Origin: Aureimonas sp. AU22
GTDB taxonomy: Bacteria; Pseudomonadota; Alphaproteobacteria; Rhizobiales; Rhizobiaceae
Assembly (NCBI RefSeq): GCF_001463745.1
Contig: NZ_BBWJ01000022.1
Coordinates: 1 to 64,000 of the forward strand
Reading direction: 5' to 3'
Length of the DNA stretch: 64,000 bases
Of the stretch, positions 1 to 64,000 are shown one piece after another. The position numbers and the translations under genes are program-made. Positions within the stretch are counted from its first letter, which is position 1. Each line of letters opens with the position of its first letter. Below the pieces are notes generated by a model. It saw only the letters and a list, made by a program, of their open reading frames with translations. It ran no database searches and was not told where the DNA came from.

Positions 1-2
1 AC

Positions 3-674
3 CCGCCGATCCTGACCGCGATCAACGAGGCGACGCGCGAGGCGGTGATCTCGGGACTGGAGCACTATGCAGAGTCCCTGCCGCGCGAGCGACGCTTCAT
101 GCTCAGCCGCTACCATGTGGTCGACGTCGTCCACCGCGTGGTCGGGGTCGGCAGCGTGGGCACGCGGGCCTATCTCGCCCTCCTGTTCGGCAATTCCGAT
201 CAGGATGCCCTGTTCCTCCAGGTGAAGGAGGCGATCACCCCGTCCCACGCGCCCTATGTCGCGCCGCTGCCCGAGCCCTATGGCTCCCATGACGGCGCGC
301 GCGTCGTCTACGGCCAGCGCCTGCTGCAGGCCGTCGGCGATCCGCTCCTCGGTTGGACGACGATCGGCAAGCGGCCCTTCTATGTCCGCCAGATGAAGAA
401 CATGAAGGGCGAGATCCCGCATTCGCTGCTCGGCGGCCGCTCGCTGACGTTCTTCGCCTTCGGCTACGGCGCGCTCCTGGCGCGGGCCCATGCGCGTACC
501 GGCGATGCGGCGGCCATCGCCGGCTATTGCGGCGGGGCCGAGAACCATGCCTTCGACGACGCGCTCAGCGACTGGGCCGAGGGCTATGGCGACCAGAACG
601 CGCGCGACCATCAGGCGCTCGTGGAGGCCATGGCCACCGGGCGTCTTCCCGGTGGCGCGGCGGCGCAGGCTTGA
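3..674 (+). CDS. DUF2252 family protein, C-terminal part (5' end outside window)
   Basis: The reading frame is open from the first bases of the window, so this is the last 223 residues of a longer protein. DUF2252 proteins are usually about 400 or more residues long and have a kinase-like fold of unknown substrate. The visible part holds the family-type stretches VDVVHRVVGVGSVGTRAY and ALLFGNSDQDALFLQVKEA, followed by RVVYGQRLLQAVGDPLLGW and the FYVRQMKNMKG block. The first GTG inside the window (base 45) is internal, not a start. No function is established for the family. It is followed by a 311-base non-coding stretch leading to a two-component system. Confidence 0.85.
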   Translation, partial: PPILTAINEATREAVISGLEHYAESLPRERRFMLSRYHVVDVVHRVVGVGSVGTRAYLALLFGNSDQDALFLQVKEAITPSHAPYVAPLPEPYGSHDGARVVYGQRLLQAVGDPLLGWTTIGKRPFYVRQMKNMKGEIPHSLLGGRSLTFFAFGYGALLARAHARTGDAAAIAGYCGGAENHAFDDALSDWAEGYGDQNARDHQALVEAMATGRLPGGAAAQA

Positions 675-985
675 GCGCCGCGGACGTTCGGCGGACGCCG
701 GAAATCCGCCAGCGGCCGCTCGGAGCCCGACGGGCGCTCCGGATCCCGTCGGCGTGGCTCGTCGTGGAAGCACACCGGATCCACGTCTCGCGGCGGCACA
801 CACGCTTGTGTCGCCTCATCACCCCATGCGTTCCTTTGGGTCGCGGATCATCCTTGTCGAGCCGGCGCCCTCGAACCCTGGCTGAACCCGCTCGTTCAGC
901 TTCGGTTCAAGCGGATGGCCTATCGCGGGACGCAAGGTGACCGGCCGTTCGCAAGTGTCTGACGAGGTCGTTGGGAGTTCCGGAC
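675..985 (+). promoter_or_regulatory. Upstream region of the response-regulator operon with tandem 11-base-period repeats
   Basis: No gene is seen in these 311 bases. At 873-889 GAACCC occurs twice (873-878 and 884-889) and at 894-910 GTTCAG and GTTCAA occur (894-899, 905-910). Each pair is spaced so that the repeat period is exactly 11 bases, about one helical turn. The two pairs are roughly inverted relative to each other (GAAC against GTTC). OmpR/PhoB-type regulators bind such tandem half-sites with 5-base spacers. The element lies 76-113 bases before the ATG at 986, so autoregulation of the downstream pair is the likely reading. No obvious sigma-70 promoter was picked out. Confidence 0.55.
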
Positions 986-1657
986 ATGCGTGTGCTTCTC
1001 GTGGAAGACGATCCCGTCCTCGCTCGCGAGATCGCGCATGCGCTGCGCGCCGAGAACTTCGCCGTCGACCATGCGTCCAATGGCGAGGACGGGCTGCACA
1101 TGGGCGAAACGGAAGCGTTCGACGCCGCCGTGCTCGACCTCGGCCTGCCCAAGATCGGCGGCGTCGAGGTGCTGCGCGGCTGGCGAGCGGCCGGGCGCGG
1201 CCTGCCGGTCCTGATCCTGACCGCACGCGACGGCTGGAGCGAGAAGGTCCAGGCGTTCAAGGCGGGGGCGGACGACTATCTCGTGAAGCCGTTCCGCGTC
1301 GAGGAACTCGTGATGCGGCTGCGGGCGCTCGTGCGGCGCTCGCGAGGCCACGCGGACGCCCGCATCTCGTGCGGGCCGCTCAGCTTCGATGCCCAGGTCG
1401 GCACCTTCGAGCGCGACGGCCTGCCCCTGAGGCTGACGGCGCTCGAATGGCGCATCCTCTCCTGTCTCATGTTGCGCAAGGAGATCGTCGTCCCCCGTGC
1501 CGATCTGATCGAGCGCGTCTACGAGGGCGACGCGGACGTCGATTCGAACTCGCTCGAGGTCATCATCGCGCGGCTGCGCCGCAAGATCGGACGCGACATG
1601 ATCGAGACCTCGCGCGGCCTGGGCTATCGGTTGACGGCGAGCGGAGGGGCGGCGTGA
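986..1657 (+). CDS. OmpR-family response regulator
   Basis: 223 residues. The receiver domain covers residues 1-115, with acidic pocket E7/D8/D9, phospho-acceptor D51 in VLDLGLP, T79 and K101 in VKPF. A winged-helix DNA-binding domain follows (about 130-220; LTALEWRILSCLM, NSLEVIIARLRRKIG, ETSRGLGYRL). The ATG at 986 is preferred over TTG at 971 because it begins directly with the MRVLLVEDD core. The stop overlaps the GTG of the histidine kinase gene by four bases (GTGA), so the two are translationally coupled. It resembles the PhoP/FeuP/QseB branch. Tandem repeats just upstream suggest that it controls its own promoter. The signal sensed is unknown. Confidence 0.93.
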   Translation: MRVLLVEDDPVLAREIAHALRAENFAVDHASNGEDGLHMGETEAFDAAVLDLGLPKIGGVEVLRGWRAAGRGLPVLILTARDGWSEKVQAFKAGADDYLVKPFRVEELVMRLRALVRRSRGHADARISCGPLSFDAQVGTFERDGLPLRLTALEWRILSCLMLRKEIVVPRADLIERVYEGDADVDSNSLEVIIARLRRKIGRDMIETSRGLGYRLTASGGAA

Positions 1658-3132
1658 GCAAGGGGGGTGCCGGGGCATCGCCATCCCAGGCATGGTCGCT
1701 GCGCGCCCGCCTCGTCGCATCGGCCGCCGTGTTCGTGCTCGCCGCGATCGTGGTGGTCGCCTTCGTGCTGACCGCCATCCTGAACCGCACCGTGCGCGGC
1801 GAGATCGCGAGCCGCCTCGATCTCCAGATCTCGACCATCCGAAGCGAGCTTCTTCTGCCACAGCCTCCCCCGCCCGGATCCCCGCCTCGTCCCGGCCCGC
1901 CGCTGGGCGGGGACGAGAGGGTCCGCATCGCGGGCGCCCTCGCAGGTGGACGCCTCGATGCCCCGCCCTTCGACCGACGCAGGTCAGGCTGGTACTGGCA
2001 GGTGGACGGCATGGACGAACGAGGGACCTTCGAACCGGTGGCTGCCTCCCGCTCGCTCGCAGGACGAGCGCTCCGCCTCGGCGACGAGGAGGCCGATCGA
2101 CTGGCGCCGGGGCGCGGGCCGCCGCATCGGCTGGAAGAGGCGGTGGGCGTTGCGGGAGAGCGTCTTCTGCTGCGCGCGGCGAACGTAGAGCTGGACGGCC
2201 GACCCTATCGCATCCTGGCGAGTGCGCCTGCGGGCGCCCTCCGCGACCCGTTGCGGGCGGCCGCCGCGGCTGTCGCGCTGACGCTGTTCCTGCTCGGCCT
2301 CGCGCTGGTCGCGGCGATCGTGGTGCAGGTGCGCTTCGGCCTCCAGCCTCTCGAGGCGCTGCGACGTCAGCTGGCGGCGGTTCGCGCCGGCGAGGTGGAG
2401 CGGATCGAGGGCCGCCAGCCCTCGGAACTGTCGCCGCTCGTGGCCGAACTCAACGCCCTGATCGAGCAGGATGCGGCGAATCTCCGCCAGGCGCGTCTCC
2501 ACGTCGCCAACCTCGCGCATGGGCTGAAGACGCCGCTCGCCAGCCTGTCGGCGATGGTGGAGCGGCAACCGGCGGACGCGGGCCGCACCGAACTGCTCGG
2601 CTTGGCGGAGCTCATGGATCGCCGCATCCGCCATCACCTGCGCCGCGCCCAGACGGCGGCCCTCGGCAGCTCGACGCGCCGGCGCACGGACCTCGCTGTT
2701 CACGTCGCCGACCTCGCCGCCATGTCGCGCCGGTTCCATGCCGGCTCGCCGCTGTCGATCAAGACGCAAGGCCCGGATACGCTGTTCGTTGCGGTGGACG
2801 GCGAGGATTGCGACGAGATGCTCGGCAACCTCCTCGACAACGCGATCCGCCACGCTCGGGCCCGCGTCGCCCTGTCCTACGGCCGGACCGAGAACGAGGC
2901 CTGGATCCGTGTGGCGGACGACGGGCCGGGCCTTGCGGAACACGAGATCGCCGTCGTGCAGCAGGCGGGGCGTCGGCTCGACGAGAGCGAGCCCGGCCAC
3001 GGCTTCGGCCTGCCGATCACGCGCGAGATCGCCGAGCTCTACGGCGGCAGGCTGGAGCTCGGGCGAGCCGACGAAGGCGGTCTGGCGGCGTGCCTGCGCT
3101 TGCCGACGGCCTCCGGCACCGATCCGCGTTGA
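1654..3132 (+). CDS. Membrane sensor histidine kinase (PhoQ/FeuQ-like)
   Basis: 492 residues from a GTG that overlaps the regulator stop (GTGA). There are two membrane spans (about 21-43 and 203-226) enclosing a periplasmic sensor of about 155 residues that contains a proline run near 70-83. A HAMP-like linker follows (VQVRFGLQPLEALRRQL). Phospho-acceptor H289 lies in NLAHGLKTPL, the N box is NLLDNAIRHA and the G boxes are DDGPGLA and GHGFGLPITREI. The H-box with GLKTPL is typical of PhoQ-type kinases. It should phosphorylate the regulator encoded immediately upstream. The ligand is not deducible. Confidence 0.92.
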   Translation: MSKGGAGASPSQAWSLRARLVASAAVFVLAAIVVVAFVLTAILNRTVRGEIASRLDLQISTIRSELLLPQPPPPGSPPRPGPPLGGDERVRIAGALAGGRLDAPPFDRRRSGWYWQVDGMDERGTFEPVAASRSLAGRALRLGDEEADRLAPGRGPPHRLEEAVGVAGERLLLRAANVELDGRPYRILASAPAGALRDPLRAAAAAVALTLFLLGLALVAAIVVQVRFGLQPLEALRRQLAAVRAGEVERIEGRQPSELSPLVAELNALIEQDAANLRQARLHVANLAHGLKTPLASLSAMVERQPADAGRTELLGLAELMDRRIRHHLRRAQTAALGSSTRRRTDLAVHVADLAAMSRRFHAGSPLSIKTQGPDTLFVAVDGEDCDEMLGNLLDNAIRHARARVALSYGRTENEAWIRVADDGPGLAEHEIAVVQQAGRRLDESEPGHGFGLPITREIAELYGGRLELGRADEGGLAACLRLPTASGTDPR

Positions 3133-3395
3133 GCCAAGGCACACGCTCCCGCCGCCCCGGACGCGACCGCGCGGGGGACGAAGCGAACGATCAGGATCGA
3201 CCGCTTCCGTTCAACGATCGAAGGGTCTCCGCCGACTGCGCCGAGCCGAAACCCGTCTGACCACTCCCAGGCGTCCGCGTTCTCGCCCGTCCGAGGCCAG
3301 AACGGGTGGTTTCCCGACGGTTTGCTCTCGAACTGGGAACCGAGAAAGCTGCCGCCCGCAAGCAAAGGTGAGCGTTGCGAACGAACGATCCCCTT

Positions 3396-4220
3396 CTATG
3401 CCGCAGGCACGGAAACGGTCACTCGCAGAAACGTTGCCTCGATCACGGTAGTCGATTTCGAGGGGCTGGCATTCTGTCTCTCGAAGAGGTCTTCGAGCTC
3501 GCCTTGAAGATCAGCGTTCCGACCCGCGGCGGCGGCGGCCTCAAACGCATTCATTGTCGGTCCGTAGTACAGCCGGAACGCGTCAACGACCTTGGATGGT
3601 GGATCCGGAAACTCGAACCGGAACGAGTCCCTGTCGAACGAAATCCGGTCCGCGGCGATGCCAGCCGCTTCGAAACGCTCGGTGACATCTGCCTCGATGC
3701 CCCACCTCATCGGGCTGACGAAACCTTCGGGCGGAGGCGGTGAGTACGCGGAGCTTATTTTCAGAACCTGCGCCACGAGCGTCGGATCGTTCGGGATCCA
3801 ATTGCCCATGAAGATGCGTCCACCAGGGCGCGTGACGCGGACCATCTCCTTGGCAACGTCGAAGGGTCGGGGGGCGAACATGGCACCGAAGACGCTGACG
3901 ACCAGATCGAAGGTCTTGTCTTCCAGGTCCGAAAGGTCGCTGGCATCGCCTTCCTGGAACAGAATATTCGTGAGGCCCTGTTCCCGCGCCCGTCGATTTC
4001 CGGCCGCAACGAGATTGCTGGCGATATCGACGCCCAGCACATCTGCCCCTAGCTTCGCCGCCGGGATGGCGGTCGTACCGTCGCCGCAGCCGAGATCGAG
4101 GACCTTCATGTCCGATCTTATGCCCAGGCTGCCGACAAGAGCTTCGCCACTGCTGCGCATGCCGGTCGCGATGCGCGTAAAATCACCTTTCTCCCAAAGC
4201 GCTTTGTTCGGATTCATCAC
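3396..4220 (-). CDS. Class I SAM-dependent methyltransferase
   Basis: 274 residues. Motif I VLDLGCGDGTT (about 40-50) binds S-adenosylmethionine, acidic residue D65 or so follows in GVDIASN, and FDLVVSVFGAMFAPRPFDVAKEMVRVTRPGGRIFMGNW gives motifs II-III of the Methyltransf_11/25 families. The C-terminal part (WGIEADVTERFEAAGI...) is as in UbiE-related small-molecule methyltransferases. Two adjacent ATGs start the frame. It stands alone, convergent with the histidine kinase (263 bases apart). The substrate is unknown. Confidence 0.88.
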   Translation of the reverse strand: MMNPNKALWEKGDFTRIATGMRSSGEALVGSLGIRSDMKVLDLGCGDGTTAIPAAKLGADVLGVDIASNLVAAGNRRAREQGLTNILFQEGDASDLSDLEDKTFDLVVSVFGAMFAPRPFDVAKEMVRVTRPGGRIFMGNWIPNDPTLVAQVLKISSAYSPPPPEGFVSPMRWGIEADVTERFEAAGIAADRISFDRDSFRFEFPDPPSKVVDAFRLYYGPTMNAFEAAAAAGRNADLQGELEDLFERQNASPSKSTTVIEATFLRVTVSVPAA

Positions 4221-4567
4221 ATCCTCCCATGAGACTGATGCCGACTATCTCTGCATTCTCAGCGCGAGCAGGACGGAAAATGGCATGGGGCAGGTCGCGA
4301 AATTGGCGGCGGCGGTCGAGTCAGGTTGTGAGCGGGCAACTCTCCCCGCATTCTACCCAAAGACATCGTGGTGACAGCGACGCCCAAGCATCGCCTGATC
4401 GCTCATGGATCATACCGCATTCGTTGTTGAGCGCAAAGCCACCGCCATTGGATGTCGCCCGAATGAAGTCTTAAGAAAAAGAAGGATCGAAAGTTGTCGG
4501 TCCACCCGACCAGAGACACCTCGGCCTTCAAACGGGTGGCCAGGGGATCGTCCGCTTTTCGGCGGCC
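4221..4567. other. Intergenic stretch without recognisable gene
   Basis: 347 bases between the methyltransferase start and the NmrA-type reductase stop, both on the minus strand. It should hold the promoter of the methyltransferase gene. It is less GC-rich than its surroundings around 4440-4500. No coding pattern, hairpin or repeat could be supported. Confidence 0.5.
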
Positions 4568-5482
4568 TCAGGCCCTGTTGTAGGCCCAGCCGTCCTTGGC
4601 GCCGAGCGCCTTGGCGAAGGCGTCGCGGCCGGTGCCCGCAAGCCATTGCGAGAAGCGTTTGAGGTCCGGCTCGATCCGGCGCAGGGCGTCGAGATCCGCG
4701 TGTCCCGCGACCGGACCCTCGTCCATGAGCTCGGTCAGCTTGGCGAGAAAGGGATTGGCCGCCAGAACGTCGTCGGCAAAGCGCGCATAGGCGATGGGGC
4801 GGCCCGCCGCGTGGCTGAACAGCGCTTCCAGCTCGCTCCCCGTCAATGCGTCGCCTGCGATCTCGAACGTCTGCCCGCCGAACCGTTCCGGGCCCGCGAA
4901 CACGGCGGCCACGATCCGGCCGATATCCTCGACGGCGATGAACTGCATCGACTGGTCGGGCCGGGCGAAGAAGGTGAAGCGGTCCTCGTCCAGCCCGAAG
5001 CCCGGCATCGTCAGCATCTCCATGAAGGTCGCCGGGCGCACGATCGTCCAGGTGATCGGCAGGGTGCGGATATGGGCCTCGATCCGCGCCTTCGTATCGA
5101 AGTGAGCGACGCCCGTCGGCTCCTCGCCTACCGCAGCGCCCGAACTGTAGACGAGATGCCGGACGCCGCTCTCCACCGCCAGATCCGCGACCGCGACCCC
5201 GTACCGGACCTCGTCCTCGTCCGTCACCTCGCCGGTCGGCGAACTCGGCTGGACGCTGAACACCCCCCGGACGCCCTCCATCGCGCGTTGCAGGGAGGCC
5301 CGGTCGTCGAAGCTGCCCTGCACCAGTTCGGCACCGGCCTCCGCAAGCGCCCTCGCCTTCGCGGACGACATGTCTCGCACCAGGGCGCGAACGGGTCGCT
5401 TCCCCCTCAAAAGAGCGTTCGCGACCGATCCGCCCTGTTGGCCGCTGGCGCCGAACACGAGAATGGGCAAGGGACGGGACAT
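4568..5482 (-). CDS. NmrA/HSCARG-type NAD(P)-binding protein
   Basis: 304 residues from ATG 5482; a longer frame reaches 5518, but MSRPLPILVFGASG is the natural start. The Rossmann motif GASGQQGG (about 10-17) binds NAD(P), and R24-R32 lie where NmrA-type proteins contact the dinucleotide phosphate. NmrA-like blocks (GVRGVFSVQPSS, HLVYSSGAAV, TWTIVRPATFMEML, FIAVEDIGRIVAAVF) run through the chain. Family members are redox-sensing regulators or quinone/isoflavone-type reductases of atypical SDR fold. It is divergent from an HxlR regulator that probably controls it, a frequent arrangement for such reductases. Confidence 0.88.
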   Translation of the reverse strand: MSRPLPILVFGASGQQGGSVANALLRGKRPVRALVRDMSSAKARALAEAGAELVQGSFDDRASLQRAMEGVRGVFSVQPSSPTGEVTDEDEVRYGVAVADLAVESGVRHLVYSSGAAVGEEPTGVAHFDTKARIEAHIRTLPITWTIVRPATFMEMLTMPGFGLDEDRFTFFARPDQSMQFIAVEDIGRIVAAVFAGPERFGGQTFEIAGDALTGSELEALFSHAAGRPIAYARFADDVLAANPFLAKLTELMDEGPVAGHADLDALRRIEPDLKRFSQWLAGTGRDAFAKALGAKDGWAYNRA

Positions 5483-5584
5483 CGTGAGAACCCTTTGGTT
5501 GCTGCAAGGGTTCTCCATCTATACCCATGCAGCCCGGGTCGGAAGACGGCACACGAGCCACCCTCGGGCACAGGAATGATACGA
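5483..5584. promoter_or_regulatory. Divergent promoter region, NmrA-type reductase / HxlR regulator
   Basis: 102 bases between two divergent starts, which is the expected binding place of the HxlR protein. The stretch begins with GAGAACCCTTTGGTTGCTGCAAGG-like bases in which GGTT/AACC half-sites flank the NmrA-type start, but no perfect operator could be defined by eye. Confidence 0.4.
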
Positions 5585-5998
5585 ATGGAGCGACGGATCC
5601 ACGGACGGCCCTACGAGGAGACCGACAAGGGCCCCGTGTTCCGCCCGTGCGCCCCGAACAGTGTCCTCGCGCGGCTCGGCGACAAGTGGACGATCCTCGT
5701 CATGAGCCATCTGGCGGTGGCGCCGGGGCACCGCCTGCGCTTCTCGGCCCTGAAGAACGGCATCGAGGGCATCACGCAGCGCATGCTCACCGTCACGCTG
5801 CGCCATCTGGAGCGCGACGGGCTCGTGGCGCGCCATTACTTTCCCGAAGTGCCGCCGCGCGTCGAGTACGAGCTGACCGAGATGGGGACGGGCATGCTGC
5901 CCGCCCTGGAAGGCTTCACCTCCTGGATCCGGGACAACTGGCCGCGCATCGAGGCGTGCCGTCGCCGCTACGACGGCGGGGACGACGCCGCGCCATGA
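5585..5998 (+). CDS. HxlR-family winged-helix transcriptional regulator
   Basis: 137 residues. The HxlR signature is complete: CAPNSVLARLGDKWTILVMSHLA near the N-terminus, RFSALKNGIEGITQRMLTVTLRHLERDGLVAR as the recognition helix and wing, and PPRVEYELTEMG at the end. ATG 5585 is chosen because AGGA (5572-5575) sits at a proper distance; ATG 5576 is a possible alternative adding three residues. Such proteins respond to quinones, aldehydes or oxidants and repress neighbouring oxidoreductases, here the divergent NmrA-type gene. Confidence 0.9.
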   Translation: MERRIHGRPYEETDKGPVFRPCAPNSVLARLGDKWTILVMSHLAVAPGHRLRFSALKNGIEGITQRMLTVTLRHLERDGLVARHYFPEVPPRVEYELTEMGTGMLPALEGFTSWIRDNWPRIEACRRRYDGGDDAAP

Positions 5999-6130
5999 CC
6001 CCGCGGATCCGACACCTCGTGCCGGTCGGCGGATGGGCGCCGCGTTCGCCGGGGCGCGACATCCGTTTCCCGATGGCGGAGGCCGCGCGTGCGCAGATCG
6101 CCGCGCCCGGCTGGAGATGAACCCCGTGCC

Positions 6131-6901
6131 CTAGATCGCGCGCGTCGCTCCGCCGTCGACGCGCAGCTTGGTGCCGGTGACGTAGGATGCCTGCTGCGAG
6201 GCGAGGAAGACCACGGCCGCCGCGAACTCGGCGGGCTGGCCGTAGCGTCCGGCGGGGATAGCGGCGATCGAGGCTTTCTGCACGGCCTCGACGCTGGTGC
6301 CGGAGCGCGTTGCGTTGGCCGCGTCGAGTTCGGCGAGCCGCGTCGTCTCGATGCGCCCGGGAAGCACGACATTGACGGTGACGCCGTCGCCCGCGACCTC
6401 CCCGGCCAGCGTCTTCGACCAGCCGACGACGGCGGCCCGGATGCCGTTGGACAGGGCGAGGTTCGCGATCGGCTGCTCGACGCCGGACGACGCCACCGTG
6501 ACGACGCGGCCCCAGCGGCGCTCGCGCATCGGCGGCAGGAGGCGTCCGGTGAGGTGGAAGAGGTTGGCGGCCATCGTCTCGAACTGCGCCAGCCAGATGC
6601 CGCGCGCCACCGACGCGGCCGGGCCGGGCGGGGGGCCGCCGGAATTGTTGACGAGGATGTCGACGCCGCCGTCCGCCAGGAGCCGGTCGGCCAAGGCGTC
6701 GATCGTGGCGACGTCCGAGAGATCGGCCGAGACGGCGGTCAGCCCCGCGATGCCGCCGCCCCAGGCCTCGATCGCCTCGGCGTTGCGGGCGACGGCGGTG
6801 ACCGCAACGCCCTCGGCGAGCAGCCCCTCGGCGATCGCGCGTCCGAGGCCGCGGCTCGCGCCCATGACGAGCGCGCGGCGGCCCGTGATTCCGAGATCCA
6901 T
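6131..6901 (-). CDS. SDR-family oxidoreductase (FabG-like, atypical active site)
   Basis: 256 residues. The glycine motif is MGASRGLGRAIAEGL (about 13-27), the NNSGGPPPG block is the NNAG equivalent, and the C-terminal GQPAEFAAAVVFLASQQASYVTGTKLRVDGG is typical of classical short-chain dehydrogenases. Where YxxxK is expected the chain reads NLALSNGIRAAVVGWSKTLA, so the catalytic tyrosine and lysine are not in the usual places; SSGVEQP keeps the serine. The start overlaps the stop of the preceding lyase gene by one base (TGATG). It is the last gene of the leftward catabolic operon. It probably reduces or oxidises a carbonyl released by the lyase; the exact substrate is unknown. Confidence 0.88.
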   Translation of the reverse strand: MDLGITGRRALVMGASRGLGRAIAEGLLAEGVAVTAVARNAEAIEAWGGGIAGLTAVSADLSDVATIDALADRLLADGGVDILVNNSGGPPPGPAASVARGIWLAQFETMAANLFHLTGRLLPPMRERRWGRVVTVASSGVEQPIANLALSNGIRAAVVGWSKTLAGEVAGDGVTVNVVLPGRIETTRLAELDAANATRSGTSVEAVQKASIAAIPAGRYGQPAEFAAAVVFLASQQASYVTGTKLRVDGGATRAI

Positions 6902-7821
6902 CAGTTCAACTCCTTCAGGCGCTGTTCCTGCCGCGCCACCAGCCGTTCGATGTCGGCGACCGTCTGCGGCGTGAGGCTGCCGCCCGGCCGACGCAGCGCG
7001 GCGCTCGCAATGATGCCGCGACGTGCCATGACATACTTGCGCACCGCAAGGCCGACGCCCGGCTGCTGCTCGAAGCGGGCGAGCGGGAGATAGGCGTCGA
7101 AGAGGTCGTGCGCACGCTCGACCTCGCCGGCCTGCATGTGCCGGACGACGTCCACCATCATCTCGGGATAGGCGAAGCCCGTCATCGCGCCGTCCGCGCC
7201 GCGTCCCATCTCCTCGGGCAGGAACATGCCGCCGTTGCCGCACAGGATCGAGATGCGTCGGTCGAGCGAGCCCTCGGCACGCAGCGCCGTGATCTTGTCG
7301 AGCCCCGGCCAGTCCTCGTGCTTGAGGCAGACGCAGGTCGGCAGATCGCGCACGATGCGCCGGATCACCGGCACCGACATCTGCACGTTGGTGACGAGCG
7401 GGAAGTCCTGCAGCACGAAGGGCACGTCGCCGGTGAACTCGGCGGCCTGCTGGTAGTAGGTGACGATCTGGTCGTCGGTGCGCAGCGCGCCGGGCGGCGC
7501 GATCATCACGCCCGCCGCGCCGTCGTCCATCACCATCTTCGTCAGCGCGGCCATCTGCGCGAAGCCCGCCGCCGAAACGCCGACCACCACCGGCACGCGG
7601 CCGGAGACGCGGGCGAGAATGCGCCGGACGACCGTCTGCGATTCCTCGATCGTCAGCTTCTGCGCCTCGCCCATCATCCCGAGCACGGTGAGCCCCGTGG
7701 CGCCGCAATCGAGGTAGAAGTCCACCATCCGATCGGTGCTTTCGAGATCCAGCGCCCCGTCGTCGCCAAACGGCGTGACGGCGATGACGTAGACGCCCTT
7801 CGCGCTTTCGTTCAGTCGCAT
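6901..7821 (-). CDS. Dihydrodipicolinate synthase/N-acetylneuraminate lyase family protein
   Basis: 306 residues from ATG 7821, which overlaps the racemase stop by one base (GTG 7824 is possible). This is a TIM-barrel class I aldolase: Schiff-base lysine K167 in CLKHED, and GMMGEAQKLT near 48-56 at the pyruvate-binding loop. The usual YNxP tyrosine motif is replaced by Q138-D139-F140-P141, so the proton-relay tyrosine of DapA/NanA is missing. This argues against true lysine biosynthesis. Operon context with racemase, amidohydrolase and SDR suggests a retro-aldol or dehydratase step on a 2-keto acid in a degradation pathway. Confidence 0.87.
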   Translation of the reverse strand: MRLNESAKGVYVIAVTPFGDDGALDLESTDRMVDFYLDCGATGLTVLGMMGEAQKLTIEESQTVVRRILARVSGRVPVVVGVSAAGFAQMAALTKMVMDDGAAGVMIAPPGALRTDDQIVTYYQQAAEFTGDVPFVLQDFPLVTNVQMSVPVIRRIVRDLPTCVCLKHEDWPGLDKITALRAEGSLDRRISILCGNGGMFLPEEMGRGADGAMTGFAYPEMMVDVVRHMQAGEVERAHDLFDAYLPLARFEQQPGVGLAVRKYVMARRGIIASAALRRPGGSLTPQTVADIERLVARQEQRLKELN

Positions 7822-8501
7822 CACCGGTGTTCTCCTTGGTTCTGTTGGGCGCGGGCCAGCGCCACGCGGCCGATGGCCATGGCGGCCGCGGCCTCGCAGG
7901 GTTCGATGACGGGTCTGCCGACCGCGTCCTCCAGCGCGGCCCGAAAGCGGGTCATGCCGGCGCAGCCGAGGATCAGGACGTCGGCGCCATGCGCATCGCG
8001 TAGAGTCCGCCCGACCTCCTGGAGGCGCCCGAAGGTCCGCGTCTCGTCGGTGAGTTCGGCGACGCCGAGTTCGAGGGGCAGGTCGGCGGCGAGGCGGTCC
8101 ATGACGCCCATGGCGCCGAGCATGCGCATGTGGCGCGGCACCGAGCGCTGGAGGATCGACAGGATGCCGAAGCGCTGGCCGACCGACATCGCCGTCAGGA
8201 TCGCGCTTTCCGCAATACCGAGCACCGGGCGACGGCTCTGCTCGCGCAGTGCGGCAAGACCGGGATCGGAGAAGCAGGCGACCACGAAGGCCGAGGCTTC
8301 GTCTTCCAGCGCTGCGGCGCGCCGGAGGAGCGGCGCGACGACGCCGTCGACATGGGCCTGGGTCTCGATCCCCTTCGGTCCCTCGTCGAGCTGGATCGCC
8401 GCGATCGGCACGGGGCTGGAGGCGCGTAAGCCGTCCATCGCCCGGTCGATGCCGGCCGTCACCACCTCGCTGGAATTCGGGTTGACGATGAAGATGGTCA
8501 T
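7821..8501 (-). CDS. Asp/Glu/hydantoin racemase family protein
   Basis: 226 residues. The two catalytic cysteines of the family are present: C76 in VVACFSDPG and C180 in LILGCAGM. The family uses them as acid/base pair on either side of the alpha carbon. NPNSS at the N-terminus and the P-x-I-E-P-x-E block near the C-terminus fit hydantoin racemase (HyuE/HyuA-type). It overlaps the amidohydrolase stop by four bases (ATGA). Together with the hydantoinase at 18.2 kb it would interconvert 5-substituted hydantoin enantiomers. Allantoin or aspartate racemase activity is an alternative within the family. Confidence 0.88.
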   Translation of the reverse strand: MTIFIVNPNSSEVVTAGIDRAMDGLRASSPVPIAAIQLDEGPKGIETQAHVDGVVAPLLRRAAALEDEASAFVVACFSDPGLAALREQSRRPVLGIAESAILTAMSVGQRFGILSILQRSVPRHMRMLGAMGVMDRLAADLPLELGVAELTDETRTFGRLQEVGRTLRDAHGADVLILGCAGMTRFRAALEDAVGRPVIEPCEAAAAMAIGRVALARAQQNQGEHR

Positions 8502-9961
8502 GGGCGCTTGCCCTCCGCGTCGGTTCGGGGATAGCGCGCCCGGCCCCAGAAGCCGTCCGGCAGCCCCAGCATGTCCTTCGCGCCGATCCGCGCGATCATC
8601 CGCTCGGCCTCGGCTTGCGCGTCGGCGAGGACGCCGGCCATGTCGGTGCGCACCGGCCGTCCGTTGCGCAACAGGACCTCGCCGCCGACCAGCACCGTGT
8701 CGACGTCGTTGCCGTTGGCGAAATAGGCGACGCGAAAGGGCTCCATGTTGGCGGGATAGAGATGCGGGCGCTGCATGTCGACGAGGATCAGGTCTGCCGC
8801 CTTGCCGGGCTCGAGCGAGCCGATCGCGTCGTCCATCCCGAGCGCCCTCGCCGCGTCGATCGTCACCATCTCCAGCGCCTTGCCCGGCGGCAGGACGCTC
8901 GCGTCGCGAAAATGCCGGCGATGGTAGTGCATGGCCTGCTGGACGTGGCGGAACATGTCGGCGGAGCGGTCCGGTGCCGTGGCGTCCGATCCGATCGCGA
9001 CGACCGCGCCCGCCTCGATCAGCTCGATCGCCGGGCAGCGGCCGAGGATTGAGGCGATGGCGCTCGGGTTGTGGGCGATCCGCGTCTGCGTTCGGGCGCA
9101 GAGCGCGATCTCGTCCTCGTCGATGTCGATGCAGTGGGAGAGAAGCGCATCGGGGCCGAGGAGGTCGAGAGCGGCCGCGCGGCGGATCGAGCCGCGCCAA
9201 TGGCCGTCCTGCGTGAACAGGAGGCCGTGCTCGCGCGAGGCGGCGCGCACGAGCCTGGCCTGCCGCAACGCCTCGGCATAGTCGGCCGGCGGCATCGCCG
9301 CCTCGTGCTCGTCGCGCAGCACGGGGTAGAGGAGGGCGAGGCTCACCGTGCCGCGCCCGTGCCAGTCCCGGATCAGGCTCCGGCACGTGTCCATCTGCTG
9401 CTCGAAGCTGACGGGATAGGGCAGGGGACGGTCGTGCGCGTCGCGCGTGGCGTAGGTGCGCGGATGCGGTGCGCGTGTCGGGCCGACGGCCACCACCGAG
9501 CGCGTGCCGATCTCCTCGACGCCCTCGCAATGGGCGGCGCCATAGGCGGGATCGTCCGTGCGCATGATCGTGTCGCCGCCGCCGAGCAGCGAGACGCCGC
9601 AGGTGACGCCGAAGCGCAGCCGCTCCATCGCGGCCAGCCGCGCTTCGGCGTACCAGAATTCCGGCGGCGATCCTTGCGTGTAGACCTCGCCGCAGATCCG
9701 CTCCCAATGGTCCCCCTGTTCCATGCCCATGGTCTTGATCAGACCGTGGCCGGCATGGGCGTGAACGTCGATGAGGCCCGGCAGCATCACCTGGCCCGCA
9801 GCATCGATCGTCCTGGCGGCGGGATGGCTCGCCGCGACATCCGCCCGTGGGCCGACGGCGACGATGCGGCCGGCCTCGATGGCCACCGCACCATCGGGGA
9901 TGACCCGGCGCGCGGCATCCATCGTGACGACGTGGGCGCCGGAGACGACGAGGTCAGCCAC
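8498..9961 (-). CDS. Amidohydrolase-superfamily deaminase/hydrolase (TrzN/SsnA/MtaD-like)
   Basis: 487 residues from GTG 9961, which lies inside the end of the upstream binding-protein gene (eight-base overlap). Metal ligands H67 and H69 are in LPGLIDVHAHAGH, a third histidine in SHCIDIDEDE, and the aspartate in IGSDATAPD. SLEPGKAADLILVDM near the C-terminus is typical of cytosine deaminase, SAH deaminase and s-triazine chlorohydrolase types. It removes an amino or other leaving group from a heterocycle or hydrolyses a cyclic C-N bond. Its place in this operon suggests action on the imported cyclic nitrogen compound. The true substrate is not readable from sequence. Confidence 0.88.
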   Translation of the reverse strand: MADLVVSGAHVVTMDAARRVIPDGAVAIEAGRIVAVGPRADVAASHPAARTIDAAGQVMLPGLIDVHAHAGHGLIKTMGMEQGDHWERICGEVYTQGSPPEFWYAEARLAAMERLRFGVTCGVSLLGGGDTIMRTDDPAYGAAHCEGVEEIGTRSVVAVGPTRAPHPRTYATRDAHDRPLPYPVSFEQQMDTCRSLIRDWHGRGTVSLALLYPVLRDEHEAAMPPADYAEALRQARLVRAASREHGLLFTQDGHWRGSIRRAAALDLLGPDALLSHCIDIDEDEIALCARTQTRIAHNPSAIASILGRCPAIELIEAGAVVAIGSDATAPDRSADMFRHVQQAMHYHRRHFRDASVLPPGKALEMVTIDAARALGMDDAIGSLEPGKAADLILVDMQRPHLYPANMEPFRVAYFANGNDVDTVLVGGEVLLRNGRPVRTDMAGVLADAQAEAERMIARIGAKDMLGLPDGFWGRARYPRTDAEGKRP

Positions 9962-11375
9962 GAAGCACCTGCGCCAGTCGCGTGACGTCGAGGACGGCGT
10001 CCTTCGGCAGCGTGAAGCCCGGATGATCCCCCCGCAGCCCCGTCACGCGGACCGGATTGTAGAGCGTCAGCCAGGCGGGATCGTGCTGCAGGACGCCGTA
10101 GGCCTGCGCGTAGATCGCGTCGCGCGCCGCCTCGTCCGTGGTTCGCCGCCCTCGGTCGATCAGGTCTTCGACCTCGGGGTTGTGGTAGCCCTCCCACCAG
10201 GACCCCTGGACCCGCGCATCGAGCTTCTCGACGAGGACGCGGTAGGTCGAGAGCGGGCTGGAATCGAACACGGCGAGGTCGCCGATCTCCTTGCGCCGCA
10301 CCTGATGGGCATAGGCCTCGCGGTCCTCGTGATAGGTGACGTCGAGGGCGACGCCGATGGCGGAGAGCTGGGTTCCGAGCGCCGCCGTGAGCCGCACCGC
10401 CTCGTCCGGCAGGCGGGTCGGGCAGGAGACCGTGAGGGTCAGCGCGCCGGGATGACCGGCCTCCGCCAGAAGGGCGCGCGCCGCCTCCAGATCGCGCGCG
10501 GGCGCCGGGTCGCGCCCGGCGCCGAAATGAACGGGGCTGACGAAGCCGTGGAGCGGCGTCGCGCCGCCGTCCATGACGTCGCGCACCAGCGCGTCGCGGT
10601 CGAGCGCCAGCGAGAGGGCACGGCGAAGGCGCGGGTCCCGAAGCGGACCGCGCGCGGCGTTCATCAGGAAGATGATGGCGACCGGATTGAGTGTCTCGAC
10701 CCGGGTCGTCCCGGGGCCGAGATCCCCTGCGAAGGGAAGGTTGGTCGCCACATCGGCCCTTCCGTCGTGCAGCGCCGCCAAGCGCGCCTCGGCATCCGGC
10801 ATCGCCTGAAATACGAGCGAAGGCCGCGCGCCGCCCGCAAGGGGACGAAGGCGCACCGACCCTTCCGACACGGCATCGACACGGTAGGGGCCGGTTCCCG
10901 CGATCGCCGCGACGTCGCCGGCATCCATCCGGCGCAGGCTGTCCGGCGAAGCGATGAAGCCCTGCACGAGGACGTCGAGGAGATCGGCCATCGGCTCGGC
11001 GAGATCGATCCGGAGGTCGAGCCCTTCGCCCGCGATCTCGGCGTCGCCGAGATACTGGCGCCAGACGGCGGGGGCGCCGAGCGTGTAGCCCTTGTCCTCG
11101 CGCGCCATGCGGCGGAGAGATTGCGCGGCGGCATCCGCATCGCAGCGGCTGGCGTCGTGGAACGTCGCGCCGTCGCGGAGGCGGAACCGCCAGCCGCGGG
11201 CGTCCGGCTCGACCGACCAGCTTTCGGCGAGGCCGGGAACGAAGCCGGCGTCGCCGCGCCGCACGAGCGTTTCGCAGATCGCCGAGAGAATCGACAGGTC
11301 GTCCGCCGCGTCGGTGCAGTCGTGCGGGTCGACGAGATCGGCCCGCCGCTGGAGAATGGTGACGGGCGGCGTCAT
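9954..11375 (-). CDS. Family-5 (peptide/nickel-type) ABC binding protein without signal peptide
   Basis: 473 residues. SBP_bac_5 features: FVPGLAESWSVEPDARGWRFRLRDGATFHDASRCDADAAAQSLRRM, AGTGPYRV, and HNPEVEDLIDRGRRTTDEAARDAIYAQAYGVLQHDPAWLTLYNP. Unlike the other family-5 protein of the operon, it begins directly with the mature fold (MTPPVTILQRRADLVDP). Codons before the ATG encode no hydrophobic segment. The start overlaps the stop of the ATPase gene (ATGA), which fixes it. It may stay in the cytoplasm as a ligand sink or chaperone, or be exported by an unrecognised route. Confidence 0.87.
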   Translation of the reverse strand: MTPPVTILQRRADLVDPHDCTDAADDLSILSAICETLVRRGDAGFVPGLAESWSVEPDARGWRFRLRDGATFHDASRCDADAAAQSLRRMAREDKGYTLGAPAVWRQYLGDAEIAGEGLDLRIDLAEPMADLLDVLVQGFIASPDSLRRMDAGDVAAIAGTGPYRVDAVSEGSVRLRPLAGGARPSLVFQAMPDAEARLAALHDGRADVATNLPFAGDLGPGTTRVETLNPVAIIFLMNAARGPLRDPRLRRALSLALDRDALVRDVMDGGATPLHGFVSPVHFGAGRDPAPARDLEAARALLAEAGHPGALTLTVSCPTRLPDEAVRLTAALGTQLSAIGVALDVTYHEDREAYAHQVRRKEIGDLAVFDSSPLSTYRVLVEKLDARVQGSWWEGYHNPEVEDLIDRGRRTTDEAARDAIYAQAYGVLQHDPAWLTLYNPVRVTGLRGDHPGFTLPKDAVLDVTRLAQVLRG

Positions 11376-12388
11376 GCGAGGTCCCTTTCCGGCTCGTCGG
11401 TCAAATGGCAGGCGACCGACCGGCCGCCGCCGGCATCGCGCAGCGCGGGCCGCTCGGTCCCGCAGCGCTCGAAGGCGAAGGGGCAGCGGGTGCGGAAGCA
11501 GCAGCCATCGGGAAGCGACAGGGCGCTCGGCACCTCGCCGGTCAGCGCGATTTCCGTCTTCGCGCGGGCCGGGTCGATGCTCGGCGCTGCCGACAGGAGC
11601 GCGCGCGTGTAGGGGTGGCGCGGACCTTGGAACAGGGTGTCGCGAGGGCCGATCTCGACGAGGAAGCCGAGATACATGACGCCGATCCGGTCGGCGATGT
11701 GATGCACCACCGACAGGTCGTGGCTGATGAAGAGATAAGCCAGCGCGAATTCGTCGCGCAGGTCCATCATCAGGTTGAGGATCTGCGCCTGCACGGAGAC
11801 GTCGAGCGCCGAGACCGGCTCGTCGGCGATGATGAGGCCGGGATTGACCGAGAGCGCGCGCGCGATGCCGATCCGCTGTCGCTGGCCGCCGGAAAACTGG
11901 TGGGGATAGCGACCGGCATGCTCGGCGTTGAGCCCGACCTTGGCGAGCAGCAAGGCGACGCGTTCGGCCACCTCGCGCGGGGCGAGCGTTCCTTGCGCGC
12001 GCAAGGGTTCGGCCACGATGTCGCGCACCTTCTGGCGCGGGTTCAGCGAGGCGAACGGGTCCTGGAAGATCATCTGCATCTTGGAACGGTGCGGCAGCAG
12101 CGCGCCTTGCGGCAGGGCGGCGATGTCCTGACCATCAAGCCGGATCGTGCCTGCGGTCGGCTCGTAGATGCGCGCCACGGACTTGGCGAGCGTGGACTTG
12201 CCGCAGCCGGACTCGCCGACGATCGCCAGCACCTCGCCCTTGGCGATCGACAGGCTCACCCCGTTGACCGCCTTCACCACGCGGTCCTCGAGGCGCAGAC
12301 GGCCGCCTCGCAGGCTGATGCGTTCGAGAAGGCCGGGGTTGAGGCTGAACTCCTGGCGAAGGTCGCGGACCTCGAGCATCGCCGTCAT
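11372..12388 (-). CDS. Oligopeptide-type ABC transporter ATPase (DppF/OppF-like)
   Basis: 338 residues. Walker A is GESGCGKST, Q-loop IFQDPFASLNPRQ, signature FSGGQRQRIGIARAL, Walker B LIIADEPVSALD and switch histidine FISHDLSVV. The C-terminal oligo_HPY extension (HPYTRALLSAAP...CCFRTRCPFAFERC) carries the four-cysteine pattern seen in Opp/Dpp ATPases. The start overlaps the DppD-type stop by four bases. It works as a heterodimer with the next ATPase to energise the two permeases of this operon. Confidence 0.93.
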   Translation of the reverse strand: MTAMLEVRDLRQEFSLNPGLLERISLRGGRLRLEDRVVKAVNGVSLSIAKGEVLAIVGESGCGKSTLAKSVARIYEPTAGTIRLDGQDIAALPQGALLPHRSKMQMIFQDPFASLNPRQKVRDIVAEPLRAQGTLAPREVAERVALLLAKVGLNAEHAGRYPHQFSGGQRQRIGIARALSVNPGLIIADEPVSALDVSVQAQILNLMMDLRDEFALAYLFISHDLSVVHHIADRIGVMYLGFLVEIGPRDTLFQGPRHPYTRALLSAAPSIDPARAKTEIALTGEVPSALSLPDGCCFRTRCPFAFERCGTERPALRDAGGGRSVACHLTDEPERDLA

Positions 12389-13401
12389 GCCGGGCCTCCC
12401 GCGGCAAGAGGAAAGTGACAGGCCGCGAGGCCCCCGCCCGGCTGCGGCAGGAGCTGCGGCTCGACGCTGGCGCACAAGGGTTGCGCGCGCGGGCAGCGGG
12501 CGCGGAAGGCGCAGCCTTCGGGCAGGTGGCGCACGTCCGGCACGGTGCCGGGGATCTGCCGCAGGCGGGGCTGACGGTGATCGGGGTCGGGAATCGAATC
12601 GATCAGTCCGCGGGTATAGGGATGGGCCGGCGCTTCCAGGATCTGCCGCACCGGGCCCGTCTCGACCACGCGTCCGCAATAGAGGACGGTCACCTTGTCG
12701 ACCATCTCGGCGACCACCGCGAGGTCGTGGGTGACGAGGATCAGCGAGGCACCCTGGTCGCGGATCTCGCGGCGCATGAGGCGCAGGATCTGCGCCTGGA
12801 TGGTGACGTCGAGCGCCGTCGTCGGTTCGTCGGCGATGATGAGACGGGGCTTGGCGAGCAGCGCGATGGCGATCACCACGCGCTGGCGCATGCCGCCGGA
12901 GAACTGGTGGGGATAGCTGTCCAGCCGCTCGGCCGCGCGCGAGATGCCGTTCGCCTCCAGCATCTCGATGCAGCGGGCACGCCGCGCCGCCTTGTCGAGA
13001 TCGGTGTGGAGGCGCAGCATCTCGTCCATCTGCCGGCCGATCGTCTGGACCGGGTTCAGCGAGGTCATCGGATCCTGGAAGATCATCGCGATCTCGCGCC
13101 CGCGGATCGCGCGCAGGCGCTTCTCCGATGCCTTGGCGAGGTCTTCGCCGCGGAACATGATCTCGCCGCCCTCGATCCTGCCCGGCGGGTCGATGAGGCC
13201 GAGCAGCGAGAAGCCGACGACGGACTTGCCGCCGCCCGACTCGCCGACGAGCCCCATGATCTCGCCGGCGCCCAAGTCGAAGCTGACGCCGTTCACCGCC
13301 TTCACGGTGCCGGAGAATGTGTGGAACCAGGTGCGCAGGTCGCGCACGGCAAGGAGGGGAGGGTGTTCGGCCCGGGGTTCGGGCGAGGGTCGGGAATGCA
13401 T
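12385..13401 (-). CDS. Oligopeptide-type ABC transporter ATPase (DppD/OppD-like)
   Basis: 338 residues. Walker A is [10 protein letters not shown]-loop [14 protein letters not shown], signature [15 protein letters not shown], Walker [13 protein letters not shown] and H-loop VTHDLAVV. The C-terminal [51 protein letters not shown] is the oligo_HPY region. It starts nine bases after the permease stop and overlaps the next ATPase gene. It is the partner of the DppF-like subunit. Confidence 0.93.
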
Positions 13402-13409
13402 GGCCAACC

Positions 13410-14285
13410 CTATTTCAGCCGGGGATTGAGTTCGTCGCGCAGGAAGTCGCCGACGAGATTGATGCCGAACACCATCGCCATGATCATCAGGCCGGGGAAC
13501 AGGGAGGTCCACCAGAGGCCGGAGAAGAGGACGTCGAAGCCGTTCTTGATGAGAAGGCCGAGCGAGGGCTGGGTGACCGGCACGCCGACGCCGAGGAAGC
13601 TGAGCGAGGCCTCGATCAGGATGAAGGTGCCGACCTGCACCGTCGCCACCACGATCAGCGGGGTCAGGACGTTGGGCAGGATGTGGCGGCGGATGATCGG
13701 CCCGGTGCGAAGGCCGGCGACGCGCGCCGCCTGGACGTATTCGCGGTTGCGCTCGCCGAGCGTCGAGCCGCGCACCGTGCGGGCGTAGACGACCCAGCCG
13801 ACGGCGGTCAGCGAGATCAGGATCTTGTCGATGCCCGTACCGAAGGCCGACATCAGGAACAGCGCGATCAGCATGGACGGGAACGACAGCTGGATGTCGG
13901 CGACACGCATGATCACGGCGTCGATCCAGCCCCCGAAGTAGCCCGCCATGAGGCCGAGGAAGGTGCCGATGACGCAGGACATCAGCGTCGCGGCGAGCCC
14001 GATCAGGGCCGAGATGCGCGTGCCGTAGACGACGGCCGCCAGCACGTCGCGGCCCTGCCCGTCGGTGCCGAGCCAGTATTTCGGATTGCCGCCGTCCATC
14101 CAGGCGGGCGGCAGGTAGCTGTCCATCAGGTCGAGTTGCATGACGTCGTAGGGGTTCTGCGCCACCAGCGCGGGGCCGAACACGACGATGAAGGCGCACA
14201 CGAGGATAATCGCGGATCCGACGATGGCGGAGGCGTTGCGCCGCCAGTTGTGGGCGAGCTGCGAGGAAAGGAGGCCCGTCGTCAT
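13410..14285 (-). CDS. Peptide-type ABC transporter permease (DppC-like)
   Basis: 291 residues. The N-terminal anchor span (AIVGSAIILVCAFIVVFGPAL) and OppC_N region precede the LGTDGQGRDVLAAVVYGTRISAL signature, then come five further spans. The EAA loop EYVQAARVAGLRTGPIIRRHILPNVLTPLIV contacts the ATPase. The last stretch LMIMAMVFGINLVGDFLRDELNPRLK is typical of DppC. It is one base from the upstream permease gene. Confidence 0.93.
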   Translation of the reverse strand: MTTGLLSSQLAHNWRRNASAIVGSAIILVCAFIVVFGPALVAQNPYDVMQLDLMDSYLPPAWMDGGNPKYWLGTDGQGRDVLAAVVYGTRISALIGLAATLMSCVIGTFLGLMAGYFGGWIDAVIMRVADIQLSFPSMLIALFLMSAFGTGIDKILISLTAVGWVVYARTVRGSTLGERNREYVQAARVAGLRTGPIIRRHILPNVLTPLIVVATVQVGTFILIEASLSFLGVGVPVTQPSLGLLIKNGFDVLFSGLWWTSLFPGLMIMAMVFGINLVGDFLRDELNPRLK

Positions 14286-14286
14286 C

Positions 14287-15252
14287 TCAGCGCACCGTGA
14301 TCCGGGGGTCGATGACCGTGTAGAGAAGGTCGATCACGAAGTTGATGACCACGAAGATCAGCGCGACCAGCATGAGGTAGACGACGATCACCGGGCGGTC
14401 GGCGCGGTAGATGCTGTCGATCAGGAGCTTGCCCATGCCGGGCCAGGCGAAGATCGTCTCGGTGATGGTGGCGAAGGCGATGAGATCGCCGAGCTGCAGG
14501 CCGAAGATCGTCACCACCGGGATCAGCGCGTTGCGCAGGCCGTGCCCGTAGAGGACCTGGGATCGCGAGGCGCCCTTGGCCCGGGCGAATTTCATGTAGT
14601 CCTGCCGCGTCACCTCCATCATGCCAGCGCGCGTGATGCGCAGGAGGATGGCGAGCGTGCCGACCGAGAGCGTGACGGCGGGCAGGACGATGTGCTGCCA
14701 GCCCGACCAGGTGGCGAGCGAGGTCTCGATGCCGAGGACGGTGCCGACCGCGCCGCGCCCCGAGGAGGGAAAGATCCGGTACTCCACCGCCAGCACCCAG
14801 ATCAGCATCATCCCCACCCAGAAGCCGGGCAGCGAGACGCCGAGCAGCGAGCCGGACATGATGAGCCGCGACAGGGGCTTGCCGGGATTGGCCCCGGCAT
14901 AGACGCCGAGCGGGATCGCCACGACGGTGGCGATACCCATGGCGACGACGACGATCTCCATCGTCGCCGGCAGGCGTTCCAGGATCAGCGAGAAGGCCGG
15001 CTGGCGGAACACGTAGGACAGGCCGAGGTCCCCCTGAAGGAGGCCCTTCAGGAAGATGCCGTACTGGACGAGCAGCGTCTGATCGAGGCCGAGGATGCGG
15101 CGGGCCTGCTCGATCTCGGCCTGCGTGGCATCGATCGGGACGACCATGAAGACGGGGTCGCCGGTGAAGGTCGTCATCAGGAAGACGATGACCGAAACCG
15201 CCCAGAGCACGACGAGCGTCTGGATCAGCCGTCTGACCGTGAATGCGAACAT
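14287..15252 (-). CDS. Peptide-type ABC transporter permease (DppB-like)
   Basis: 321 residues. It opens with the DppB hallmark RRLIQTLVVLWAVSVIVFLMTTFTGDP, then GLDQTLLVQYGIFLKGLLQGDLGLSY. Six spans follow, with the EAA loop YMKFARAKGASRSQVLYGHGLRNALIPVVTI. It forms the heterodimeric channel with the DppC-like protein. It lies 61 bases downstream of the binding-protein gene, so it is probably on the same transcript. Confidence 0.93.
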   Translation of the reverse strand: MFAFTVRRLIQTLVVLWAVSVIVFLMTTFTGDPVFMVVPIDATQAEIEQARRILGLDQTLLVQYGIFLKGLLQGDLGLSYVFRQPAFSLILERLPATMEIVVVAMGIATVVAIPLGVYAGANPGKPLSRLIMSGSLLGVSLPGFWVGMMLIWVLAVEYRIFPSSGRGAVGTVLGIETSLATWSGWQHIVLPAVTLSVGTLAILLRITRAGMMEVTRQDYMKFARAKGASRSQVLYGHGLRNALIPVVTIFGLQLGDLIAFATITETIFAWPGMGKLLIDSIYRADRPVIVVYLMLVALIFVVINFVIDLLYTVIDPRITVR

Positions 15253-15313
15253 GAGGGATGCCCTTCAACCGGAGCCGGGACGCGGCACGCGCGCCCGGGC
15301 GATCGGCAAGTCC

Positions 15314-16885
15314 TTACTCGGCGACGTCCATCTCGTAGGCCCAGATGAACTTGTCGACGCGCGGCTCGAAGGTGACCGTGTCGCGCGAGGCGTAGATGTC
15401 CTGCTCGTAGTGGATCGGGATCATCGGGATGTCGGCGAGAAGAAGCTTGGTCGCCTCCTGCAGATGGGCGTCGCGCTCCTCGACCTTGGCAGTCGAGTCC
15501 GCCTTGTCGAGGAGGGCGTCGACCTCCGGGTTCGAGTAGCTCGTCCGGTTCACCTCGCCGTAGCCCGGCTTCTTGTCGCGGCTGTAGTAGAGCGAGTTGT
15601 ACATCGAGCCGGCATCGCCGGACGGCACGTCCCAGCCGGACATGATCATGCTGGAGTTCGGCGAGGGCGTGCGGATGTAGCCCCAGAAGTTCGATTTCGG
15701 CATCAGGTTGAGCTTCAGCTGGATGCCGATCTTGCCGAGCATCGAGGTCAGCGCCTGGGCGACCTGCGCGTCGTTGACGTAGCGGTTGTTCGTGGCGTCG
15801 AGCGTCACCGCGAAGCCGTCGGCGACGCCCGCCTCCGCCATCAGCGCCTTGGCGCGCTCGAGATCGAACGGGTACATCTGACGGAAGTCGGCGCCCTCGA
15901 CATAGCCGAGGTGCGATTCCGGCACGAACTGCGCGGACGGGGTCGCCAGCCCGTTCATGATGACGCGGTCGATGGCGGCGACGTCGATCGCGCGGGCCAT
16001 CGCCTCGCGCACGCGCCGGTCGGTCATCGGGTTTTTGCCGGTGATGGTCGGCGAGGCCTCGCGCACGTCGAGCGCCAGGAGGATGTTGAGAAGGCTCGGT
16101 CGCGTCTCGACCGTGACGCCGCTTTCCGCCTTCACGCGGTCGATGTCGCGCACCGCCAGGTCCTGCACCACGTCGAGCTCGCCGGTCAGAAGCGCGGCGG
16201 TGCGCGTGGCGGGGTTGGTGATCGGGCGGAACACCACCGTGTCGATCTTCGCCTTGCCGCCGTAGTAGTCGGGGAAGGCTTCCAGCGTCAGCCGGTCTTC
16301 CTTGGCCCACTGCTTCAGGCGATAGGGGCCGGTGCCCATGGGCTTGAGGCCGAGCTCGGCGTCGCCGACCTTCTTGGTGTAGGCCTCGTTGAGGATCAGG
16401 ATCGCGGCGAGGTCGTTGGGCAGGGCGGCATAGGGGCCGGGCGTCGCGATCTCGACCGTGCGATCGTCCACCGCCTTGGCGCTCGCGATGTTGGCCGAGA
16501 GATTGGACATGACCGAGGCCTTGAGCCGATCGATCGTGAACACGACGTCGGAGGCCTTCAGCGTCTCGCCGTTGTGGAACTTGACCCCCTCGCGGAGCTT
16601 GAAGACCCAGGTCTTGTCGTCCTTCTGCGACCAGCTTTCGGCAAGGCCCGGCCCGAACTTCAGGTCCTTGTCGCGCCGCACCAGCGGGTCGTAGAGGTGG
16701 TAGAACATGATGTTGCTCGACAGTTCCTCGCCCGCCTGCGGGTCGAGGATCGTCGGGTCCGAGGTCAGGCCGATCGTCACCTCCTTCGCGTCCGCCGCGG
16801 TGGCGAAGGCCAGGGGCGCGAGGGGAAGGGCGGCGGCCAGCGCCGCGCCGGCGAGCAGGCAACGGATCGATCGATGCAGGGTCAT
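15314..16885 (-). CDS. Family-5 periplasmic ABC binding protein
   Basis: 523 residues. A signal peptide spans about 1-33 (RCLLAGAALAAALPLAPLAFATAADA). Mature SBP_bac_5 fold follows: SDPTILDPQAGEELSSNIMFYHLYDPLVRRDKDLKFGPGLAESW, then FKLREGVKFHNGETLKASDVVFTIDR. ATG 16885 is preceded by AGGAGG at good distance. It is the delivery protein of the peptide-type transporter encoded just downstream. This family binds peptides, glutathione, opines, nickel or other polar compounds, so the ligand is open; the enzyme set points to a cyclic amide or related nitrogen compound. Confidence 0.92.
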   Translation of the reverse strand: MTLHRSIRCLLAGAALAAALPLAPLAFATAADAKEVTIGLTSDPTILDPQAGEELSSNIMFYHLYDPLVRRDKDLKFGPGLAESWSQKDDKTWVFKLREGVKFHNGETLKASDVVFTIDRLKASVMSNLSANIASAKAVDDRTVEIATPGPYAALPNDLAAILILNEAYTKKVGDAELGLKPMGTGPYRLKQWAKEDRLTLEAFPDYYGGKAKIDTVVFRPITNPATRTAALLTGELDVVQDLAVRDIDRVKAESGVTVETRPSLLNILLALDVREASPTITGKNPMTDRRVREAMARAIDVAAIDRVIMNGLATPSAQFVPESHLGYVEGADFRQMYPFDLERAKALMAEAGVADGFAVTLDATNNRYVNDAQVAQALTSMLGKIGIQLKLNLMPKSNFWGYIRTPSPNSSMIMSGWDVPSGDAGSMYNSLYYSRDKKPGYGEVNRTSYSNPEVDALLDKADSTAKVEERDAHLQEATKLLLADIPMIPIHYEQDIYASRDTVTFEPRVDKFIWAYEMDVAE

Positions 16886-16944
16886 CAGGTCCTCCTCCAG
16901 GTGGTGTCTTGCCGGCGTTCGCCGCGTCGTGTCGGGGCGTGGGT

Positions 16945-17337
16945 TCAGTCCAGCGCGGACTGAACCTCGATCTGGTAGCCTTCGGGGTCGTCGAAGACGA
17001 AGGCGCGGATCCTCAGCGCCGCGCTGTCCTTCGGCTCGGTGAGGCCTGCGACGCCATGCGTGCTCACATGGGCATGCCAGGCATCGACGTCGGGCACGCG
17101 GATGCAGAGCTGCACGGGCTTGGGGTCGCTGGCGCGGTGCATGCCGCGCGTTTCGTCGACGAGGCCGACATGGGCCGCGCCGGTGATGCGGTAGATCTTC
17201 GACCAGCCCTGGTCGATGGCGAGCTCGAAGCCGAGGACGCTCTCGTAGAAGGCCACGGCACGATCGAGGTCGCGATAGTAGAGAAACGTGATCCCGAGGC
17301 TCGGCCCTTCCGGCCGCGCGGTGAACTCTCCGGTCAT
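16945..17337 (-). CDS. VOC-family (glyoxalase/dioxygenase fold) protein
   Basis: 130 residues from ATG 17337, with GAGAGGGGG as ribosome site. The two beta-alpha-beta-beta-beta modules are visible: ITFLYYRDLDRAVAFYESVLGFEL and VQLCIRVPDVDAWHAHVSTHGV...AFVFDDPEGYQIEVQ. The C-terminal glutamate of EVQ is the usual metal ligand, but the N-terminal histidine of glyoxalase I is not obvious. It is the first gene after the TGTATAC-bearing promoter and probably co-transcribed with the transporter (59-base gap). It may be an isomerase or dioxygenase of the pathway; the role is unproven. Confidence 0.83.
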   Translation of the reverse strand: MTGEFTARPEGPSLGITFLYYRDLDRAVAFYESVLGFELAIDQGWSKIYRITGAAHVGLVDETRGMHRASDPKPVQLCIRVPDVDAWHAHVSTHGVAGLTEPKDSAALRIRAFVFDDPEGYQIEVQSALD

Positions 17338-17373
17338 CGATTCCCCCTCTCGTATGCTGTCGATATCCAAACG

Positions 17374-17379
17374 GTATAC
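17374..17379. promoter_or_regulatory. GTATAC site before the VOC/transporter operon (putative GntR operator)
   Basis: GTATAC within the minus-strand context TGTGTATACCG, 37 bases before the VOC start. The same TGTATAC core stands in the GntR/hydantoinase divergent region (18175-18182). Both copies follow a TTGCCA on the minus strand. FCD-type GntR proteins often bind TNGTATACNA-like palindromes, so the regulator at 17.4-18.1 kb is the likely ligand. Confidence 0.5.
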
Positions 17380-17428
17380 ACAGAAAATGGCAAGAGGATT
17401 CTATGCTGCCCTGCAGCATGCCGTCGGG

Positions 17429-18088
17429 TCAGAACAGGCGCGACAGGTGACCGAGGATCGCGGCGCGGGCGTTGTCGATATGGCGCAGCATCGCCGCCTC
17501 GGCGCGCTGCGGATCGCGGGCGAGGATCGCATCCACGATCGCGATATGCTCGTGGCATCCCGGTTCGAAACGCTCGGGAATCGAGCCGTTGTCGAAGATG
17601 CGCGTCTTCAGCTTCAGGCCCTTGACGAGGTCGGTCAGGAGAGCGGAGCCTGCCGTTCGCGCGATCAGCGTGTGGAAGTCCTCGTCGAACTGGGCGTAGT
17701 CCGCAACGCTCGGGCGCTCGCCCTCCAGATATTGCGCCAGCCGCTTGCGCATGGCGAGGAACGGCTCCGGCGAGACGTTCACGCCGGCGGCCTGGCGCGC
17801 CGTCTCGCCTTCCAAAAGCCGCCGGACATGGAGGATCTCCATGATCTCGGTCACCGAGATGCGGCTCACCGTCGGCACCCCGCCGCCGCCGTTTCGGGTG
17901 ACCAGCCCCTCGCTCGTCAGCTTGGCCACCGCCTCGCGCACAGGGGTGCGCGAGACGCCGAGGCGCTCGGCGAACAGCTTCTCCTGCAACGGCGTGCCGG
18001 CCGGCAGTTCGCCCGCGAGGATCATCGCCTTCAGGCGATCGTGCACCGATTGCCCCAGCGTCTGCGCCGTCGTGGATTTGAGGCTCAT
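17429..18088 (-). CDS. GntR-family regulator, FCD subfamily
   Basis: 219 residues. The winged helix (about 12-75) includes VHDRLKAMILAGELPAGTPLQEKLFAERLGVSRTPVREAVAKLTSEGLV. The all-helical FCD ligand domain contains DEDFHTLIARTAGSALL and the metal-type residues D/H with the late GCHEHIAIVDAI histidines. It is divergent from the hydantoinase gene and lies just upstream of the VOC/transporter operon on the same strand. It is expected to repress both sides until an intermediate binds. Confidence 0.9.
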   Translation of the reverse strand: MSLKSTTAQTLGQSVHDRLKAMILAGELPAGTPLQEKLFAERLGVSRTPVREAVAKLTSEGLVTRNGGGGVPTVSRISVTEIMEILHVRRLLEGETARQAAGVNVSPEPFLAMRKRLAQYLEGERPSVADYAQFDEDFHTLIARTAGSALLTDLVKGLKLKTRIFDNGSIPERFEPGCHEHIAIVDAILARDPQRAEAAMLRHIDNARAAILGHLSRLF

Positions 18089-18174
18089 GATCGCTCCTTC
18101 GCCTCGCGCCTTTGCGCCTGCATATGCCATGGATCCATGCTCGCCGTCATCGACGGTTTCCGGTTGCGCGACAG

Positions 18175-18193
18175 TGTATACATTGGGTATCCC
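18175..18193. promoter_or_regulatory. TGTATACA operator and adjacent GGGTATCCC palindrome
   Basis: TGTATACA (18175-18182) is a perfect 8-base palindrome, followed after two bases by GGGTATCCC (18185-18193), a second inverted repeat. Both lie in the 138-base region between the divergent GntR and hydantoinase starts. The first matches the core before the VOC gene. Placement and symmetry fit a GntR/FCD operator; binding is inferred. Confidence 0.55.
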
Positions 18194-18226
18194 TTGGCAA
18201 GAAGCCGGTCGATACGGGAGGGTGCG

Positions 18227-19663
18227 ATGCTGGACGTTCTGATCGAAGGCGGACGCGTGGTGACGGCCGACGGCTCGTTCGACGCGGACGTCGGCATCGT
18301 CGGCGAGCGCATCGTCGCGGTCGGGCCCGATCTCGGCGAGGCCGGGCGCCGGATCGACGCGCGCGGCCGCCTGGTGATGCCGGGCGGGGTCGACACCCAC
18401 TGCCATGTCGAGCAGATCTCCGGCGCCGGGTTGATGAACGCCGACACGTTCGAGAGCGCGACGCGCTCGGCGCTGCACGGCGGCACCACCAGCATCGTCT
18501 CCTTCGCCGCCCAGCACCCCGGCAAGCGGCTGCGCACCGTGGTCGACGACTACGCCGCGCTCGCTGCGCGCGGCGCCATGATCGACCACGCCTTCCACAT
18601 GATCGTGTCGGACGTCTCGGGCGAGAACCTCGTGCGCGACCTGCCCGAACTCATCGGCGAAGGGCATCGCTCGATCAAGATCTTCACCACCTACGACAAG
18701 GTGCGCCTCGGCGACGAGGACATCCTCGACGTCCTCTGGGCGGCGCGGGCTGGCGGGGCGCTGGTCTGCTTCCACGCCGAGAACGACGGCCTGATCCGCT
18801 GGATGACGCGGCGCCTGACCGCGAGCGGGCGCACCGAACCGCGTTTCCATCCCCTGTCGCACCCACGTGCCGCCGAGGTGGAGGCCCTGTCGCGCATGTG
18901 CGTCTTTTCCGAATTCACCGGCCAGCCCATCATGCTGTTCCACGTCTCGACGCGCGAGGGCGTGGAGATCGTCCGTGCGGCGCGGACGCGCGGCGTTCCG
19001 GTCGTCGCCGAGACCTGCCCGCACTACCTGTTCATGACCGGAGACCAACTCGACGCGCCGGGCCGCGACGTCGCCGGCCTGATGTGCAGTCCGCCGCAGC
19101 GCCGCGCCGACGACCAGGACGCGCTCTGGGCGGGACTGGGCGACGGGACCCTCGAGGTCGTCTCCTCCGATCACGCGCCCTATCGCCTGGACCGGAGCGG
19201 CAAATTCGCCAACGGTGCGGATGCCCCCTTCAACCGGATCGCGAACGGGATGCCGGGCCTCGAGGTTCGCCTGCCGCTCATGTTCGACGCCATGGTCAGC
19301 CGCGGCCGCCTCGGGCCCGAGAAGTTCGTGGAACTGACGGCGACCGCTCCGGCCGCGATCTTCGGCCTGTCGGCGAAAGGGCGGATCGCGGTCGGGGCCG
19401 ACGCCGACATCGCCATCTGGAATCCCGACGCTCGTGTCACATTCGCGGCCGACGACCTCCACGACAACACGGGATACAATCCGTTTGCGGGGCGCAGCGT
19501 CACGGGATGGCCGGAAACCGTCCTGTCGAGGGGAGAGGTCGTCCTCTCGCAGGGCGCTTGCCTCGCAGCCCCCGGGCGGGGGCGCCGGATCGCGATGCAG
19601 CGCTCCGACGCCATGCAGGCGAGAAGCGGGGCCGAAGCGGACCGACTGGACCACGGCGCGTAG
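18227..19663 (+). CDS. D-hydantoinase/dihydropyrimidinase family protein
   Basis: 478 residues from ATG 18227 with GGGAGGG ahead of it. All binuclear-metal ligands are present: H58/H60 (DTHCH), K151 in SIKIFTTYD (the carboxylated lysine), H183 (FHAEND), H239 (LFHVST) and D315 (SSDHAPY). The family opens five- or six-membered cyclic amides (hydantoins, dihydropyrimidines, allantoin-like rings) to N-carbamoyl acids. It is divergent from its likely GntR regulator, and the racemase of the leftward operon complements it. No N-carbamoylase gene is seen nearby. It lacks the extra C-terminal tail that animal enzymes carry. Confidence 0.9.
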   Translation: MLDVLIEGGRVVTADGSFDADVGIVGERIVAVGPDLGEAGRRIDARGRLVMPGGVDTHCHVEQISGAGLMNADTFESATRSALHGGTTSIVSFAAQHPGKRLRTVVDDYAALAARGAMIDHAFHMIVSDVSGENLVRDLPELIGEGHRSIKIFTTYDKVRLGDEDILDVLWAARAGGALVCFHAENDGLIRWMTRRLTASGRTEPRFHPLSHPRAAEVEALSRMCVFSEFTGQPIMLFHVSTREGVEIVRAARTRGVPVVAETCPHYLFMTGDQLDAPGRDVAGLMCSPPQRRADDQDALWAGLGDGTLEVVSSDHAPYRLDRSGKFANGADAPFNRIANGMPGLEVRLPLMFDAMVSRGRLGPEKFVELTATAPAAIFGLSAKGRIAVGADADIAIWNPDARVTFAADDLHDNTGYNPFAGRSVTGWPETVLSRGEVVLSQGACLAAPGRGRRIAMQRSDAMQARSGAEADRLDHGA

Positions 19664-19794
19664 GCGACACGTCTCCGCGCGCAGGCGACGGCGCCTGAAC
19701 CGACGACATCGGGCTTGATCGGGGCCCACAAATCCACCACCCATGGGGTCGGCGTTCGGCGAACGCCATTGGCAAGCTCAGCCTGGATCACCCC

Positions 19795-21378
19795 ATGCAC
19801 CCGACCGAGATCTTCGAGCTCGTCTTCATCCTGCTGCTGGCGATCCTGATCCTGCATTGGCTGGCCGGCCGCGCCGGCCTGCCAGCGTCGGTCGCGCTGC
19901 TGATCGGCGGCGGTGCGCTCGCCTTCGTGCCCGGACTGCCTGCGATCGAGCTCGATCCGGAACTGGTGCTCGTCCTGTTCCTGCCGCCCCTCCTGATGGA
20001 CGGCGCGTACTTCACCGCGATCGCCCCCTTCCGGCGCCAGATCGCCGGCATCCTGTCGCTCGCCGTTGGCGCGGTCGTCTTCACGACGCTCGTCGTCGGG
20101 CTCGCCGTGCACTGGCTCGTTCCCGGCCTGCCCTGGGCGGCCTGTTTCGCGCTCGGCGCCATCGTCTCGCCGCCCGACGCCGTGTCCGCACGCGCGGTGC
20201 TCCAACGTGTCCGGCTGCCGCGGCGGCTGACGACCCTGCTCGAAGGCGAGAGCCTGCTGAACGACGCAAGCGGCCTCGTCCTCTTCCGCTTCGCCGTTGC
20301 CGCCGCCCTGACCGGGTCCTTCGACGCCGTGGACGCGGGCATGCAGTTCGCCTGGCTCGCCGTCGGCGGCATCATCGTCGGCGGGCTGATCGGCGGTCTC
20401 TGGATGGTCATCCTGCATCGCCTGCGCGACGACATGCTGACCACCGCCGCTTCGCTCATCCTGTGCTGGGCCGCCTACCTCGGGGGAGAGGCGCTGCACG
20501 TCTCGGGCGTGATCTCCACGGTCACCGCCGGCCTCGTCTTCGGCTGGTACCAGCACGTCGTCTTCACCGCGGGCGTGCGTATCCGCAGCAGCGCCTTCTG
20601 GCACGTCATGGTGTTCCTGTTCGAGGCGATGATCTTCATCCTGATCGGCCTGTCGCTTCGCGGCGTTCTGGAGCGCGTGGGAGGGTTCGAGGTCGTCCTG
20701 TCGACCATGGCGGTGCCGGTCGCCGGCATCATCGTCGCGATGACGCTCGCCCGCTTCGCCTGGGTGTTCGGCTGCGACGCCGCTGTCGCCGCCCTTCGTC
20801 GGCTGACGCCGTCGTCGGCCATGCCGCTGGGGTCCGGGAGCGCCTTCGTTCTGAGCTGGGCGGGGATGCGCGGCGTGGTGACGCTCGCCGTCGCCCTGAC
20901 GGTGCCGGAGACGATGCCGGGCCGCGATCTGATGCTGGTGGCGGCCTTCGCCGCCATCCTCGTCACCGTCCTCTTCCAGGGCACGACGCTCGGCCTCGTG
21001 ATCCGCGCCGCCGGACTGACCGATCGCGGCGTTCGCCCGCCTTTGTCGCTCGGCGAGGCCGAGGCCGCGGTGGCGCGGGCGCAGCTCGGCGCCGTCGCGG
21101 CGCGCGCCCATGCGCCGGACGGCACGCTCGTTCATCCGCGTCTTCTGGATACCTACACGCGGCGAGCCGAACAGACGGCAAACTACATGGGCAACGAGGA
21201 CACCTTCGGCCCGGCGATCATGGAGCACTTCGACATCGTCGTCGATGCCGTGAAGGCGGGACGGATGGAACTCGTGCGGCTTCACCGGGCGCACCAGATC
21301 GACGACGAGACGCTGCACGACCTCGAACGGGATCTCGACCTCGAGGAGCTCGCGGCGCGAGCGGCGATGACGGTGTGA
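19795..21378 (+). CDS. CPA1-family Na+/H+ (or K+/H+) antiporter
   Basis: 527 residues with about 12 membrane spans in the first 400 residues. Family signatures include LVLVLFLPPLLMDGAYFTAI, the ion-site block ALGAIVSPPDAVSARAVL (the PDA aspartate) and LLEGESLLNDASGLVLFRFAVAA, then SWAGMRGVVTLAVALTVPE. The hydrophilic tail of about 110 residues is probably regulatory. It is in inner membrane pH and cation homeostasis. It starts 131 bases after the hydantoinase stop and looks independent. Confidence 0.92.
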   Translation: MHPTEIFELVFILLLAILILHWLAGRAGLPASVALLIGGGALAFVPGLPAIELDPELVLVLFLPPLLMDGAYFTAIAPFRRQIAGILSLAVGAVVFTTLVVGLAVHWLVPGLPWAACFALGAIVSPPDAVSARAVLQRVRLPRRLTTLLEGESLLNDASGLVLFRFAVAAALTGSFDAVDAGMQFAWLAVGGIIVGGLIGGLWMVILHRLRDDMLTTAASLILCWAAYLGGEALHVSGVISTVTAGLVFGWYQHVVFTAGVRIRSSAFWHVMVFLFEAMIFILIGLSLRGVLERVGGFEVVLSTMAVPVAGIIVAMTLARFAWVFGCDAAVAALRRLTPSSAMPLGSGSAFVLSWAGMRGVVTLAVALTVPETMPGRDLMLVAAFAAILVTVLFQGTTLGLVIRAAGLTDRGVRPPLSLGEAEAAVARAQLGAVAARAHAPDGTLVHPRLLDTYTRRAEQTANYMGNEDTFGPAIMEHFDIVVDAVKAGRMELVRLHRAHQIDDETLHDLERDLDLEELAARAAMTV

Positions 21379-21754
21379 ACTCGCCTGCGTGAGCCGGCAG
21401 GCCGCAATCCGGGCCGCTTCTGCTCCCGACGTGGAAGGGGCCGCTTCTCCAGCGCGCCATCGTCCGCTGGTCCGCGACGCGGCAACCGGCGATGGCGGCA
21501 CTCCTCGACAAGCTGGAAGCGATGACGCTGATCCAGCGCGCCGTCCCGCAGCGATCGCCAGAAGGCCTGCAGGCGCGAGGGCTTCGCGGATGTCGGATGG
21601 CCAAGGCGGAGCGCGTGCTTGCCGGCATGGACGGAACGCACGCCTTCTACTTCGGCGTCCTCCGGCAAATGCGGAGGAAGCGCTGGTCGACGGGGCGCGT
21701 CGTCCTGACCGGCGACGCCGGCCGGCCGAGTCGAACCGAGCCGATCGTCGCGGC
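21379..21754 (+). pseudogene. Decayed fragment of an FAD-dependent aromatic monooxygenase
   Basis: This 376-base stretch holds no intact gene. On the plus strand, about 21492-21740, the frame reads AALLDKLEAMTLIQRAV...THAFYFGVLRQMRRKRWSTGRVVLTGDAG. In FAD monooxygenases of the PHBH/TetX group the same order appears as FYFD-x-x-x-Q-V-R-M-x-R-W-x-x-G-R-V-x-L-x-GDAA before the flavin-ribityl aspartate. Downstream the similarity stops after GDAG, and the reading frame then runs into antisense of the LOV kinase gene. No proper start or complete domain exists, so it is a remnant. Confidence 0.45.
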
Positions 21755-23239
21755 TCAGCCCGAATGGGCCGCGTTCTCGACGATCGCGGACAGGTCGGCG
21801 TGGAGGCAGTATCTGAGACCCGTCGGCCTGTAGTCCATCGTCGCCTTGCCGCCCAGCTCCGCCGGCAACGCGCGATCCAGCATCGTCGATCCGAAGCCGC
21901 GCCGCGTCGGCGCGGTGGTGCCGGGACCGCCGTTCTCTTCCCAGCAGAGTTCGAACCGGTCGTTCGACGGTCCGTCGATCTGCCAGGTCAGCGACACGGA
22001 TCCGTCCCGGTTCGACAGCGCGCCGTACTTGGCCGCATTCGTCGCCAGTTCATGGATCGCGAGCGTCACCGTCGTGGCGACGCGCGAGCGAAGACGGATC
22101 GACGGCCCGGTCACCCGGATCCGTCCGTCGCCGGCGGTCCCGAACGGCGTCAGGGTCTTGGTGACGAGCTGGCGGAGATCGGCGGACGTCACTTCGTCGC
22201 TCAGGAGCACGTCATGCGCGGAGGCGAGCGCCTGGATGCGACTGCCGAGGATCTTCGCCGCCTCCTCCAGGGAGGGAGCGGTCCGAAGGGTCTGGCTGAT
22301 GATCGACTGGACGTTCGCCAGCGTGTTCTTCACGCGGTGATCCAGTTCGCCCGCCAGCAGCGCGCGATGTTCGTCCGCCTGCTTGCGGTCGGTGATGTCG
22401 ATGGAAACGCCGGCCATGCCGATCGGCACGCCATCCACGTCGCGGTTCACCTGACCGCGCACCTCGACCCAGCGGACCCGGCCGTCCGGTGCCACCGCGC
22501 GGTACTCGATGCCGAACTCTCCCGTATGGTCCGCGATCGCCGCGTCGAGGGTCTCGCGCCAACGCAGACTGTCGCCCGGATGGATCGAGGCGATGAGGTC
22601 GTCGTAGGTGAAGCTGTCGGTCGGTCCCCTGCCGAAGTTCGCCTTGCAGAGAGGCGACGAGACGAGACGCCGGTCCTTCAGATCGAGCGTCCATGCGCCG
22701 AGGCGGCCGGCCCCGAGGGTGAACCGCAAGCGATCCTCGGTTCGCGCGAGATCGCCGATGCGCTTCTCGATCTCGTGCTCGAGGTTGGCGCGGTCCCGCT
22801 GGACCTCCGCCAGTCGGTTGCGCTCGGGCGTCACGTCGAACTGCGAGGCGAAGAAGAAGGCCGGCGTTCCGTCGTCGTCGAACACCGGCGAGATCAGGAC
22901 GTGGTTCCAGAACGTGGAGCCGTCCTTGCGGTAGTTCAGGATCTCGGTTTCCACCGTGGTTCGGTTCGCGATCGCGTCGCGCAGCTTGGCGACGTCCTCG
23001 GGGTTCGTGCCCGGCCCCTGAAGGAAGCGGCAGTTGCGACCGATGCATTCGTCGCGGGCGTAGCCCGTCAGCCGCTCGAACGACGCGTTCACGAAGACGA
23101 TCGGATTGTCGGGCTTCAGCGGGTCCGTGATGACCATCGGCATGCGGGTGGCGCGCACGGCGGCCGCGAACGGGTCGTTCGTGGCCGACGAACGACCGAT
23201 CTCACCGTGAATGCGGGCCTGCTCGAACCTGTCTGGCAC
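21755..23239 (-). CDS. LOV-domain HWE-family histidine kinase (blue-light sensor)
   Basis: About 494 residues from GTG 23239. The LOV domain (about 22-140) includes FAAAVRATRMPMVITDP, FVNASFERLTGY and the flavin motif GRNCRFLQG with adduct cysteine C70, plus NYRKDGSTFWNHVLISPV. A second PAS domain follows (about 165-285), then the HWE kinase core: H301 in GELDHRVKNTLANVQSI and the ELCWEENGG block. Brucella-type LOV-HK has the same order. The start is uncertain: the frame is open to 23500, and an out-of-frame ATG (about 23259) with a nearby GGAG precedes. No response regulator gene is adjacent; in this order the partner is often a single-domain regulator or PhyR. Confidence 0.9.
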   Translation of the reverse strand: MPDRFEQARIHGEIGRSSATNDPFAAAVRATRMPMVITDPLKPDNPIVFVNASFERLTGYARDECIGRNCRFLQGPGTNPEDVAKLRDAIANRTTVETEILNYRKDGSTFWNHVLISPVFDDDGTPAFFFASQFDVTPERNRLAEVQRDRANLEHEIEKRIGDLARTEDRLRFTLGAGRLGAWTLDLKDRRLVSSPLCKANFGRGPTDSFTYDDLIASIHPGDSLRWRETLDAAIADHTGEFGIEYRAVAPDGRVRWVEVRGQVNRDVDGVPIGMAGVSIDITDRKQADEHRALLAGELDHRVKNTLANVQSIISQTLRTAPSLEEAAKILGSRIQALASAHDVLLSDEVTSADLRQLVTKTLTPFGTAGDGRIRVTGPSIRLRSRVATTVTLAIHELATNAAKYGALSNRDGSVSLTWQIDGPSNDRFELCWEENGGPGTTAPTRRGFGSTMLDRALPAELGGKATMDYRPTGLRYCLHADLSAIVENAAHSG

Positions 23240-23482
23240 GTGTCTGCGCTTGCTCCATGCTGATGGAAGGCACGCATACCCGGTCCTGACCTTTCGTGCA
23301 CGAAGTTTCGGCTCAAACCGGGAACGGATGTCTGCGGTGTCGCGGACAGTGCGGGAATCACCCGATGGCGAGGACCGGGAGCGAGGTTGTCCACCGTCTC
23401 CTCGGCGGAGGCGGGAACCGATGGCCGGGAAACGACTTAGCCCTCGATCGATCTGTCCTGGAAGCCCGCCGGTGAAGACGCC

Positions 23483-23788
23483 ATGCCTCACAGAAGCCAC
23501 CTCCCGTTAGCGGTGACCTACGCCACGGAGCGTGACCTCGAAGCCTTGTCGCCGGAGCAACTCGCCGGGTTGCTCGACGAATGCCATCGCTGGTTCGACA
23601 ACATGGACGCGTTTCAGAGCGCGATCCGTACCGAGGCGGGCCGCACGGAGTGGAGCGTCCTCACCCGCAAGGACGTCGCCGAGGCGACCGCCGCAAGGGA
23701 GCGGGTTCGCAACGAGATCGATCGACGGCACCGGGATCTCTTCGACCAGCTCGGCGCCGTCGACGTCGATCCGATCGATCAGCGGTAG
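23483..23788 (+). CDS. Small hydrophilic protein of unknown function
   Basis: 101 residues, charged and predicted helical (ERDLEALSPEQLAGLLDECHRWFDNMDAFQSAIRTEAGRTEWSVL...ATAARERVRNEIDRRHRDLFDQLG). Codon use matches neighbours (mostly G/C in third position), which supports translation. There is no membrane segment or known domain. It is divergent from the LOV kinase gene with about 240 bases between. I do not recognise the family. Confidence 0.5.
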   Translation: MPHRSHLPLAVTYATERDLEALSPEQLAGLLDECHRWFDNMDAFQSAIRTEAGRTEWSVLTRKDVAEATAARERVRNEIDRRHRDLFDQLGAVDVDPIDQR

Positions 23789-23923
23789 GGAGGGGCTCGC
23801 GACCCTCTCCTTGTCGGCGCCGGACGACGGCTCGCGGCGAAACGGACACGGGAGCCGTCCGCAACGCGCGACGCCGGGCGGCGGTCCGCGGCCAGACAAG
23901 GCACGGGAACAGGCCGACGGGGG

Positions 23924-24232
23924 TCAGAGCGTCTGTATGTCGCCGGACGCGACCTCGGCGCTGATGTCGATCAGGCAGGTCGGGCCTCCCGTGACGGGTT
24001 CGCCGCCCCACCGCACCACATCGGCTGCAGGCAACTCGATCTTGTAGCGTTTCCGGGAGCGCTCGACGCCCGATCGTGTCGCCGTCTCCTTCCAGGCCAC
24101 CGTCCCGCGATAGCGATCGGGCGGAAGCGTGATGCTCCCGTCGATCTGCGTATCCACCGAGACGAGGAACCCCATCGGCCCGCCCATCATCCGCGAGCCC
24201 TTGCGAAGCCGCGGCATCTTTTCAGTCTTCAT
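23924..24232 (-). CDS. Small basic protein of unknown function
   Basis: 102 residues from ATG 24232 with GAGGT as ribosome site. The N-terminus is basic (MKTEKMPRLRKGSRMMGG); the rest is beta-rich (FLVSVDTQIDGSITLPPDRYRGTVAWKETATRSGVERSRKRYKIELPAADVVRWGGEPVTGG). No catalytic motif is recognised. Its ATG overlaps by four bases the stop of a further open frame in 24229-24424 that has no evident start codon (see findings). Confidence 0.6.
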   Translation of the reverse strand: MKTEKMPRLRKGSRMMGGPMGFLVSVDTQIDGSITLPPDRYRGTVAWKETATRSGVERSRKRYKIELPAADVVRWGGEPVTGGPTCLIDISAEVASGDIQTL

Positions 24233-24424
24233 CGGTACCTCAACGATCGAAGCGGCGCGTCCCTTGCGGAAACGTCGGTGAACGCTTCGCGCAGCCACCG
24301 CCGCGGACAGGATCCATCCGGCCGTCGCCCCTCTATGCCTTCCGGCCGCTCATAGAGATAGCGTCCGTCCTTGCGGACGAAGAGACGTGGACACCCGTCG
24401 CCGTCGGTCCGGTCACAGAACGAT

Positions 24425-24952
24425 CTAGTCCTCGCTCGGCTTTTCGGCCGCGCGGCGTCGTTCGAGCTCGCCCATGACCTCGCCCGCCAGTGCGCGCAGC
24501 CGGTCGGCCTGTTCCGGCGACAGGCCCGCCGGGCGCGGCACGTCGTCCACGACGCAGAGCGTGCCGAGAACGTGGCCGTTGGGCGCGACCAGCGGTGCGC
24601 CGGCATAAAAGCGCAGGTGCGAGCCGCCGGTGACGAGCGGGTTGGCCGCCGTCCTCGGGTCCAGGCTGAGATCCGGGATCACCAGAAGCTCGCGGCTGCC
24701 GAGCGCATGGGCGCAGACCGACTGGTCGAGCACCGTCTCGGTTTGTTCGAGCCCGTGACGCGCCTTGAACCATTGGCGCTCGCGATCGACCAGGGTGACG
24801 AGAGCCACCGGTGCCGCGCAGGTGCGGGACGCCTCCCGCACGATGGCGTCGAAGCCCGGCTCCGGCGCTGTGTCGAGAATTTCGTAGCGGTTCAAGGTCT
24901 CGAGCCGCGCCTCGTCGGTGGCACAGGCGATGGTCGGTCCGGTTTGCGACAT
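24425..24952 (-). CDS. Stand-alone GAF-domain protein
   Basis: 175 residues made of one GAF domain: RLETLNRYEILDTAPEPGFDAIVREASRTCAAPVALVTLVDRERQWFKARHG, then SVCAHALGSRELLVIPDLSLDPRTAANPLV and LRFYAGAPLVAPNGHVLGTLCVVD. This is the common N-terminal GAF found in light- and redox-linked kinases of alphaproteobacteria, here without an output domain. It could act as a small-molecule sensor for a neighbouring kinase such as the LOV-HWE protein. ATG 24952 is preferred over TTG 24955. Confidence 0.83.
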   Translation of the reverse strand: MSQTGPTIACATDEARLETLNRYEILDTAPEPGFDAIVREASRTCAAPVALVTLVDRERQWFKARHGLEQTETVLDQSVCAHALGSRELLVIPDLSLDPRTAANPLVTGGSHLRFYAGAPLVAPNGHVLGTLCVVDDVPRPAGLSPEQADRLRALAGEVMGELERRRAAEKPSED

Positions 24953-25027
24953 CAACGATCCTCGGCCGGCGAAGGGACCGGCGCCACCCCGAACGTGGCA
25001 GCGCCGGCAGCGTCCGTCCAGAGCATC

Positions 25028-25045
25028 GCCCGGCGATTTCGCCGG
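25028..25045 (-). terminator. Stem-loop after the Arg/Tyr-rich lipoprotein gene
   Basis: CCCGGCGA and TCGCCGGG form a perfect 8-base stem around two bases, with outer partial pairing of GCATC and GATGC. It lies 14 bases after the lipoprotein stop (minus strand) and before the GAF gene. There is no clear U-tract, so termination strength is uncertain. Confidence 0.5.
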
Positions 25046-25058
25046 GCCGGATGATGCC

Positions 25059-25559
25059 CTAGTTCGCCGGCTGCGGCGGAATATACGGGCGTGGTCGGCC
25101 GGGGGCCGTGGGCGGCAGGGCGCGCTCGTTGACGGGGCGTCCGACGCGGCTCTCGTTCCTCGCCCAGGGACCGGGGCGGACCCCGGACGGCGTCAGCCGC
25201 GGGTCGTCGGCAAGCGACGTCCGCTCGAGGCGCGGCGGCGGAACGGGGCGGTCGTAACGCTGCGGGCGCTGCGGACGATCAAAGCGCGGCCGCCCCGGGC
25301 GCAGGTCCTCGCGATAGCCCGGCCGGTCGTAGCGCCCGTAACGCCGGTCGTCGCGCCGGTCGTAGCGCCACTGGGGGCCGCGATCGTAGCGGTAGTTCGG
25401 CCGCGGACGATACCGGTCCTCGTAGATCACCACCGGCCGCGCATCGTAGATGCGCGGGCGCGGGCTGTCGTAGACGGGGTAGTCGTCGTAGACCGGATAG
25501 TCCGACACGCAGCCCGACAATCCCGCCAGAGCCAAGCCCAGCACCAGAAGACGTTTCAT
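25059..25559 (-). CDS. Arg/Tyr/Pro-rich lipoprotein
   Basis: 166 residues. A lipoprotein signal MKRLLVLGLALAGLSGC gives lipobox LSGC with C17 as the lipidated residue. The mature part is low complexity: YPVYDDYPVYD, then many RYDR/DRRDDRRYGRYDR units, and a proline-rich tail ending PRPYIPPQP. There are no enzyme motifs. Such outer-envelope lipoproteins may bind polyanions such as LPS or peptidoglycan by charge, but that is inference. The preceding region holds the divergent small gene at 25687. Confidence 0.75.
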   Translation of the reverse strand: MKRLLVLGLALAGLSGCVSDYPVYDDYPVYDSPRPRIYDARPVVIYEDRYRPRPNYRYDRGPQWRYDRRDDRRYGRYDRPGYREDLRPGRPRFDRPQRPQRYDRPVPPPRLERTSLADDPRLTPSGVRPGPWARNESRVGRPVNERALPPTAPGRPRPYIPPQPAN

Positions 25560-25636
25560 GAAGGCCTCCCACACGTCCAGAGGGAAGTAGGGGCATCGCG
25601 CGCGGCGTCGATCATGTCGCGCCAAAATGTATCGCC

Positions 25637-25661
25637 GGAACGCGAGCCGGCGTGACGCGTC
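25637..25661 (+). promoter_or_regulatory. Candidate EcfG-type general stress promoter
   Basis: GGAAC at 25637-25641 is followed after 16 bases by CGTC (25658-25661). The alphaproteobacterial EcfG sigma consensus is GGAAC, 16-17 bases, CGTT. It lies 26 bases before the start of the 76-residue gene at 25687, a position suitable for a -35/-10 pair. One -10 base deviates. Confidence 0.45.
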
Positions 25662-25686
25662 TCTTCCTGGAAAGGAGACGGCACAC

Positions 25687-25917
25687 ATGACGGACACGAA
25701 ACGCACGAACGACGCGGACGAGGCGGCGCACGGCGGAGGGATCGGCGACATCGCACGCCAGCCCCTCGACCAGACCTCCGAGAACCCCGGCAACGGCACG
25801 CCGCAGACCGGCACGGGCGGCACCGCAGGCACGGGGCTCGCGGTCGACCGGGACGTCGCGCCCTCGGGTGAGGATCCCGACCGCGAGGCGGACGAGACAC
25901 TCGGCACGGTGGTCTGA
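25687..25917 (+). CDS. Small Gly/Thr-rich hydrophilic protein
   Basis: 76 residues from ATG 25687 with AGGAG ahead. The chain is entirely hydrophilic and probably unfolded alone (TDTKRTNDADEAAH...QTSENPGNGTPQTGTGGTAGTG...EDPDREADETLGTVV). No known domain. Short proteins of this composition are common in alphaproteobacterial general-stress regulons, and a GGAAC-type promoter element lies upstream. Confidence 0.6.
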   Translation: MTDTKRTNDADEAAHGGGIGDIARQPLDQTSENPGNGTPQTGTGGTAGTGLAVDRDVAPSGEDPDREADETLGTVV

Positions 25918-26010
25918 ACAAGGGCAGGCCGGCGGCATCTCGCCGCCGACCTGCCATCCCAAGCGCGGGTCCCCCTCGGCAGCACTGCTGCAGGGCGTCG
26001 CCTGACCCGT

Positions 26011-26301
26011 CTAGAGACGGCTCTCGTCGAGTTGCGCCCTCAAGGTCATGGCGAAGGCGTTGAGCGCGGCGCGGACGTCGGCCATGTGCCGGTCGTGCCC
26101 CTCGAAATCCTCGTCCTCGGCGCCGGCCAGCGCCGCACCGAGGCCGAGCACCTCCTCCGCCGCCTCATGCGGAAAGGTGCCGCGCTGCAGGGCGCGCTCG
26201 GCATAGAGCGCGCGCAGGAGAAGATCCTGTGCCTGAAGCTGGGCCTGCAGCTTCATCACCGCGCCGGCCATCACGCGGATCGTGTCGTCGGAAGTCGCCA
26301 T
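26011..26301 (-). CDS. Small helical protein of unknown function
   Basis: 96 residues from ATG 26301 with AAGGA ahead. It is alanine- and leucine-rich and predicted helical (VMAGAVMKLQAQLQAQDLLLRALYAERALQRG, then HMADVRAALNAFAMTLRAQLDESRL), with an acidic linker AGAEDEDFEGHD. Coiled-coil dimerisation is plausible. Family not recognised. Confidence 0.55.
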   Translation of the reverse strand: MATSDDTIRVMAGAVMKLQAQLQAQDLLLRALYAERALQRGTFPHEAAEEVLGLGAALAGAEDEDFEGHDRHMADVRAALNAFAMTLRAQLDESRL

Positions 26302-26374
26302 GGATCGGGTCCTTGCAGGTCGCGCCGGACTGCGCCGGCCTGGGGCCCATCCATAACGGCCGCTCCGCGGACGG

Positions 26375-26416
26375 CAAGGGGCGGCGGGCGCCATCTCCAG
26401 CGCCCGCCGCCCCTTG
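26375..26416 (-). terminator. Strong stem-loop downstream of the catalase gene
   Basis: Perfect inverted repeat of 16 bases (26375-26390 with 26401-26416; arms CAAGGGGCGGCGGGCG and its complement) around a 10-base loop. It lies about 140 bases beyond the catalase stop on the minus strand and ahead of the 96-residue gene. No uridine run is adjacent. It would serve as a transcript end or RNA-stabilising structure. Confidence 0.6.
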
Positions 26417-26495
26417 GTTCTCGCCTGGAGCCCATCCCGTGAACTTCGGTTCACCGGATGAACTCCAGCGCCTTGGTTCGCCGCATTGTCCGCGG

Positions 26496-26518
26496 GCGAA
26501 AGCCGACCCGGCTCTCGC
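26496..26518. repeat. REP-like palindromic element, copy 1
   Basis: Arms GCGAAAGCC and GGCTCTCGC around a 5-base loop. The 23-base core matches the cores at 38014-38036 (19 of 23 bases) and 52155-52177. It lies between the catalase stop and the hairpin at 26375-26416. See findings. Confidence 0.5.
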
Positions 26519-26554
26519 TGGAAATGCCCTAGTCGGGTGGGAAAGCCCGCCCCG

Positions 26555-27436
26555 TCAGAGGTTGCGCTCGATCGCGCCCTCGACCTGGCCGAGGAGGCCC
26601 GTCGCGCCGGACTTCGAACTCTGCGCGGCCTGCGCGCCGCCGTCGGGCCGCGCCGGTGCGAGCGAGGGCTTGCCGCCCATCGGCTCCGACTTCATCGCCG
26701 AGAACTCGCCCCTCCCGTCCATCGACGGCCCGGCGCTCCAGCGACCCTCGGGGATGGTGCCGTCGACCATGTGCCCGAAATAGGCATAGGAGTATTCGCC
26801 CGCTTCCTGCGACTGCGCGAAGGAGTTCGGGATCGGCAGGTTTTCCACGGCGCCGCCCATGTCCTCGATCGCGGCCAGCCACTGCTGCTGGTGCATCGTA
26901 TCGCGGGCGATCAGGAAGCTCAGCATGTCCTTCATGCCGGGGTCGTCGGTCATGTTGAAGAGCCGCACCGCGAGCACGCGCCCCGAGCTCTCCGCCGTGA
27001 CGTTGGCGTACATGTCGGCGGCGAGGTTGCCGGACGCGTAGACGTGCGAGGCGTCGAAGGGCACGCCGTTGGCGTCCGAGGGCAGGGCGGCGAGGCCCGT
27101 CGACAGGATATGGCGCATGTCCAGGCCGTTCAGCACCGCGCCGCCCATTGCGTCGGCCGACACCTCCTCCTGGAAGGAGAGCGGCGCGCCTTCGAGATTG
27201 AGCGCCACGGCGGTCGACAGCATCTCGATATGGCCGAGCTCTTCCGTCGCGGTGTTGAGCAGCATGTCGCGGTACTTGGCGGGACCGCGCGCGCCGAAGG
27301 CCTGGAACATGTATTGCAGGGCGACGCGGATCTCGCCCTCGACGCCGCCGATCGCCTGCTGGAGCGCTCTGGCGAAATGCGGGTTGGGGCGCTCGACGCG
27401 CACGGGATACTGCAGCTTGCCGTCGGTATAGAACAT
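26555..27436 (-). CDS. Manganese (non-heme) catalase
   Basis: 293 residues, ferritin-like four-helix bundle. All five dimanganese ligands stand in the positions known for the family: E35 (GEIRVALQY), E66 and H69 (TEELGHIEM), E149 (TAESSG) and H182 (DTMHQQQW). It converts hydrogen peroxide to water and oxygen in the cytoplasm without heme. It is 40 bases downstream of a DUF892 gene on the same strand. The Gly/Ala-rich tail (about 250-293) is longer than the catalytic fold needs. Confidence 0.93.
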   Translation of the reverse strand: MFYTDGKLQYPVRVERPNPHFARALQQAIGGVEGEIRVALQYMFQAFGARGPAKYRDMLLNTATEELGHIEMLSTAVALNLEGAPLSFQEEVSADAMGGAVLNGLDMRHILSTGLAALPSDANGVPFDASHVYASGNLAADMYANVTAESSGRVLAVRLFNMTDDPGMKDMLSFLIARDTMHQQQWLAAIEDMGGAVENLPIPNSFAQSQEAGEYSYAYFGHMVDGTIPEGRWSAGPSMDGRGEFSAMKSEPMGGKPSLAPARPDGGAQAAQSSKSGATGLLGQVEGAIERNL

Positions 27437-27476
27437 GGGATGGTCGCTTCTTTTGCGGGGGGATGGCGGTGGTGGT

Positions 27477-27974
27477 TCAGGCCGCGTTGGGGCGCTCGTA
27501 GGTCAGGCTCTCGGCCACCTCGGTCAGGAGCGCGTCGGTCTTCTTCTCCTCTTCCAGCGTCTGATCGAGGAGGTCGGCCGCTTCGTCGTGGCCGAGCTTG
27601 AGGGCCCAGGACTTCAGGAGGCCGTAGCGCGCGATCTCGTAGTGTTCGATCGCCTGGGCACAACCGATCAGGACGTGATCGGCGGCATCGGTGTCGCCGA
27701 AGTCCTCGAGATCCTCTTCCATCTCGGCAGTGAGGCCCTGGATCGCCTCGCAGGTCTTGGCTCGCGGCGCCTTGCCGATGATCTCGAAGACGCGGGTGAG
27801 GCGCTCGACCTGGCCCTGGCTTTCCTCGGCATGGGTCTCGAACGCCTGGCGCAGGGCGTCGGCCTGCGCCGCCTTGGCGGATTTCTTCAGCGCGCGGACG
27901 GACGCCTTCTCGGCGAAGTAGACGTCCTTCAAGGTCTCGTAGAAGGCGTCGTTCAGGGTCTTTTCCTTGGCCAT
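27477..27974 (-). CDS. DUF892 (YciF-type) ferritin-like stress protein
   Basis: 165 residues from ATG 27974 with GAGGAT ahead. DUF892 blocks: LNDAFYETLKDVYFAEKASVRALKKSAKAA, FETHAEESQGQVERLTRVFEIIGKAPRAKTCEAIQGL, IGCAQAIEHYEIARYGLLKSWALKLGHDEAADLLDQTLEEEKKTDALLTEVA. The E/H pairs (ETHAEES, EHYE, EEEKKTD) resemble a diiron site. YciE/YciF proteins are induced by osmotic and stationary-phase stress. They are commonly next to Mn catalase, as here. Confidence 0.92.
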   Translation of the reverse strand: MAKEKTLNDAFYETLKDVYFAEKASVRALKKSAKAAQADALRQAFETHAEESQGQVERLTRVFEIIGKAPRAKTCEAIQGLTAEMEEDLEDFGDTDAADHVLIGCAQAIEHYEIARYGLLKSWALKLGHDEAADLLDQTLEEEKKTDALLTEVAESLTYERPNAA

Positions 27975-28050
27975 CGGATGATCCTCGTCTGATGGAGAGC
28001 GTTGCCTCGCCGACATCACGTCGACGGGCGGCAGGAAACGGTGAGCGCGA

Positions 28051-28545
28051 TCAGGCGATCTGGCGCTTGATGTTCTCGAGAAGGAAGAGGTGCGTCTCGA
28101 TGCCGGTGACGCCGACGAGCGAAGCGCCGCGCGCCATCGGGTCCGAACCGCTGCGCGCATAGCGGCGGTGAAGCGCGAGAAGCTCGCGGTGTCCCGCGAT
28201 CTGTCCCTCGACATACATCATGTCGAAGCGTGCACCGCGCGCGGCGTCGAGTCCGGCGACGATCGCGGCCTGGTCCGGGCGGAGCCCCGCTGCACCGGGC
28301 CGCGCGCCGAAGGCTTGCGCCACGGCGGCCTGCTCGGTGATCTCGAGCTTGGCGAACTCGCGCACGGCCGGGCTCTGCGCCATCCGGGCGGCGAGCCGGC
28401 TGGTCGCGGTGGAAAAGTCGCCGCCCATCAGGATGGGCATCTTCATCCGGTCGGAGGGTGCCCTCGCCTGGGCCAGCGCCAAGCCCGGCACGGCGCTGAA
28501 GACCGCGGCTCCAAGGAAACTACCCGCGAGCTGTCGTCTGTTCAT
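28051..28545 (-). CDS. DUF4142-type exported protein
   Basis: 164 residues with an N-terminal signal (MNRRQLAGSFLGAAVFSAVPGLALAQA). The mature part is helical, with VREFAKLEITEQAAVAQAFG and FDMMYVEGQIAGHRELLALHRRYARSG, as in DUF4142 ferritin-like periplasmic proteins. It heads the DUF4142/DUF892/catalase run (76 bases to the next gene). A GGAAC on the minus strand at 28607-28603 is followed after 16 bases by GCTT, a weak EcfG-type match. Confidence 0.75.
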   Translation of the reverse strand: MNRRQLAGSFLGAAVFSAVPGLALAQARAPSDRMKMPILMGGDFSTATSRLAARMAQSPAVREFAKLEITEQAAVAQAFGARPGAAGLRPDQAAIVAGLDAARGARFDMMYVEGQIAGHRELLALHRRYARSGSDPMARGASLVGVTGIETHLFLLENIKRQIA

Positions 28546-28727
28546 GATCGATGTCCTTTCCGATCGAGCGTCTTGGCTCAGAAAGCGGCAGGGACAACTG
28601 ATGTTCCAAAGGAAGGGCTAGAGCTTTATTGGCTGGCGTCAGGATTTTTTCGTCACGACGGGACGGATATAGTTCGCCGGGTAAACATGGCTCGCTAAGC
28701 GTCTTTGCGAGGCATGCCCAGAACGAA

Positions 28728-28754
28728 GAAAGGCCGGGCGATGCCCGGCCTTTC
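28728..28754 (-). terminator. Intrinsic-type terminator after the cold-shock gene
   Basis: Perfect 12-base stem (GAAAGGCCGGGC at 28728-28739, complement at 28743-28754) with a three-base loop. It is 64 bases beyond the cold-shock stop on the minus strand, with a T/C-rich sequence after it; on the plus strand it is followed by TTTT. It can work in both directions. Confidence 0.75.
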
Positions 28755-28817
28755 CTTTTGCGTCTTTCCGTCTTTCATGCCGATACATCCGCGGTCATGG
28801 AAGCGGAACGCTGGACC

Positions 28818-29027
28818 TCAGAGGGCCTTGATGTTCTCGGCGGCGTTCTTGCCCGAGCGACGGTCGGCGACGACCTCGAAGCTGACCTTCTGCCCTTCGG
28901 CGAGGCCGCGCATGCCCGAACGCTCCAGTGCGGAAGCGTGCACGAACACGTCGTTGCCGCCCTCGTCCGGTGCGATGAAGCCAAAACCCTTGGTGTCGTT
29001 GTAGAACTTGACGGTTCCGTTAGCCAT
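28818..29027 (-). CDS. Cold-shock domain protein (CspA family)
   Basis: 69 residues, one cold-shock OB fold. RNP1 is KGFGFIAPD and RNP2 is DVFVHAS; ending [14 protein letters not shown] is typical of alphaproteobacterial CspA. It binds single-stranded RNA/DNA and acts as RNA chaperone or antiterminator. About 280 untranslated bases precede it, which may include a long 5' leader as in other csp genes. Confidence 0.95.
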
Positions 29028-29304
29028 GACGATGCCCTTTCCAGACAAAGCAAAATGCTCGATGCGCCGAATGCGCAGCGATGCAGAAATCGACAGTGCA
29101 AAAGAGGATCGTTCGGGCGACGAGGCGCCGGGAAATTGATCGACTGACAAAGTTCGATGGCTAGAGAATACGTCGTCTACCTTGCTTTGGCAACGCCTGT
29201 CCCGAATAAACATCCGACGGCGTTTTCGCCGCCGGTCGGCGAGACCCCGCTCTTGCGGAACCACGCCGCTCCAAGGCTCTTCCGCGCAAGTCCTCCGCTG
29301 AAGA

Positions 29305-30360
29305 TCATCGGGCCAAGCGCTGCGCGCGCAACGGGCGGGCCGCCACGGCCGCGGCCAGCGCGCCTTTGAGCCGGAGAGCCGGCTTTTCCACCAGGAACCA
29401 GGACGCCACCGCCAGCGCCGTCACGATCGGCAGGGCGCAGAGGGCGTTTACCAGCCCGCTCTGCCCTTTCCACCACACGAGCTGCTGAATGGGCCACGCG
29501 TAGATGTAGATGCCGTAGGAGAAGTCCCCATAGCGGTCCATGTCGAACGCGGGGACCCAATAGGCGAGGAAGAAGACGAGATAGGAGCTTCCCACGATGT
29601 AGCCGGGCCACCAGAGCCAGGTCCCGTTGGTGCCGAAGATCAGGGCGAGCGCACCGGCCGCAAGGATCGGGTTGAGAGGGATGCGGTCGCGATTGATCCA
29701 GAATGCCGCGCCGACGAGGAACGCCGCCGCGGGTCGGTCGAACCGCTCGTACGCTCCGAAGACGGGCACGCTCTCATAGGCGAACCAACCGACCGCAGCC
29801 AGGAGGAGAAGACCTGCATTGGCGCGAAGACGGCTGTCCAGCGCACCGAAGAAGCCTGCCACGGGCACCGTGACGTAGCACAGCAATTCGGCCGGGAGCG
29901 TCCAGGTCGAACCATTGGTCGCCCCCGGAAACGGGTTATCCGGAGCGTGGTTCGGGATATTGTAGTAGAGGTCCCAAATCCGTGCGTTCTCCCAGACGAA
30001 CCAGTAGACATGGGGGTTGGAATAATACTCCCGAAGCGACATCGTGTTGTCGATCGGCCCCAGGATCATCGCGACCACGATCAGGCATACGATGAAGCCG
30101 GGATACAGCCTGAGGATGCGGGCCGCGATGAAGTCGCCGATGGGCCGGTTCTGAAACGACGCCGTGATCAGGAAGCCGCTGATCGTGAAGAACCCCAGGA
30201 CGGCCGCCTCGCCGATCCACATGTTCTGCATGAGGCTGGATAGGGGATCGTAGCCGTTGCCGCTGATGGGATAGGAGTGCCCCACCAGGACGAGAAGAGC
30301 GAACGCGAGACGCATGATCGTGAAGTTGTTGCGTCTTTGTCCGTCGTAGTGGGAAAGCAT
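29305..30360 (-). CDS. Acyltransferase family 3 (OafA/NodX-type) membrane protein
   Basis: 351 residues, about 10 membrane spans. N-terminal block [26 protein letters not shown] has the conserved H that takes part in acyl transfer, then [12 protein letters not shown] and [23 protein letters not shown] with the conserved RxxR-like region. It transfers acetyl or another acyl group onto surface saccharides. ATG 30360 is preferred; GTG 30405 would add a basic stretch. There are no other glycan genes nearby, so the acceptor is unknown. Confidence 0.9.
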
Positions 30361-30738
30361 GGGGGACCGGAAGGGCAACAAGACTCGGCTCCGCCTCTGA
30401 AACACGCAGCGAGCCTTTAGCCGCTATTCGCCCGACCGGCTATCGGCGATGCCCCGATCGAAGATCGAAGACGAGGATCAGGCCCACCATTGGTTGTGCG
30501 CTCGGTCCGGCGTCCCGTGGCGATGAAGGGGAAACCACGGAACCGGCTGGCGTCCGGCGCCGCCTCACCCCGCCCTCGCGGGGACGCGACGAGATCCACG
30601 GACCTTCGCAGCGGCGGAGGCATGCAGACCAGAGCCGAAAGGAGAGGCGTTGCCGCCATCTTGGAAAGGTCCAAGTACGATCCGCAGGCGGCGAACCGCT
30701 TCTCCGCAATCGATGTCGTCGCTTGATGATTTGAGAAG
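30361..30738. other. Intergenic stretch without recognisable gene
   Basis: 378 bases between the acyltransferase start and the 3' end of the tRNA-Ala gene. It should contain the acyltransferase promoter and the tRNA transcript end. No coding pattern with supporting ribosome site and no clear hairpin with U-tract was found. Confidence 0.5.
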
Positions 30739-30814
<76 letters not shown>

Positions 30815-30920
30815 ATCGCCGCCGTCAGGCGGACATTCCGTCGGGACCCTTGGGCAGGCCCCGCGACCGGTGTGGCGGCTAGGTATGCCAACGCCGCGCG
30901 GAGATCAAGCGAAAAAAGAA

Positions 30921-30949
30921 GGGGCGGGAGGATTTCCCCTCGCCGCCCC
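30921..30949 (-). terminator. Rho-independent terminator of the TIGR02300 gene
   Basis: GGGGCGG-GAGG pairs with CCTC-G-CCGCCCC with a one-base bulge, about 25 bases past the stop on the minus strand. It is followed on that strand by TTCTTTTTT (A-run 30912-30917 on plus). This is the clearest intrinsic terminator of the window, and it separates this gene from the tRNA. Confidence 0.85.
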
Positions 30950-30973
30950 CTCGTACCCGAAACCTCTGCGGGT

Positions 30974-31405
30974 TCAGGCGTCGTCCTCGTCGTCGCGGCC
31001 GCCGCCGATGATGTCCGTCATGTCGTCGTCCTCGTCCTCGTCGTCGGCAAGGAACGTGTCGTCGTCGTCGTCCGAGTCGTCGTCGTCGATGACGTCGTCG
31101 TCCTCGTTGCCGTCGACGTTCGGCAGATCGTTCGACGAGCCGCCGTCCTCGTCCTCGGCCACCTCGTTCAGCGACACCGTCTCCTCATCGGTGTCGGCGA
31201 CCTCGGTCACCTCGACCTCCTCCTGTTCCTCCTCTTCCGCCGCCTTGCGGCTCACCCGCGCGGCGGTCGCCTTGACGGTCTCGAAGAAGGACAGGGGATA
31301 GGTCTTGCCGGTGAAGGGCGAGACGATCGGATCCTTGTTGAGGTCGTAGAACTTGCGGCCCGTTTCCGGGTCGATGCGCTTGGTGCCGAGTTCGGGTTTT
31401 GCCAT
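30974..31405 (-). CDS. TIGR02300 family protein (FYDLN acid protein)
   Basis: 143 residues. The N-terminal block MAKPELGTKRIDPETGRKFYDLNKDPIVSPFTGKTYP is the hallmark of this alphaproteobacterial family, which is named for FYDLN. From about residue 57 the chain is nearly all Asp/Glu (long D runs around 104-135). The function is unknown. In the order it is typically encoded next to aroA, divergently, as here. Confidence 0.95.
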   Translation of the reverse strand: MAKPELGTKRIDPETGRKFYDLNKDPIVSPFTGKTYPLSFFETVKATAARVSRKAAEEEEQEEVEVTEVADTDEETVSLNEVAEDEDGGSSNDLPNVDGNEDDDVIDDDDSDDDDDTFLADDEDEDDDMTDIIGGGRDDEDDA

Positions 31406-31585
31406 GGGGAGGCCTCGCGGAGGGGAGGGGAGGGCCGCGGACGCGACCGTTCGAGGATCGTCGGGACAAACCGGCGCGGAGCCGATCGTTCCCGCGGAAA
31501 AATCGGTGGTCCCTTAGCGTCCCGGGCCCCGGCTTGTCAAAGCACGGCGCCGCCCGCGCGTGACGCCCCGCCCGACGCATGATAG

Positions 31586-34095
<2,510 letters not shown>

Positions 34096-34357
34096 CGCGC
34101 AACCGCCCATCGACTGGCCTTCGGGGCCGGGCGTCGGGTGGATCGCACGCGTTTCAAGATCTGAATTCACCGCCGGCCGCCGGTTCCTCGCGCCGAAACG
34201 GGTTTCCCGCCGCAAAAGGTCGGGGTCTCCCGTGCCGCCAGCCGACCCGCAACGCGCGGGGCGGCCGGGGGCGGAACCGGCCGGATGGCCCCGAAGCGAC
34301 GAACCCCCGGCGCGATGCCCCAGTCCTTGCAGAGAGGCGGGGTCCCAAGGAGAACGA

Positions 34358-36058
34358 ATGTCCAACGCAGCAGTCTCGCGCGACGATTTCGCCGCGCTTC
34401 TCGAAGCGTCCTTCCATGAGAACGATGTCGCCGAAGGCGCCGTGGTCAAGGGAACGGTCGTCGCGATCGAGAAGGACATGGCCGTCATCGACGCCGGCCT
34501 GAAGGTCGAGGGCCGCGTCGCCCTCAAGGAATTCGGCTCGAAGGGCGGCGAGTCCACCCTGAAGGTCGGCGATGTCGTCGACATCTATGTCGAGCGCATC
34601 GAGAACGCGCTCGGCGAAGCCGTCCTGTCGCGCGACAAGGCGCGCCGCGAGGAGAGCTGGGTCAAGCTCGAGGTCAAGTTCAACGCCGGCGAGAAGGTCG
34701 AAGGCCAGATCTTCAACCAGGTCAAGGGCGGCTTCACGGTCGACCTCGACGGCGCCGTGGCGTTCCTGCCGCGCTCCCAGGTCGACATCCGTCCGATCCG
34801 CGACGTCGGCCCGCTGATGAACACCCCGCAGCCGTTCCAGATCCTCAAGATGGACAAGCGCCGCGGCAACATCGTCGTGTCGCGCCGCACGGTCCTCGAA
34901 GAGAGCCGCGCCGAGCAGCGCTCGGAGATCGTGCAGAACCTCGAGGAAGGCCAGATCGTCGACGGCGTGGTCAAGAACATCACCGACTACGGTGCGTTCG
35001 TGGACCTCGGCGGCATCGACGGCCTGCTGCACGTGACCGACATGGCCTGGCGCCGCGTCAACCACCCGACCGAGATCCTCCAGATCGGCCAGTCGGTGAA
35101 GGTGCAGATCATCCGCATCAACCAGGAAACCCACCGCATCTCGCTGGGCATGAAGCAGCTCGAGGCGGATCCCTGGGAAGGCATCGGCGTCAAGTACCCG
35201 ATGGGCGTGAAGGTCTCCGGTCGCGTGACCAACATCACCGACTACGGCGCCTTCGTCGAGCTGGAGCCGGGCATCGAAGGCCTGATCCACGTCTCCGAGA
35301 TGAGCTGGACCAAGAAGAACGTCCATCCCGGCAAGATCCTCTCGACCTCCCAGGAAGTCGAAGTGGTGGTGCTCGAGGTCGATCCGGTCAAGCGCCGCAT
35401 CTCGCTCGGCCTCAAGCAGACGCTCCAGAACCCCTGGGAAGCGTTCCGCGACCAGTTCCCGGTGGGAACGATCGTCGAGGGCGAGGTCAAGAACAAGACC
35501 GAGTTCGGCCTGTTCATCGGCCTCGAGGGCGACGTCGACGGCATGGTCCACCTGTCCGACCTCGACTGGTCGCGTCCGGGCGAGCAGGTCATCGACGAGT
35601 TCAACAAGGGTGACACCGTGCGCGCCCAGGTTCTCGACGTCGACGTCGAGAAGGAGCGCATCTCGCTCGGCATCAAGCAGGTCGGCGGCGACGCCATCAC
35701 CTCGGCTCCCGAGGCGGGCGACCTGCGCCGCGGCGCGATCGTCACCTGCGAGGTCACGTCGGTGAACGAGGGCGGCATCGAGGTCCAGATCCTGGACACC
35801 GAGTTCTCGGCCTTCATCCGTCGCAACGATCTCGGCCGCGACCGCGACGACCAGCGCCCCGAGAAGTTCTCGGTCGGCCAGAAGGTCGATGCGCGCGTCA
35901 CGCAGTTCGACAAGAAGGCGCGTCGCGTCGGCGTGTCGATCAAGGCGCTGCAGATCGCCGAGGAGAAGGAAGCGGTCGCCCAGTACGGCTCGACCGACTC
36001 CGGCGCTTCGCTCGGCGACATCCTCGCCGCCGCGATGAACAAGCGCGACGCCGAGTAA
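34358..36058 (+). CDS. rpsA: 30S ribosomal protein S1
   Basis: 566 residues from ATG 34358 with AAGGAG at the proper distance. Six S1 (OB-fold) domains follow one another; repeats are seen as ITDYGAFVDLGGIDGLLHVTDMAW, ITDYGAFVELEPGIEGLIHVSEMSW, KTEFGLFIGLEGDVDGMVHLSDLDW and so on. It unwinds and delivers mRNA to the 30S subunit. The gene order aroA-cmk-rpsA is conserved across alphaproteobacteria. The 262-base leader after cmk has long-range complementarity (34180-34187 with 34273-34280), possibly used in autoregulation. Confidence 0.98.
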   Translation: MSNAAVSRDDFAALLEASFHENDVAEGAVVKGTVVAIEKDMAVIDAGLKVEGRVALKEFGSKGGESTLKVGDVVDIYVERIENALGEAVLSRDKARREESWVKLEVKFNAGEKVEGQIFNQVKGGFTVDLDGAVAFLPRSQVDIRPIRDVGPLMNTPQPFQILKMDKRRGNIVVSRRTVLEESRAEQRSEIVQNLEEGQIVDGVVKNITDYGAFVDLGGIDGLLHVTDMAWRRVNHPTEILQIGQSVKVQIIRINQETHRISLGMKQLEADPWEGIGVKYPMGVKVSGRVTNITDYGAFVELEPGIEGLIHVSEMSWTKKNVHPGKILSTSQEVEVVVLEVDPVKRRISLGLKQTLQNPWEAFRDQFPVGTIVEGEVKNKTEFGLFIGLEGDVDGMVHLSDLDWSRPGEQVIDEFNKGDTVRAQVLDVDVEKERISLGIKQVGGDAITSAPEAGDLRRGAIVTCEVTSVNEGGIEVQILDTEFSAFIRRNDLGRDRDDQRPEKFSVGQKVDARVTQFDKKARRVGVSIKALQIAEEKEAVAQYGSTDSGASLGDILAAAMNKRDAE

Positions 36059-36069
36059 GCATCGGAACC

Positions 36070-36087
36070 GGGCGGCTCCCGCCGCCC
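36070..36087 (+). terminator. First stem-loop after rpsA
   Basis: GGGCGGC (36070-36076) pairs with GCCGCCC (36081-36087) around TCCC and is directly followed by GTTTC, 12 bases beyond the rpsA stop. The short U-run is part of the parS-like palindrome that follows. Confidence 0.6.
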
Positions 36088-36102
36088 GTTTCACGTGAAA
36101 CA
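36087..36102. other. parS-like ParB binding site
   Basis: The 16-mer here contains the perfect palindrome GTTTCACGTGAAAC (36088-36101) and matches the bacterial centromere consensus TGTTTCACGTGAAACA at 15 of 16 positions (first base C instead of T). ParB-CTPase clamps load at such sites to form the segregation complex. No parAB genes are in the window, so this would be an outlying site. It is sandwiched between two stem-loops after rpsA. A chance role as part of a terminator cannot be excluded. Confidence 0.7.
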
Positions 36103-36103
36103 G

Positions 36104-36137
36104 GAAGGCCCGCGCCGAGGCATCGGCGCGGGCCTTC
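36104..36137 (+). terminator. Second, strong stem-loop after rpsA
   Basis: Perfect 15-base stem (GAAGGCCCGCGCCGA at 36104-36118, complement at 36123-36137) with loop GGCA, followed by TCGTTGTC. It is likely the main 3' end of the aroA-cmk-rpsA transcript. Confidence 0.8.
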
Positions 36138-36209
36138 TCGTTGTCGGGCCTTGCCCCGCCGTAAGCGCCGTGGCATCCGCCGGGGACCCATCGAGGCAGC
36201 AGGACCCCC

Positions 36210-36809
36210 ATGAGCGAGACTACACGCTTCACCCCGATCGGCCGCGGCAAGATCGCGGCGATCGCGACCACGCTGGAAATGCGCGCGGCTGCGCCGCCTC
36301 GCCCCGTGCCGGCAGGAATCGACGGCGAGATCGTGTCGCTTCGGGACATTTCGGCCGACGACTATCTCGATCTCTTCCGCCGCGTCGGGCAGGACTACCT
36401 CTGGCTGACGCGTCTCGTCATGAGCCGCGAGGATCTGGAGACGCTTCTCGCCAGTCCCGACGCGCAGATCTTCGGCGAGCGGGTGGACGGGCGGCTGGAG
36501 GGGCTGCTGGAACTCGACTGGTCCGCCGGGGACGGCACCTGCGAGATCAAGTATTTCGGCGTCACTCGGGGCCGGCAGGCGACGGGCGCGGCGCGCCGCC
36601 TGATGAACCATGCGATCGAGGCCGCCTTCGGTGCCGGCGCGACCCGCCTCTGGCTCCACACCAACACCATGGATCACCCGCGCGCGCTGGCCTTCTACGC
36701 GCGGTCGGGTTTCGAGCCGGTGCGCCAAGAGGTCGAGATCAACGACGACCCCCGCCTTGCCGGGCTTCTGCCCCGCGACGCGGCACCGCACGTCCCGATC
36801 TTCGAATAG
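36210..36809 (+). CDS. GNAT-family N-acetyltransferase
   Basis: 199 residues. The acetyl-CoA site region is CEIKYFGVTRGRQATGAARRLMNHAIEAAF, then the C-terminal GATRLWLHTNTMDHPRALAFYARSGFEPVRQEVEI typical of GNAT motif B. The N-terminal extension of about 45 residues precedes SLRDISADDYLDLFRRVGQDYLW. It acetylates an amine on a small molecule or protein; the target is unknown. It overlaps nothing and ends 26 bases before the stop of the convergent broken gene. Confidence 0.88.
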   Translation: MSETTRFTPIGRGKIAAIATTLEMRAAAPPRPVPAGIDGEIVSLRDISADDYLDLFRRVGQDYLWLTRLVMSREDLETLLASPDAQIFGERVDGRLEGLLELDWSAGDGTCEIKYFGVTRGRQATGAARRLMNHAIEAAFGAGATRLWLHTNTMDHPRALAFYARSGFEPVRQEVEINDDPRLAGLLPRDAAPHVPIFE

Positions 36810-36834
36810 CCGCCCTGTCCGAAGCGAGAGACCG

Positions 36835-37851
36835 TCAGCGCCAGCCGAGCGCCGGCGCGACGTGGCGCAGGATCGCCTCGATGACGTGTGTGTTGTAGTC
36901 GACGCCAAGCTGGTTGGGCACGGTGAGGAGCAGGGTATCGGCCTCCGCGATCGCCTCGTCGCGCCGGAGCTCCTCCACCAGCCGATCGGGCTCGGCGGCA
37001 TAGGAGCGACCGAACACGGCGCGCATGTTGTCGATGACGCCGACCTGGTCGTGCGACGTGTCGCCTCCGAAATAGGCGCGGTCGAGATCGTTCGTGATCG
37101 CGAAGATCGAGCGCGACACGGAAACGCGCGGCTCCCGCGCGTGACCGGCGGCCTTCCAGGCATCCCGGTAACGGCGGATCTACCGGGCCTGCTGCACGTG
37201 GAACGGCTCGCCCGTCTCGTCGGCCTTAAGGGTCGAGCTCTGAAGGTTCATGCCCCTCTCGGCCGCCCAGACGGCGGTCGCATCGGAGGCGGAGCCCCAC
37301 CAGATGCGAGTTCGAAGCCCCTCCGAATGGGGTTCGAGGCGCAGGAGGCCGGGCGGGTTCGGAAACATCGGACGCGGGTTCGGCTCGGCGAAGCCTTCCC
37401 CCTTCAGGACCTCCAGCAAGGTTTCGGTGTGGCGGCGGCCCATGTCGGCATCGCTCTCGCCGGGCCGGGGGACATGGCCGAAATGGCGCCAGCCTTCGAT
37501 CACCTGCTCGGGGCTCCCGCGGCTGAGGCCGAGCTGCAGGCGCCCGCCGGAAATAAGGTCCGCCGCGCCCGCGTCTTCCGCCATGTAGAGCGGGTTCTCG
37601 TAGCGCATGTCGATGACGCCCGTGCCGATCTCGATGCGGCTCGTCTTCGCCCCGACCGCTGCCAGGAGCGGAAACGGCGAGGCCAGCTGGCGGGCGAAGT
37701 GGTGGACACGGAAATAGGCGCCGTCCGCGCCCAGCGCCTCGGCGCCGACCGCCAGATCGATCGACTGGAGGAGGACGTCGCGGGCCGAGCGCGTGCCCGA
37801 ACGCGGCGAGGGCGACCAGTGGCCGAAGGACAGAAAGCCGATCTTCTTCAC
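36835..37851 (-). pseudogene. Luciferase-like monooxygenase split by one amber codon
   Basis: The frame from GTG 37851 encodes an LLM-class flavin protein (KIGFLSFGHWSPSPRSGTRSARDVLLQSIDLAVGAEALGADGAYFRVHHFARQLASPFPLLAAVGAKTSRIEIGTGVIDMRYENP...). It meets TAG at 37182-37180 after HVQQAR, then continues in the same frame as IRRYRDAWKAAGHAREPRVSVSRSIFAITNDLDRAYFGGD and ends normally with NTHVIEAILRHVAPALGWR. A CAG to TAG change would explain it, since glutamine fits there. Total 338 codons matches the intact family. It is either a recent pseudogene, an assembly error or a read-through case. Confidence 0.85.
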
Positions 37852-38184
37852 GAGCAATCTCCGATGCGGCCTCGCGGGACCGGATAACGGGCCGGTCTGG
37901 GTCTGACGGCCGGCGCTCAAGCGTTCCTGCGCCGATCGAAGGCGTGAGTCGAGCCGTCGGATGGTGACCTCAGCGTCTCCAAACCGTGCCCTTCCGCCGC
38001 AAGAATATTCCCCGCGAAAGCTGCGTCGGCTCTCGCGTCCGGAGAGTGCGCCGGACAGGACTCCCGAGCCCGTCCGGGCGACCCGAGTGGACCGGATGGG
38101 CTCCTGTCTGCAGCCGCCCAAGGATTTCCCGGCGAACGCATCGGGCCCCGCCGCCCTTTCCCCGGGACGGAAAGGAGACGACCG
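37852..38184. other. Divergent intergenic region
   Basis: 333 bases between the broken luciferase-like gene (minus) and the small membrane gene at 38185 (plus). It contains one copy of the REP-like element (38012-38043) next to an unusually AT-rich AAGAATATTC. No gene was supported. Confidence 0.5.
38012..38043. repeat. REP-like palindromic element, copy 2
   Basis: This 32-base stretch matches 52153-52184 at 27 of 32 positions, including identical flanks CCGCGAAAGC and TCGCGTCCGGA. The core 38014-38036 has imperfect arms GCGAAAGC and GGCTCTCGC. It stands in a divergent intergenic region where a terminator is not expected, so a dispersed repeat is more likely than a transcription end. Confidence 0.6.
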
Positions 38185-38574
38185 ATGCATCGCTCGCGTG
38201 AACCCAGACACCCCAACACCGACGCACAGATCCTTGCCCGAGGCCTCGGATGGTTCTCGATCGCTCTTGGCCTCTTGGAACTCGCCGCCCCCCGCCGCCT
38301 GCGCGAGGAGACGGGTTTGCCCGCCCCGGCGGGGCTCGTGCGCGCTTTCGGTTGGCGCGAGATCGCGACCGGCGTCGCCATCCTCGCCTCCCGCCGTCCG
38401 GTCGCCATGGTCTGGGGTCGGGTCGCGGGCGACATGGCCGATCTCGCCGTGCTCGCGCCCACGCTTCGCCCCGACAACCCGCATCGCCTGGGCGGCGGCG
38501 GCGCGCTGGCGATGGTGGCGGCCATCACCGCTCTCGATCTCTGCATCGCGCTTCAGGGCGACGAGACGAACTGA
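38185..38574 (+). CDS. Small membrane protein of unknown function
   Basis: 129 residues with AAGGAG ahead of ATG 38185. Hydrophobic segments are seen near 17-35 (LARGLGWFSIALGLLELAAP), 55-68, and 105-122 (GGALAMVAAITALDLCIAL), with the RLGDRL-like linker between. Similar short proteins are found fused or next to SRPBCC/cyclase-type proteins in proteobacteria. Function unknown. Confidence 0.7.
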   Translation: MHRSREPRHPNTDAQILARGLGWFSIALGLLELAAPRRLREETGLPAPAGLVRAFGWREIATGVAILASRRPVAMVWGRVAGDMADLAVLAPTLRPDNPHRLGGGGALAMVAAITALDLCIALQGDETN

Positions 38575-38590
38575 TGGAAAGTCTTTCCCG

Positions 38591-39448
38591 ATGACGGTTC
38601 AGATCCCACTTTCCGACGAGGCGCTGGCACCCGAGCGCGCTGGTCCCGCTCATCTCCACGAGGTGCGCCCCGATCTCGCCTATCTCAGGACCGCGCTCGT
38701 CAACGTCGTCCTGATCGGCCACCCGAATGCCGGCGACCGGGGCTGGGTTCTGGTGGACACGGGTATCACCGGCGGACGCGAGGCGATCGTTGCGGCCGCC
38801 GGCGCCCGTTTCGGCCCGGGCGTGCGCCCCGCGGCGATCCTTCAGACGCACGGGCATTTCGACCATATCGGCGCACTGGAGGCCCTGAGCGACGCCTGGG
38901 AAGCGCCCGTCCTCGCCCATCCGCTGGAGCACCCGTTCCTGGACGGTCGCGAAAGCTATCCTCCGCCCGACACGAAGGCGGACGGCGGCATCATGCCGAA
39001 GCTGGCTCCGCTGTTTCCCCGTTCGCCGGTCGACGTCTCGCGCCGGCTGCGGGCGCTGCCGGAGGACGGCACGATCGCTGAGCTGCCCGGCTGGCGCTGG
39101 CTCCACACACCCGGCCATACGCCCGGCCACGTCTCGCTCTGGCGCGCGACGGACCGGACGCTGGTCGCCGGCGACGCGGTGATCACGACCGGCCAGGAAT
39201 CGGCCTACGAGGTGGCCGCCCAGACTGCGGAAATGCACGGGCCGCCACGATACTTCACGCCGGACTGGACGGCCGCCGCCCACTCGGCGCGCGATCTGGC
39301 GGCGCTGGACCCCGAGCTTCTCGTCACCGGCCACGGGCGCGCCATGGCGGGCCCGCTGATGCGAGGCGCGCTACATCGGTTGGCCGACCACTTCGAGGAG
39401 ATCGCCCCGCCCGCGCACCTGCAGGCAGCGGCGCCGCCCACGCCTTGA
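38591..39448 (+). CDS. MBL-fold metallo-hydrolase
   Basis: 285 residues from ATG 38591. The zinc motif is H87-x-H89-x-D91-H92 (THGHFDHIGAL), followed by HTPGHTPGHVSLWR with a further ligand histidine, AGDAV aspartate and VTGHGRAMAG histidine. This is the glyoxalase II/lactonase-like group with a two-metal centre. It starts 16 bases after the small membrane gene and may be co-transcribed. The substrate is not known. Confidence 0.9.
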   Translation: MTVQIPLSDEALAPERAGPAHLHEVRPDLAYLRTALVNVVLIGHPNAGDRGWVLVDTGITGGREAIVAAAGARFGPGVRPAAILQTHGHFDHIGALEALSDAWEAPVLAHPLEHPFLDGRESYPPPDTKADGGIMPKLAPLFPRSPVDVSRRLRALPEDGTIAELPGWRWLHTPGHTPGHVSLWRATDRTLVAGDAVITTGQESAYEVAAQTAEMHGPPRYFTPDWTAAAHSARDLAALDPELLVTGHGRAMAGPLMRGALHRLADHFEEIAPPAHLQAAAPPTP

Positions 39449-39462
39449 ACGGCGCGACGAAA

Positions 39463-39486
39463 CGGCCCGGCATCCAACACGGGCCG
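39463..39486 (+). terminator. Weak stem-loop after the MBL hydrolase gene
   Basis: CGGCCCG pairs with CGGGCCG across a 10-base loop, 14 bases past the stop. There is no uridine run. Confidence 0.4.
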
Positions 39487-39521
39487 CGCGCGTTTCACTT
39501 GCGGAAACAAGGAGACAGGCG

Positions 39522-39707
39522 ATGAACCAGTCCAAGATCACCGACGGCATGAACGACCGGCCGCGCGACGCCTCGATCGGTCAGACGGCAGGAGGATTGC
39601 CCGACGACAGCGGCCGCCCAATCGAGGTCGACGAAAAGGAGGCGTCCCGTATCGAAGCCGCGATCGGCGGCGCGGGCGAGGACGAGAGCGAGGCACACCC
39701 GTCATGA
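39522..39707 (+). CDS. Small hydrophilic protein of unknown function
   Basis: 61 residues, with ACAAGGAGACAGGCG before the ATG. The chain is polar (MNDRPRDASIGQTAGGLPDDSGRPIEVDEKEASRIEAAIGG), with no membrane part. It overlaps the next small gene by four bases (ATGA), so they form a pair. Composition is like general-stress small proteins. Confidence 0.6.
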   Translation: MNQSKITDGMNDRPRDASIGQTAGGLPDDSGRPIEVDEKEASRIEAAIGGAGEDESEAHPS

Positions 39708-39883
39708 GCTGCCGGGGATCCCACGCGCTGCGCGTCGCCCTCGCGCTCTCGGCGGCGCTGACGCTGGCCGCCTGCAATGGTTCGGCGGGTCAGAAGGCCG
39801 GGAGCGGCGACGGACCGACCGGCAGCGCCGGTTCGTCCAACGAGCGCGGCACCGCCACGAACGGCGCACCGGCGGCCGAGTAG
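39704..39883 (+). CDS. Small lipoprotein
   Basis: 59 residues from ATG 39704, coupled to the preceding gene (ATGA). It has a lipoprotein signal with lipobox LAAC (cysteine at about residue 24) and a short Gly/Ser/Thr-rich, unstructured mature part. It is one of the many tiny entericidin-like envelope lipoproteins by layout; similarity to entericidin proper was not established. Confidence 0.6.
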   Translation: MSCRGSHALRVALALSAALTLAACNGSAGQKAGSGDGPTGSAGSSNERGTATNGAPAAE

Positions 39884-39981
39884 CGCCGAAGCGGCGGCCG
39901 CTCAGCTCGAGGCGCGGTCGTCGCCTACGCCATTCGATCGGCGCCGGGGCGGGCTCGTCGACGCCGCCCGCCCGTCCGGCC

Positions 39982-41844
<1,863 letters not shown>

Positions 41845-42669
41845 TCAGTTGCGCGTGGTCAGGCACGCCGCGCCGGCTGCGCGCATCCGTCCGCACAGGC
41901 GGGTGGCGGAGGCCCGATCCGGGAAGGCGATGCGAACGCGGTAGTACGACCGTTGTCCCCGGCCGCCGAGCTGCGTGGTGAGCACCACCGGCTGGTGGTC
42001 GCGCAGAAGCGTGCCGAGGCGTCCCTGCAGCGACCGGTAGGCGTCGAGGGCCCGCGCCTTGTTCGGCCCGGCCACCAGTTGCACGCCCCAGGGCGCGATC
42101 GCTTCCGCCAGCGCGCTGCGGGTCTTCGGCGGGCTCCCCGTCTGGATCGCGGCGAGCGTCGTCAGGCAGTCGGCGGACGCGTCGTTCCCGGGGCTCGCGC
42201 CGACGCCCTCTGAAAGGCTCACGCCCGTGATGAAGCGCACATGCGCCAGCGTCTCGCCGGGAAGGCTGGCCTCTCCGTTCTGCCACCGTGCGATGCGCCC
42301 CGGGCCGGCATTGTAGGCAGCGGCCGCGAGTTCCAGGCTGCCGAACCGGCCGCGCAGCTCGGACAGGTAGCGAGCCGATGCCGGGATCGCCGCTTCGGGG
42401 TCGAACGGATCGGCCAGGCCGCGCTCGCCCGCTGTCGCCGGCATGAACTGCGCGATCCCCTGCGCCCCGACCCGGCTGCGCACGTCCGGCCGAAAGCTGC
42501 TTTCGCGCCAGATCAGGCGTGTCAGGAAGGAGGGCGGAAGCGCATGGTCCGCCGCTGCGCGGTCGATCAGCCCGCAGATCACGCCGCGCGACGTTTCGTC
42601 CGCGCGGGCGGTGGCGCCGGCACCGGCGAGACCAAGCGCCAGCGTGGCGAGGGCGGCAATCATGCGCAA
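41845..42669 (-). CDS. Lytic transglycosylase with C-terminal SPOR domain
   Basis: 274 residues. Signal peptide (about 1-23), then an SLT goose-lysozyme fold: catalytic E56 in LIWRESSFRPDVRSRVGAQGIAQFMPATA and AAAAYNAGPGRIARW. The C-terminal region (about 190-274; GVQLVAGPNKARALDAYRSLQGRLGTLLR...YYRVRIAFPDRASATRLCGRMRAAGAACLTTR) fits a SPOR peptidoglycan-binding domain, which would target it to septal denuded glycan. TTG 42669 is chosen because GGAGGA lies eight bases before it; ATG 42663 would be too far. Murein cleavage during growth or division is the expected role. Confidence 0.87.
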   Translation of the reverse strand: MRMIAALATLALGLAGAGATARADETSRGVICGLIDRAAADHALPPSFLTRLIWRESSFRPDVRSRVGAQGIAQFMPATAGERGLADPFDPEAAIPASARYLSELRGRFGSLELAAAAYNAGPGRIARWQNGEASLPGETLAHVRFITGVSLSEGVGASPGNDASADCLTTLAAIQTGSPPKTRSALAEAIAPWGVQLVAGPNKARALDAYRSLQGRLGTLLRDHQPVVLTTQLGGRGQRSYYRVRIAFPDRASATRLCGRMRAAGAACLTTRN

Positions 42670-42906
42670 GCGTCGGTTCCTCCGGCTGGCGCCGTGTCAT
42701 TCGACAAGACCTAGCGGCCTTGCCTTGCCCCGAGATAGACGGGCGCCGGCAATTCTCGCCGTGGTGTGCCGACGCCTCGTTCGGGAAGGCGGCCTTACCA
42801 AGGCGGGTTCGCGCCATAGCTTTCCGAGGAGTTGGCCCACCGGAGCAACGCGTATGCGCGCGTTCGCGGGTCGGATCGACGACCAGATGTGCAAGGAGTG
42901 TCGAGT

Positions 42907-43344
42907 ATGCCGGGTACGAGCGAAGCCTCGGGATCGTTCGCGAGCGGGTTGCACGGCATCGTCCTCAGCTTCCCCGTCGCGCTGTTCACGACGGCGCTGG
43001 CGGCCGATGCGGCGTATCTGGGAAGCGCCGAGATCCAGTGGAGCAATTTCGCCAGCTGGTCGATCGCGGGCGCCCTCGTCTTCGGTGGCCTTGCCCTCCT
43101 GTGGGGGCTGGTCGACTGGCTGCGCTTCCTTCGCCGGCCGGGCGGCGCGCGGCGCCTGGCCTATGTCGTGGTGCTTGCCGCGATGTTCGCGGTCGGCCTC
43201 GTCGATGCCTTCCACCATGCACGCGACGGCTGGAGTTCGGTCGGCATGACCGGCCTCGGCCTCTCGGCCGCCGCGACCCTTCTCGCGCTGGTCGCCGGCT
43301 GGATGATGTTCTCGCGGGTCGCGCGATGGGAGATGGTTCGATGA
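42907..43344 (+). CDS. DUF2231-type small membrane protein
   Basis: 145 residues from ATG 42907 with AAGGAG ahead. Four membrane spans (about 14-36, 42-64, 76-95, 108-130) and the start LHGIVLSFPVALFTTALAADAAYLG fit the DUF2231 family, which resembles heme-linked membrane subunits. The stop overlaps the start of the PQQ-type dehydrogenase gene (ATGA), so the pair is coupled and the membrane protein may serve the dehydrogenase. Confidence 0.82.
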   Translation: MPGTSEASGSFASGLHGIVLSFPVALFTTALAADAAYLGSAEIQWSNFASWSIAGALVFGGLALLWGLVDWLRFLRRPGGARRLAYVVVLAAMFAVGLVDAFHHARDGWSSVGMTGLGLSAAATLLALVAGWMMFSRVARWEMVR

Positions 43345-44666
43345 CGAAGGCTCTCTGGACGACGCTGGCGGCGGCGCTCGCCCTTTCCGGCTGCGAGGGC
43401 AGCGACCCCGGCCTGAACCAGACCGGCGCGCAACCCGACCTGCCCGCCATCCGTGAGACGCTGGTTCCGCCGATGAACATCGCGACGCCAGCCGGATGGA
43501 ACGGCGAGGCGCCGACGGTTCCGGACGGCTTCACCGTCACCGCCTTCGCCAGCGACCTGTCGATCCCGCGCCAGATGCTGATCCTGCCGAACGGCGACGT
43601 GCTGGTATCCGAAGGGCGCGGCGGCCATGCGCCGGCGCTCCGGCCGAAGGACATCATCGCCGGCGTCATCAAGAAGCGGGGCAATTCGAGCGGAAGCGGG
43701 GGCAACCGCATCACCCTCCTGCGCGATGCCGACAACAACGGCCAGCCCGAGGTGCGCACCGTTCTCATCGACGATCTCGATGCGCCCTACGGCCTCGCCT
43801 ATGTCGACGGCTTCCTCTACGTCGCGAACCAGGGAGCGCTGATGCGCTTTCCCTACGAGGAAGGGCAGACGGAGATCACCGCGCCGGGCGAGGAGGTGGC
43901 CAAGCTGCCGTCCGCGATCAACCACCACTGGACGAAATCGCTGGCTGCCAGCGCCGACGGCTCCAAGCTCTACGTGGGGATCGGCTCCAACAGCAATGTC
44001 GGCGAGCGCGGCATGAACGTGGAGGAAGAGCGGGCGGTCGTCTGGGAGATCGATCGCGCCACCGGGGCCCGCCGCACCATCGCGCGCGGCATCCGCAACC
44101 CGACGGCGCTGGCGATCGAGCCGACGAGCCGTGCGCTCTGGGCCGTCGTCAACGAGCGCGACGAACTGGGGCCCCAGCTCGTGCCGGACTACCTGACGCA
44201 GGTCCAGGACGGCGCCTTCTACGGCTGGCCCTACAGCTACTGGGGCAAGAATCTCGACCCGCGCGTCGAGCCGCAGCGGCCCGATCTCGTCGAGACGGCG
44301 ATCGCGCCGGACTACGCGCTCGGCTCCCATGTGGCCGCGCTGGGCCTGTCCTTCGCCACCGACGGCGGGTTCGGCGGCACCTTCGGCCAGGGCGCCTTCA
44401 TCGGCGAGCATGGCAGCTGGAACCGTCAGGACCTGTCCGGCTACAAGGTGGCGTTCGTGCCGTTCCAGGACGGCCGGCCGGCCGGCGAGCCGGTGGATTT
44501 CGCGACCGGCTTCCTGACCGGCGACGGTCAGGCCCGCGGGCGTCCGGTCGGCGTCGCGTTCGATGCGCAGAAGCGCGTCCTTCTCGTGGCCGACGATCTG
44601 TCCAACACCGTCTGGCGCATCGCGCAAGGCGAGCCGGCGCAAGCGTCTCTGCGGCCCGCGCGGTAA
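43341..44666 (+). CDS. PQQ-dependent sugar/sorbosone dehydrogenase-like lipoprotein
   Basis: 441 residues. A lipobox LSGC gives C18 as lipid anchor. The remainder is a six-bladed propeller of the GSDH/sorbosone dehydrogenase type: FASDLSIPRQMLILPNGDVLVSEGRGG, DDLDAPYGLAYVDGFLYVANQGALMRFPY, NHHWTKSLAASADGSKLYVGIGSNSNVGERG, and FIGEHGSWNRQDLSGYKVAFVPF near the end. The family oxidises aldoses or related sugars in the periplasm using PQQ. The coupled DUF2231 membrane protein upstream could pass electrons onward. Confidence 0.88.
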   Translation: MTKALWTTLAAALALSGCEGSDPGLNQTGAQPDLPAIRETLVPPMNIATPAGWNGEAPTVPDGFTVTAFASDLSIPRQMLILPNGDVLVSEGRGGHAPALRPKDIIAGVIKKRGNSSGSGGNRITLLRDADNNGQPEVRTVLIDDLDAPYGLAYVDGFLYVANQGALMRFPYEEGQTEITAPGEEVAKLPSAINHHWTKSLAASADGSKLYVGIGSNSNVGERGMNVEEERAVVWEIDRATGARRTIARGIRNPTALAIEPTSRALWAVVNERDELGPQLVPDYLTQVQDGAFYGWPYSYWGKNLDPRVEPQRPDLVETAIAPDYALGSHVAALGLSFATDGGFGGTFGQGAFIGEHGSWNRQDLSGYKVAFVPFQDGRPAGEPVDFATGFLTGDGQARGRPVGVAFDAQKRVLLVADDLSNTVWRIAQGEPAQASLRPAR

Positions 44667-44668
44667 GC

Positions 44669-44690
44669 GGGAGCGGCCGGCGCCGCTCCC
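44669..44690. terminator. Bidirectional stem-loop between convergent genes
   Basis: GGGAGCGGC pairs perfectly with GCCGCTCCC (nine bases) around CGGC, three bases after the dehydrogenase stop and 17 before the stop of the convergent epimerase gene. Confidence 0.7.
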
Positions 44691-44706
44691 CCGCCCGTCG
44701 GCAAGC

Positions 44707-45585
44707 CTAGACGGTGACGCGCCACGTCATGGCGCGGCTCTCGCCCGGCGCGAGATGCACGATGCCCGGCTTCTCGGCGAACTCCCCGTCCCAGCCCTCC
44801 GGGCTCGCCATCGAATACCAGGGCTCGATGCACAGGAAAGCGGCGCCGGTCGGCTTCGACCAGAGCCCCAGGTCGCGGTAGCCCTCCCAGGCGAACAGGA
44901 GAGCGCGCTCGACCGAGCCGTCCGCCGCCCGTGCGACGTAGCGCACCGAGCGGCTGGCGACATCGGGCAGCACGAGGGCGTCGGCGGCAAACAGCTCTTC
45001 CGAGAGCGGCAGGACGTGACCCTCGAGGGGAATGCGCCTTACGGGGCCGAGGAGCCCGTTCCGCACCGAGAGCGCCTCGCCCGTCTCCACACCGTCGAAT
45101 TCGATGGCGTGGTCGCCCTTGGCCACGCCATCGACGAGCGGCCAGCGGAAGCCGGGATGGGCGCCGAGCCCGAAGGGCAGGACCTGCGATCCCGGATTGG
45201 TCACCTCGGCCGTGACCTTCAGCGTCGCGGCCTCGATCTCGTAGGTCATGTCGAGCCGGAAGGCGAAGGGGTAGCGGGCGCGGCTCTGCGCGTCGTCCTC
45301 GAGGCGCAGGACGGCGCGCGTGGGCGCTTCTTCGACGAGCCGGAACTCGCCGTCGCGGGCAAAGCCATGCTGCGTCATCGGGTAGGGCCGGCCCGCATGG
45401 TGCAGCGTATCGCCGGCCAGGCGGCCTACGATCGGGAAGAGGACCGGCGACCGGCGCGGCCATTCGGGACCGCCCTGCCAGAGAAGCTCGTCGCCGTCCC
45501 GATCTTTCAGGCTGGAGAGTTCCGCACCGACAAAAGCGATCTCCGCCGACAGCTCGTTCGATTGAAGGGTGATCCGGTCGCTCAT
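44707..45585 (-). CDS. Aldose 1-epimerase family protein (YeaD/LacX-like)
   Basis: 292 residues. Galactose mutarotase fold: NELSAEIAFVGAELSSLKDRDGDELLWQGGPEWPRRSPVLFPIVGRL, TQHGFARDGEFRLVEE with the first catalytic-type histidine, and FGLGAHPGFRWPL with the second; the ligand-site residues near CIEPWYSMAS follow. LacX-type enzymes interconvert alpha and beta forms of hexoses or hexose phosphates. It is convergent to the sugar dehydrogenase gene, which would use one anomer. Confidence 0.9.
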   Translation of the reverse strand: MSDRITLQSNELSAEIAFVGAELSSLKDRDGDELLWQGGPEWPRRSPVLFPIVGRLAGDTLHHAGRPYPMTQHGFARDGEFRLVEEAPTRAVLRLEDDAQSRARYPFAFRLDMTYEIEAATLKVTAEVTNPGSQVLPFGLGAHPGFRWPLVDGVAKGDHAIEFDGVETGEALSVRNGLLGPVRRIPLEGHVLPLSEELFAADALVLPDVASRSVRYVARAADGSVERALLFAWEGYRDLGLWSKPTGAAFLCIEPWYSMASPEGWDGEFAEKPGIVHLAPGESRAMTWRVTV

Positions 45586-45781
45586 GCGCGCTCCCATTCT
45601 GGAGCACTTCCCCTACGCCAAGCCGCGCGTCGAGGACAGGGTCTATGCGGCCGCCGGGCCGCCGTGCGGGAGCCCGCCGCGGTCTTCGGGATCCGTCCGC
45701 GACGCTGCGGCCTGGTCGTTCGGATGTCCGTCGCTGATGACATTCCGGGAAAGTTGCGCTTTCCTGTCTTCGACGGATAAT

Positions 45782-45790
45782 CTGTATGCA
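45782..45790. promoter_or_regulatory. CTGTATGCA site before the GntR gene (putative operator)
   Basis: CTGTATGCA, followed by ATTTCGAG, 63 bases before the GntR start at 45854. The same nine bases, followed by TTTTGAG, recur at 47015-47023 between the SnoaL-like gene and the ABC transporter operon. This suggests one regulator at both promoters. Confidence 0.5.
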
Positions 45791-45853
45791 ATTTCGAGCG
45801 GAAGATGTCGGCAGCTCGCAGTCGAGGCTGCGGATGGTGAATGGGTTTGTGGC

Positions 45854-46606
45854 GTGACGAGTGAAACCATCCCGGACGACAGGGGCGAGGCCACGGACCG
45901 CGCTTCCGTGATCTGCCGCGCCATCCGGCGCGCGATCCTGGAGCGTGCGTTGGCGCCGGGCGACAAGCTGCCGGAGGACCAGCTCGGCGAGCGCTTCGGG
46001 GTCAGCCGCACGCTGGCGCGCCATGCGCTCGGCCAGCTCGCGTCCGAGGGCCTGGTGGAGCTGCGCCGCAACCGGATCGCCGTGGTCGCCACGCCCTCGT
46101 TCGAGGATGCGCGGGACGAGTTCGACATGCGCATCGAGCTGGAGCGGCTGGTGGTCCGCCGTCTCGCGGGCCGGTTGACTCCCCGCCAGATCGCCGAGCT
46201 TGCGGCCCATGTGGAGGCGGAGGAAGCGGCGCGGGGCGGCCCGGACGCCGCCTCGCTGCGCCTCGCCACCGAATTCCACGTGAGGCTGGCCGAGATGACG
46301 GGGCGACCGACCCTGTCGCGCTATGTCAGAGAAACCGCCTACCGCTCCTGCCTGTCGCTCGCGACGTTCGGTCGCCCGCATTCCTCGGAATGCGCGATTT
46401 CCGAGCATCGCGAGGTCCTCGCCGCGCTGGAGGCGGGCAACGAGGCGAGGGCGGGCGAACTCATGGCGCATCATCTCGACCAGGTAGCGCAGCGCGCCCT
46501 CCTGAAGGCGCCGGAGGCGCGGGGCGACCTGATGGACATCCTCGCGCCCTATGCGCAGCTGGAGGCGCCGCCGCCGCGTCGCAAGCGGGTCGCGACGGAC
46601 GGCTGA
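45854..46606 (+). CDS. GntR-family regulator, FCD subfamily
   Basis: 250 residues from GTG 45854. Winged helix: VICRAIRRAILERALAPGDKLPEDQLGERFGVSRTLARHALGQLASEGLVELRRNRIAVV. FCD domain: DMRIELERLVVRRLAGRLTPRQIAELAAHVEAEEAA, LATEFHVRLAEMTGRPTLSRYV and SEHREVLAALEAGNEARAGELMAHHLDQV, with the histidine/aspartate ligand set. No ATG fits the frame near the HTH; ATG 45736 is too far. It should control the transporter/hydantoinase operon at 47.2-52.1 kb and itself. Confidence 0.87.
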   Translation: MTSETIPDDRGEATDRASVICRAIRRAILERALAPGDKLPEDQLGERFGVSRTLARHALGQLASEGLVELRRNRIAVVATPSFEDARDEFDMRIELERLVVRRLAGRLTPRQIAELAAHVEAEEAARGGPDAASLRLATEFHVRLAEMTGRPTLSRYVRETAYRSCLSLATFGRPHSSECAISEHREVLAALEAGNEARAGELMAHHLDQVAQRALLKAPEARGDLMDILAPYAQLEAPPPRRKRVATDG

Positions 46607-46613
46607 CGCGCCG

Positions 46614-47036
46614 TCAGCGGCGCAGTGCCGGGTCGAGGATCCATTCCGCGCTGTCGTTCCAGACGTCCATCCTGGTGATGCGCCCGTCCACCACCTCGAA
46701 GCGATCGACATAGCGGTTGCCGTCGAAGGCCGTTCCGTCCGGCCATTCGCCGAAGAGATGGCCGATCGAATAGACCACGGTCGCATCGGGACCGGGCGCC
46801 ACGTCGAACCGCCCCATCCGCTTCTTCACCCACTTGTAGCGCGCCGCATTGACGGCCGTCGGCCCGCTCGGGTGATCGAACACGCGCCCGCCCGTGAAGG
46901 TGATGGTGCAGCCCGGCGCCATGAAGCCGGCCGCCCGGTCGGGATCGGGCACCATCGAGGCTTCGAGATAGGCACGCACGATCGCGGCGGGGTCAGTCGC
47001 GTCCCCATTCGAAACTGTATGCATTTTGAGGTCCAT
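46614..47036 (-). CDS. SnoaL-like (NTF2-fold) protein
   Basis: 140 residues from ATG 47036 with GAGGG ahead. NTF2/SnoaL pattern: DPAAIVRAYLEASMVPDPDRAAGFMAPGCTITFTGGRVF, then VVYSIGHLFGEWPDGTAFDGNRYVDRFEVVDGRITRMDVWND. Small alpha+beta barrels of this type are cyclases, isomerases or ligand binders. It is divergent from the transporter operon and tail-to-tail with the GntR gene. The putative GntR operator overlaps its first codons. Confidence 0.8.
   Translation of the reverse strand: MDLKMHTVSNGDATDPAAIVRAYLEASMVPDPDRAAGFMAPGCTITFTGGRVFDHPSGPTAVNAARYKWVKKRMGRFDVAPGPDATVVYSIGHLFGEWPDGTAFDGNRYVDRFEVVDGRITRMDVWNDSAEWILDPALRR
47015..47023. promoter_or_regulatory. CTGTATGCA site at the SnoaL / transporter divergent promoter
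   Basis: Second copy of CTGTATGCA (see 45782-45790), inside the first codons of the SnoaL-like gene and about 165 bases before the binding-protein start. A related GCATGCA and CCATACGA lie at 47062-47078. Confidence 0.5.
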
Positions 47037-47186
47037 TTCGCTTTTCCCTCTTTTCAAGTCCGCATGCAGTCCATACGATTGCCCGGTGTGGTGCAGTGCG
47101 AAGATGTGTTCAATCTTTGCGCAGCCTTGCGCCGCCGTCCATCCGCCGTGCCGCGATTCCGTTCCCACCCCACTTCAGGAGCCGAC

Positions 47187-47972
47187 ATGACCCGCTTCAA
47201 ACTGGCCGCCATGGCCGCAGCCCTTCTGGCCCTGGCCGGACCTGCCAGCGCCAAGTCGCTGACCGTCGGCGCCAACATCGGCAACGTGCCCTGGGAGTTC
47301 CAGGACGAAAAGTCCGAGACCGTCGGCTTCGAGGTCGAGCTGGTCCGGGAAGCCGCCAAGCGCATGGGCTACGACGACGTCCAGTTCGAGAACATCCCGT
47401 TCAACGGCCTGTTCTCCGCCGTCCAGTCCGGCCGCATCGACGCCGCGATCTCCTCGATCACGATCACCAAGAAGCGGCTGGAGTCGGTCTCCTTCGCCCA
47501 ACCCTACTACGACAGCGACCAGTCGCTCTCGGTGCTGAAGGACTCCGGCATCACCGGCCTCAAGGGCCTCTCCGGCAAGGTCGTCGGCGTCGACACCGGC
47601 TCCACCGGCGACATCTACGCCACGCAGCACGAAAAGGACCTCGGCCTCTCCGAGATCCGCCGCTTCGAGGGCCTGTCGCCGGCCATGCTGGATCTGGCCG
47701 CCGGCCGCATCGACGGCTACATCTCCGATATTCCGGCCGTCGCCTACTACATCAAGGACAAGCCGCAATACGCCGTGGTCGAGCGCATCCCGACCGGCGA
47801 GCAGTATTCGGTGATGTTCGCCAAGGACTCGCCGCTCGTTGCCGAGGCCACCAAGGCGATCACGGAAATGAAGTCCAACGGCTTCCTGTCCCAGCTTCAC
47901 GAGAAGTGGTTCGGCACCAAGCCCGATGCCGCGACCTCGACCGTGAAGGTTCTCGACGCGCCGAAGCTCTGA
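47187..47972 (+). CDS. Amino-acid-type ABC periplasmic binding protein (family 3)
   Basis: 261 residues with AGGAGC ahead of ATG 47187. Signal peptide about 1-22 (MTRFKLAAMAAALLALAGPASA). SBP_bac_3 fold: GFEVELVREAAKRMGYDDVQFENIPFNGLFSAVQSGRIDAAISSITITKKRLESVSFAQPYYDSDQSLSV, then GKVVGVDTGSTGDIYA and the D/T ligand contacts typical of polar amino acids. First gene of a five-gene operon with permease, ATPase, PLP enzyme and dihydropyrimidinase. Confidence 0.93.
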   Translation: MTRFKLAAMAAALLALAGPASAKSLTVGANIGNVPWEFQDEKSETVGFEVELVREAAKRMGYDDVQFENIPFNGLFSAVQSGRIDAAISSITITKKRLESVSFAQPYYDSDQSLSVLKDSGITGLKGLSGKVVGVDTGSTGDIYATQHEKDLGLSEIRRFEGLSPAMLDLAAGRIDGYISDIPAVAYYIKDKPQYAVVERIPTGEQYSVMFAKDSPLVAEATKAITEMKSNGFLSQLHEKWFGTKPDAATSTVKVLDAPKL

Positions 47973-47993
47973 CGCGGCGGTTCCGAACGTTAC

Positions 47994-48022
47994 CGGATGC
48001 GGGGTGCCACGCCCCGCATCCG
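47994..48022 (+). terminator. Stem-loop between binding protein and permease genes
   Basis: Perfect 11-base stem (CGGATGCGGGG with its complement at 48012-48022) around a seven-base loop, 21 bases after the binding-protein stop and before the permease start. There is no uridine run. Such intra-operon hairpins usually stabilise the abundant binding-protein mRNA and damp downstream expression. Confidence 0.65.
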
Positions 48023-48047
48023 CGATCCCCCGATGGCAGGGTCAGGC

Positions 48048-48722
48048 ATGGACATCGTCACAACCTTCTTCAATGTCGACGTTCTCTGGCGCTCGATGCC
48101 CCAGCTCCTCCAGGGCCTGTGGCGCACGGTGCTGCTCGGCGGACTGTCGATCCTGCTCGGGCTCGTCGGCGGCCTCGCCCTGGCCCTGGTGCGGCTCTAC
48201 GCACCGCGCCCGCTGCGCTGGCTCTCGATCGCCTATATCGACGTCTTCCGTGCGCTCCCGGTGCTCGTCTGGCTCGTCATCGTCTACTACGCCTTTCCCT
48301 TCATCGGCATCCGCCTGTCGCCCTTCGCCTCCGCCTGCCTGGCGCTGACCACCGTGTCGGCGGCCTATACGGCGGAGATATACCGCGCCGGCATCGAGGC
48401 GATTCCGCGCGGCCAGTTCGAGGCGGCGCAGTCGATCGGCCTCAACGCGATCGACGTGATGCGCGACGTGGTGCTGCCCCAGGCGGTGCGCATCGTGATC
48501 CCGCCGCTCACCAACAATTCGATCAACGTGATGAAGGACACCGCGCTCGCGTCCGTGGTCGCTCTGCCCGACCTCCTGAAGCAGGCGACGCAGGCGCAGG
48601 CGCTCGCCGCCAACCCGACGCCGCTGATCGGCGCGGCGCTGCTTTACCTCGTCCTGCTTCTGCCCTTGGTGCGCCTCGTCGCCCGCTTCGAGACCCGCTA
48701 CTCCAGCCGGGAGGCCCGCTGA
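48048..48722 (+). CDS. Amino-acid ABC transporter permease (HisM/GlnP-type)
   Basis: 224 residues, five membrane spans. MPQLLQGLWRTVLLGGLSILLGLVGGLALALVRLYAP opens the HEQRo-type fold. The EAA motif is YRAGIEAIPRGQFEAAQSIGLNAIDVMRDVVLPQAVRIVIPPLTNNSINVMKDTALASVVAL. It forms a homodimer channel, since only one permease gene is present. Its stop lies one base before the ATPase start. Confidence 0.93.
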   Translation: MDIVTTFFNVDVLWRSMPQLLQGLWRTVLLGGLSILLGLVGGLALALVRLYAPRPLRWLSIAYIDVFRALPVLVWLVIVYYAFPFIGIRLSPFASACLALTTVSAAYTAEIYRAGIEAIPRGQFEAAQSIGLNAIDVMRDVVLPQAVRIVIPPLTNNSINVMKDTALASVVALPDLLKQATQAQALAANPTPLIGAALLYLVLLLPLVRLVARFETRYSSREAR

Positions 48723-48723
48723 C

Positions 48724-49476
48724 ATGGCTCCGACCCCGTCCGCCGAGCCGATCATCCGCATGCGCGGCGTCCAGAAGCGCTACGGCCATTTCACCGCCCT
48801 GAAGGGCGTCGATCTCGACGTCGCCGCGGGCGAGGTCGTGGTGCTTCTCGGGCCCTCCGGGTCGGGCAAGTCGACGCTCATCCGCTGCATCAACCATCTC
48901 GAGGAATACGACGCGGGCGACGTGTTCGTCGGCGGCGTGCGCGTCGAGCGGGGGCGCAATCTTCTGAAGGTCCGCCAGCAGACCGGCATGGTGTTCCAGG
49001 CCTTCAACCTCTTCCCCAACCTCACGGTGCTCGACAACGTCGCGCTCGGGCCGGTGCGGGTGAAGAAGCTGTCCTGGGACGAGAGCCGCGCACGGGCGCA
49101 GACGCTGCTCGACCGCGTCGGCATCGGGGCGCAGGCGCAGAAGTTTCCGACCCAGCTGTCCGGCGGCCAGCAGCAGCGCGTCGGCATCGCCCGCGCGCTC
49201 GCCATGGAGCCGCGCATCCTCCTCTTCGACGAGCCGACTTCGGCGCTCGACCCCGAAATGGTGGGCGAGGTTCTCGACGTCATCAAGGGGCTCGCCCATT
49301 CCGGGGTGACCCTCGTCCTCGTGACCCACGAGATGGGATTCGCCCGTCAGGTCGCCGACCGCATCGTCTTCATGGAGGACGGCGAGATCCGGGAGGTCTC
49401 GACGCCCGACGTGTTCTTCTCCTCGACCCGCAACGAACGCGCCCGCGCCTTCCTCGACGCGGTGCTCAACCACTGA
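48724..49476 (+). CDS. Amino-acid ABC transporter ATPase (GlnQ/HisP-type)
   Basis: 250 residues. Walker A GPSGSGKST, Q-loop VFQAFNLFPNLTVLDNV, signature LSGGQQQRVGIARAL, Walker B ILLFDEPTSALDPEMVGEVL and H-loop VTHEMGFARQVADRIVFMEDGEI are all intact. It energises the HisM-type permease encoded next to it. It might also serve the ATPase-less transporter at 60.1-63.3 kb. Confidence 0.95.
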   Translation: MAPTPSAEPIIRMRGVQKRYGHFTALKGVDLDVAAGEVVVLLGPSGSGKSTLIRCINHLEEYDAGDVFVGGVRVERGRNLLKVRQQTGMVFQAFNLFPNLTVLDNVALGPVRVKKLSWDESRARAQTLLDRVGIGAQAQKFPTQLSGGQQQRVGIARALAMEPRILLFDEPTSALDPEMVGEVLDVIKGLAHSGVTLVLVTHEMGFARQVADRIVFMEDGEIREVSTPDVFFSSTRNERARAFLDAVLNH

Positions 49477-49523
49477 TTCCACCAGACAGGCGCGGGGTGG
49501 ACGCGCCAGCAAGGCCAGGCAGC

Positions 49524-50741
49524 ATGACCCTCGATCTCGATTTCGTCCGCGCCCAGTTCCCGGCGCTTCAGGGCGAGTGGACCTTCATGGACAACGCCGG
49601 CGGCAGCCAGGTGCTGCGCACCGTCGCCGAGCGCGTGTCCGACTACCTTTTGACCACCAACGTCCAGACCGGCGCGAGCTACGAGCCGAGCCGCGTATCG
49701 ACCGCCCGCGTCTCGCAGTCGCGCGAGGCCTTCGCCCGCTTCATGAACTGCGACCCGGGCGAGATCGTGGAAGGGCCCTCCACCACGATCCTCATCCGCT
49801 TTCTATCGGAGGCGATGACCGGGCGGCTGCAGCCGGGCGACGAGATCATCCTCACCAACACCGATCACGAGTCCAATATCGGCCCGTGGCTGAAGCACGA
49901 GGCGCGCGGGGTGAAGATCCGCTGGTGGCGCTGCGACCCGGAAACCTACGAGCTCGACCTTGCCGAGCTGAAGGGAATGATGAACGAGCGCACCAAGCTC
50001 GTCTGTGTCACCCACGCCTCCAACATCCTCGGAACGATCAACCCGATCCGTGCCATCGCCGATGTCGCCCATGCCGGTGGGGCGGAGCTCTGCGTCGACG
50101 CCGTCGCCTATGCGCCGCACCGGGCGATCGACGTCCGAGCGCTCGATGCCGACTACTACATCTTCAGCATCTACAAGGTGTTCGGCCCGCACCATGCGGT
50201 GATGTTCGGCAAGCGCGACAAGCTGCTCGCGCTCGACAACATCTATCACTACTTCTTCGACAAGACCCGCGTGCCCCACAAGCTGGAGCCCGGCAACATC
50301 AACTACGAATGCGCGTGGGGCTCGATCGGCGCGGTCGAGTATGTCGAGGAGCTCGGGGCCCGCGCGGGGGCGGGGGAGGGACGCGCCGCGATCGAGGCCG
50401 GATTTGCCGCGATCGCGAGCCAGGAGCGTGCCGTCAGCGGGCGCCTCATGGACTTCCTTCAGAGCCGCAACTCGGTGCGCATCATCGGCCGCACCTCGAC
50501 GGCGATCGCCGATCGCGTCTCCACCATCTCCTTCACGGCCGGCGAACGAAGCTCGCGCGAGATCGTCGAAGCGGTGGACGCCGCAAGGATCGGCATCCGC
50601 TACGGCGACTTCTACGCCAAGCGCATCGTGGAGGAGCATGGACTGACGAGGACCGAGGGCGTGGTTCGCGTGTCCATGGTCCACTACAACACGCTGGACG
50701 AGGTCGACCGCCTCATCGCGGCGCTGGAGCCCGCCCTGTGA
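49524..50741 (+). CDS. Class V aminotransferase, cysteine desulfurase-like (VC1184-type)
   Basis: 405 residues from ATG 49524. PLP enzyme with Schiff-base lysine K218 in YIFSIYKVFGPHHAVMFG, cofactor-contact residues in TNTDHESNIGPW, THASNILGTINPI, and VDAVAYAPHRAIDV. It fits the cysteine desulfurase-like subfamily (TIGR01976-like) rather than IscS/NifS. Such enzymes cleave C-S, C-Se or related bonds or act as transaminases. It lies between the transporter ATPase gene and a dihydropyrimidinase gene with which it overlaps (GTGA), so both probably act on the imported compound. Confidence 0.88.
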   Translation: MTLDLDFVRAQFPALQGEWTFMDNAGGSQVLRTVAERVSDYLLTTNVQTGASYEPSRVSTARVSQSREAFARFMNCDPGEIVEGPSTTILIRFLSEAMTGRLQPGDEIILTNTDHESNIGPWLKHEARGVKIRWWRCDPETYELDLAELKGMMNERTKLVCVTHASNILGTINPIRAIADVAHAGGAELCVDAVAYAPHRAIDVRALDADYYIFSIYKVFGPHHAVMFGKRDKLLALDNIYHYFFDKTRVPHKLEPGNINYECAWGSIGAVEYVEELGARAGAGEGRAAIEAGFAAIASQERAVSGRLMDFLQSRNSVRIIGRTSTAIADRVSTISFTAGERSSREIVEAVDAARIGIRYGDFYAKRIVEEHGLTRTEGVVRVSMVHYNTLDEVDRLIAALEPAL

Positions 50742-52138
50742 GCGAGCCGTTCGACCTCGTGATCCGCGGCGGCACGGTCGCGACCGCTTCGGACGTCTTC
50801 ACGGCCGACGTCGGCATTCGCGACGGGCGCATCGTCCAGATCGGCGAGACGCTGGCGGAAGGGCGCCAGGATATCGACGCCGCCGGCCGCTACGTGCTGC
50901 CGGGCGGCATCGACAGCCATGTCCACATCTCGCAGCCGTCCGGGGACGGCATCGTCATGGCCGACGACTTCGAGAGCGGCACGCGCTCGGCGCTGTTCGG
51001 CGGCAACACCACTGTCCTGCCCTTCTGCCTGCAGGAGAAGGGCCAGTCGCTGCGCGCGGCGCTGACGGCCTACCACGCGCTGGCGGACGGCAACTGCTAC
51101 ACCGACCATTCCTTCCACATGATCGTCTCCGACCCGACCGCGTCCGTGCTCGGCCAGGAGCTGCCGGCGCTCGTCGCCGACGGCTACACCTCGTTCAAGG
51201 TCTTCATGACCTACGAGGGCCTGCGGCTGAACGATGCGCAGATCCTGGAAACGATGGATGTCGCCCGCCGCACCGGGGCGCTCGTCATGGTCCACTGCGA
51301 GAACGAGGACGCGATCCGCTACCTCATCGGGCGGCACGAGGCTTCGGGCGACGTCGCGCCGCGGGCGCATGCGACGACCCGGCCGATCGTGGTGGAGCGC
51401 GAGGCAACGCACCGTGCCCTGTCGCTCGCCGAGGTGGTCGACGTGCCGGTGGTCATCGTCCACGTCTCCAACGGCGCGGCGATCGACGAGATCCGCGCCG
51501 CGCGCGCGCGCGGCCGCAAGGTGATCGGCGAGACCTGCCCGCAATATCTCGTGCTCACCGCCGACGACCTCGACGGCATGGACTGGGAGGGGGCGAAGTT
51601 CGTCTGCTCGCCGCCGCCGCGCGACACGGCCTCCCAGGAGGCCTGCTGGCGGGGCCTCGAGACCGGCGTCTTCGACCTCTTCTCCTCCGATCACTGCCCC
51701 TTCCGCTACGACGATCCCGCCGGCAAGCTGAACCCGAAGGGCAAGACGAGCTTCCGCCACATCCCGAACGGCATTCCCGGCGTCGAGACGCGGCTGCCGA
51801 TCCTGTTCTCCGAAGGGGTGATGAAGGGCCGGATCGACCTCTCCCGCTTCGTGGCGCTGACCGCCACCAACCATGCCAAGGTCTACGGGCTCGAGCGAAA
51901 GGGCCGGATCGCGGTCGGCATGGACGCCGACATCGCGATCTGGGACCCCGAGGCGCGGCGCACCATCCGCCACGCCGACCTCCACGACGGGGCCGACTAC
52001 AGCCCCTACGAGGGGATCGAGATCCGGGGCTGGCCGACCACCGTGGTGCTGGGCGGCAAGATCATGGTGCGGGACGGCACGCTCGTCGGCGCCAAGGGCG
52101 ACGGGCACTACCGCGCCCGGGCGCTGCCGACGATCTGA
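50738..52138 (+). CDS. Dihydropyrimidinase/hydantoinase family protein
   Basis: 466 residues from GTG 50738, overlapping the PLP-enzyme stop. The binuclear metal set is complete: H61/H63 (DSHVH), K154 (SFKVFMTYE), H186 (VHCENE), H242 (VHVSNG) and D318 (SSDHCPF). It shares the layout of the hydantoinase at 18.2 kb but differs widely in sequence, so it is a paralogue rather than a recent copy. It opens a cyclic amide. Last gene of this operon, followed by a stem-loop. Confidence 0.9.
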   Translation: MSEPFDLVIRGGTVATASDVFTADVGIRDGRIVQIGETLAEGRQDIDAAGRYVLPGGIDSHVHISQPSGDGIVMADDFESGTRSALFGGNTTVLPFCLQEKGQSLRAALTAYHALADGNCYTDHSFHMIVSDPTASVLGQELPALVADGYTSFKVFMTYEGLRLNDAQILETMDVARRTGALVMVHCENEDAIRYLIGRHEASGDVAPRAHATTRPIVVEREATHRALSLAEVVDVPVVIVHVSNGAAIDEIRAARARGRKVIGETCPQYLVLTADDLDGMDWEGAKFVCSPPPRDTASQEACWRGLETGVFDLFSSDHCPFRYDDPAGKLNPKGKTSFRHIPNGIPGVETRLPILFSEGVMKGRIDLSRFVALTATNHAKVYGLERKGRIAVGMDADIAIWDPEARRTIRHADLHDGADYSPYEGIEIRGWPTTVVLGGKIMVRDGTLVGAKGDGHYRARALPTI

Positions 52139-52152
52139 CGACGCCGCATTCT

Positions 52153-52184
52153 CCGCGAAAGCCGAGCAGGCTTTCGCGTCCGGA
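52153..52184. repeat. REP-like palindromic element, copy 3 / bidirectional terminator
   Basis: Perfect 10-base stem CGCGAAAGCC (52154-52163) and GGCTTTCGCG (52169-52178) around GAGCA, between the convergent dihydropyrimidinase and ABC ATPase genes. It therefore can act as terminator for both. The element matches 38012-38043 at 27 of 32 bases and its core resembles 26496-26518. Confidence 0.65.
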
Positions 52185-52202
52185 CATGCGAAGATCGGAG
52201 CG

Positions 52203-53267
52203 CTACGCGGCGTCCGCGATGCGGGCGCCGCTCGCGCCGTCGAAAAGGTGGGCCGTTGCGGGATCGAAGCGGACCGGAATGGTCTCGCCCGGCCGCAGCG
52301 CCAGGCGTTCGCGGAACAGGCAGGAGATCGCCTGTCCCCCAAGCCGGGCGCCGACCATCACCTCGGACCCCGTGGGCTCGACGACCTCGACGCGGATCGG
52401 CACGCCGCCGTCCTCGATGCGCACGTGCTCGGGACGGATGCCATAGGTGGCCTCGCCCGGCTTCACGGTGCCGGCCCGGCCCGGCAGGGGAAGCTCCTGA
52501 CCGTCGGCCGTGACGAACCGGTCGGCATCGATCCGCCCTTGCACGAAGTTCATCGCCGGCGAGCCGATGAAGCCGGCCACGAACGTGTTGGCCGGCCGAT
52601 CGTAGAGGTCGAGCGGGGCGCCGACCTGTTCCACCCGGCCGTCGCGCATCACGACGATCTTGTCGGCCATCGTCATCGCCTCGATCTGGTCGTGCGTGAC
52701 GTAGACGATCGTGGTCTTCAGGCGCTGGTGCAGGTTCTTGATCTCGGCCCGCATGGAGACGCGCAGCTTGGCGTCGAGGTTCGACAGGGGCTCGTCGAAC
52801 AGGAAGACCTGCGGGTCGCGCACGATGGCGCGGCCCATGGCGACGCGCTGGCGCTGGCCGCCGGAGAGCTGGCGCGGGAAGCGGTCGAGTAGCGGGGTGA
52901 GACCGAGGATGTCGGCCGCCGGCTTCACGCGGCTCTCGATCTCGGACCTCGCTGCGTTCTTGAGCTTCAGCGCGAAGCCCATGTTGTCGGCCACCGACAT
53001 GTGCGGGTAGAGCGCGTAGTTCTGGAACACCATGGCGATGTCCCGCTCCTTGGCGGGCAGGTCGTTGACGACCCGCCCGCCGATCCGGATCTCGCCGCCC
53101 GAAATCTCCTCGAGTCCGGCCAGCATGCGCAGGAGCGTGGACTTGCCGCAGCCGGACGGCCCGACGAGGACCACGAACTCGCCGTCCGCAATGTCGATCG
53201 AGACGCCGTGGATCGTGGCGACCGAACCATAGCTCTTCTTCACGTCGCGGATGGTGACGGGGGCCAT
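52203..53267 (-). CDS. Sugar-type ABC transporter ATPase (UgpC/MalK family)
   Basis: 354 residues. Walker [11 protein letters not shown]-loop [13 protein letters not shown], signature [15 protein letters not shown], Walker [17 protein letters not shown] and H-loop [19 protein letters not shown]-terminal TOBE domain ([15 protein letters not shown]...[16 protein letters not shown]). It energises the two permeases encoded just upstream. Last gene of the leftward operon. Confidence 0.95.
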
Positions 53268-53277
53268 GACGATTTCC

Positions 53278-54096
53278 TTATTTGACCGCGCCGGCCGTCA
53301 GACCGGCGACGATCTGGCGCTGTGCGACGATGGTGAGCACGAGGACGGGCAGGGTGACGACGAGGGCGGCCGCCGCCAGCGGGCCCCAGCTCACCTGCTC
53401 GAAGGACAGCATGTTGTAGACGGCGACGGGCAGCGTGCGCGTCTCGCGGCTGGCGAGCACGATGCCGAAGACGAAGTTGTTCCAGGAGAAGATGACGGCG
53501 AGGATCAGCGAGACCACGATGCCGGGCCGCGCGATCGGGAGCGCCACCCGGGAGAAGACCTGCCAGCTCGTCGCCCCGTCGATCACCGCAGCCTCTTCCA
53601 GCTCCAGCGGCGTCGTCTCGAAATAGCCGATCATCACCCAGATCACGATCGGCACCGTGACCACGAGATGGATCACGATCTGCGGCAGAAGCGTGCCGAG
53701 AAGGCCGATCGTCTGGAACAGGAGGAAGAGCGGGATCAGGAAGGAGAGCCCCGGCGTCATGCGCGCGATCATGATGACGATCGCGGCCTTGTTGGCCTTC
53801 AACCGGGCGATGCCGTAGCCGGCGGGAACGCCGACCACGAGGGCCAGAAGCGTCGCCGTACCGGTGACGAGGACCGAGTTCCAGAAATAGAGAAGGAAGT
53901 CGTTCTCGGCGAAGATCCTGACGTAGTTCGCCCAGGCGATGCGCTCGGGGATCAGGATCGGCGGGTAGGCGCCGTTGTCGATCTCGAACTTCAGGGAGAG
54001 CGACAGCATCCACACGAAGAAGAACACGGCCGGCGACACGAAGACGAGACCGAGGAACAGGAGGCCTGCGCGGTCGGCGATACGACGGAGCTTCAT
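53278..54096 (-). CDS. Sugar-type ABC permease (MalG/UgpE-like)
   Basis: 272 residues from ATG 54096; ATG 54114, which overlaps the upstream stop (ATGA), would add six residues. Six membrane spans and the MalG-type EAA loop [31 protein letters not shown] are present. It pairs with the permease at 54.1-55.0 kb. The gene ends ten bases before the ATPase start. Confidence 0.92.
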
Positions 54097-54110
54097 GGCG
54101 CGGTGCCCTT

Positions 54111-55037
54111 TCATCCGTTCCACTTCGCCCGCTGCTTCAGATGCAGCATGACGAGCGACATGGCGACGATGACGACGAAGAAGACGACGGCGATCGCCGA
54201 TCCGTAGCCGATGTCGTAGTAGGAGAAGGCGACGTTGTAGAGGTAGATGTTGATCGTCTCCGACGCGGTGCCGGGCCCCCCTTGCGTCATCGCGTAGATG
54301 ATGTCGAAGCTCTTCAGGGCGTCGATCGAGCGGATGATCACGGCCACCATCATGAAGGGCGCGATGAGCGGCAGGGTGATGTAGCGGAACTTCTGCCAGC
54401 CGTTCGCGCCGTCGATCTCGGCGCCCTCGTAGGGCTCGCGCGGCAGCGAGGCGAGGCCGCCGAGCACGATCAGCATGACGAGCGGCGTCCACTGCCAGGT
54501 CTCGACCAGCACCAGCGAGGGGATCACGGTGGACTGGTCGTAGATCCAGGACTGCTCGGGCAGGCCCGCCACCGACAGGAGGTAGTTGAGGACGCCGAGC
54601 GAGGGGTTGAACATCATCGTCCAGACCAGAGCGATGGCGACGGGCGTCGCCATCATCGGCATGACGAAGATGGCGCGCAGGATCCCCTTGAGCGGCATCC
54701 TGGAATCGAACAGGACGGCGGCGATCGTGCCGAGGACGAGGGGCGCGACCACCGACAGGGCGGTGTAGACGAGCGCGTGGCCCATCGATTCCCAGAAGCG
54801 GATGTCGGTGGCCAGCCGCGCGTAGTTCTCCCATCCGACGAACGTCACCTCGCCGCCGAGCCGCCAGGCGTTCACGCTCATGTAGAGCGTGAAGACCCAG
54901 GGGAAGACGATCACCGCCACAACCACGACGAGCGCCGGAATGACGAAGGGCCAGTAGCTGGGGCGAAGTCGCCCCCGCTTTCCCGTCATGGCGGAAGCCG
55001 CGACGGGATCGTCGGCGTGGGAGGTCACGGCGCTCAT
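54111..55037 (-). CDS. Sugar-type ABC permease (MalF/UgpA-like)
   Basis: 308 residues. The first span is YWPFVIPALVVVVAVIVFPWVFTLYMSV; the EAA loop is EPYEGAEIDGANGWQKFRYITLPLIAPFMMVAV, and the closing DIIYAMTQGGPGTASETINIYLYNVAFSYYDIGYGSA is typical of the family. Its start overlaps the binding-protein stop by one base (TGATG). Confidence 0.93.
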   Translation of the reverse strand: MSAVTSHADDPVAASAMTGKRGRLRPSYWPFVIPALVVVVAVIVFPWVFTLYMSVNAWRLGGEVTFVGWENYARLATDIRFWESMGHALVYTALSVVAPLVLGTIAAVLFDSRMPLKGILRAIFVMPMMATPVAIALVWTMMFNPSLGVLNYLLSVAGLPEQSWIYDQSTVIPSLVLVETWQWTPLVMLIVLGGLASLPREPYEGAEIDGANGWQKFRYITLPLIAPFMMVAVIIRSIDALKSFDIIYAMTQGGPGTASETINIYLYNVAFSYYDIGYGSAIAVVFFVVIVAMSLVMLHLKQRAKWNG

Positions 55038-56371
55038 CAGGCCTCGCTGCGCTCCAGGATGGGCTTGAACTGCTCGGTCGCGGCCTTCAGCTCCGTCGCC
55101 GGGTCGGCGCCGCCCAGAAGGTTGGTGAGCGCCACGCCGTAGATGTCGCGGAACTCGGTGACCGGGATCACCACGGGAAGGGCGATCTGGCTCACCTTGG
55201 CGGACCCCGCCACCGCGTCGGCCCATTCGGCCGGCATGGTCACGCCCTTGCGGACCTCGGCGTCCTCCACGATCGAGGTGCGGAACGGAACGCCTGCGCC
55301 GGCCTGGAAGAGACGGGCGCCCATCTCCTTCGAGACGGCCCACTGGCAGTAGAGATAGGCCGCTTCCTTGTTCTGCGAGGCCTCGGTCACCGCGATGCCG
55401 TCGCCGAGCGTCGGGGCGGCGCGCCCGGCGGGGCCCGCGGGAACCACGCCGTAGCCGACCTTGCCGACGACGCGCGAGAGCTCGGGGTTCTCCAGGGGTG
55501 CCGCGAAGCCGACGCCGTCGAACCACATGCCGACCTTGCCCTGCAGGAAGGCGGACTGGCATTCGGCCCAGTTGAAGCCGGTGACGCCGCGCGGCGCTGT
55601 CTCGGTCATCAGCGCCTGGTACAGCTTGGCCGCCTCGACGCCCTTGTCGTTGTCGGCGAGGATCGTCCCGTCCTCGCCGATCGCCTGCTGGCCGAAGCCG
55701 AGCATCAGCGAGGTCCAGACCGGCGTGTTGGCGTTCTTCATGCCGCGCGCGACGAAGCCGGAAGTGCCGGCCTCCTTGTCGGTGAGCGCCTTGGCGGCGG
55801 CCAGCATCGCGTCGAAGGTTTGGGGGTAGGCGAGGCCCTTGGCTTCGAAGAGCTCCTTGTTCCAGTAGACGATCCAGTAGTCCACCGAGAAGGGCAGCGC
55901 GCGGATGCGGCCTTCGCCGTCCTTTGCGTAGGAGAGGCCCGCGGGCGCGAAGTCGCCCTCGTTGAGCGAGGCGTCCGTCAGCGCCGGGTCGGCCATGAAG
56001 GGCGACAGGTCGGCCAGCCAGCCGGCCTTCTCGAACTGCCGCTTCTGGGCGTGAAAGCTGATATGGATGACGTCGAAGCTCGGACGCCCGGAGGTGAGTT
56101 CGATCACCGCCTTCTGGCGCTGCTGCTGCTCGGGCGTGGCCTCCGAGTTGACCTTGATGCCGGTCAGCGCCTCGAACTCCGCCTGATACTTGCGCAGGAG
56201 TTCGCCGCGCGGGTTCTTCGTGAGGTTCACCTCGATCGTCGTGCCGGCGTGCTTCTTCCAGTCGACGCCGGCCGCCCAGGACGGGCGGACGCCGGCCAAC
56301 GCCAGTGCAGTGACGGCGGCGGTGCCGGCGAGGAAGCGGCGGCGCGACAGGTGCAGGGTCTCGTTCGGCAT
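55037..56371 (-). CDS. Sugar-type ABC binding protein (family 1) with Tat-like signal
   Basis: 444 residues. The N-terminus SRRRFLAGTAAVTALALAGVRPSWAAG has a twin-arginine pattern followed by a hydrophobic stretch, so folded export is likely. SBP_bac_1 fold: EVNLTKNPRGELLRKYQAEFEALTGIKVNSEATPEQQQRQKAVIELTSGRPSFDVIHISFHAQKRQFEKAGWLADLSPF and ITEASQNKEAAYLYCQW-type C-lobe. The ligand is probably a carbohydrate, polyol or acidic sugar derivative. Confidence 0.92.
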   Translation of the reverse strand: MPNETLHLSRRRFLAGTAAVTALALAGVRPSWAAGVDWKKHAGTTIEVNLTKNPRGELLRKYQAEFEALTGIKVNSEATPEQQQRQKAVIELTSGRPSFDVIHISFHAQKRQFEKAGWLADLSPFMADPALTDASLNEGDFAPAGLSYAKDGEGRIRALPFSVDYWIVYWNKELFEAKGLAYPQTFDAMLAAAKALTDKEAGTSGFVARGMKNANTPVWTSLMLGFGQQAIGEDGTILADNDKGVEAAKLYQALMTETAPRGVTGFNWAECQSAFLQGKVGMWFDGVGFAAPLENPELSRVVGKVGYGVVPAGPAGRAAPTLGDGIAVTEASQNKEAAYLYCQWAVSKEMGARLFQAGAGVPFRTSIVEDAEVRKGVTMPAEWADAVAGSAKVSQIALPVVIPVTEFRDIYGVALTNLLGGADPATELKAATEQFKPILERSEA

Positions 56372-56428
56372 GCGGGTTGTCCTCCCTCGGGGCCGGGGCG
56401 TCCTCCAACGCTTTTCGTCCGGCCGGTT

Positions 56429-57115
56429 TCAGATGGTGAGCGCCAGCCTCCTGGCGTTGTCGATATGCACGCCGACGGCATCGGCGGCGCGGGCAGGTTC
56501 ACGGCTCTCGATGGCCTCGATAACGGCGAGATGCTCGCGCATCACCGGCACCACGCGCCCGTCGATCCGGTAGCGCTCGTGGTGGATCAGGCGCAGCTTC
56601 ACCGAGTTGACGCGGTAGGCCATGGAGATGATCGAGTTGCCGAGCGCGTCGATGAACGTGTCGTGCAGACGCCAGTCGATCGCCTGCGCCGCCTGTTCCT
56701 CCTCGCGGGTCAGGGCGCGCGAAAGCGCCATCGCCAGCATCTCCTCGTGCTCGCGGCGCAAGCCCGCCACCACGAGGTCGGGCGCCGAGCGCGTGAAGGT
56801 CGCGACCGCCTCCTTCTCCAGGAACAGGCGGAACTGGAAGGCCTCGCGGATGAGGTTGAGATCGACATGGGCGATCTGGATACCCCTTTGGGGCACCGTG
56901 CGCAGAAGTCCCTCCGATTCGAGGCGCGGGATGATCTCGCGGATGGCGCCGAGCGGCAGTCCGGTGCGCTGGACGAGCTGTCGCTGCGTGACGAACTCGC
57001 CGGGCGCGAAGTCGCGGGAGATCAGCTTCTCGATGATGCTCTCGTAGGCGAGCTCGCGCAGCTTGAGCGCGTCGCCACCCTTCGCTCGCCCGGATTCGCC
57101 CGCGACCTCGTCCAC
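56429..57115 (-). CDS. GntR-family regulator, FCD subfamily
   Basis: 228 residues from GTG 57115. Winged helix LAYESIIEKLISRDFAPGEFVTQRQLVQRTGLPLGAIREIIPRLESEGLLRTVPQRG and FCD domain with FRLFLEKEAVATFTR, IDWRLHDTFIDALGNSII and MREHLAVIEAIESREP. It is encoded three bases after the lyase stop and ahead of the transporter genes, so it is inside the operon it probably governs. A TAACATGTCA near-palindrome at 58034-58043 before the operon is its candidate operator. Confidence 0.88.
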   Translation of the reverse strand: MDEVAGESGRAKGGDALKLRELAYESIIEKLISRDFAPGEFVTQRQLVQRTGLPLGAIREIIPRLESEGLLRTVPQRGIQIAHVDLNLIREAFQFRLFLEKEAVATFTRSAPDLVVAGLRREHEEMLAMALSRALTREEEQAAQAIDWRLHDTFIDALGNSIISMAYRVNSVKLRLIHHERYRIDGRVVPVMREHLAVIEAIESREPARAADAVGVHIDNARRLALTI

Positions 57116-57118
57116 GGT

Positions 57119-58006
57119 TCAGGCCGCCGCCGCTTCGCGGAAGCCGTCGAGCAGGCGGCCTAGCGTCGCCCGTCCGTCCGCGGGGGTGGAAACGAGCGGC
57201 GCGCGCACCCGCGTCCAGCCTTCCTCGCCCGTGCGATGGGCGACCAGCGCCTTGACGGCGGGCGTCACCGGATGGCGCAGCACGGCTTCCACCAGCTCGT
57301 TCAGGGCGGGATCGTCGCGCCCGTCGCGGATCAAAGCCGAGAGGCGGCCGGCCAGGACGTTGGCGAGGCCCGAGATCGCCCCTTGGGCACCGAGTCGCAC
57401 ACCGGCCGCTAGGCTCCGCTCGTCGCCGATCAGGATGGCGAGATCCCGGTGCTCGGCCAGGAGCCGCTCGGTATAGGACCAGTTGCCCGACGAATCCTTG
57501 ACACCGGCGATCGCCTGGGGAAATTCGGCGCGCAGCGCTGCGACCAGCGACACCGGCAGTTCCACCGCGGTGACGGAGGGGATGTTGTAGAGGATGATGC
57601 CGCGCGCGGCTTCGCCGAGCGTCTGCAGAACCTCTCGGAACCAACGCCCGACGCCCTCTTCCGAGACGTTCTTGAAGTAGGACGGGGGCGCCAGGAGGAC
57701 GCCGCGCGCGCCAAGGTTCAGGATCTCCGCGGCCTGCGCGGCGGCGTCGCCGCTGGCGTTCGCCATCACGCAGGCGACCAGCCTGTCGCCGCCAAGGCCC
57801 GCCGCCGCGAACGCGCTCAGCATCCGGCTGCGCTCGGCCTGGTCAATGGACGAGCCCTCGCCGGTCGTGCCGAACAGTGTGACGCTCGCGCATCCCTCGT
57901 CGAGGCAGCGCCGGGCATGGCGAACCGCAACGGCGGCGTCGCATCGGCCTGCCGTGTCGAAGGGCGTCGTCAGCGCGGCCGACAGTCCGAATGGCGATTG
58001 GGTCAT
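57119..58006 (-). CDS. Dihydrodipicolinate synthase/N-acetylneuraminate lyase family protein
   Basis: 295 residues from ATG 58006 with AGGAGG ahead. Canonical active-site features are present: LFGTTGEGSSI (GTTGE pyruvate loop), ILYNIPSVT with the catalytic tyrosine, and IAGVKDSSGNW with the Schiff-base lysine. This contrasts with the tyrosine-less paralogue at 6.9 kb. Next to a sugar-type transporter and GntR regulator it is more likely a sugar-acid aldolase or dehydratase (for example of a keto-deoxy acid) than a lysine pathway enzyme. First gene of the operon. Confidence 0.89.
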   Translation of the reverse strand: MTQSPFGLSAALTTPFDTAGRCDAAVAVRHARRCLDEGCASVTLFGTTGEGSSIDQAERSRMLSAFAAAGLGGDRLVACVMANASGDAAAQAAEILNLGARGVLLAPPSYFKNVSEEGVGRWFREVLQTLGEAARGIILYNIPSVTAVELPVSLVAALRAEFPQAIAGVKDSSGNWSYTERLLAEHRDLAILIGDERSLAAGVRLGAQGAISGLANVLAGRLSALIRDGRDDPALNELVEAVLRHPVTPAVKALVAHRTGEEGWTRVRAPLVSTPADGRATLGRLLDGFREAAAA

Positions 58007-58027
58007 GGTGGATCCTCCTGCCCGATC

Positions 58028-58055
58028 ACTAGCTAACATGTCAGATGGTTGTCAA
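58028..58055 (-). promoter_or_regulatory. Promoter/operator of the DapA-family / sugar transporter operon
   Basis: On the minus strand TTGACA (58055-58050) is a perfect -35 hexamer, 44 bases before the ATG. A TAACATGTCA near-palindrome (58034-58043) lies between it and the weak -10 region near CTAGTG. Placement between -35 and -10 suits a repressor site for the GntR regulator of the operon. Confidence 0.5.
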
Positions 58056-58190
58056 TCGGTCATCGCGGTTCGCGATGCATGGGCGAGCGGAGGAACGGAT
58101 CATGCCTCGACGCCTCGACTTGAATGGAGGGGGCCCATCACCTGTCCTGCGTTCGACCGCGCCCGGGCCGGCGCCCGACCTTGCGAGGCC

Positions 58191-58877
58191 TCAGCGCGAT
58201 TGATCGAGGACGAAGACGACCGGACGATCGTGGCCAAGCATCTCGCGGGTCAGCTCGAGCCTGCTCGAGCCCACCCGCCGCACCTCTGCGGCGGGAAAGC
58301 GGTCGAGGAAACGCTCCACCGGCTCGATCGCCAGCACGCCCTTCGGGCTGTGGTAGTGCATCGGAATGATCGCCCCCGGCCGGATGCGCTCGATCGCCCG
58401 GTCGAGATCGTCGAGCGCGATCGTCGCATGGGCGCCGGTCAGGGCCAGCAGGAGATCGACCTCGCCCGCGAGCGCGTCGAGATGCTCGGGCGGGACGGGA
58501 TTGCCGATGTCGCCCATGTGGAGGACGCGGATGCCGCCGAGTTCGAAGAGGTAGAGGGCGTTGGCGTCGGGATCGCGTCCCCCGAAATCGAAGGTGAGGC
58601 TCTCGTAGGCGGGAAAGGGGCGGATGCGCAGGCCCCCGACGAGCGCCCCCTCCGGCGGCAGTTCGAGCGCGTTCACGACGATCGGATCGCCCGACACGTG
58701 GCTCGGATCGGAATGGAAGCGGTCGGTCGCCGAACTCATGACGACGAGATCGGCGGGCTCGTCGATCCGGTCGAACCCGCTTCCGTGCGCGCCCGGCGTA
58801 TAGGGATCGGTGACGACCGCAAGACCGTCCGCCTCCAGACGGAAGCTCGCATGGGCATAGAAGGTGATCGTCAGCAT
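58191..58877 (-). CDS. MBL-fold protein with degenerate metal motif
   Basis: 228 residues, COG2220-like beta-lactamase fold: ITFYAHASFRLEADGLAVVTDPY at the start, LHMGDIG, and IPMHYHSPKG near the end. The HxHxDH motif that should follow the third strand reads SSATDRFHS, so only its last histidine remains; the late Asp and His ligands are kept. It may bind one metal or none. It is followed on the same strand by the DapA-family operon, but 184 bases and a separate promoter divide them. Confidence 0.8.
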   Translation of the reverse strand: MLTITFYAHASFRLEADGLAVVTDPYTPGAHGSGFDRIDEPADLVVMSSATDRFHSDPSHVSGDPIVVNALELPPEGALVGGLRIRPFPAYESLTFDFGGRDPDANALYLFELGGIRVLHMGDIGNPVPPEHLDALAGEVDLLLALTGAHATIALDDLDRAIERIRPGAIIPMHYHSPKGVLAIEPVERFLDRFPAAEVRRVGSSRLELTREMLGHDRPVVFVLDQSR

Positions 58878-58949
58878 CCGGGTCCTCCGCCGCCGCGCCG
58901 CCGCGGTCCGAAGCGTCCTAGCACCTTGCGCGCCGCCGCGTCCGGCGCA

Positions 58950-59684
58950 TCAGCGCCGGGCGAAGCTGAAGCTGAAGGCGTCGCCGCGATGGTAGTCCTG
59001 CGCGAACAGGACGGCCTCGCCGCGTTTGGTGAAACAGGTCTCGGTGATCAGGAGTGCGGGTTCGAAGTCGGCGAGGTGATGGGCCTTCACCACCTCCCTC
59101 GGCAGCGGCACCGCGGCGACCGTCGCCGTCGACATCACAGGCTCCTTGTCCTGGCCGCGCAGGAGATCGACCACCGAACCGGTCCAGTCAATGGCGTCCG
59201 GATCGCCGCCCGGCAGGTCGTCGATGCGCAGGTAGTTCAGGGAATAGACGAGCGCCTTGCGTTCATGGAAGCGGAGCCGTTCCACCCGCGCCACCGCCGT
59301 CGCCGGGCTGCACTGGAGCGCGTTCGCGACCATCGCGCCCGCCTGCACGGCGCCGACGCCGATCAGCGTGCTGGCGGGGCGGTAGCCGAGCCCGCGCATC
59401 ATCGTCGAGACGCTCTCGAAGCACGTGATGGGCCGCTCCACCATCAGCGTCGCGCCGGCGGTCAGGAAGCGGCCCCGGCCGTGCTGCGTCTCGATGATGC
59501 CGTCCTGTTCCAGGATCTTCAGCGCCTCCCGCAGGGTCGGGCGCGAGCACGCGAAGCGCTGGGTAAGCTGGTCCTCGCTCGGCAGCCTGTCGCCCGGAAC
59601 CAGCGCGCTCCGCTGGATGAGGTCGAGGAGGCCGAGATGGATCTGGTCGACCGCGGAGGGCTTCTTGGGATGGCTACGCGCCAT
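58950..59684 (-). CDS. GntR-family regulator, HutC/UTRA subfamily
   Basis: 244 residues from ATG 59684 with GGAGGA ahead. Winged helix: IHLGLLDLIQRSALVPGDRLPSEDQLTQRFACSRPTLREALKILEQDGIIETQHGRGRFLT. UTRA ligand domain: SVSTMMRGLGYRPASTLIGVGAV, VARVERLRFHERKALVYSLNYLR and the closing YHRGDAFSFSFARR. It is divergent from the binding-protein / amine oxidase / permease genes, which it most likely represses. Confidence 0.9.
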   Translation of the reverse strand: MARSHPKKPSAVDQIHLGLLDLIQRSALVPGDRLPSEDQLTQRFACSRPTLREALKILEQDGIIETQHGRGRFLTAGATLMVERPITCFESVSTMMRGLGYRPASTLIGVGAVQAGAMVANALQCSPATAVARVERLRFHERKALVYSLNYLRIDDLPGGDPDAIDWTGSVVDLLRGQDKEPVMSTATVAAVPLPREVVKAHHLADFEPALLITETCFTKRGEAVLFAQDYHRGDAFSFSFARR

Positions 59685-60097
59685 GCCGGCTCCTCCGTCG
59701 ACACCCGGTCTGGCGGATCGTGACGGGCCTGCCGGACCGGGGGCGGCACGCGCTGGCGGCATGAGGCTCGACCGTCACGATGGGCTCCGGGGCTTGTGTT
59801 GCGCGGCAAGCTCGTCGCCCGTGGCCGGACCCGGCTGCGGGATGAGAGGTCTGACAACTAGCCTACGCTTTTTCGGTCCTGTCAACACGATGCAACGCGA
59901 CGTCGCTAGTGACATCAAGGCCCTCGTTCGTGCTGCACTGCGGGGTGGCGATGAGCGGACGGGATCCCCGGCAAAGCGGATTGACAGGGTTCGGCGCCAG
60001 TGCAAATCTCGAACTCGTCGGACGTCTATCAACGACTGCGACCCGCCGAGGCGAGTGTCCAGCATCCGGCCTACCGATCGAGGGAGGAACCACCATC
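59685..60097. promoter_or_regulatory. Divergent regulatory region of the GntR/UTRA gene and amine-uptake genes
   Basis: 413 bases without a gene. On the minus strand TTGACA at 59885-59880 could be the -35 of the regulator gene. Around it lie TCTGACAACTAG (59850-59861), CCTGTCAACA (59878-59887) and CTAGTGACA (59905-59913), variants of one TGACA/CTAG motif usable by a HutC-type repressor. On the plus strand TTGACA (59981-59986) is followed after 17 bases by AAATCT, a possible promoter for the binding-protein gene at 60098. The rest shows no pattern. Confidence 0.45.
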
Positions 60098-60925
60098 ATG
60101 TCCAAGCGCATGCTCGCGTTCGCCAGCGTCGCCGCGCTCTTTGCCGCGACCATCGCCGCGCAGGCGGGAGCCACGCTCGACCGGGTCACCAGTTCGGGTC
60201 AGTTGAACGTCGCGACCAACAGCGGATGGCCGCCGCAAAGCTTCCTGAACGACAACAACGAGATGGTCGGCTTCGACATCGACGTCGCCAACGAGATCGG
60301 CAAGCGCCTGGGCGCGAAGGTGACCTTCTCGACCCCCGAGTGGCAGGTGCTGACCGGCGGTCACTGGAACGGCCGCTTCGACCTGGCCGTCGGTTCGGTG
60401 ACGCCGACGAAGGCGCGCGCCCAGGTGATCGATTTTCCCGCGATCTACTACTATAGCCCCTATGTCTTCGCGGTTCACAAGGACTCCAAGGCCGAGAGCC
60501 GCGCCGACCTCAACGGCAAGGTGATCGGCGTCGAGACCGGCACCACGTCCGAGGACTACATCCGCGGCCAGCTGCAGATCGACGCGCCCGACCTCGCGCC
60601 CGTCCAGTACGACGTGAAGCCCGGCGAGGTGCGCACCTATGCCAACTCGATGCTGCCCTTCGACGACCTGCGCCTCGGCGACGGGCTCCGGGTGGACGCG
60701 GTGATCGCGCCCGAGCAGACCGTGCTCCAGGCGATCAAGAGCAACTATCCCCTGAAGATCGTGCCGGGCGACTACGCGTTCCGCGAACCGCTCGTGGTCG
60801 TGGCCGACAAGGGCGATCCGGAATGGACGCAGAAGGTCGGCCAGATCGTCGAGGAGATGAAGAAGGACGGCACGCTCTCGACGCTGACCACCAAGTGGTA
60901 CGGCAAGGACTACAGCAAGGACTGA
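60098..60925 (+). CDS. Amino-acid-type ABC periplasmic binding protein (family 3)
   Basis: 275 residues with AGGGAGGAACC ahead of the ATG. Signal peptide about 1-24 (KRMLAFASVAALFAATIAAQAGA). Family-3 fold: LNVATNSGWPPQSFLNDNNEMVGFDIDVANEIGKRLGAKVTFSTPEWQVLTGGHWNGRFDLAVGSVTPTKARAQVIDFPAIYYYSPYVFAVH, then GKVIGVETGTTSEDYIRG. The tryptophan/tyrosine-rich pocket could favour amines or aromatic amino acids. First gene of a three-gene set. Confidence 0.92.
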   Translation: MSKRMLAFASVAALFAATIAAQAGATLDRVTSSGQLNVATNSGWPPQSFLNDNNEMVGFDIDVANEIGKRLGAKVTFSTPEWQVLTGGHWNGRFDLAVGSVTPTKARAQVIDFPAIYYYSPYVFAVHKDSKAESRADLNGKVIGVETGTTSEDYIRGQLQIDAPDLAPVQYDVKPGEVRTYANSMLPFDDLRLGDGLRVDAVIAPEQTVLQAIKSNYPLKIVPGDYAFREPLVVVADKGDPEWTQKVGQIVEEMKKDGTLSTLTTKWYGKDYSKD

Positions 60926-61003
60926 ACGGGTCCGCCGAGCATCGCCCGAAACCGTGGCTTCGCGCCGATGCGCGAGGCCCCGACGTCTCCGCAAGGCCCG
61001 CTC

Positions 61004-62287
61004 ATGTCCTATGTCGACACCTTCTACAAGCGCACGCTGCAGAGCGGCGAGGGGTTCGCGCGCCTCGACCGGGATGCCGAATGCGACGTCTGCGTCGTGG
61101 GCGGGGGCCTGGCCGGTCTCACGACGGCGCTCGAGCTGGCGCGCCGCGGGCGCAGCGTGACGCTTCTGGAGGCCCAGCGGATCGGCTGGGGCGCGTCGGG
61201 GCGCAACGGCGGCTTCGTGAGCCCCGGCTATGCCAACGGGCGCGACGCGATCGTGCCCGTGGTCGGCGAGACGGCCGCCGACGAGCTTCACCGCATGTCG
61301 ATCGAGGGGATGCGGATCGTCGCCGACAACATCGAGACGCTCGGCCTCGAAAGGGCGCGTCCCCAGCCCGGCATCATCGGTGCCCTTCGCACCGACGGCG
61401 AGGCGGAACTCCATCGCACCCGCGACCGGCTGGACCGGAGCTTCGGCTACCGGACGGAGGTCGTCTCCCGTCCCCGGCTCCAGGAACTCCTCCTTTCGCC
61501 CCGCTATTTCCAGGGGCTCCTCGATCCCAACGCCTTCCACATCCATCCTTTGGAATACGCGCTCGGCCTTGCCCGCGAGATCGAGCGGCTCGGCGGCTCG
61601 GTGCGCGAGGGAAGCGCGGTGGTCGAGACGGAGCTGGAATCGGCCGAGAAGCGAGTGCACACGGGCACGGGCACCATCCGGGCGCGCGACGTCGTGTTTT
61701 GCGGCGGTGGATACACGAGCGGGATGCTTCCCGCGCTCCAGCGCAGCTTCCTGCCGATCGCCACCTACGTGCTCCTGACGCGAGAGGCGCCCGAGCTGAT
61801 CGCCACCGCGATCCGGACCCGGGCCGCGGTCGGCGACAACCGGCGGGCGGGCGACTATTACCGCCTCGTGGACGACGGTCGCCGGCTCCTCTGGGGCGGC
61901 AAGATCACGACGCGGACCAGCGAGCCGCGCGCGCTCGGCAAGCTGCTTCGCCAGTCCATGGTGTCGACCTATCCGCAGCTGGCGGAGCTCAAGGTCGAGC
62001 TCGCCTGGTCCGGGCTGATGTCCTACGCGCGGCACAAGATGCCCCAGGTCGGACAGTGGCGCCCGCATGTCTGGTACGCCACGGCGTTCGGCGGCCATGG
62101 TCTCAACACGACCGCGATCGGCGGGCGCGTCGTCGCCGAGGCGATCACCGGCGAGACCCGGCGGATCGAGGCCTTCCGTCCCTTCGGGCTGGACTGGACC
62201 GGCGGGCCGCTCGGCATGCTGGCCGTCCAGCTCACCTACTGGGGCCTCCAGGCATCGGACTGGTGGCGCGAGCGCAAGGCGGCCTGA
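61004..62287 (+). CDS. FAD-dependent amine/amino-acid oxidase (DAO family, PuuB-like)
   Basis: 427 residues from ATG 61004; ATG 60968 would add 12. The dinucleotide motif is CVVGGGLAGLTTALELARRG with an acidic end LLEAQ, followed by GWGASGRNGGFVSPGYANG, typical of gamma-glutamylputrescine oxidase and glycine oxidase-like flavoproteins. C-terminal GGKITTRTSEP and WYATAFGGHGLNTTAIGGRVVAEAI close the FAD site. It oxidises a primary or secondary amine of an imported compound with peroxide as by-product. It sits between binding-protein and permease genes. Confidence 0.9.
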   Translation: MSYVDTFYKRTLQSGEGFARLDRDAECDVCVVGGGLAGLTTALELARRGRSVTLLEAQRIGWGASGRNGGFVSPGYANGRDAIVPVVGETAADELHRMSIEGMRIVADNIETLGLERARPQPGIIGALRTDGEAELHRTRDRLDRSFGYRTEVVSRPRLQELLLSPRYFQGLLDPNAFHIHPLEYALGLAREIERLGGSVREGSAVVETELESAEKRVHTGTGTIRARDVVFCGGGYTSGMLPALQRSFLPIATYVLLTREAPELIATAIRTRAAVGDNRRAGDYYRLVDDGRRLLWGGKITTRTSEPRALGKLLRQSMVSTYPQLAELKVELAWSGLMSYARHKMPQVGQWRPHVWYATAFGGHGLNTTAIGGRVVAEAITGETRRIEAFRPFGLDWTGGPLGMLAVQLTYWGLQASDWWRERKAA

Positions 62288-62315
62288 GCGCCCCATCGAG
62301 AAGGCACGCAGCAAC

Positions 62316-63281
62316 ATGTCGATCGTCCTGCCCACCCGCACCCCGTCGCGCCCCGTCCCCACCCGCTGGGTCTGGATCGTTGCCAGCTTCGCCGTCCTGA
62401 CGGTGCTCCTGCAGCGCATGGGGGTCGCGGCCGGATGGGTCGCCTCACTCACGGGCGCCGATCCCGCGCCGGCGTTCGCGCCCTGGCTCGGGGCCGCCGG
62501 CGTCGCGGCGCTGATCGTCCTCAACGTCGTCGTGATCAACCGGCTCCGGCGTAGCGCACAGATCGTCGCGATCTGGGGCGAACTCGTGGTCCTGCTCCTC
62601 GCCTTCTTCTATTCGTTCGACCTCAGCTTCGCCTTCATCGCCAAGAAGATCGGCTTCCTGATCACGCAGGGCGTCACCACCACGCTCTACATCTCGGCCA
62701 TCTCGATCGTGATCGCGTCGGCGATCGCGCTCGTGGGGGCGGTCGCCAAGCTGTCCCCGAACGGCATCGCGTTCGGCCTGTCGAGCTTCTACACCTCGCT
62801 GTTCCGCGGGCTGCCGCTCCTGATGCAGATCTACATCATCTATCTCGGCCTGCCGCAGCTCGGCTATGTCGTGGGTCCGGTGCCGGCCGGCATCGCCGCC
62901 CTGTCGCTCTGCTACGGGGCCTACATGACCGAGATCTTCCGGGCCGGCATCGAGAGCATCCCGCGCGGCCAATGGGAGGCGTCCGAGGCGCTCGGCCTGA
63001 AGCGGACGCAGATCATGCGTATGATCATCCTGCCCCAGGCGATGCGCATCATCGTTCCACCGACCGGCAATCAGTTCATCGCGATGCTGAAGGACAGCTC
63101 GCTCGTCTCGGTGATGGGCATCTGGGAGATCATGTACCTCGCCCGGACGCAGGGGCAGACCGAGTTCCGTCACATCGAGATGCTGATCACGGCGTCGATG
63201 ATCTACTGGCTCCTGTCCATGGTGCTGGAATACGGGCAGGCCCGGCTGGAACGCCATTTCAGCCGGTCGCTCCGCCGCTGA
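62316..63281 (+). CDS. Amino-acid ABC transporter permease (HisM-type) with extra N-terminal spans
   Basis: 321 residues. About 95 residues with three hydrophobic stretches (19-38, 58-75, 85-104) precede the usual HEQRo fold, which starts near ITQGVTTTLYISAISIVIASAIALVGAVA. EAA motif: FRAGIESIPRGQWEASEALGLKRTQIMRMIILPQAMRIIVPPTGNQFIAMLKDSSLVSVMG. No ATPase gene follows; the next gene is on the other strand. The channel must borrow an ATPase from elsewhere, possibly the GlnQ-type protein at 48.7 kb. Confidence 0.92.
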   Translation: MSIVLPTRTPSRPVPTRWVWIVASFAVLTVLLQRMGVAAGWVASLTGADPAPAFAPWLGAAGVAALIVLNVVVINRLRRSAQIVAIWGELVVLLLAFFYSFDLSFAFIAKKIGFLITQGVTTTLYISAISIVIASAIALVGAVAKLSPNGIAFGLSSFYTSLFRGLPLLMQIYIIYLGLPQLGYVVGPVPAGIAALSLCYGAYMTEIFRAGIESIPRGQWEASEALGLKRTQIMRMIILPQAMRIIVPPTGNQFIAMLKDSSLVSVMGIWEIMYLARTQGQTEFRHIEMLITASMIYWLLSMVLEYGQARLERHFSRSLRR

Positions 63282-63380
63282 CCGGCGAACGCCCGGCCCG
63301 GACCTAGAGGCGCGATCTCCCGGGAGAGGGGACGGTGGGCGCAGCTCCGTCGAGCCCGTCGACCGGGTGTAGCGCCCGCT

Positions 63381-63857
63381 TCAGCCGCGCCGGGCGGCCT
63401 CGATCGCCGCAACGTCGATCTTGCGCATGGTCATCATGGCCGCGAACGCGCGCCTGGCCTCCTCGCCGCCGGCCGCCAGGGCATCGGTGAGGACGCGCGG
63501 CGTGATCTGCCACGAAAGTCCCCAGCGGTCGCGACACCAGCCGCAATCGCTTTCCTGTCCGCCGTTGCCGACGATGGCGTTCCAGTAGCGGTCGGTCTCC
63601 TCCTGCGTGTCGGTCGCGATCTGGAAGGAGAAGGCTTCGGAGTGCCGGAAGACCGGACCGCCGTTGAGGCCGAGACAGGGTATGCCCGCCACCGTGAACT
63701 CGACGGTGAGGACGTCGCCCGCCTTGCCCGACGGGTAGTCGCCCGGCGCGTGGTGAACGGCGGTGACCGCGCTGTCGGGAAAGGTCTCGGCATAGAACCG
63801 TGCGGCCGCCTCGGCATCCCGGTCGTACCAGAGACAGATGGTGTTCTTCGCGACCAT
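63381..63857 (-). CDS. VOC/PhnB-like protein (3-demethylubiquinone methyltransferase-type domain)
   Basis: 158 residues from ATG 63857 with GGAGGA ahead. PhnB-like blocks: ICLWYDRDAEAAARFYAETFPDSAV, VLTVEFTVAGIPCLGLNGGPVFRHSEAFSFQIATDTQEETDRYWNAIVGNGGQESDCGWCRDRWGLSWQITPRVLTD, and MMTMRKIDVAAIEAA. Many members were mislabelled as UbiG-type methyltransferases; no SAM motif is present. Function uncertain. Confidence 0.87.
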   Translation of the reverse strand: MVAKNTICLWYDRDAEAAARFYAETFPDSAVTAVHHAPGDYPSGKAGDVLTVEFTVAGIPCLGLNGGPVFRHSEAFSFQIATDTQEETDRYWNAIVGNGGQESDCGWCRDRWGLSWQITPRVLTDALAAGGEEARRAFAAMMTMRKIDVAAIEAARRG

Positions 63858-64000
63858 GCGTTTCCTCCCGTTCCACGAGACGGGGGGAGCTTCCCGCTTC
63901 GGGCGCGCCGAGGCAAGCGGCATGTGTCCCGTCCGAGGCGGCCAGATTCGCCCGAGGTGGCCGGGGCTCTCAGTGACCGCCGGCCGGCGCCCCGCCGCCG

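Follow-up and report, generated by a model that had tools for sequence, protein, structure and literature searches.

Do the genes between positions 6131 and 19663 of the window (the whole stretch of 64,000 nucleotides that was analysed) form one regulated island for the uptake and catabolism of a cyclic compound, as the original prediction proposed? Open reading frames, codon-position composition, Pfam matches and translations confirm the layout, with 12 leftward genes, where about twelve had been predicted, and a divergent hydantoinase gene (Table 1); the start codons of the island genes are our selection among the possible starts. The description of most leftward genes as overlapping by 1–8 bases is just right, since 6 of the 11 junctions overlap (by 4, 4, 8, 4, 1 and 1 bases) and the remaining five are gaps of 91, 59, 61, 1 and 8 bases.

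Table 1. Genes of the island and predicted operator cores, in window coordinates
Feature	Position	Strand	Remark
GntR/FCD regulator (gntR)	17429..18088	-	
VOC-superfamily protein	16945..17337	-	weak glyoxalase I match; weak match to 2qnt
SBP1, solute-binding protein family 5	15314..16885	-	signal-like N-terminus
ABC permease, OppB/DppB type	14287..15252	-	
ABC permease, OppC/DppC type	13410..14285	-	Pfam
ABC ATPase with oligopeptide C-terminal region	12385..13401	-	Pfam
ABC ATPase with oligopeptide C-terminal region	11372..12388	-	Pfam
SBP2, solute-binding-protein family 5 fold	9954..11375	-	no visible signal peptide
AH, AtzA-like amidohydrolase	8498..9961	-	FTQDGH motif
Asp/Glu/hydantoin racemase	7821..8501	-	both cysteines present
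DapA/DHDPS-family enzyme (dapA)	6901..7821	-	Pfam; lysine kept
SDR-family protein	6131..6901	-	Pfam; SNGxR replaces usual Tyr-x3-Lys
hydA, hydantoinase/dihydropyrimidinase, divergent	18227..19663	+	NCBIfam D-hydantoinase
Predicted GntR operator core GTATAC, gntR-VOC gap	17374..17379		
Predicted GntR operator core GTATAC, hydA-gntR gap	18176..18181		

A genome scan with SBP2 as query gave 69 loci, 46 of them with full flanks (the partial SBP2 matches L113 and L120 are within the 69 and outside the 46); genome-level counts leave out L056 and L106, and an all-against-all clustering of ORFs was swamped by shadow ORFs. All nine core genes were present in 37 of the 41 loci having both full flanks and the importer. 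Gene order and strand were the same in 26/26 full-flank loci of the window type, so the arrangement is beyond chance, and the prediction came through the refutation test set for it beforehand, conservation of gene order in other genomes. A second form of the island, in which racemase and cyclic amidohydrolase are swapped jointly, was found in 11/41 loci, and 4/41 fit neither form; the linked dapA is missing from 3/41 loci and AH from 1/41. Such a joint exchange of hydantoinase and racemase fits coupled racemisation and ring opening. The families are known, the arrangement is new and conserved, and SBP2 is the surprise; a literature search, with most subscription papers outside its coverage, returned no account of the gene set or of SBP2.

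The core GTATAC was found in 40/40 gntR-VOC gaps (shuffled mean 0.45) and in 33/33 hydA-gntR gaps (shuffled mean 0.98), counts that are not independent, the loci being related, and in 0/78 control gaps. Just two copies occur across the 64-kb window, both inside these two gaps, and in the second island form TAGTATACTA is common to only 5/16 gaps. Because the core is in both gap types and not in control gaps, the hydantoinase and the operon look like one GntR regulon at the sequence level. With order conserved and one predicted operator linking gntR and its operon to the oppositely oriented hydA, the prediction is supported in part, namely as regards one regulated uptake and catabolism island. 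These observations also bear on the idea of a peptide or opine importer to which enzymes are loosely attached, with no single pathway. The closest relatives of SBP1 are indeed binding proteins for peptides, glutathione and opines, and the loci lacking linked dapA or AH are of the kind expected from loose attachment; however, the conserved order, the common predicted operator and the joint exchange of racemase and amidohydrolase speak against it, and we consider it quite unlikely.

The motifs HxH, Lys, His, His and Asp of D-hydantoinases and dihydropyrimidinases are metal ligands, and all are present in hydA and conserved across 34 sequences, as expected of the metal-complete hydantoinase that had been predicted. 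The protein passes the NCBIfam D-hydantoinase model (500.8 bits, cut-off 393.25), and its nearest solved structure is the D-hydantoinase 1nfg. The two cysteines of hydantoin and allantoin racemases are catalytic; both were found in 40/40 sequences, in line with the predicted two-cysteine racemase. Among solved structures, this racemase matches allantoin racemase and putative hydantoin racemases, which would also suit a variant allantoin or purine-ureide pathway, as would a PuuE-like protein (weak model match) adjoining SBP2 in locus L095. Yet hydA reaches only 249.1 of the 357.85 bits demanded by the allantoinase model while passing that for D-hydantoinase, and there is no allantoate or ureidoglycolate enzyme among the 13 genes, which makes an allantoin pathway very unlikely. 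Two related candidates were rejected: a neighbouring module was no longer taken as pyrimidine (pyd) or allantoin catabolism after the aminotransferase-fold protein of L116 passed a cysteine-desulfurase-like family cut-off, and the purine route of PMC4016543 involves a carbamoyltransferase, the main text of that paper having no occurrence of racemase or of ABC transporter.

Another reading starts from the second form, whose cyclic amidohydrolase has ErtD hydantoin-5-propionate amidohydrolase as its closest match: the island would degrade a compound of the hydantoin-propionate or thiohydantoin kind, with a relation to ergothioneine catabolism. This match, at 485.3 bits, is nonetheless below the cut-off of 600, and hydA of the window is below both ErtD cut-offs (237.2 of 650 and 188 of 600), so that we hold this substrate class to be highly improbable. 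The predicted absence of an N-carbamoylase stands for the 13 island genes, none of which encodes one, and does not extend to all relatives, some of which have carbon-nitrogen hydrolases close by that might be N-carbamoylases; a CN-hydrolase query at 1e-20 had no match in the island's own genome, in a search that included no positive control.

The remaining enzymes depart from their families at the active sites. The best sequence match of AH is 4v1x (AtzA and the TRZ/ATZ hydrolases), and its modelled fold agrees with that structure (TM 0.79, 28% identity). TRZ/ATZ amidohydrolases carry a third metal histidine and then an acid; this arrangement was not found in AH, where the stretch, uncertain in alignment, reads FTQDGH in 58/60 sequences and FTQDGY in 2/60. 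For the dapA product, nearest to the solved structure 3dz1 and then to L-2-keto-3-deoxyarabonate dehydratase, the lysine motif is kept in 60/60 sequences, and the NCBIfam dapA model is not passed (107.5 bits, cut-off 206.15). DHDPS proper has canonical Thr-Thr and Tyr motifs, which are here replaced by GMMGEA and VLQDFPL. The SDR lacks the classical Tyr-x3-Lys and has SNGxR in 47/48 sequences and SNTIR in 1/48; the solved relative 5va8 carries the same SNGxR. Lyase and SDR active sites are thus atypical, as had been noted beforehand, and with the sites of AH, DapA-like enzyme and SDR all unusual, their family reactions may not apply. The VOC protein is conserved in 58 sequences and annotated as VOC in plasmid relatives.

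SBP2 had been listed as a second binding protein next to the transporter. Structure models of 37 SBP2 and 28 AH sequences, drawn from the 69 loci, the window and plasmids, give SBP2 a complete fold (TM about 0.83 to 5u4o), that of exported family 5 solute-binding proteins, yet the protein has no visible export signal. A 12-residue hydrophobicity score above 1.6 was reached by 26/75 SBP2 and 47/55 SBP1 proteins and does not separate the two, because the score responds to a helix in the mature domain; the distance from start to motif was used instead. A conserved motif lies 8–16 residues after the start in 75/75 loci, and by this distance SBP2 lacks a signal peptide and is better not regarded as a second binding protein of the periplasm. 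Moreover, SBP2 is present in 10 searched genomes without a linked importer (best SBP1 match 38% identity; AH in 0/10), against its being part of the importer. From these sequence features, SBP2 is probably cytoplasmic.

An ordinary second periplasmic protein, with a missed start or unusual export, would reduce the island to enzymes alongside an importer that is served by two binding proteins. The full fold, the position of the gene between importer ATPase and AH, and a possible start 26–60 codons upstream of the motif in 22/75 loci, allowing a longer protein, are in its favour; but no such start exists in 53/75 loci, the window included, and SBP2 occurs in genomes without the importer, so we judge this unlikely. 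As a tentative and somewhat doubtful extension of a cytoplasmic SBP2, the protein might be the founder of a family with the SBP fold whose members are no longer exported and take part in catabolism within the cytoplasm, often with a small VOC protein nearby, as enzyme or as intracellular carrier of an unstable intermediate. Distant homologues of the pair (SBP2-like 34%, VOC 43%) adjoin in two loci, together with an FGE-sulfatase-domain protein; the pairing may therefore be old. Whether a binding-protein fold has been put to new use within the cell is a question for which SBP2 offers a clean case.

In four loci (L214–L217), hydA-VOC-racemase-dapA forms an operon by itself, apart from SBP2, so the island is modular. 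AH adjoins a related importer in 10/21 further AH loci, and dapA is present in 9/10 importer-free SBP2 genomes versus 41/385 genomes of the class. A general SBP2-dapA link was rejected, as only 2/6 genomes agree in the class sample: with SBP2 at E <1e-170, 4/6 lack dapA at 1e-60, and these four have no importer, AH or racemase of the island kind within 20 kb. Class-sample SBP2 genomes without dapA count against the pathway reading. In 16 dapA loci inspected, a racemase was near only four and a cyclic amidohydrolase near four, which likewise counts against it.

With about even confidence, we propose that the island is a regulon under GntR control through which a cyclic ureide or amide is taken up and degraded, consisting of two parts and a non-exported SBP2. 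The entry part would comprise the importer (SBP1 with both permeases and both ATPases), which would bring in the cyclic compound, and AH, which would perform a first hydrolytic change. In the core part, the racemase would interconvert enantiomers, the hydantoinase would open the ring and the DapA-family enzyme would cleave or dehydrate a 2-oxo acid via its lysine; VOC and SDR proteins may act at further steps. SBP2 in the cytoplasm would most simply carry or sense an intermediate, and GntR would repress the regulon. The sequences themselves show the gene order, the common operator sequence, the lack of a visible export signal on SBP2, the modular occurrence and the conserved residues; from these we infer the compound, all reactions, repression by GntR, and the cytoplasmic location and role of SBP2. 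A conserved regulon with operator, importer and downstream enzymes leads to a direct question, namely what SBP1 binds that also acts as inducer of the regulon.

Compared with known systems, AH is alike to AtzA and the TRZ/ATZ hydrolases in fold and best sequence match, and has FTQDGH or FTQDGY where those relatives carry the third metal histidine region. The dapA product is similar over its full length, with a QD-x-P motif, to 3dz1 and L-2-keto-3-deoxyarabonate dehydratase of the DapA superfamily, whereas the gene context differs, and the likeness to 3dz1 is one of sequence, not of established function. SBP1, two permeases and two ATPases are as in Opp/Dpp-type ABC importers; a second family-5 protein without signal in the operon is the difference. 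About 1% of proteins with SBP-type Pfam signatures are predicted to be cytosolic (PMC9602780), as SBP2 is here, and the accessible text of that source describes no family-5 case like it. Classical hyu clusters, as far as the available text of PMC3546935 covers them, combine hydantoinase, hydantoin-type racemase, transporter and N-carbamoylase; the island shares the first three together, and differs in having no N-carbamoylase in its 13 genes and in its additional AH, VOC, DapA-like, SDR and SBP2 proteins.

The proposed make-up of the island, twelve leftward genes with a divergent hydantoinase gene (hydA), was borne out by open reading frames, codon-position composition, Pfam domains and translations, and the overlaps of 1–8 bases predicted at most junctions were found at 6 of 11. 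The genome carrying the window is 4.63 Mb. An alignment of SBP2, the family-5 binding protein without a visible signal peptide, from the window and five plasmids was used as query for a scan of 84,980 species genomes, which yielded 69 loci, alphaproteobacterial by record titles save one MAG labelled Acidobacteria; the closest matches to the window SBP2 (85–86% identity) are Aureimonas by title. Because these loci were picked by SBP2, the frequency of other island genes without SBP2 is not readable from the scan. Genes of the window-type importer adjoin SBP2 in 58 loci and none does in the other 11. Full flanks are available for 46 loci; the importer is present in 41 of these, of which 37 carry all nine of VOC, SBP1 (the importer's family-5 binding protein), both permeases, both ATPases, SBP2, AH (an AtzA-like amidohydrolase) and dapA (a DHDPS/DapA-family gene). 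Linked dapA is missing at L058, L063 and L107, whose genomes hold dapA elsewhere (at 67, 66 and 56%, respectively), and AH is missing at L078.

Features with coordinates, in the window and at two other loci
Feature	Location	Strand	Remark
NmrA-like protein	window 4568–5518		flank, looks unrelated to island
Island	window 6131–19663		
GTATAC, gntR–VOC gap	window 17374		
GTATAC, hydA–gntR gap	window 18176		
Sodium/proton exchanger	window 19795–21378		flank, looks unrelated to island
HWE histidine kinase with PAS domains	window 21755–23500		flank, looks unrelated to island
Second module	window 45569–52138	+	GntR/FCD regulator, family-3 binding protein, permease, ATPase, class-V aminotransferase-fold enzyme, second hydantoinase (68% to that of locus L116)
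Family-1 binding protein	window 55037–56371		near the next feature
Further DHDPS-family gene	window 57119–58039	-	
Distant SBP2 (34%, short N-terminus) and VOC (43%), adjacent	L121:1186–8685		downstream of ABC importer; rhodanese-like protein before the pair, FGE-sulfatase-domain protein after
As L121	L122:3453–10537		as L121

The gene order, on whose conservation the original prediction depended, is the same, strand included, in all 26 full-flank loci with hydA and the window's gntR type. This form accounts for 26 of the 41 importer loci, with the inside racemase in 24 and the SDR in 22 of them; both genes are missing at L058 and L063, and the SDR at L072 and L118. In a second form (11/41), a different GntR protein, a racemase and a cyclic amidohydrolase are placed in front of VOC, and the inside racemase is absent in 11/11. 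Its racemase is 40–46% identical to the window's, and its cyclic amidohydrolase is nearest to the ErtD hydantoin-5-propionate amidohydrolase, with a score under that model's cut-off. Four loci (L070, L077, L107, L115) fit neither form. The joint swap of racemase and ring-opening enzyme between forms suggests that the two act on one compound.

Parts of the island were also found apart from each other. In a class sample of 289 genomes, AH was matched in 16, its own included (E ≤ 1e-40); 68 plasmid records also matched (1e-60). The island itself lies on plasmids from Sulfitobacter alexandrii, S. faviae, Labrenzia and Microvirga, and on an unannotated plasmid of Ensifer adhaerens. OppB-type permeases 44–49% like the window's adjoin AH in 10 of 21 further AH loci, the rest of the island being absent; among these further loci, a racemase is likewise present at L028 and L049, and a hydantoinase at L028. 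Where dapA is unlinked from SBP2, L214–L217 show the order hydA, VOC, racemase, dapA (identities of 58–60, 57–61, 54–58 and 62–66%), L213 has VOC and dapA, L218 and L219 have dapA alone, and at L220 a second dapA copy adjoins a different hydantoinase and racemase. In 16 other dapA loci (L197–L212), a racemase is near dapA in four (L197, L198, L202, L206) and a cyclic amidohydrolase in four (L197, L198, L202, L210), and the remaining loci have neither nearby. Thus, these contexts indicate that the core is able to stand without importer and AH, and those of L197–L212 that the DapA-like family overall is not specific to the core.

The hydA product scores above the D-hydantoinase model cut-off (500.8 versus 393.25) and under that for allantoinase. 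Both cysteines predicted for the racemase are kept in 40/40 sequences. The sites described as atypical recur in relatives: GMMGEA and VLQDFPL of the DapA-like enzyme are each exact in 57/60, with the lysine in 60/60, and the SDR has SNGxR, which structure 5va8 also shows, in 47/48 (SNTIR in one). In alignment, the DapA-like enzyme shares a QD-x-P motif with L-2-keto-3-deoxyarabonate dehydratase, which suggests that its substrate is a 2-oxo acid. At the relatives' third metal histidine, AH has FTQDGH (58/60) or FTQDGY (2/60), the local alignment being uncertain; its nearest structure is AtzA.

In loci with the window's gntR type, the hexamer GTATAC is present in 40/40 gntR–VOC gaps and 33/33 hydA–gntR gaps, against dinucleotide-shuffle means of 0.45 and 0.98 (maximum 3), although common descent of the loci means that these counts overstate independence. 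None of 78 control gaps (VOC–SBP1 and SBP1–permease) carries it, it occurs in the 64-kb window at two places only, and the 40-site consensus runs past the hexamer on alignment. These sites are predicted to be bound by GntR.

For SBP2, 75 sequences were compared (69 loci, five plasmids and the window). The nearest start codon is 8–16 residues ahead of the conserved motif in 75/75, whereas the furthest SBP1 start within 60 codons is 39–57 residues ahead of its anchor (n = 55). Between 26 and 60 codons upstream of the SBP2 motif a start codon is absent in 53 and present in 22, and in the window the upstream open frame holds no ATG, GTG or TTG. The SBP2 structure model is confident (mean pLDDT 90.4) and resembles whole periplasmic binding proteins (TM about 0.83).

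Of the 11 importer-free SBP2 loci, seven adjoin the second module (here hydantoinase, cysteine-desulfurase-like enzyme and amino-acid ABC transporter) or its transporter. Genome-wide checks covered 10 of the 11 genomes (L106 left out): the best SBP1 match was 38%, versus 67–97% in cluster loci; AH was found in 0/10, the same query matching 16 genomes of the class sample; dapA was present at 57–67% in 9/10, versus 41/385 class genomes at equal E-value; and the second-module enzyme was present in 9/10 at 51–61%, and in 10 of 20 searched island genomes at 49% or more. Relatives of the second module, seen beside SBP2 in importer-free loci, also occur on plasmids, from Deinococcus to Polaromonas; plasmid pE10SP1 of the latter (L123) holds, within 25 kb, second-module genes, ureidoglycolate lyase, an AtzD/TrzD ring-opening enzyme, racemase and a PuuE-like protein.

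In the class sample, SBP2 was matched at E below 1e-170 in 6/385 genomes, the remaining 26 matches being about 1e-60 or weaker, the level of ordinary binding proteins. Of these six genomes, G000 and G335 alone belong to the 41 with dapA. In the remaining four, SBP2 is at 49–53%, again with the motif close to the start, and island-type genes for importer, AH, racemase and dapA are all absent within 20 kb; one of the four (G107) has AH elsewhere. Hence the SBP2 family is wider than the pathway. Within the window's family, SBP2 occurs in 2/81 sampled genomes, its own included, and the only other sampled genome of the genus has none; its inheritance there is patchy.

There is about an even chance, in our judgement, that the island is a catabolic regulon of two parts under GntR control. 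In this regulon, importer and AH would feed the hydantoinase–racemase–VOC–DapA core, and SBP2 would act in the cytoplasm. We infer the substrate class from enzyme families only. The open-access papers searched gave no account of this gene set or of SBP2, which is weak evidence of novelty. CN hydrolases lie near some island relatives; the classical hyu cluster has a carbamoylase, and the island, because it lacks one, is not such a cluster.
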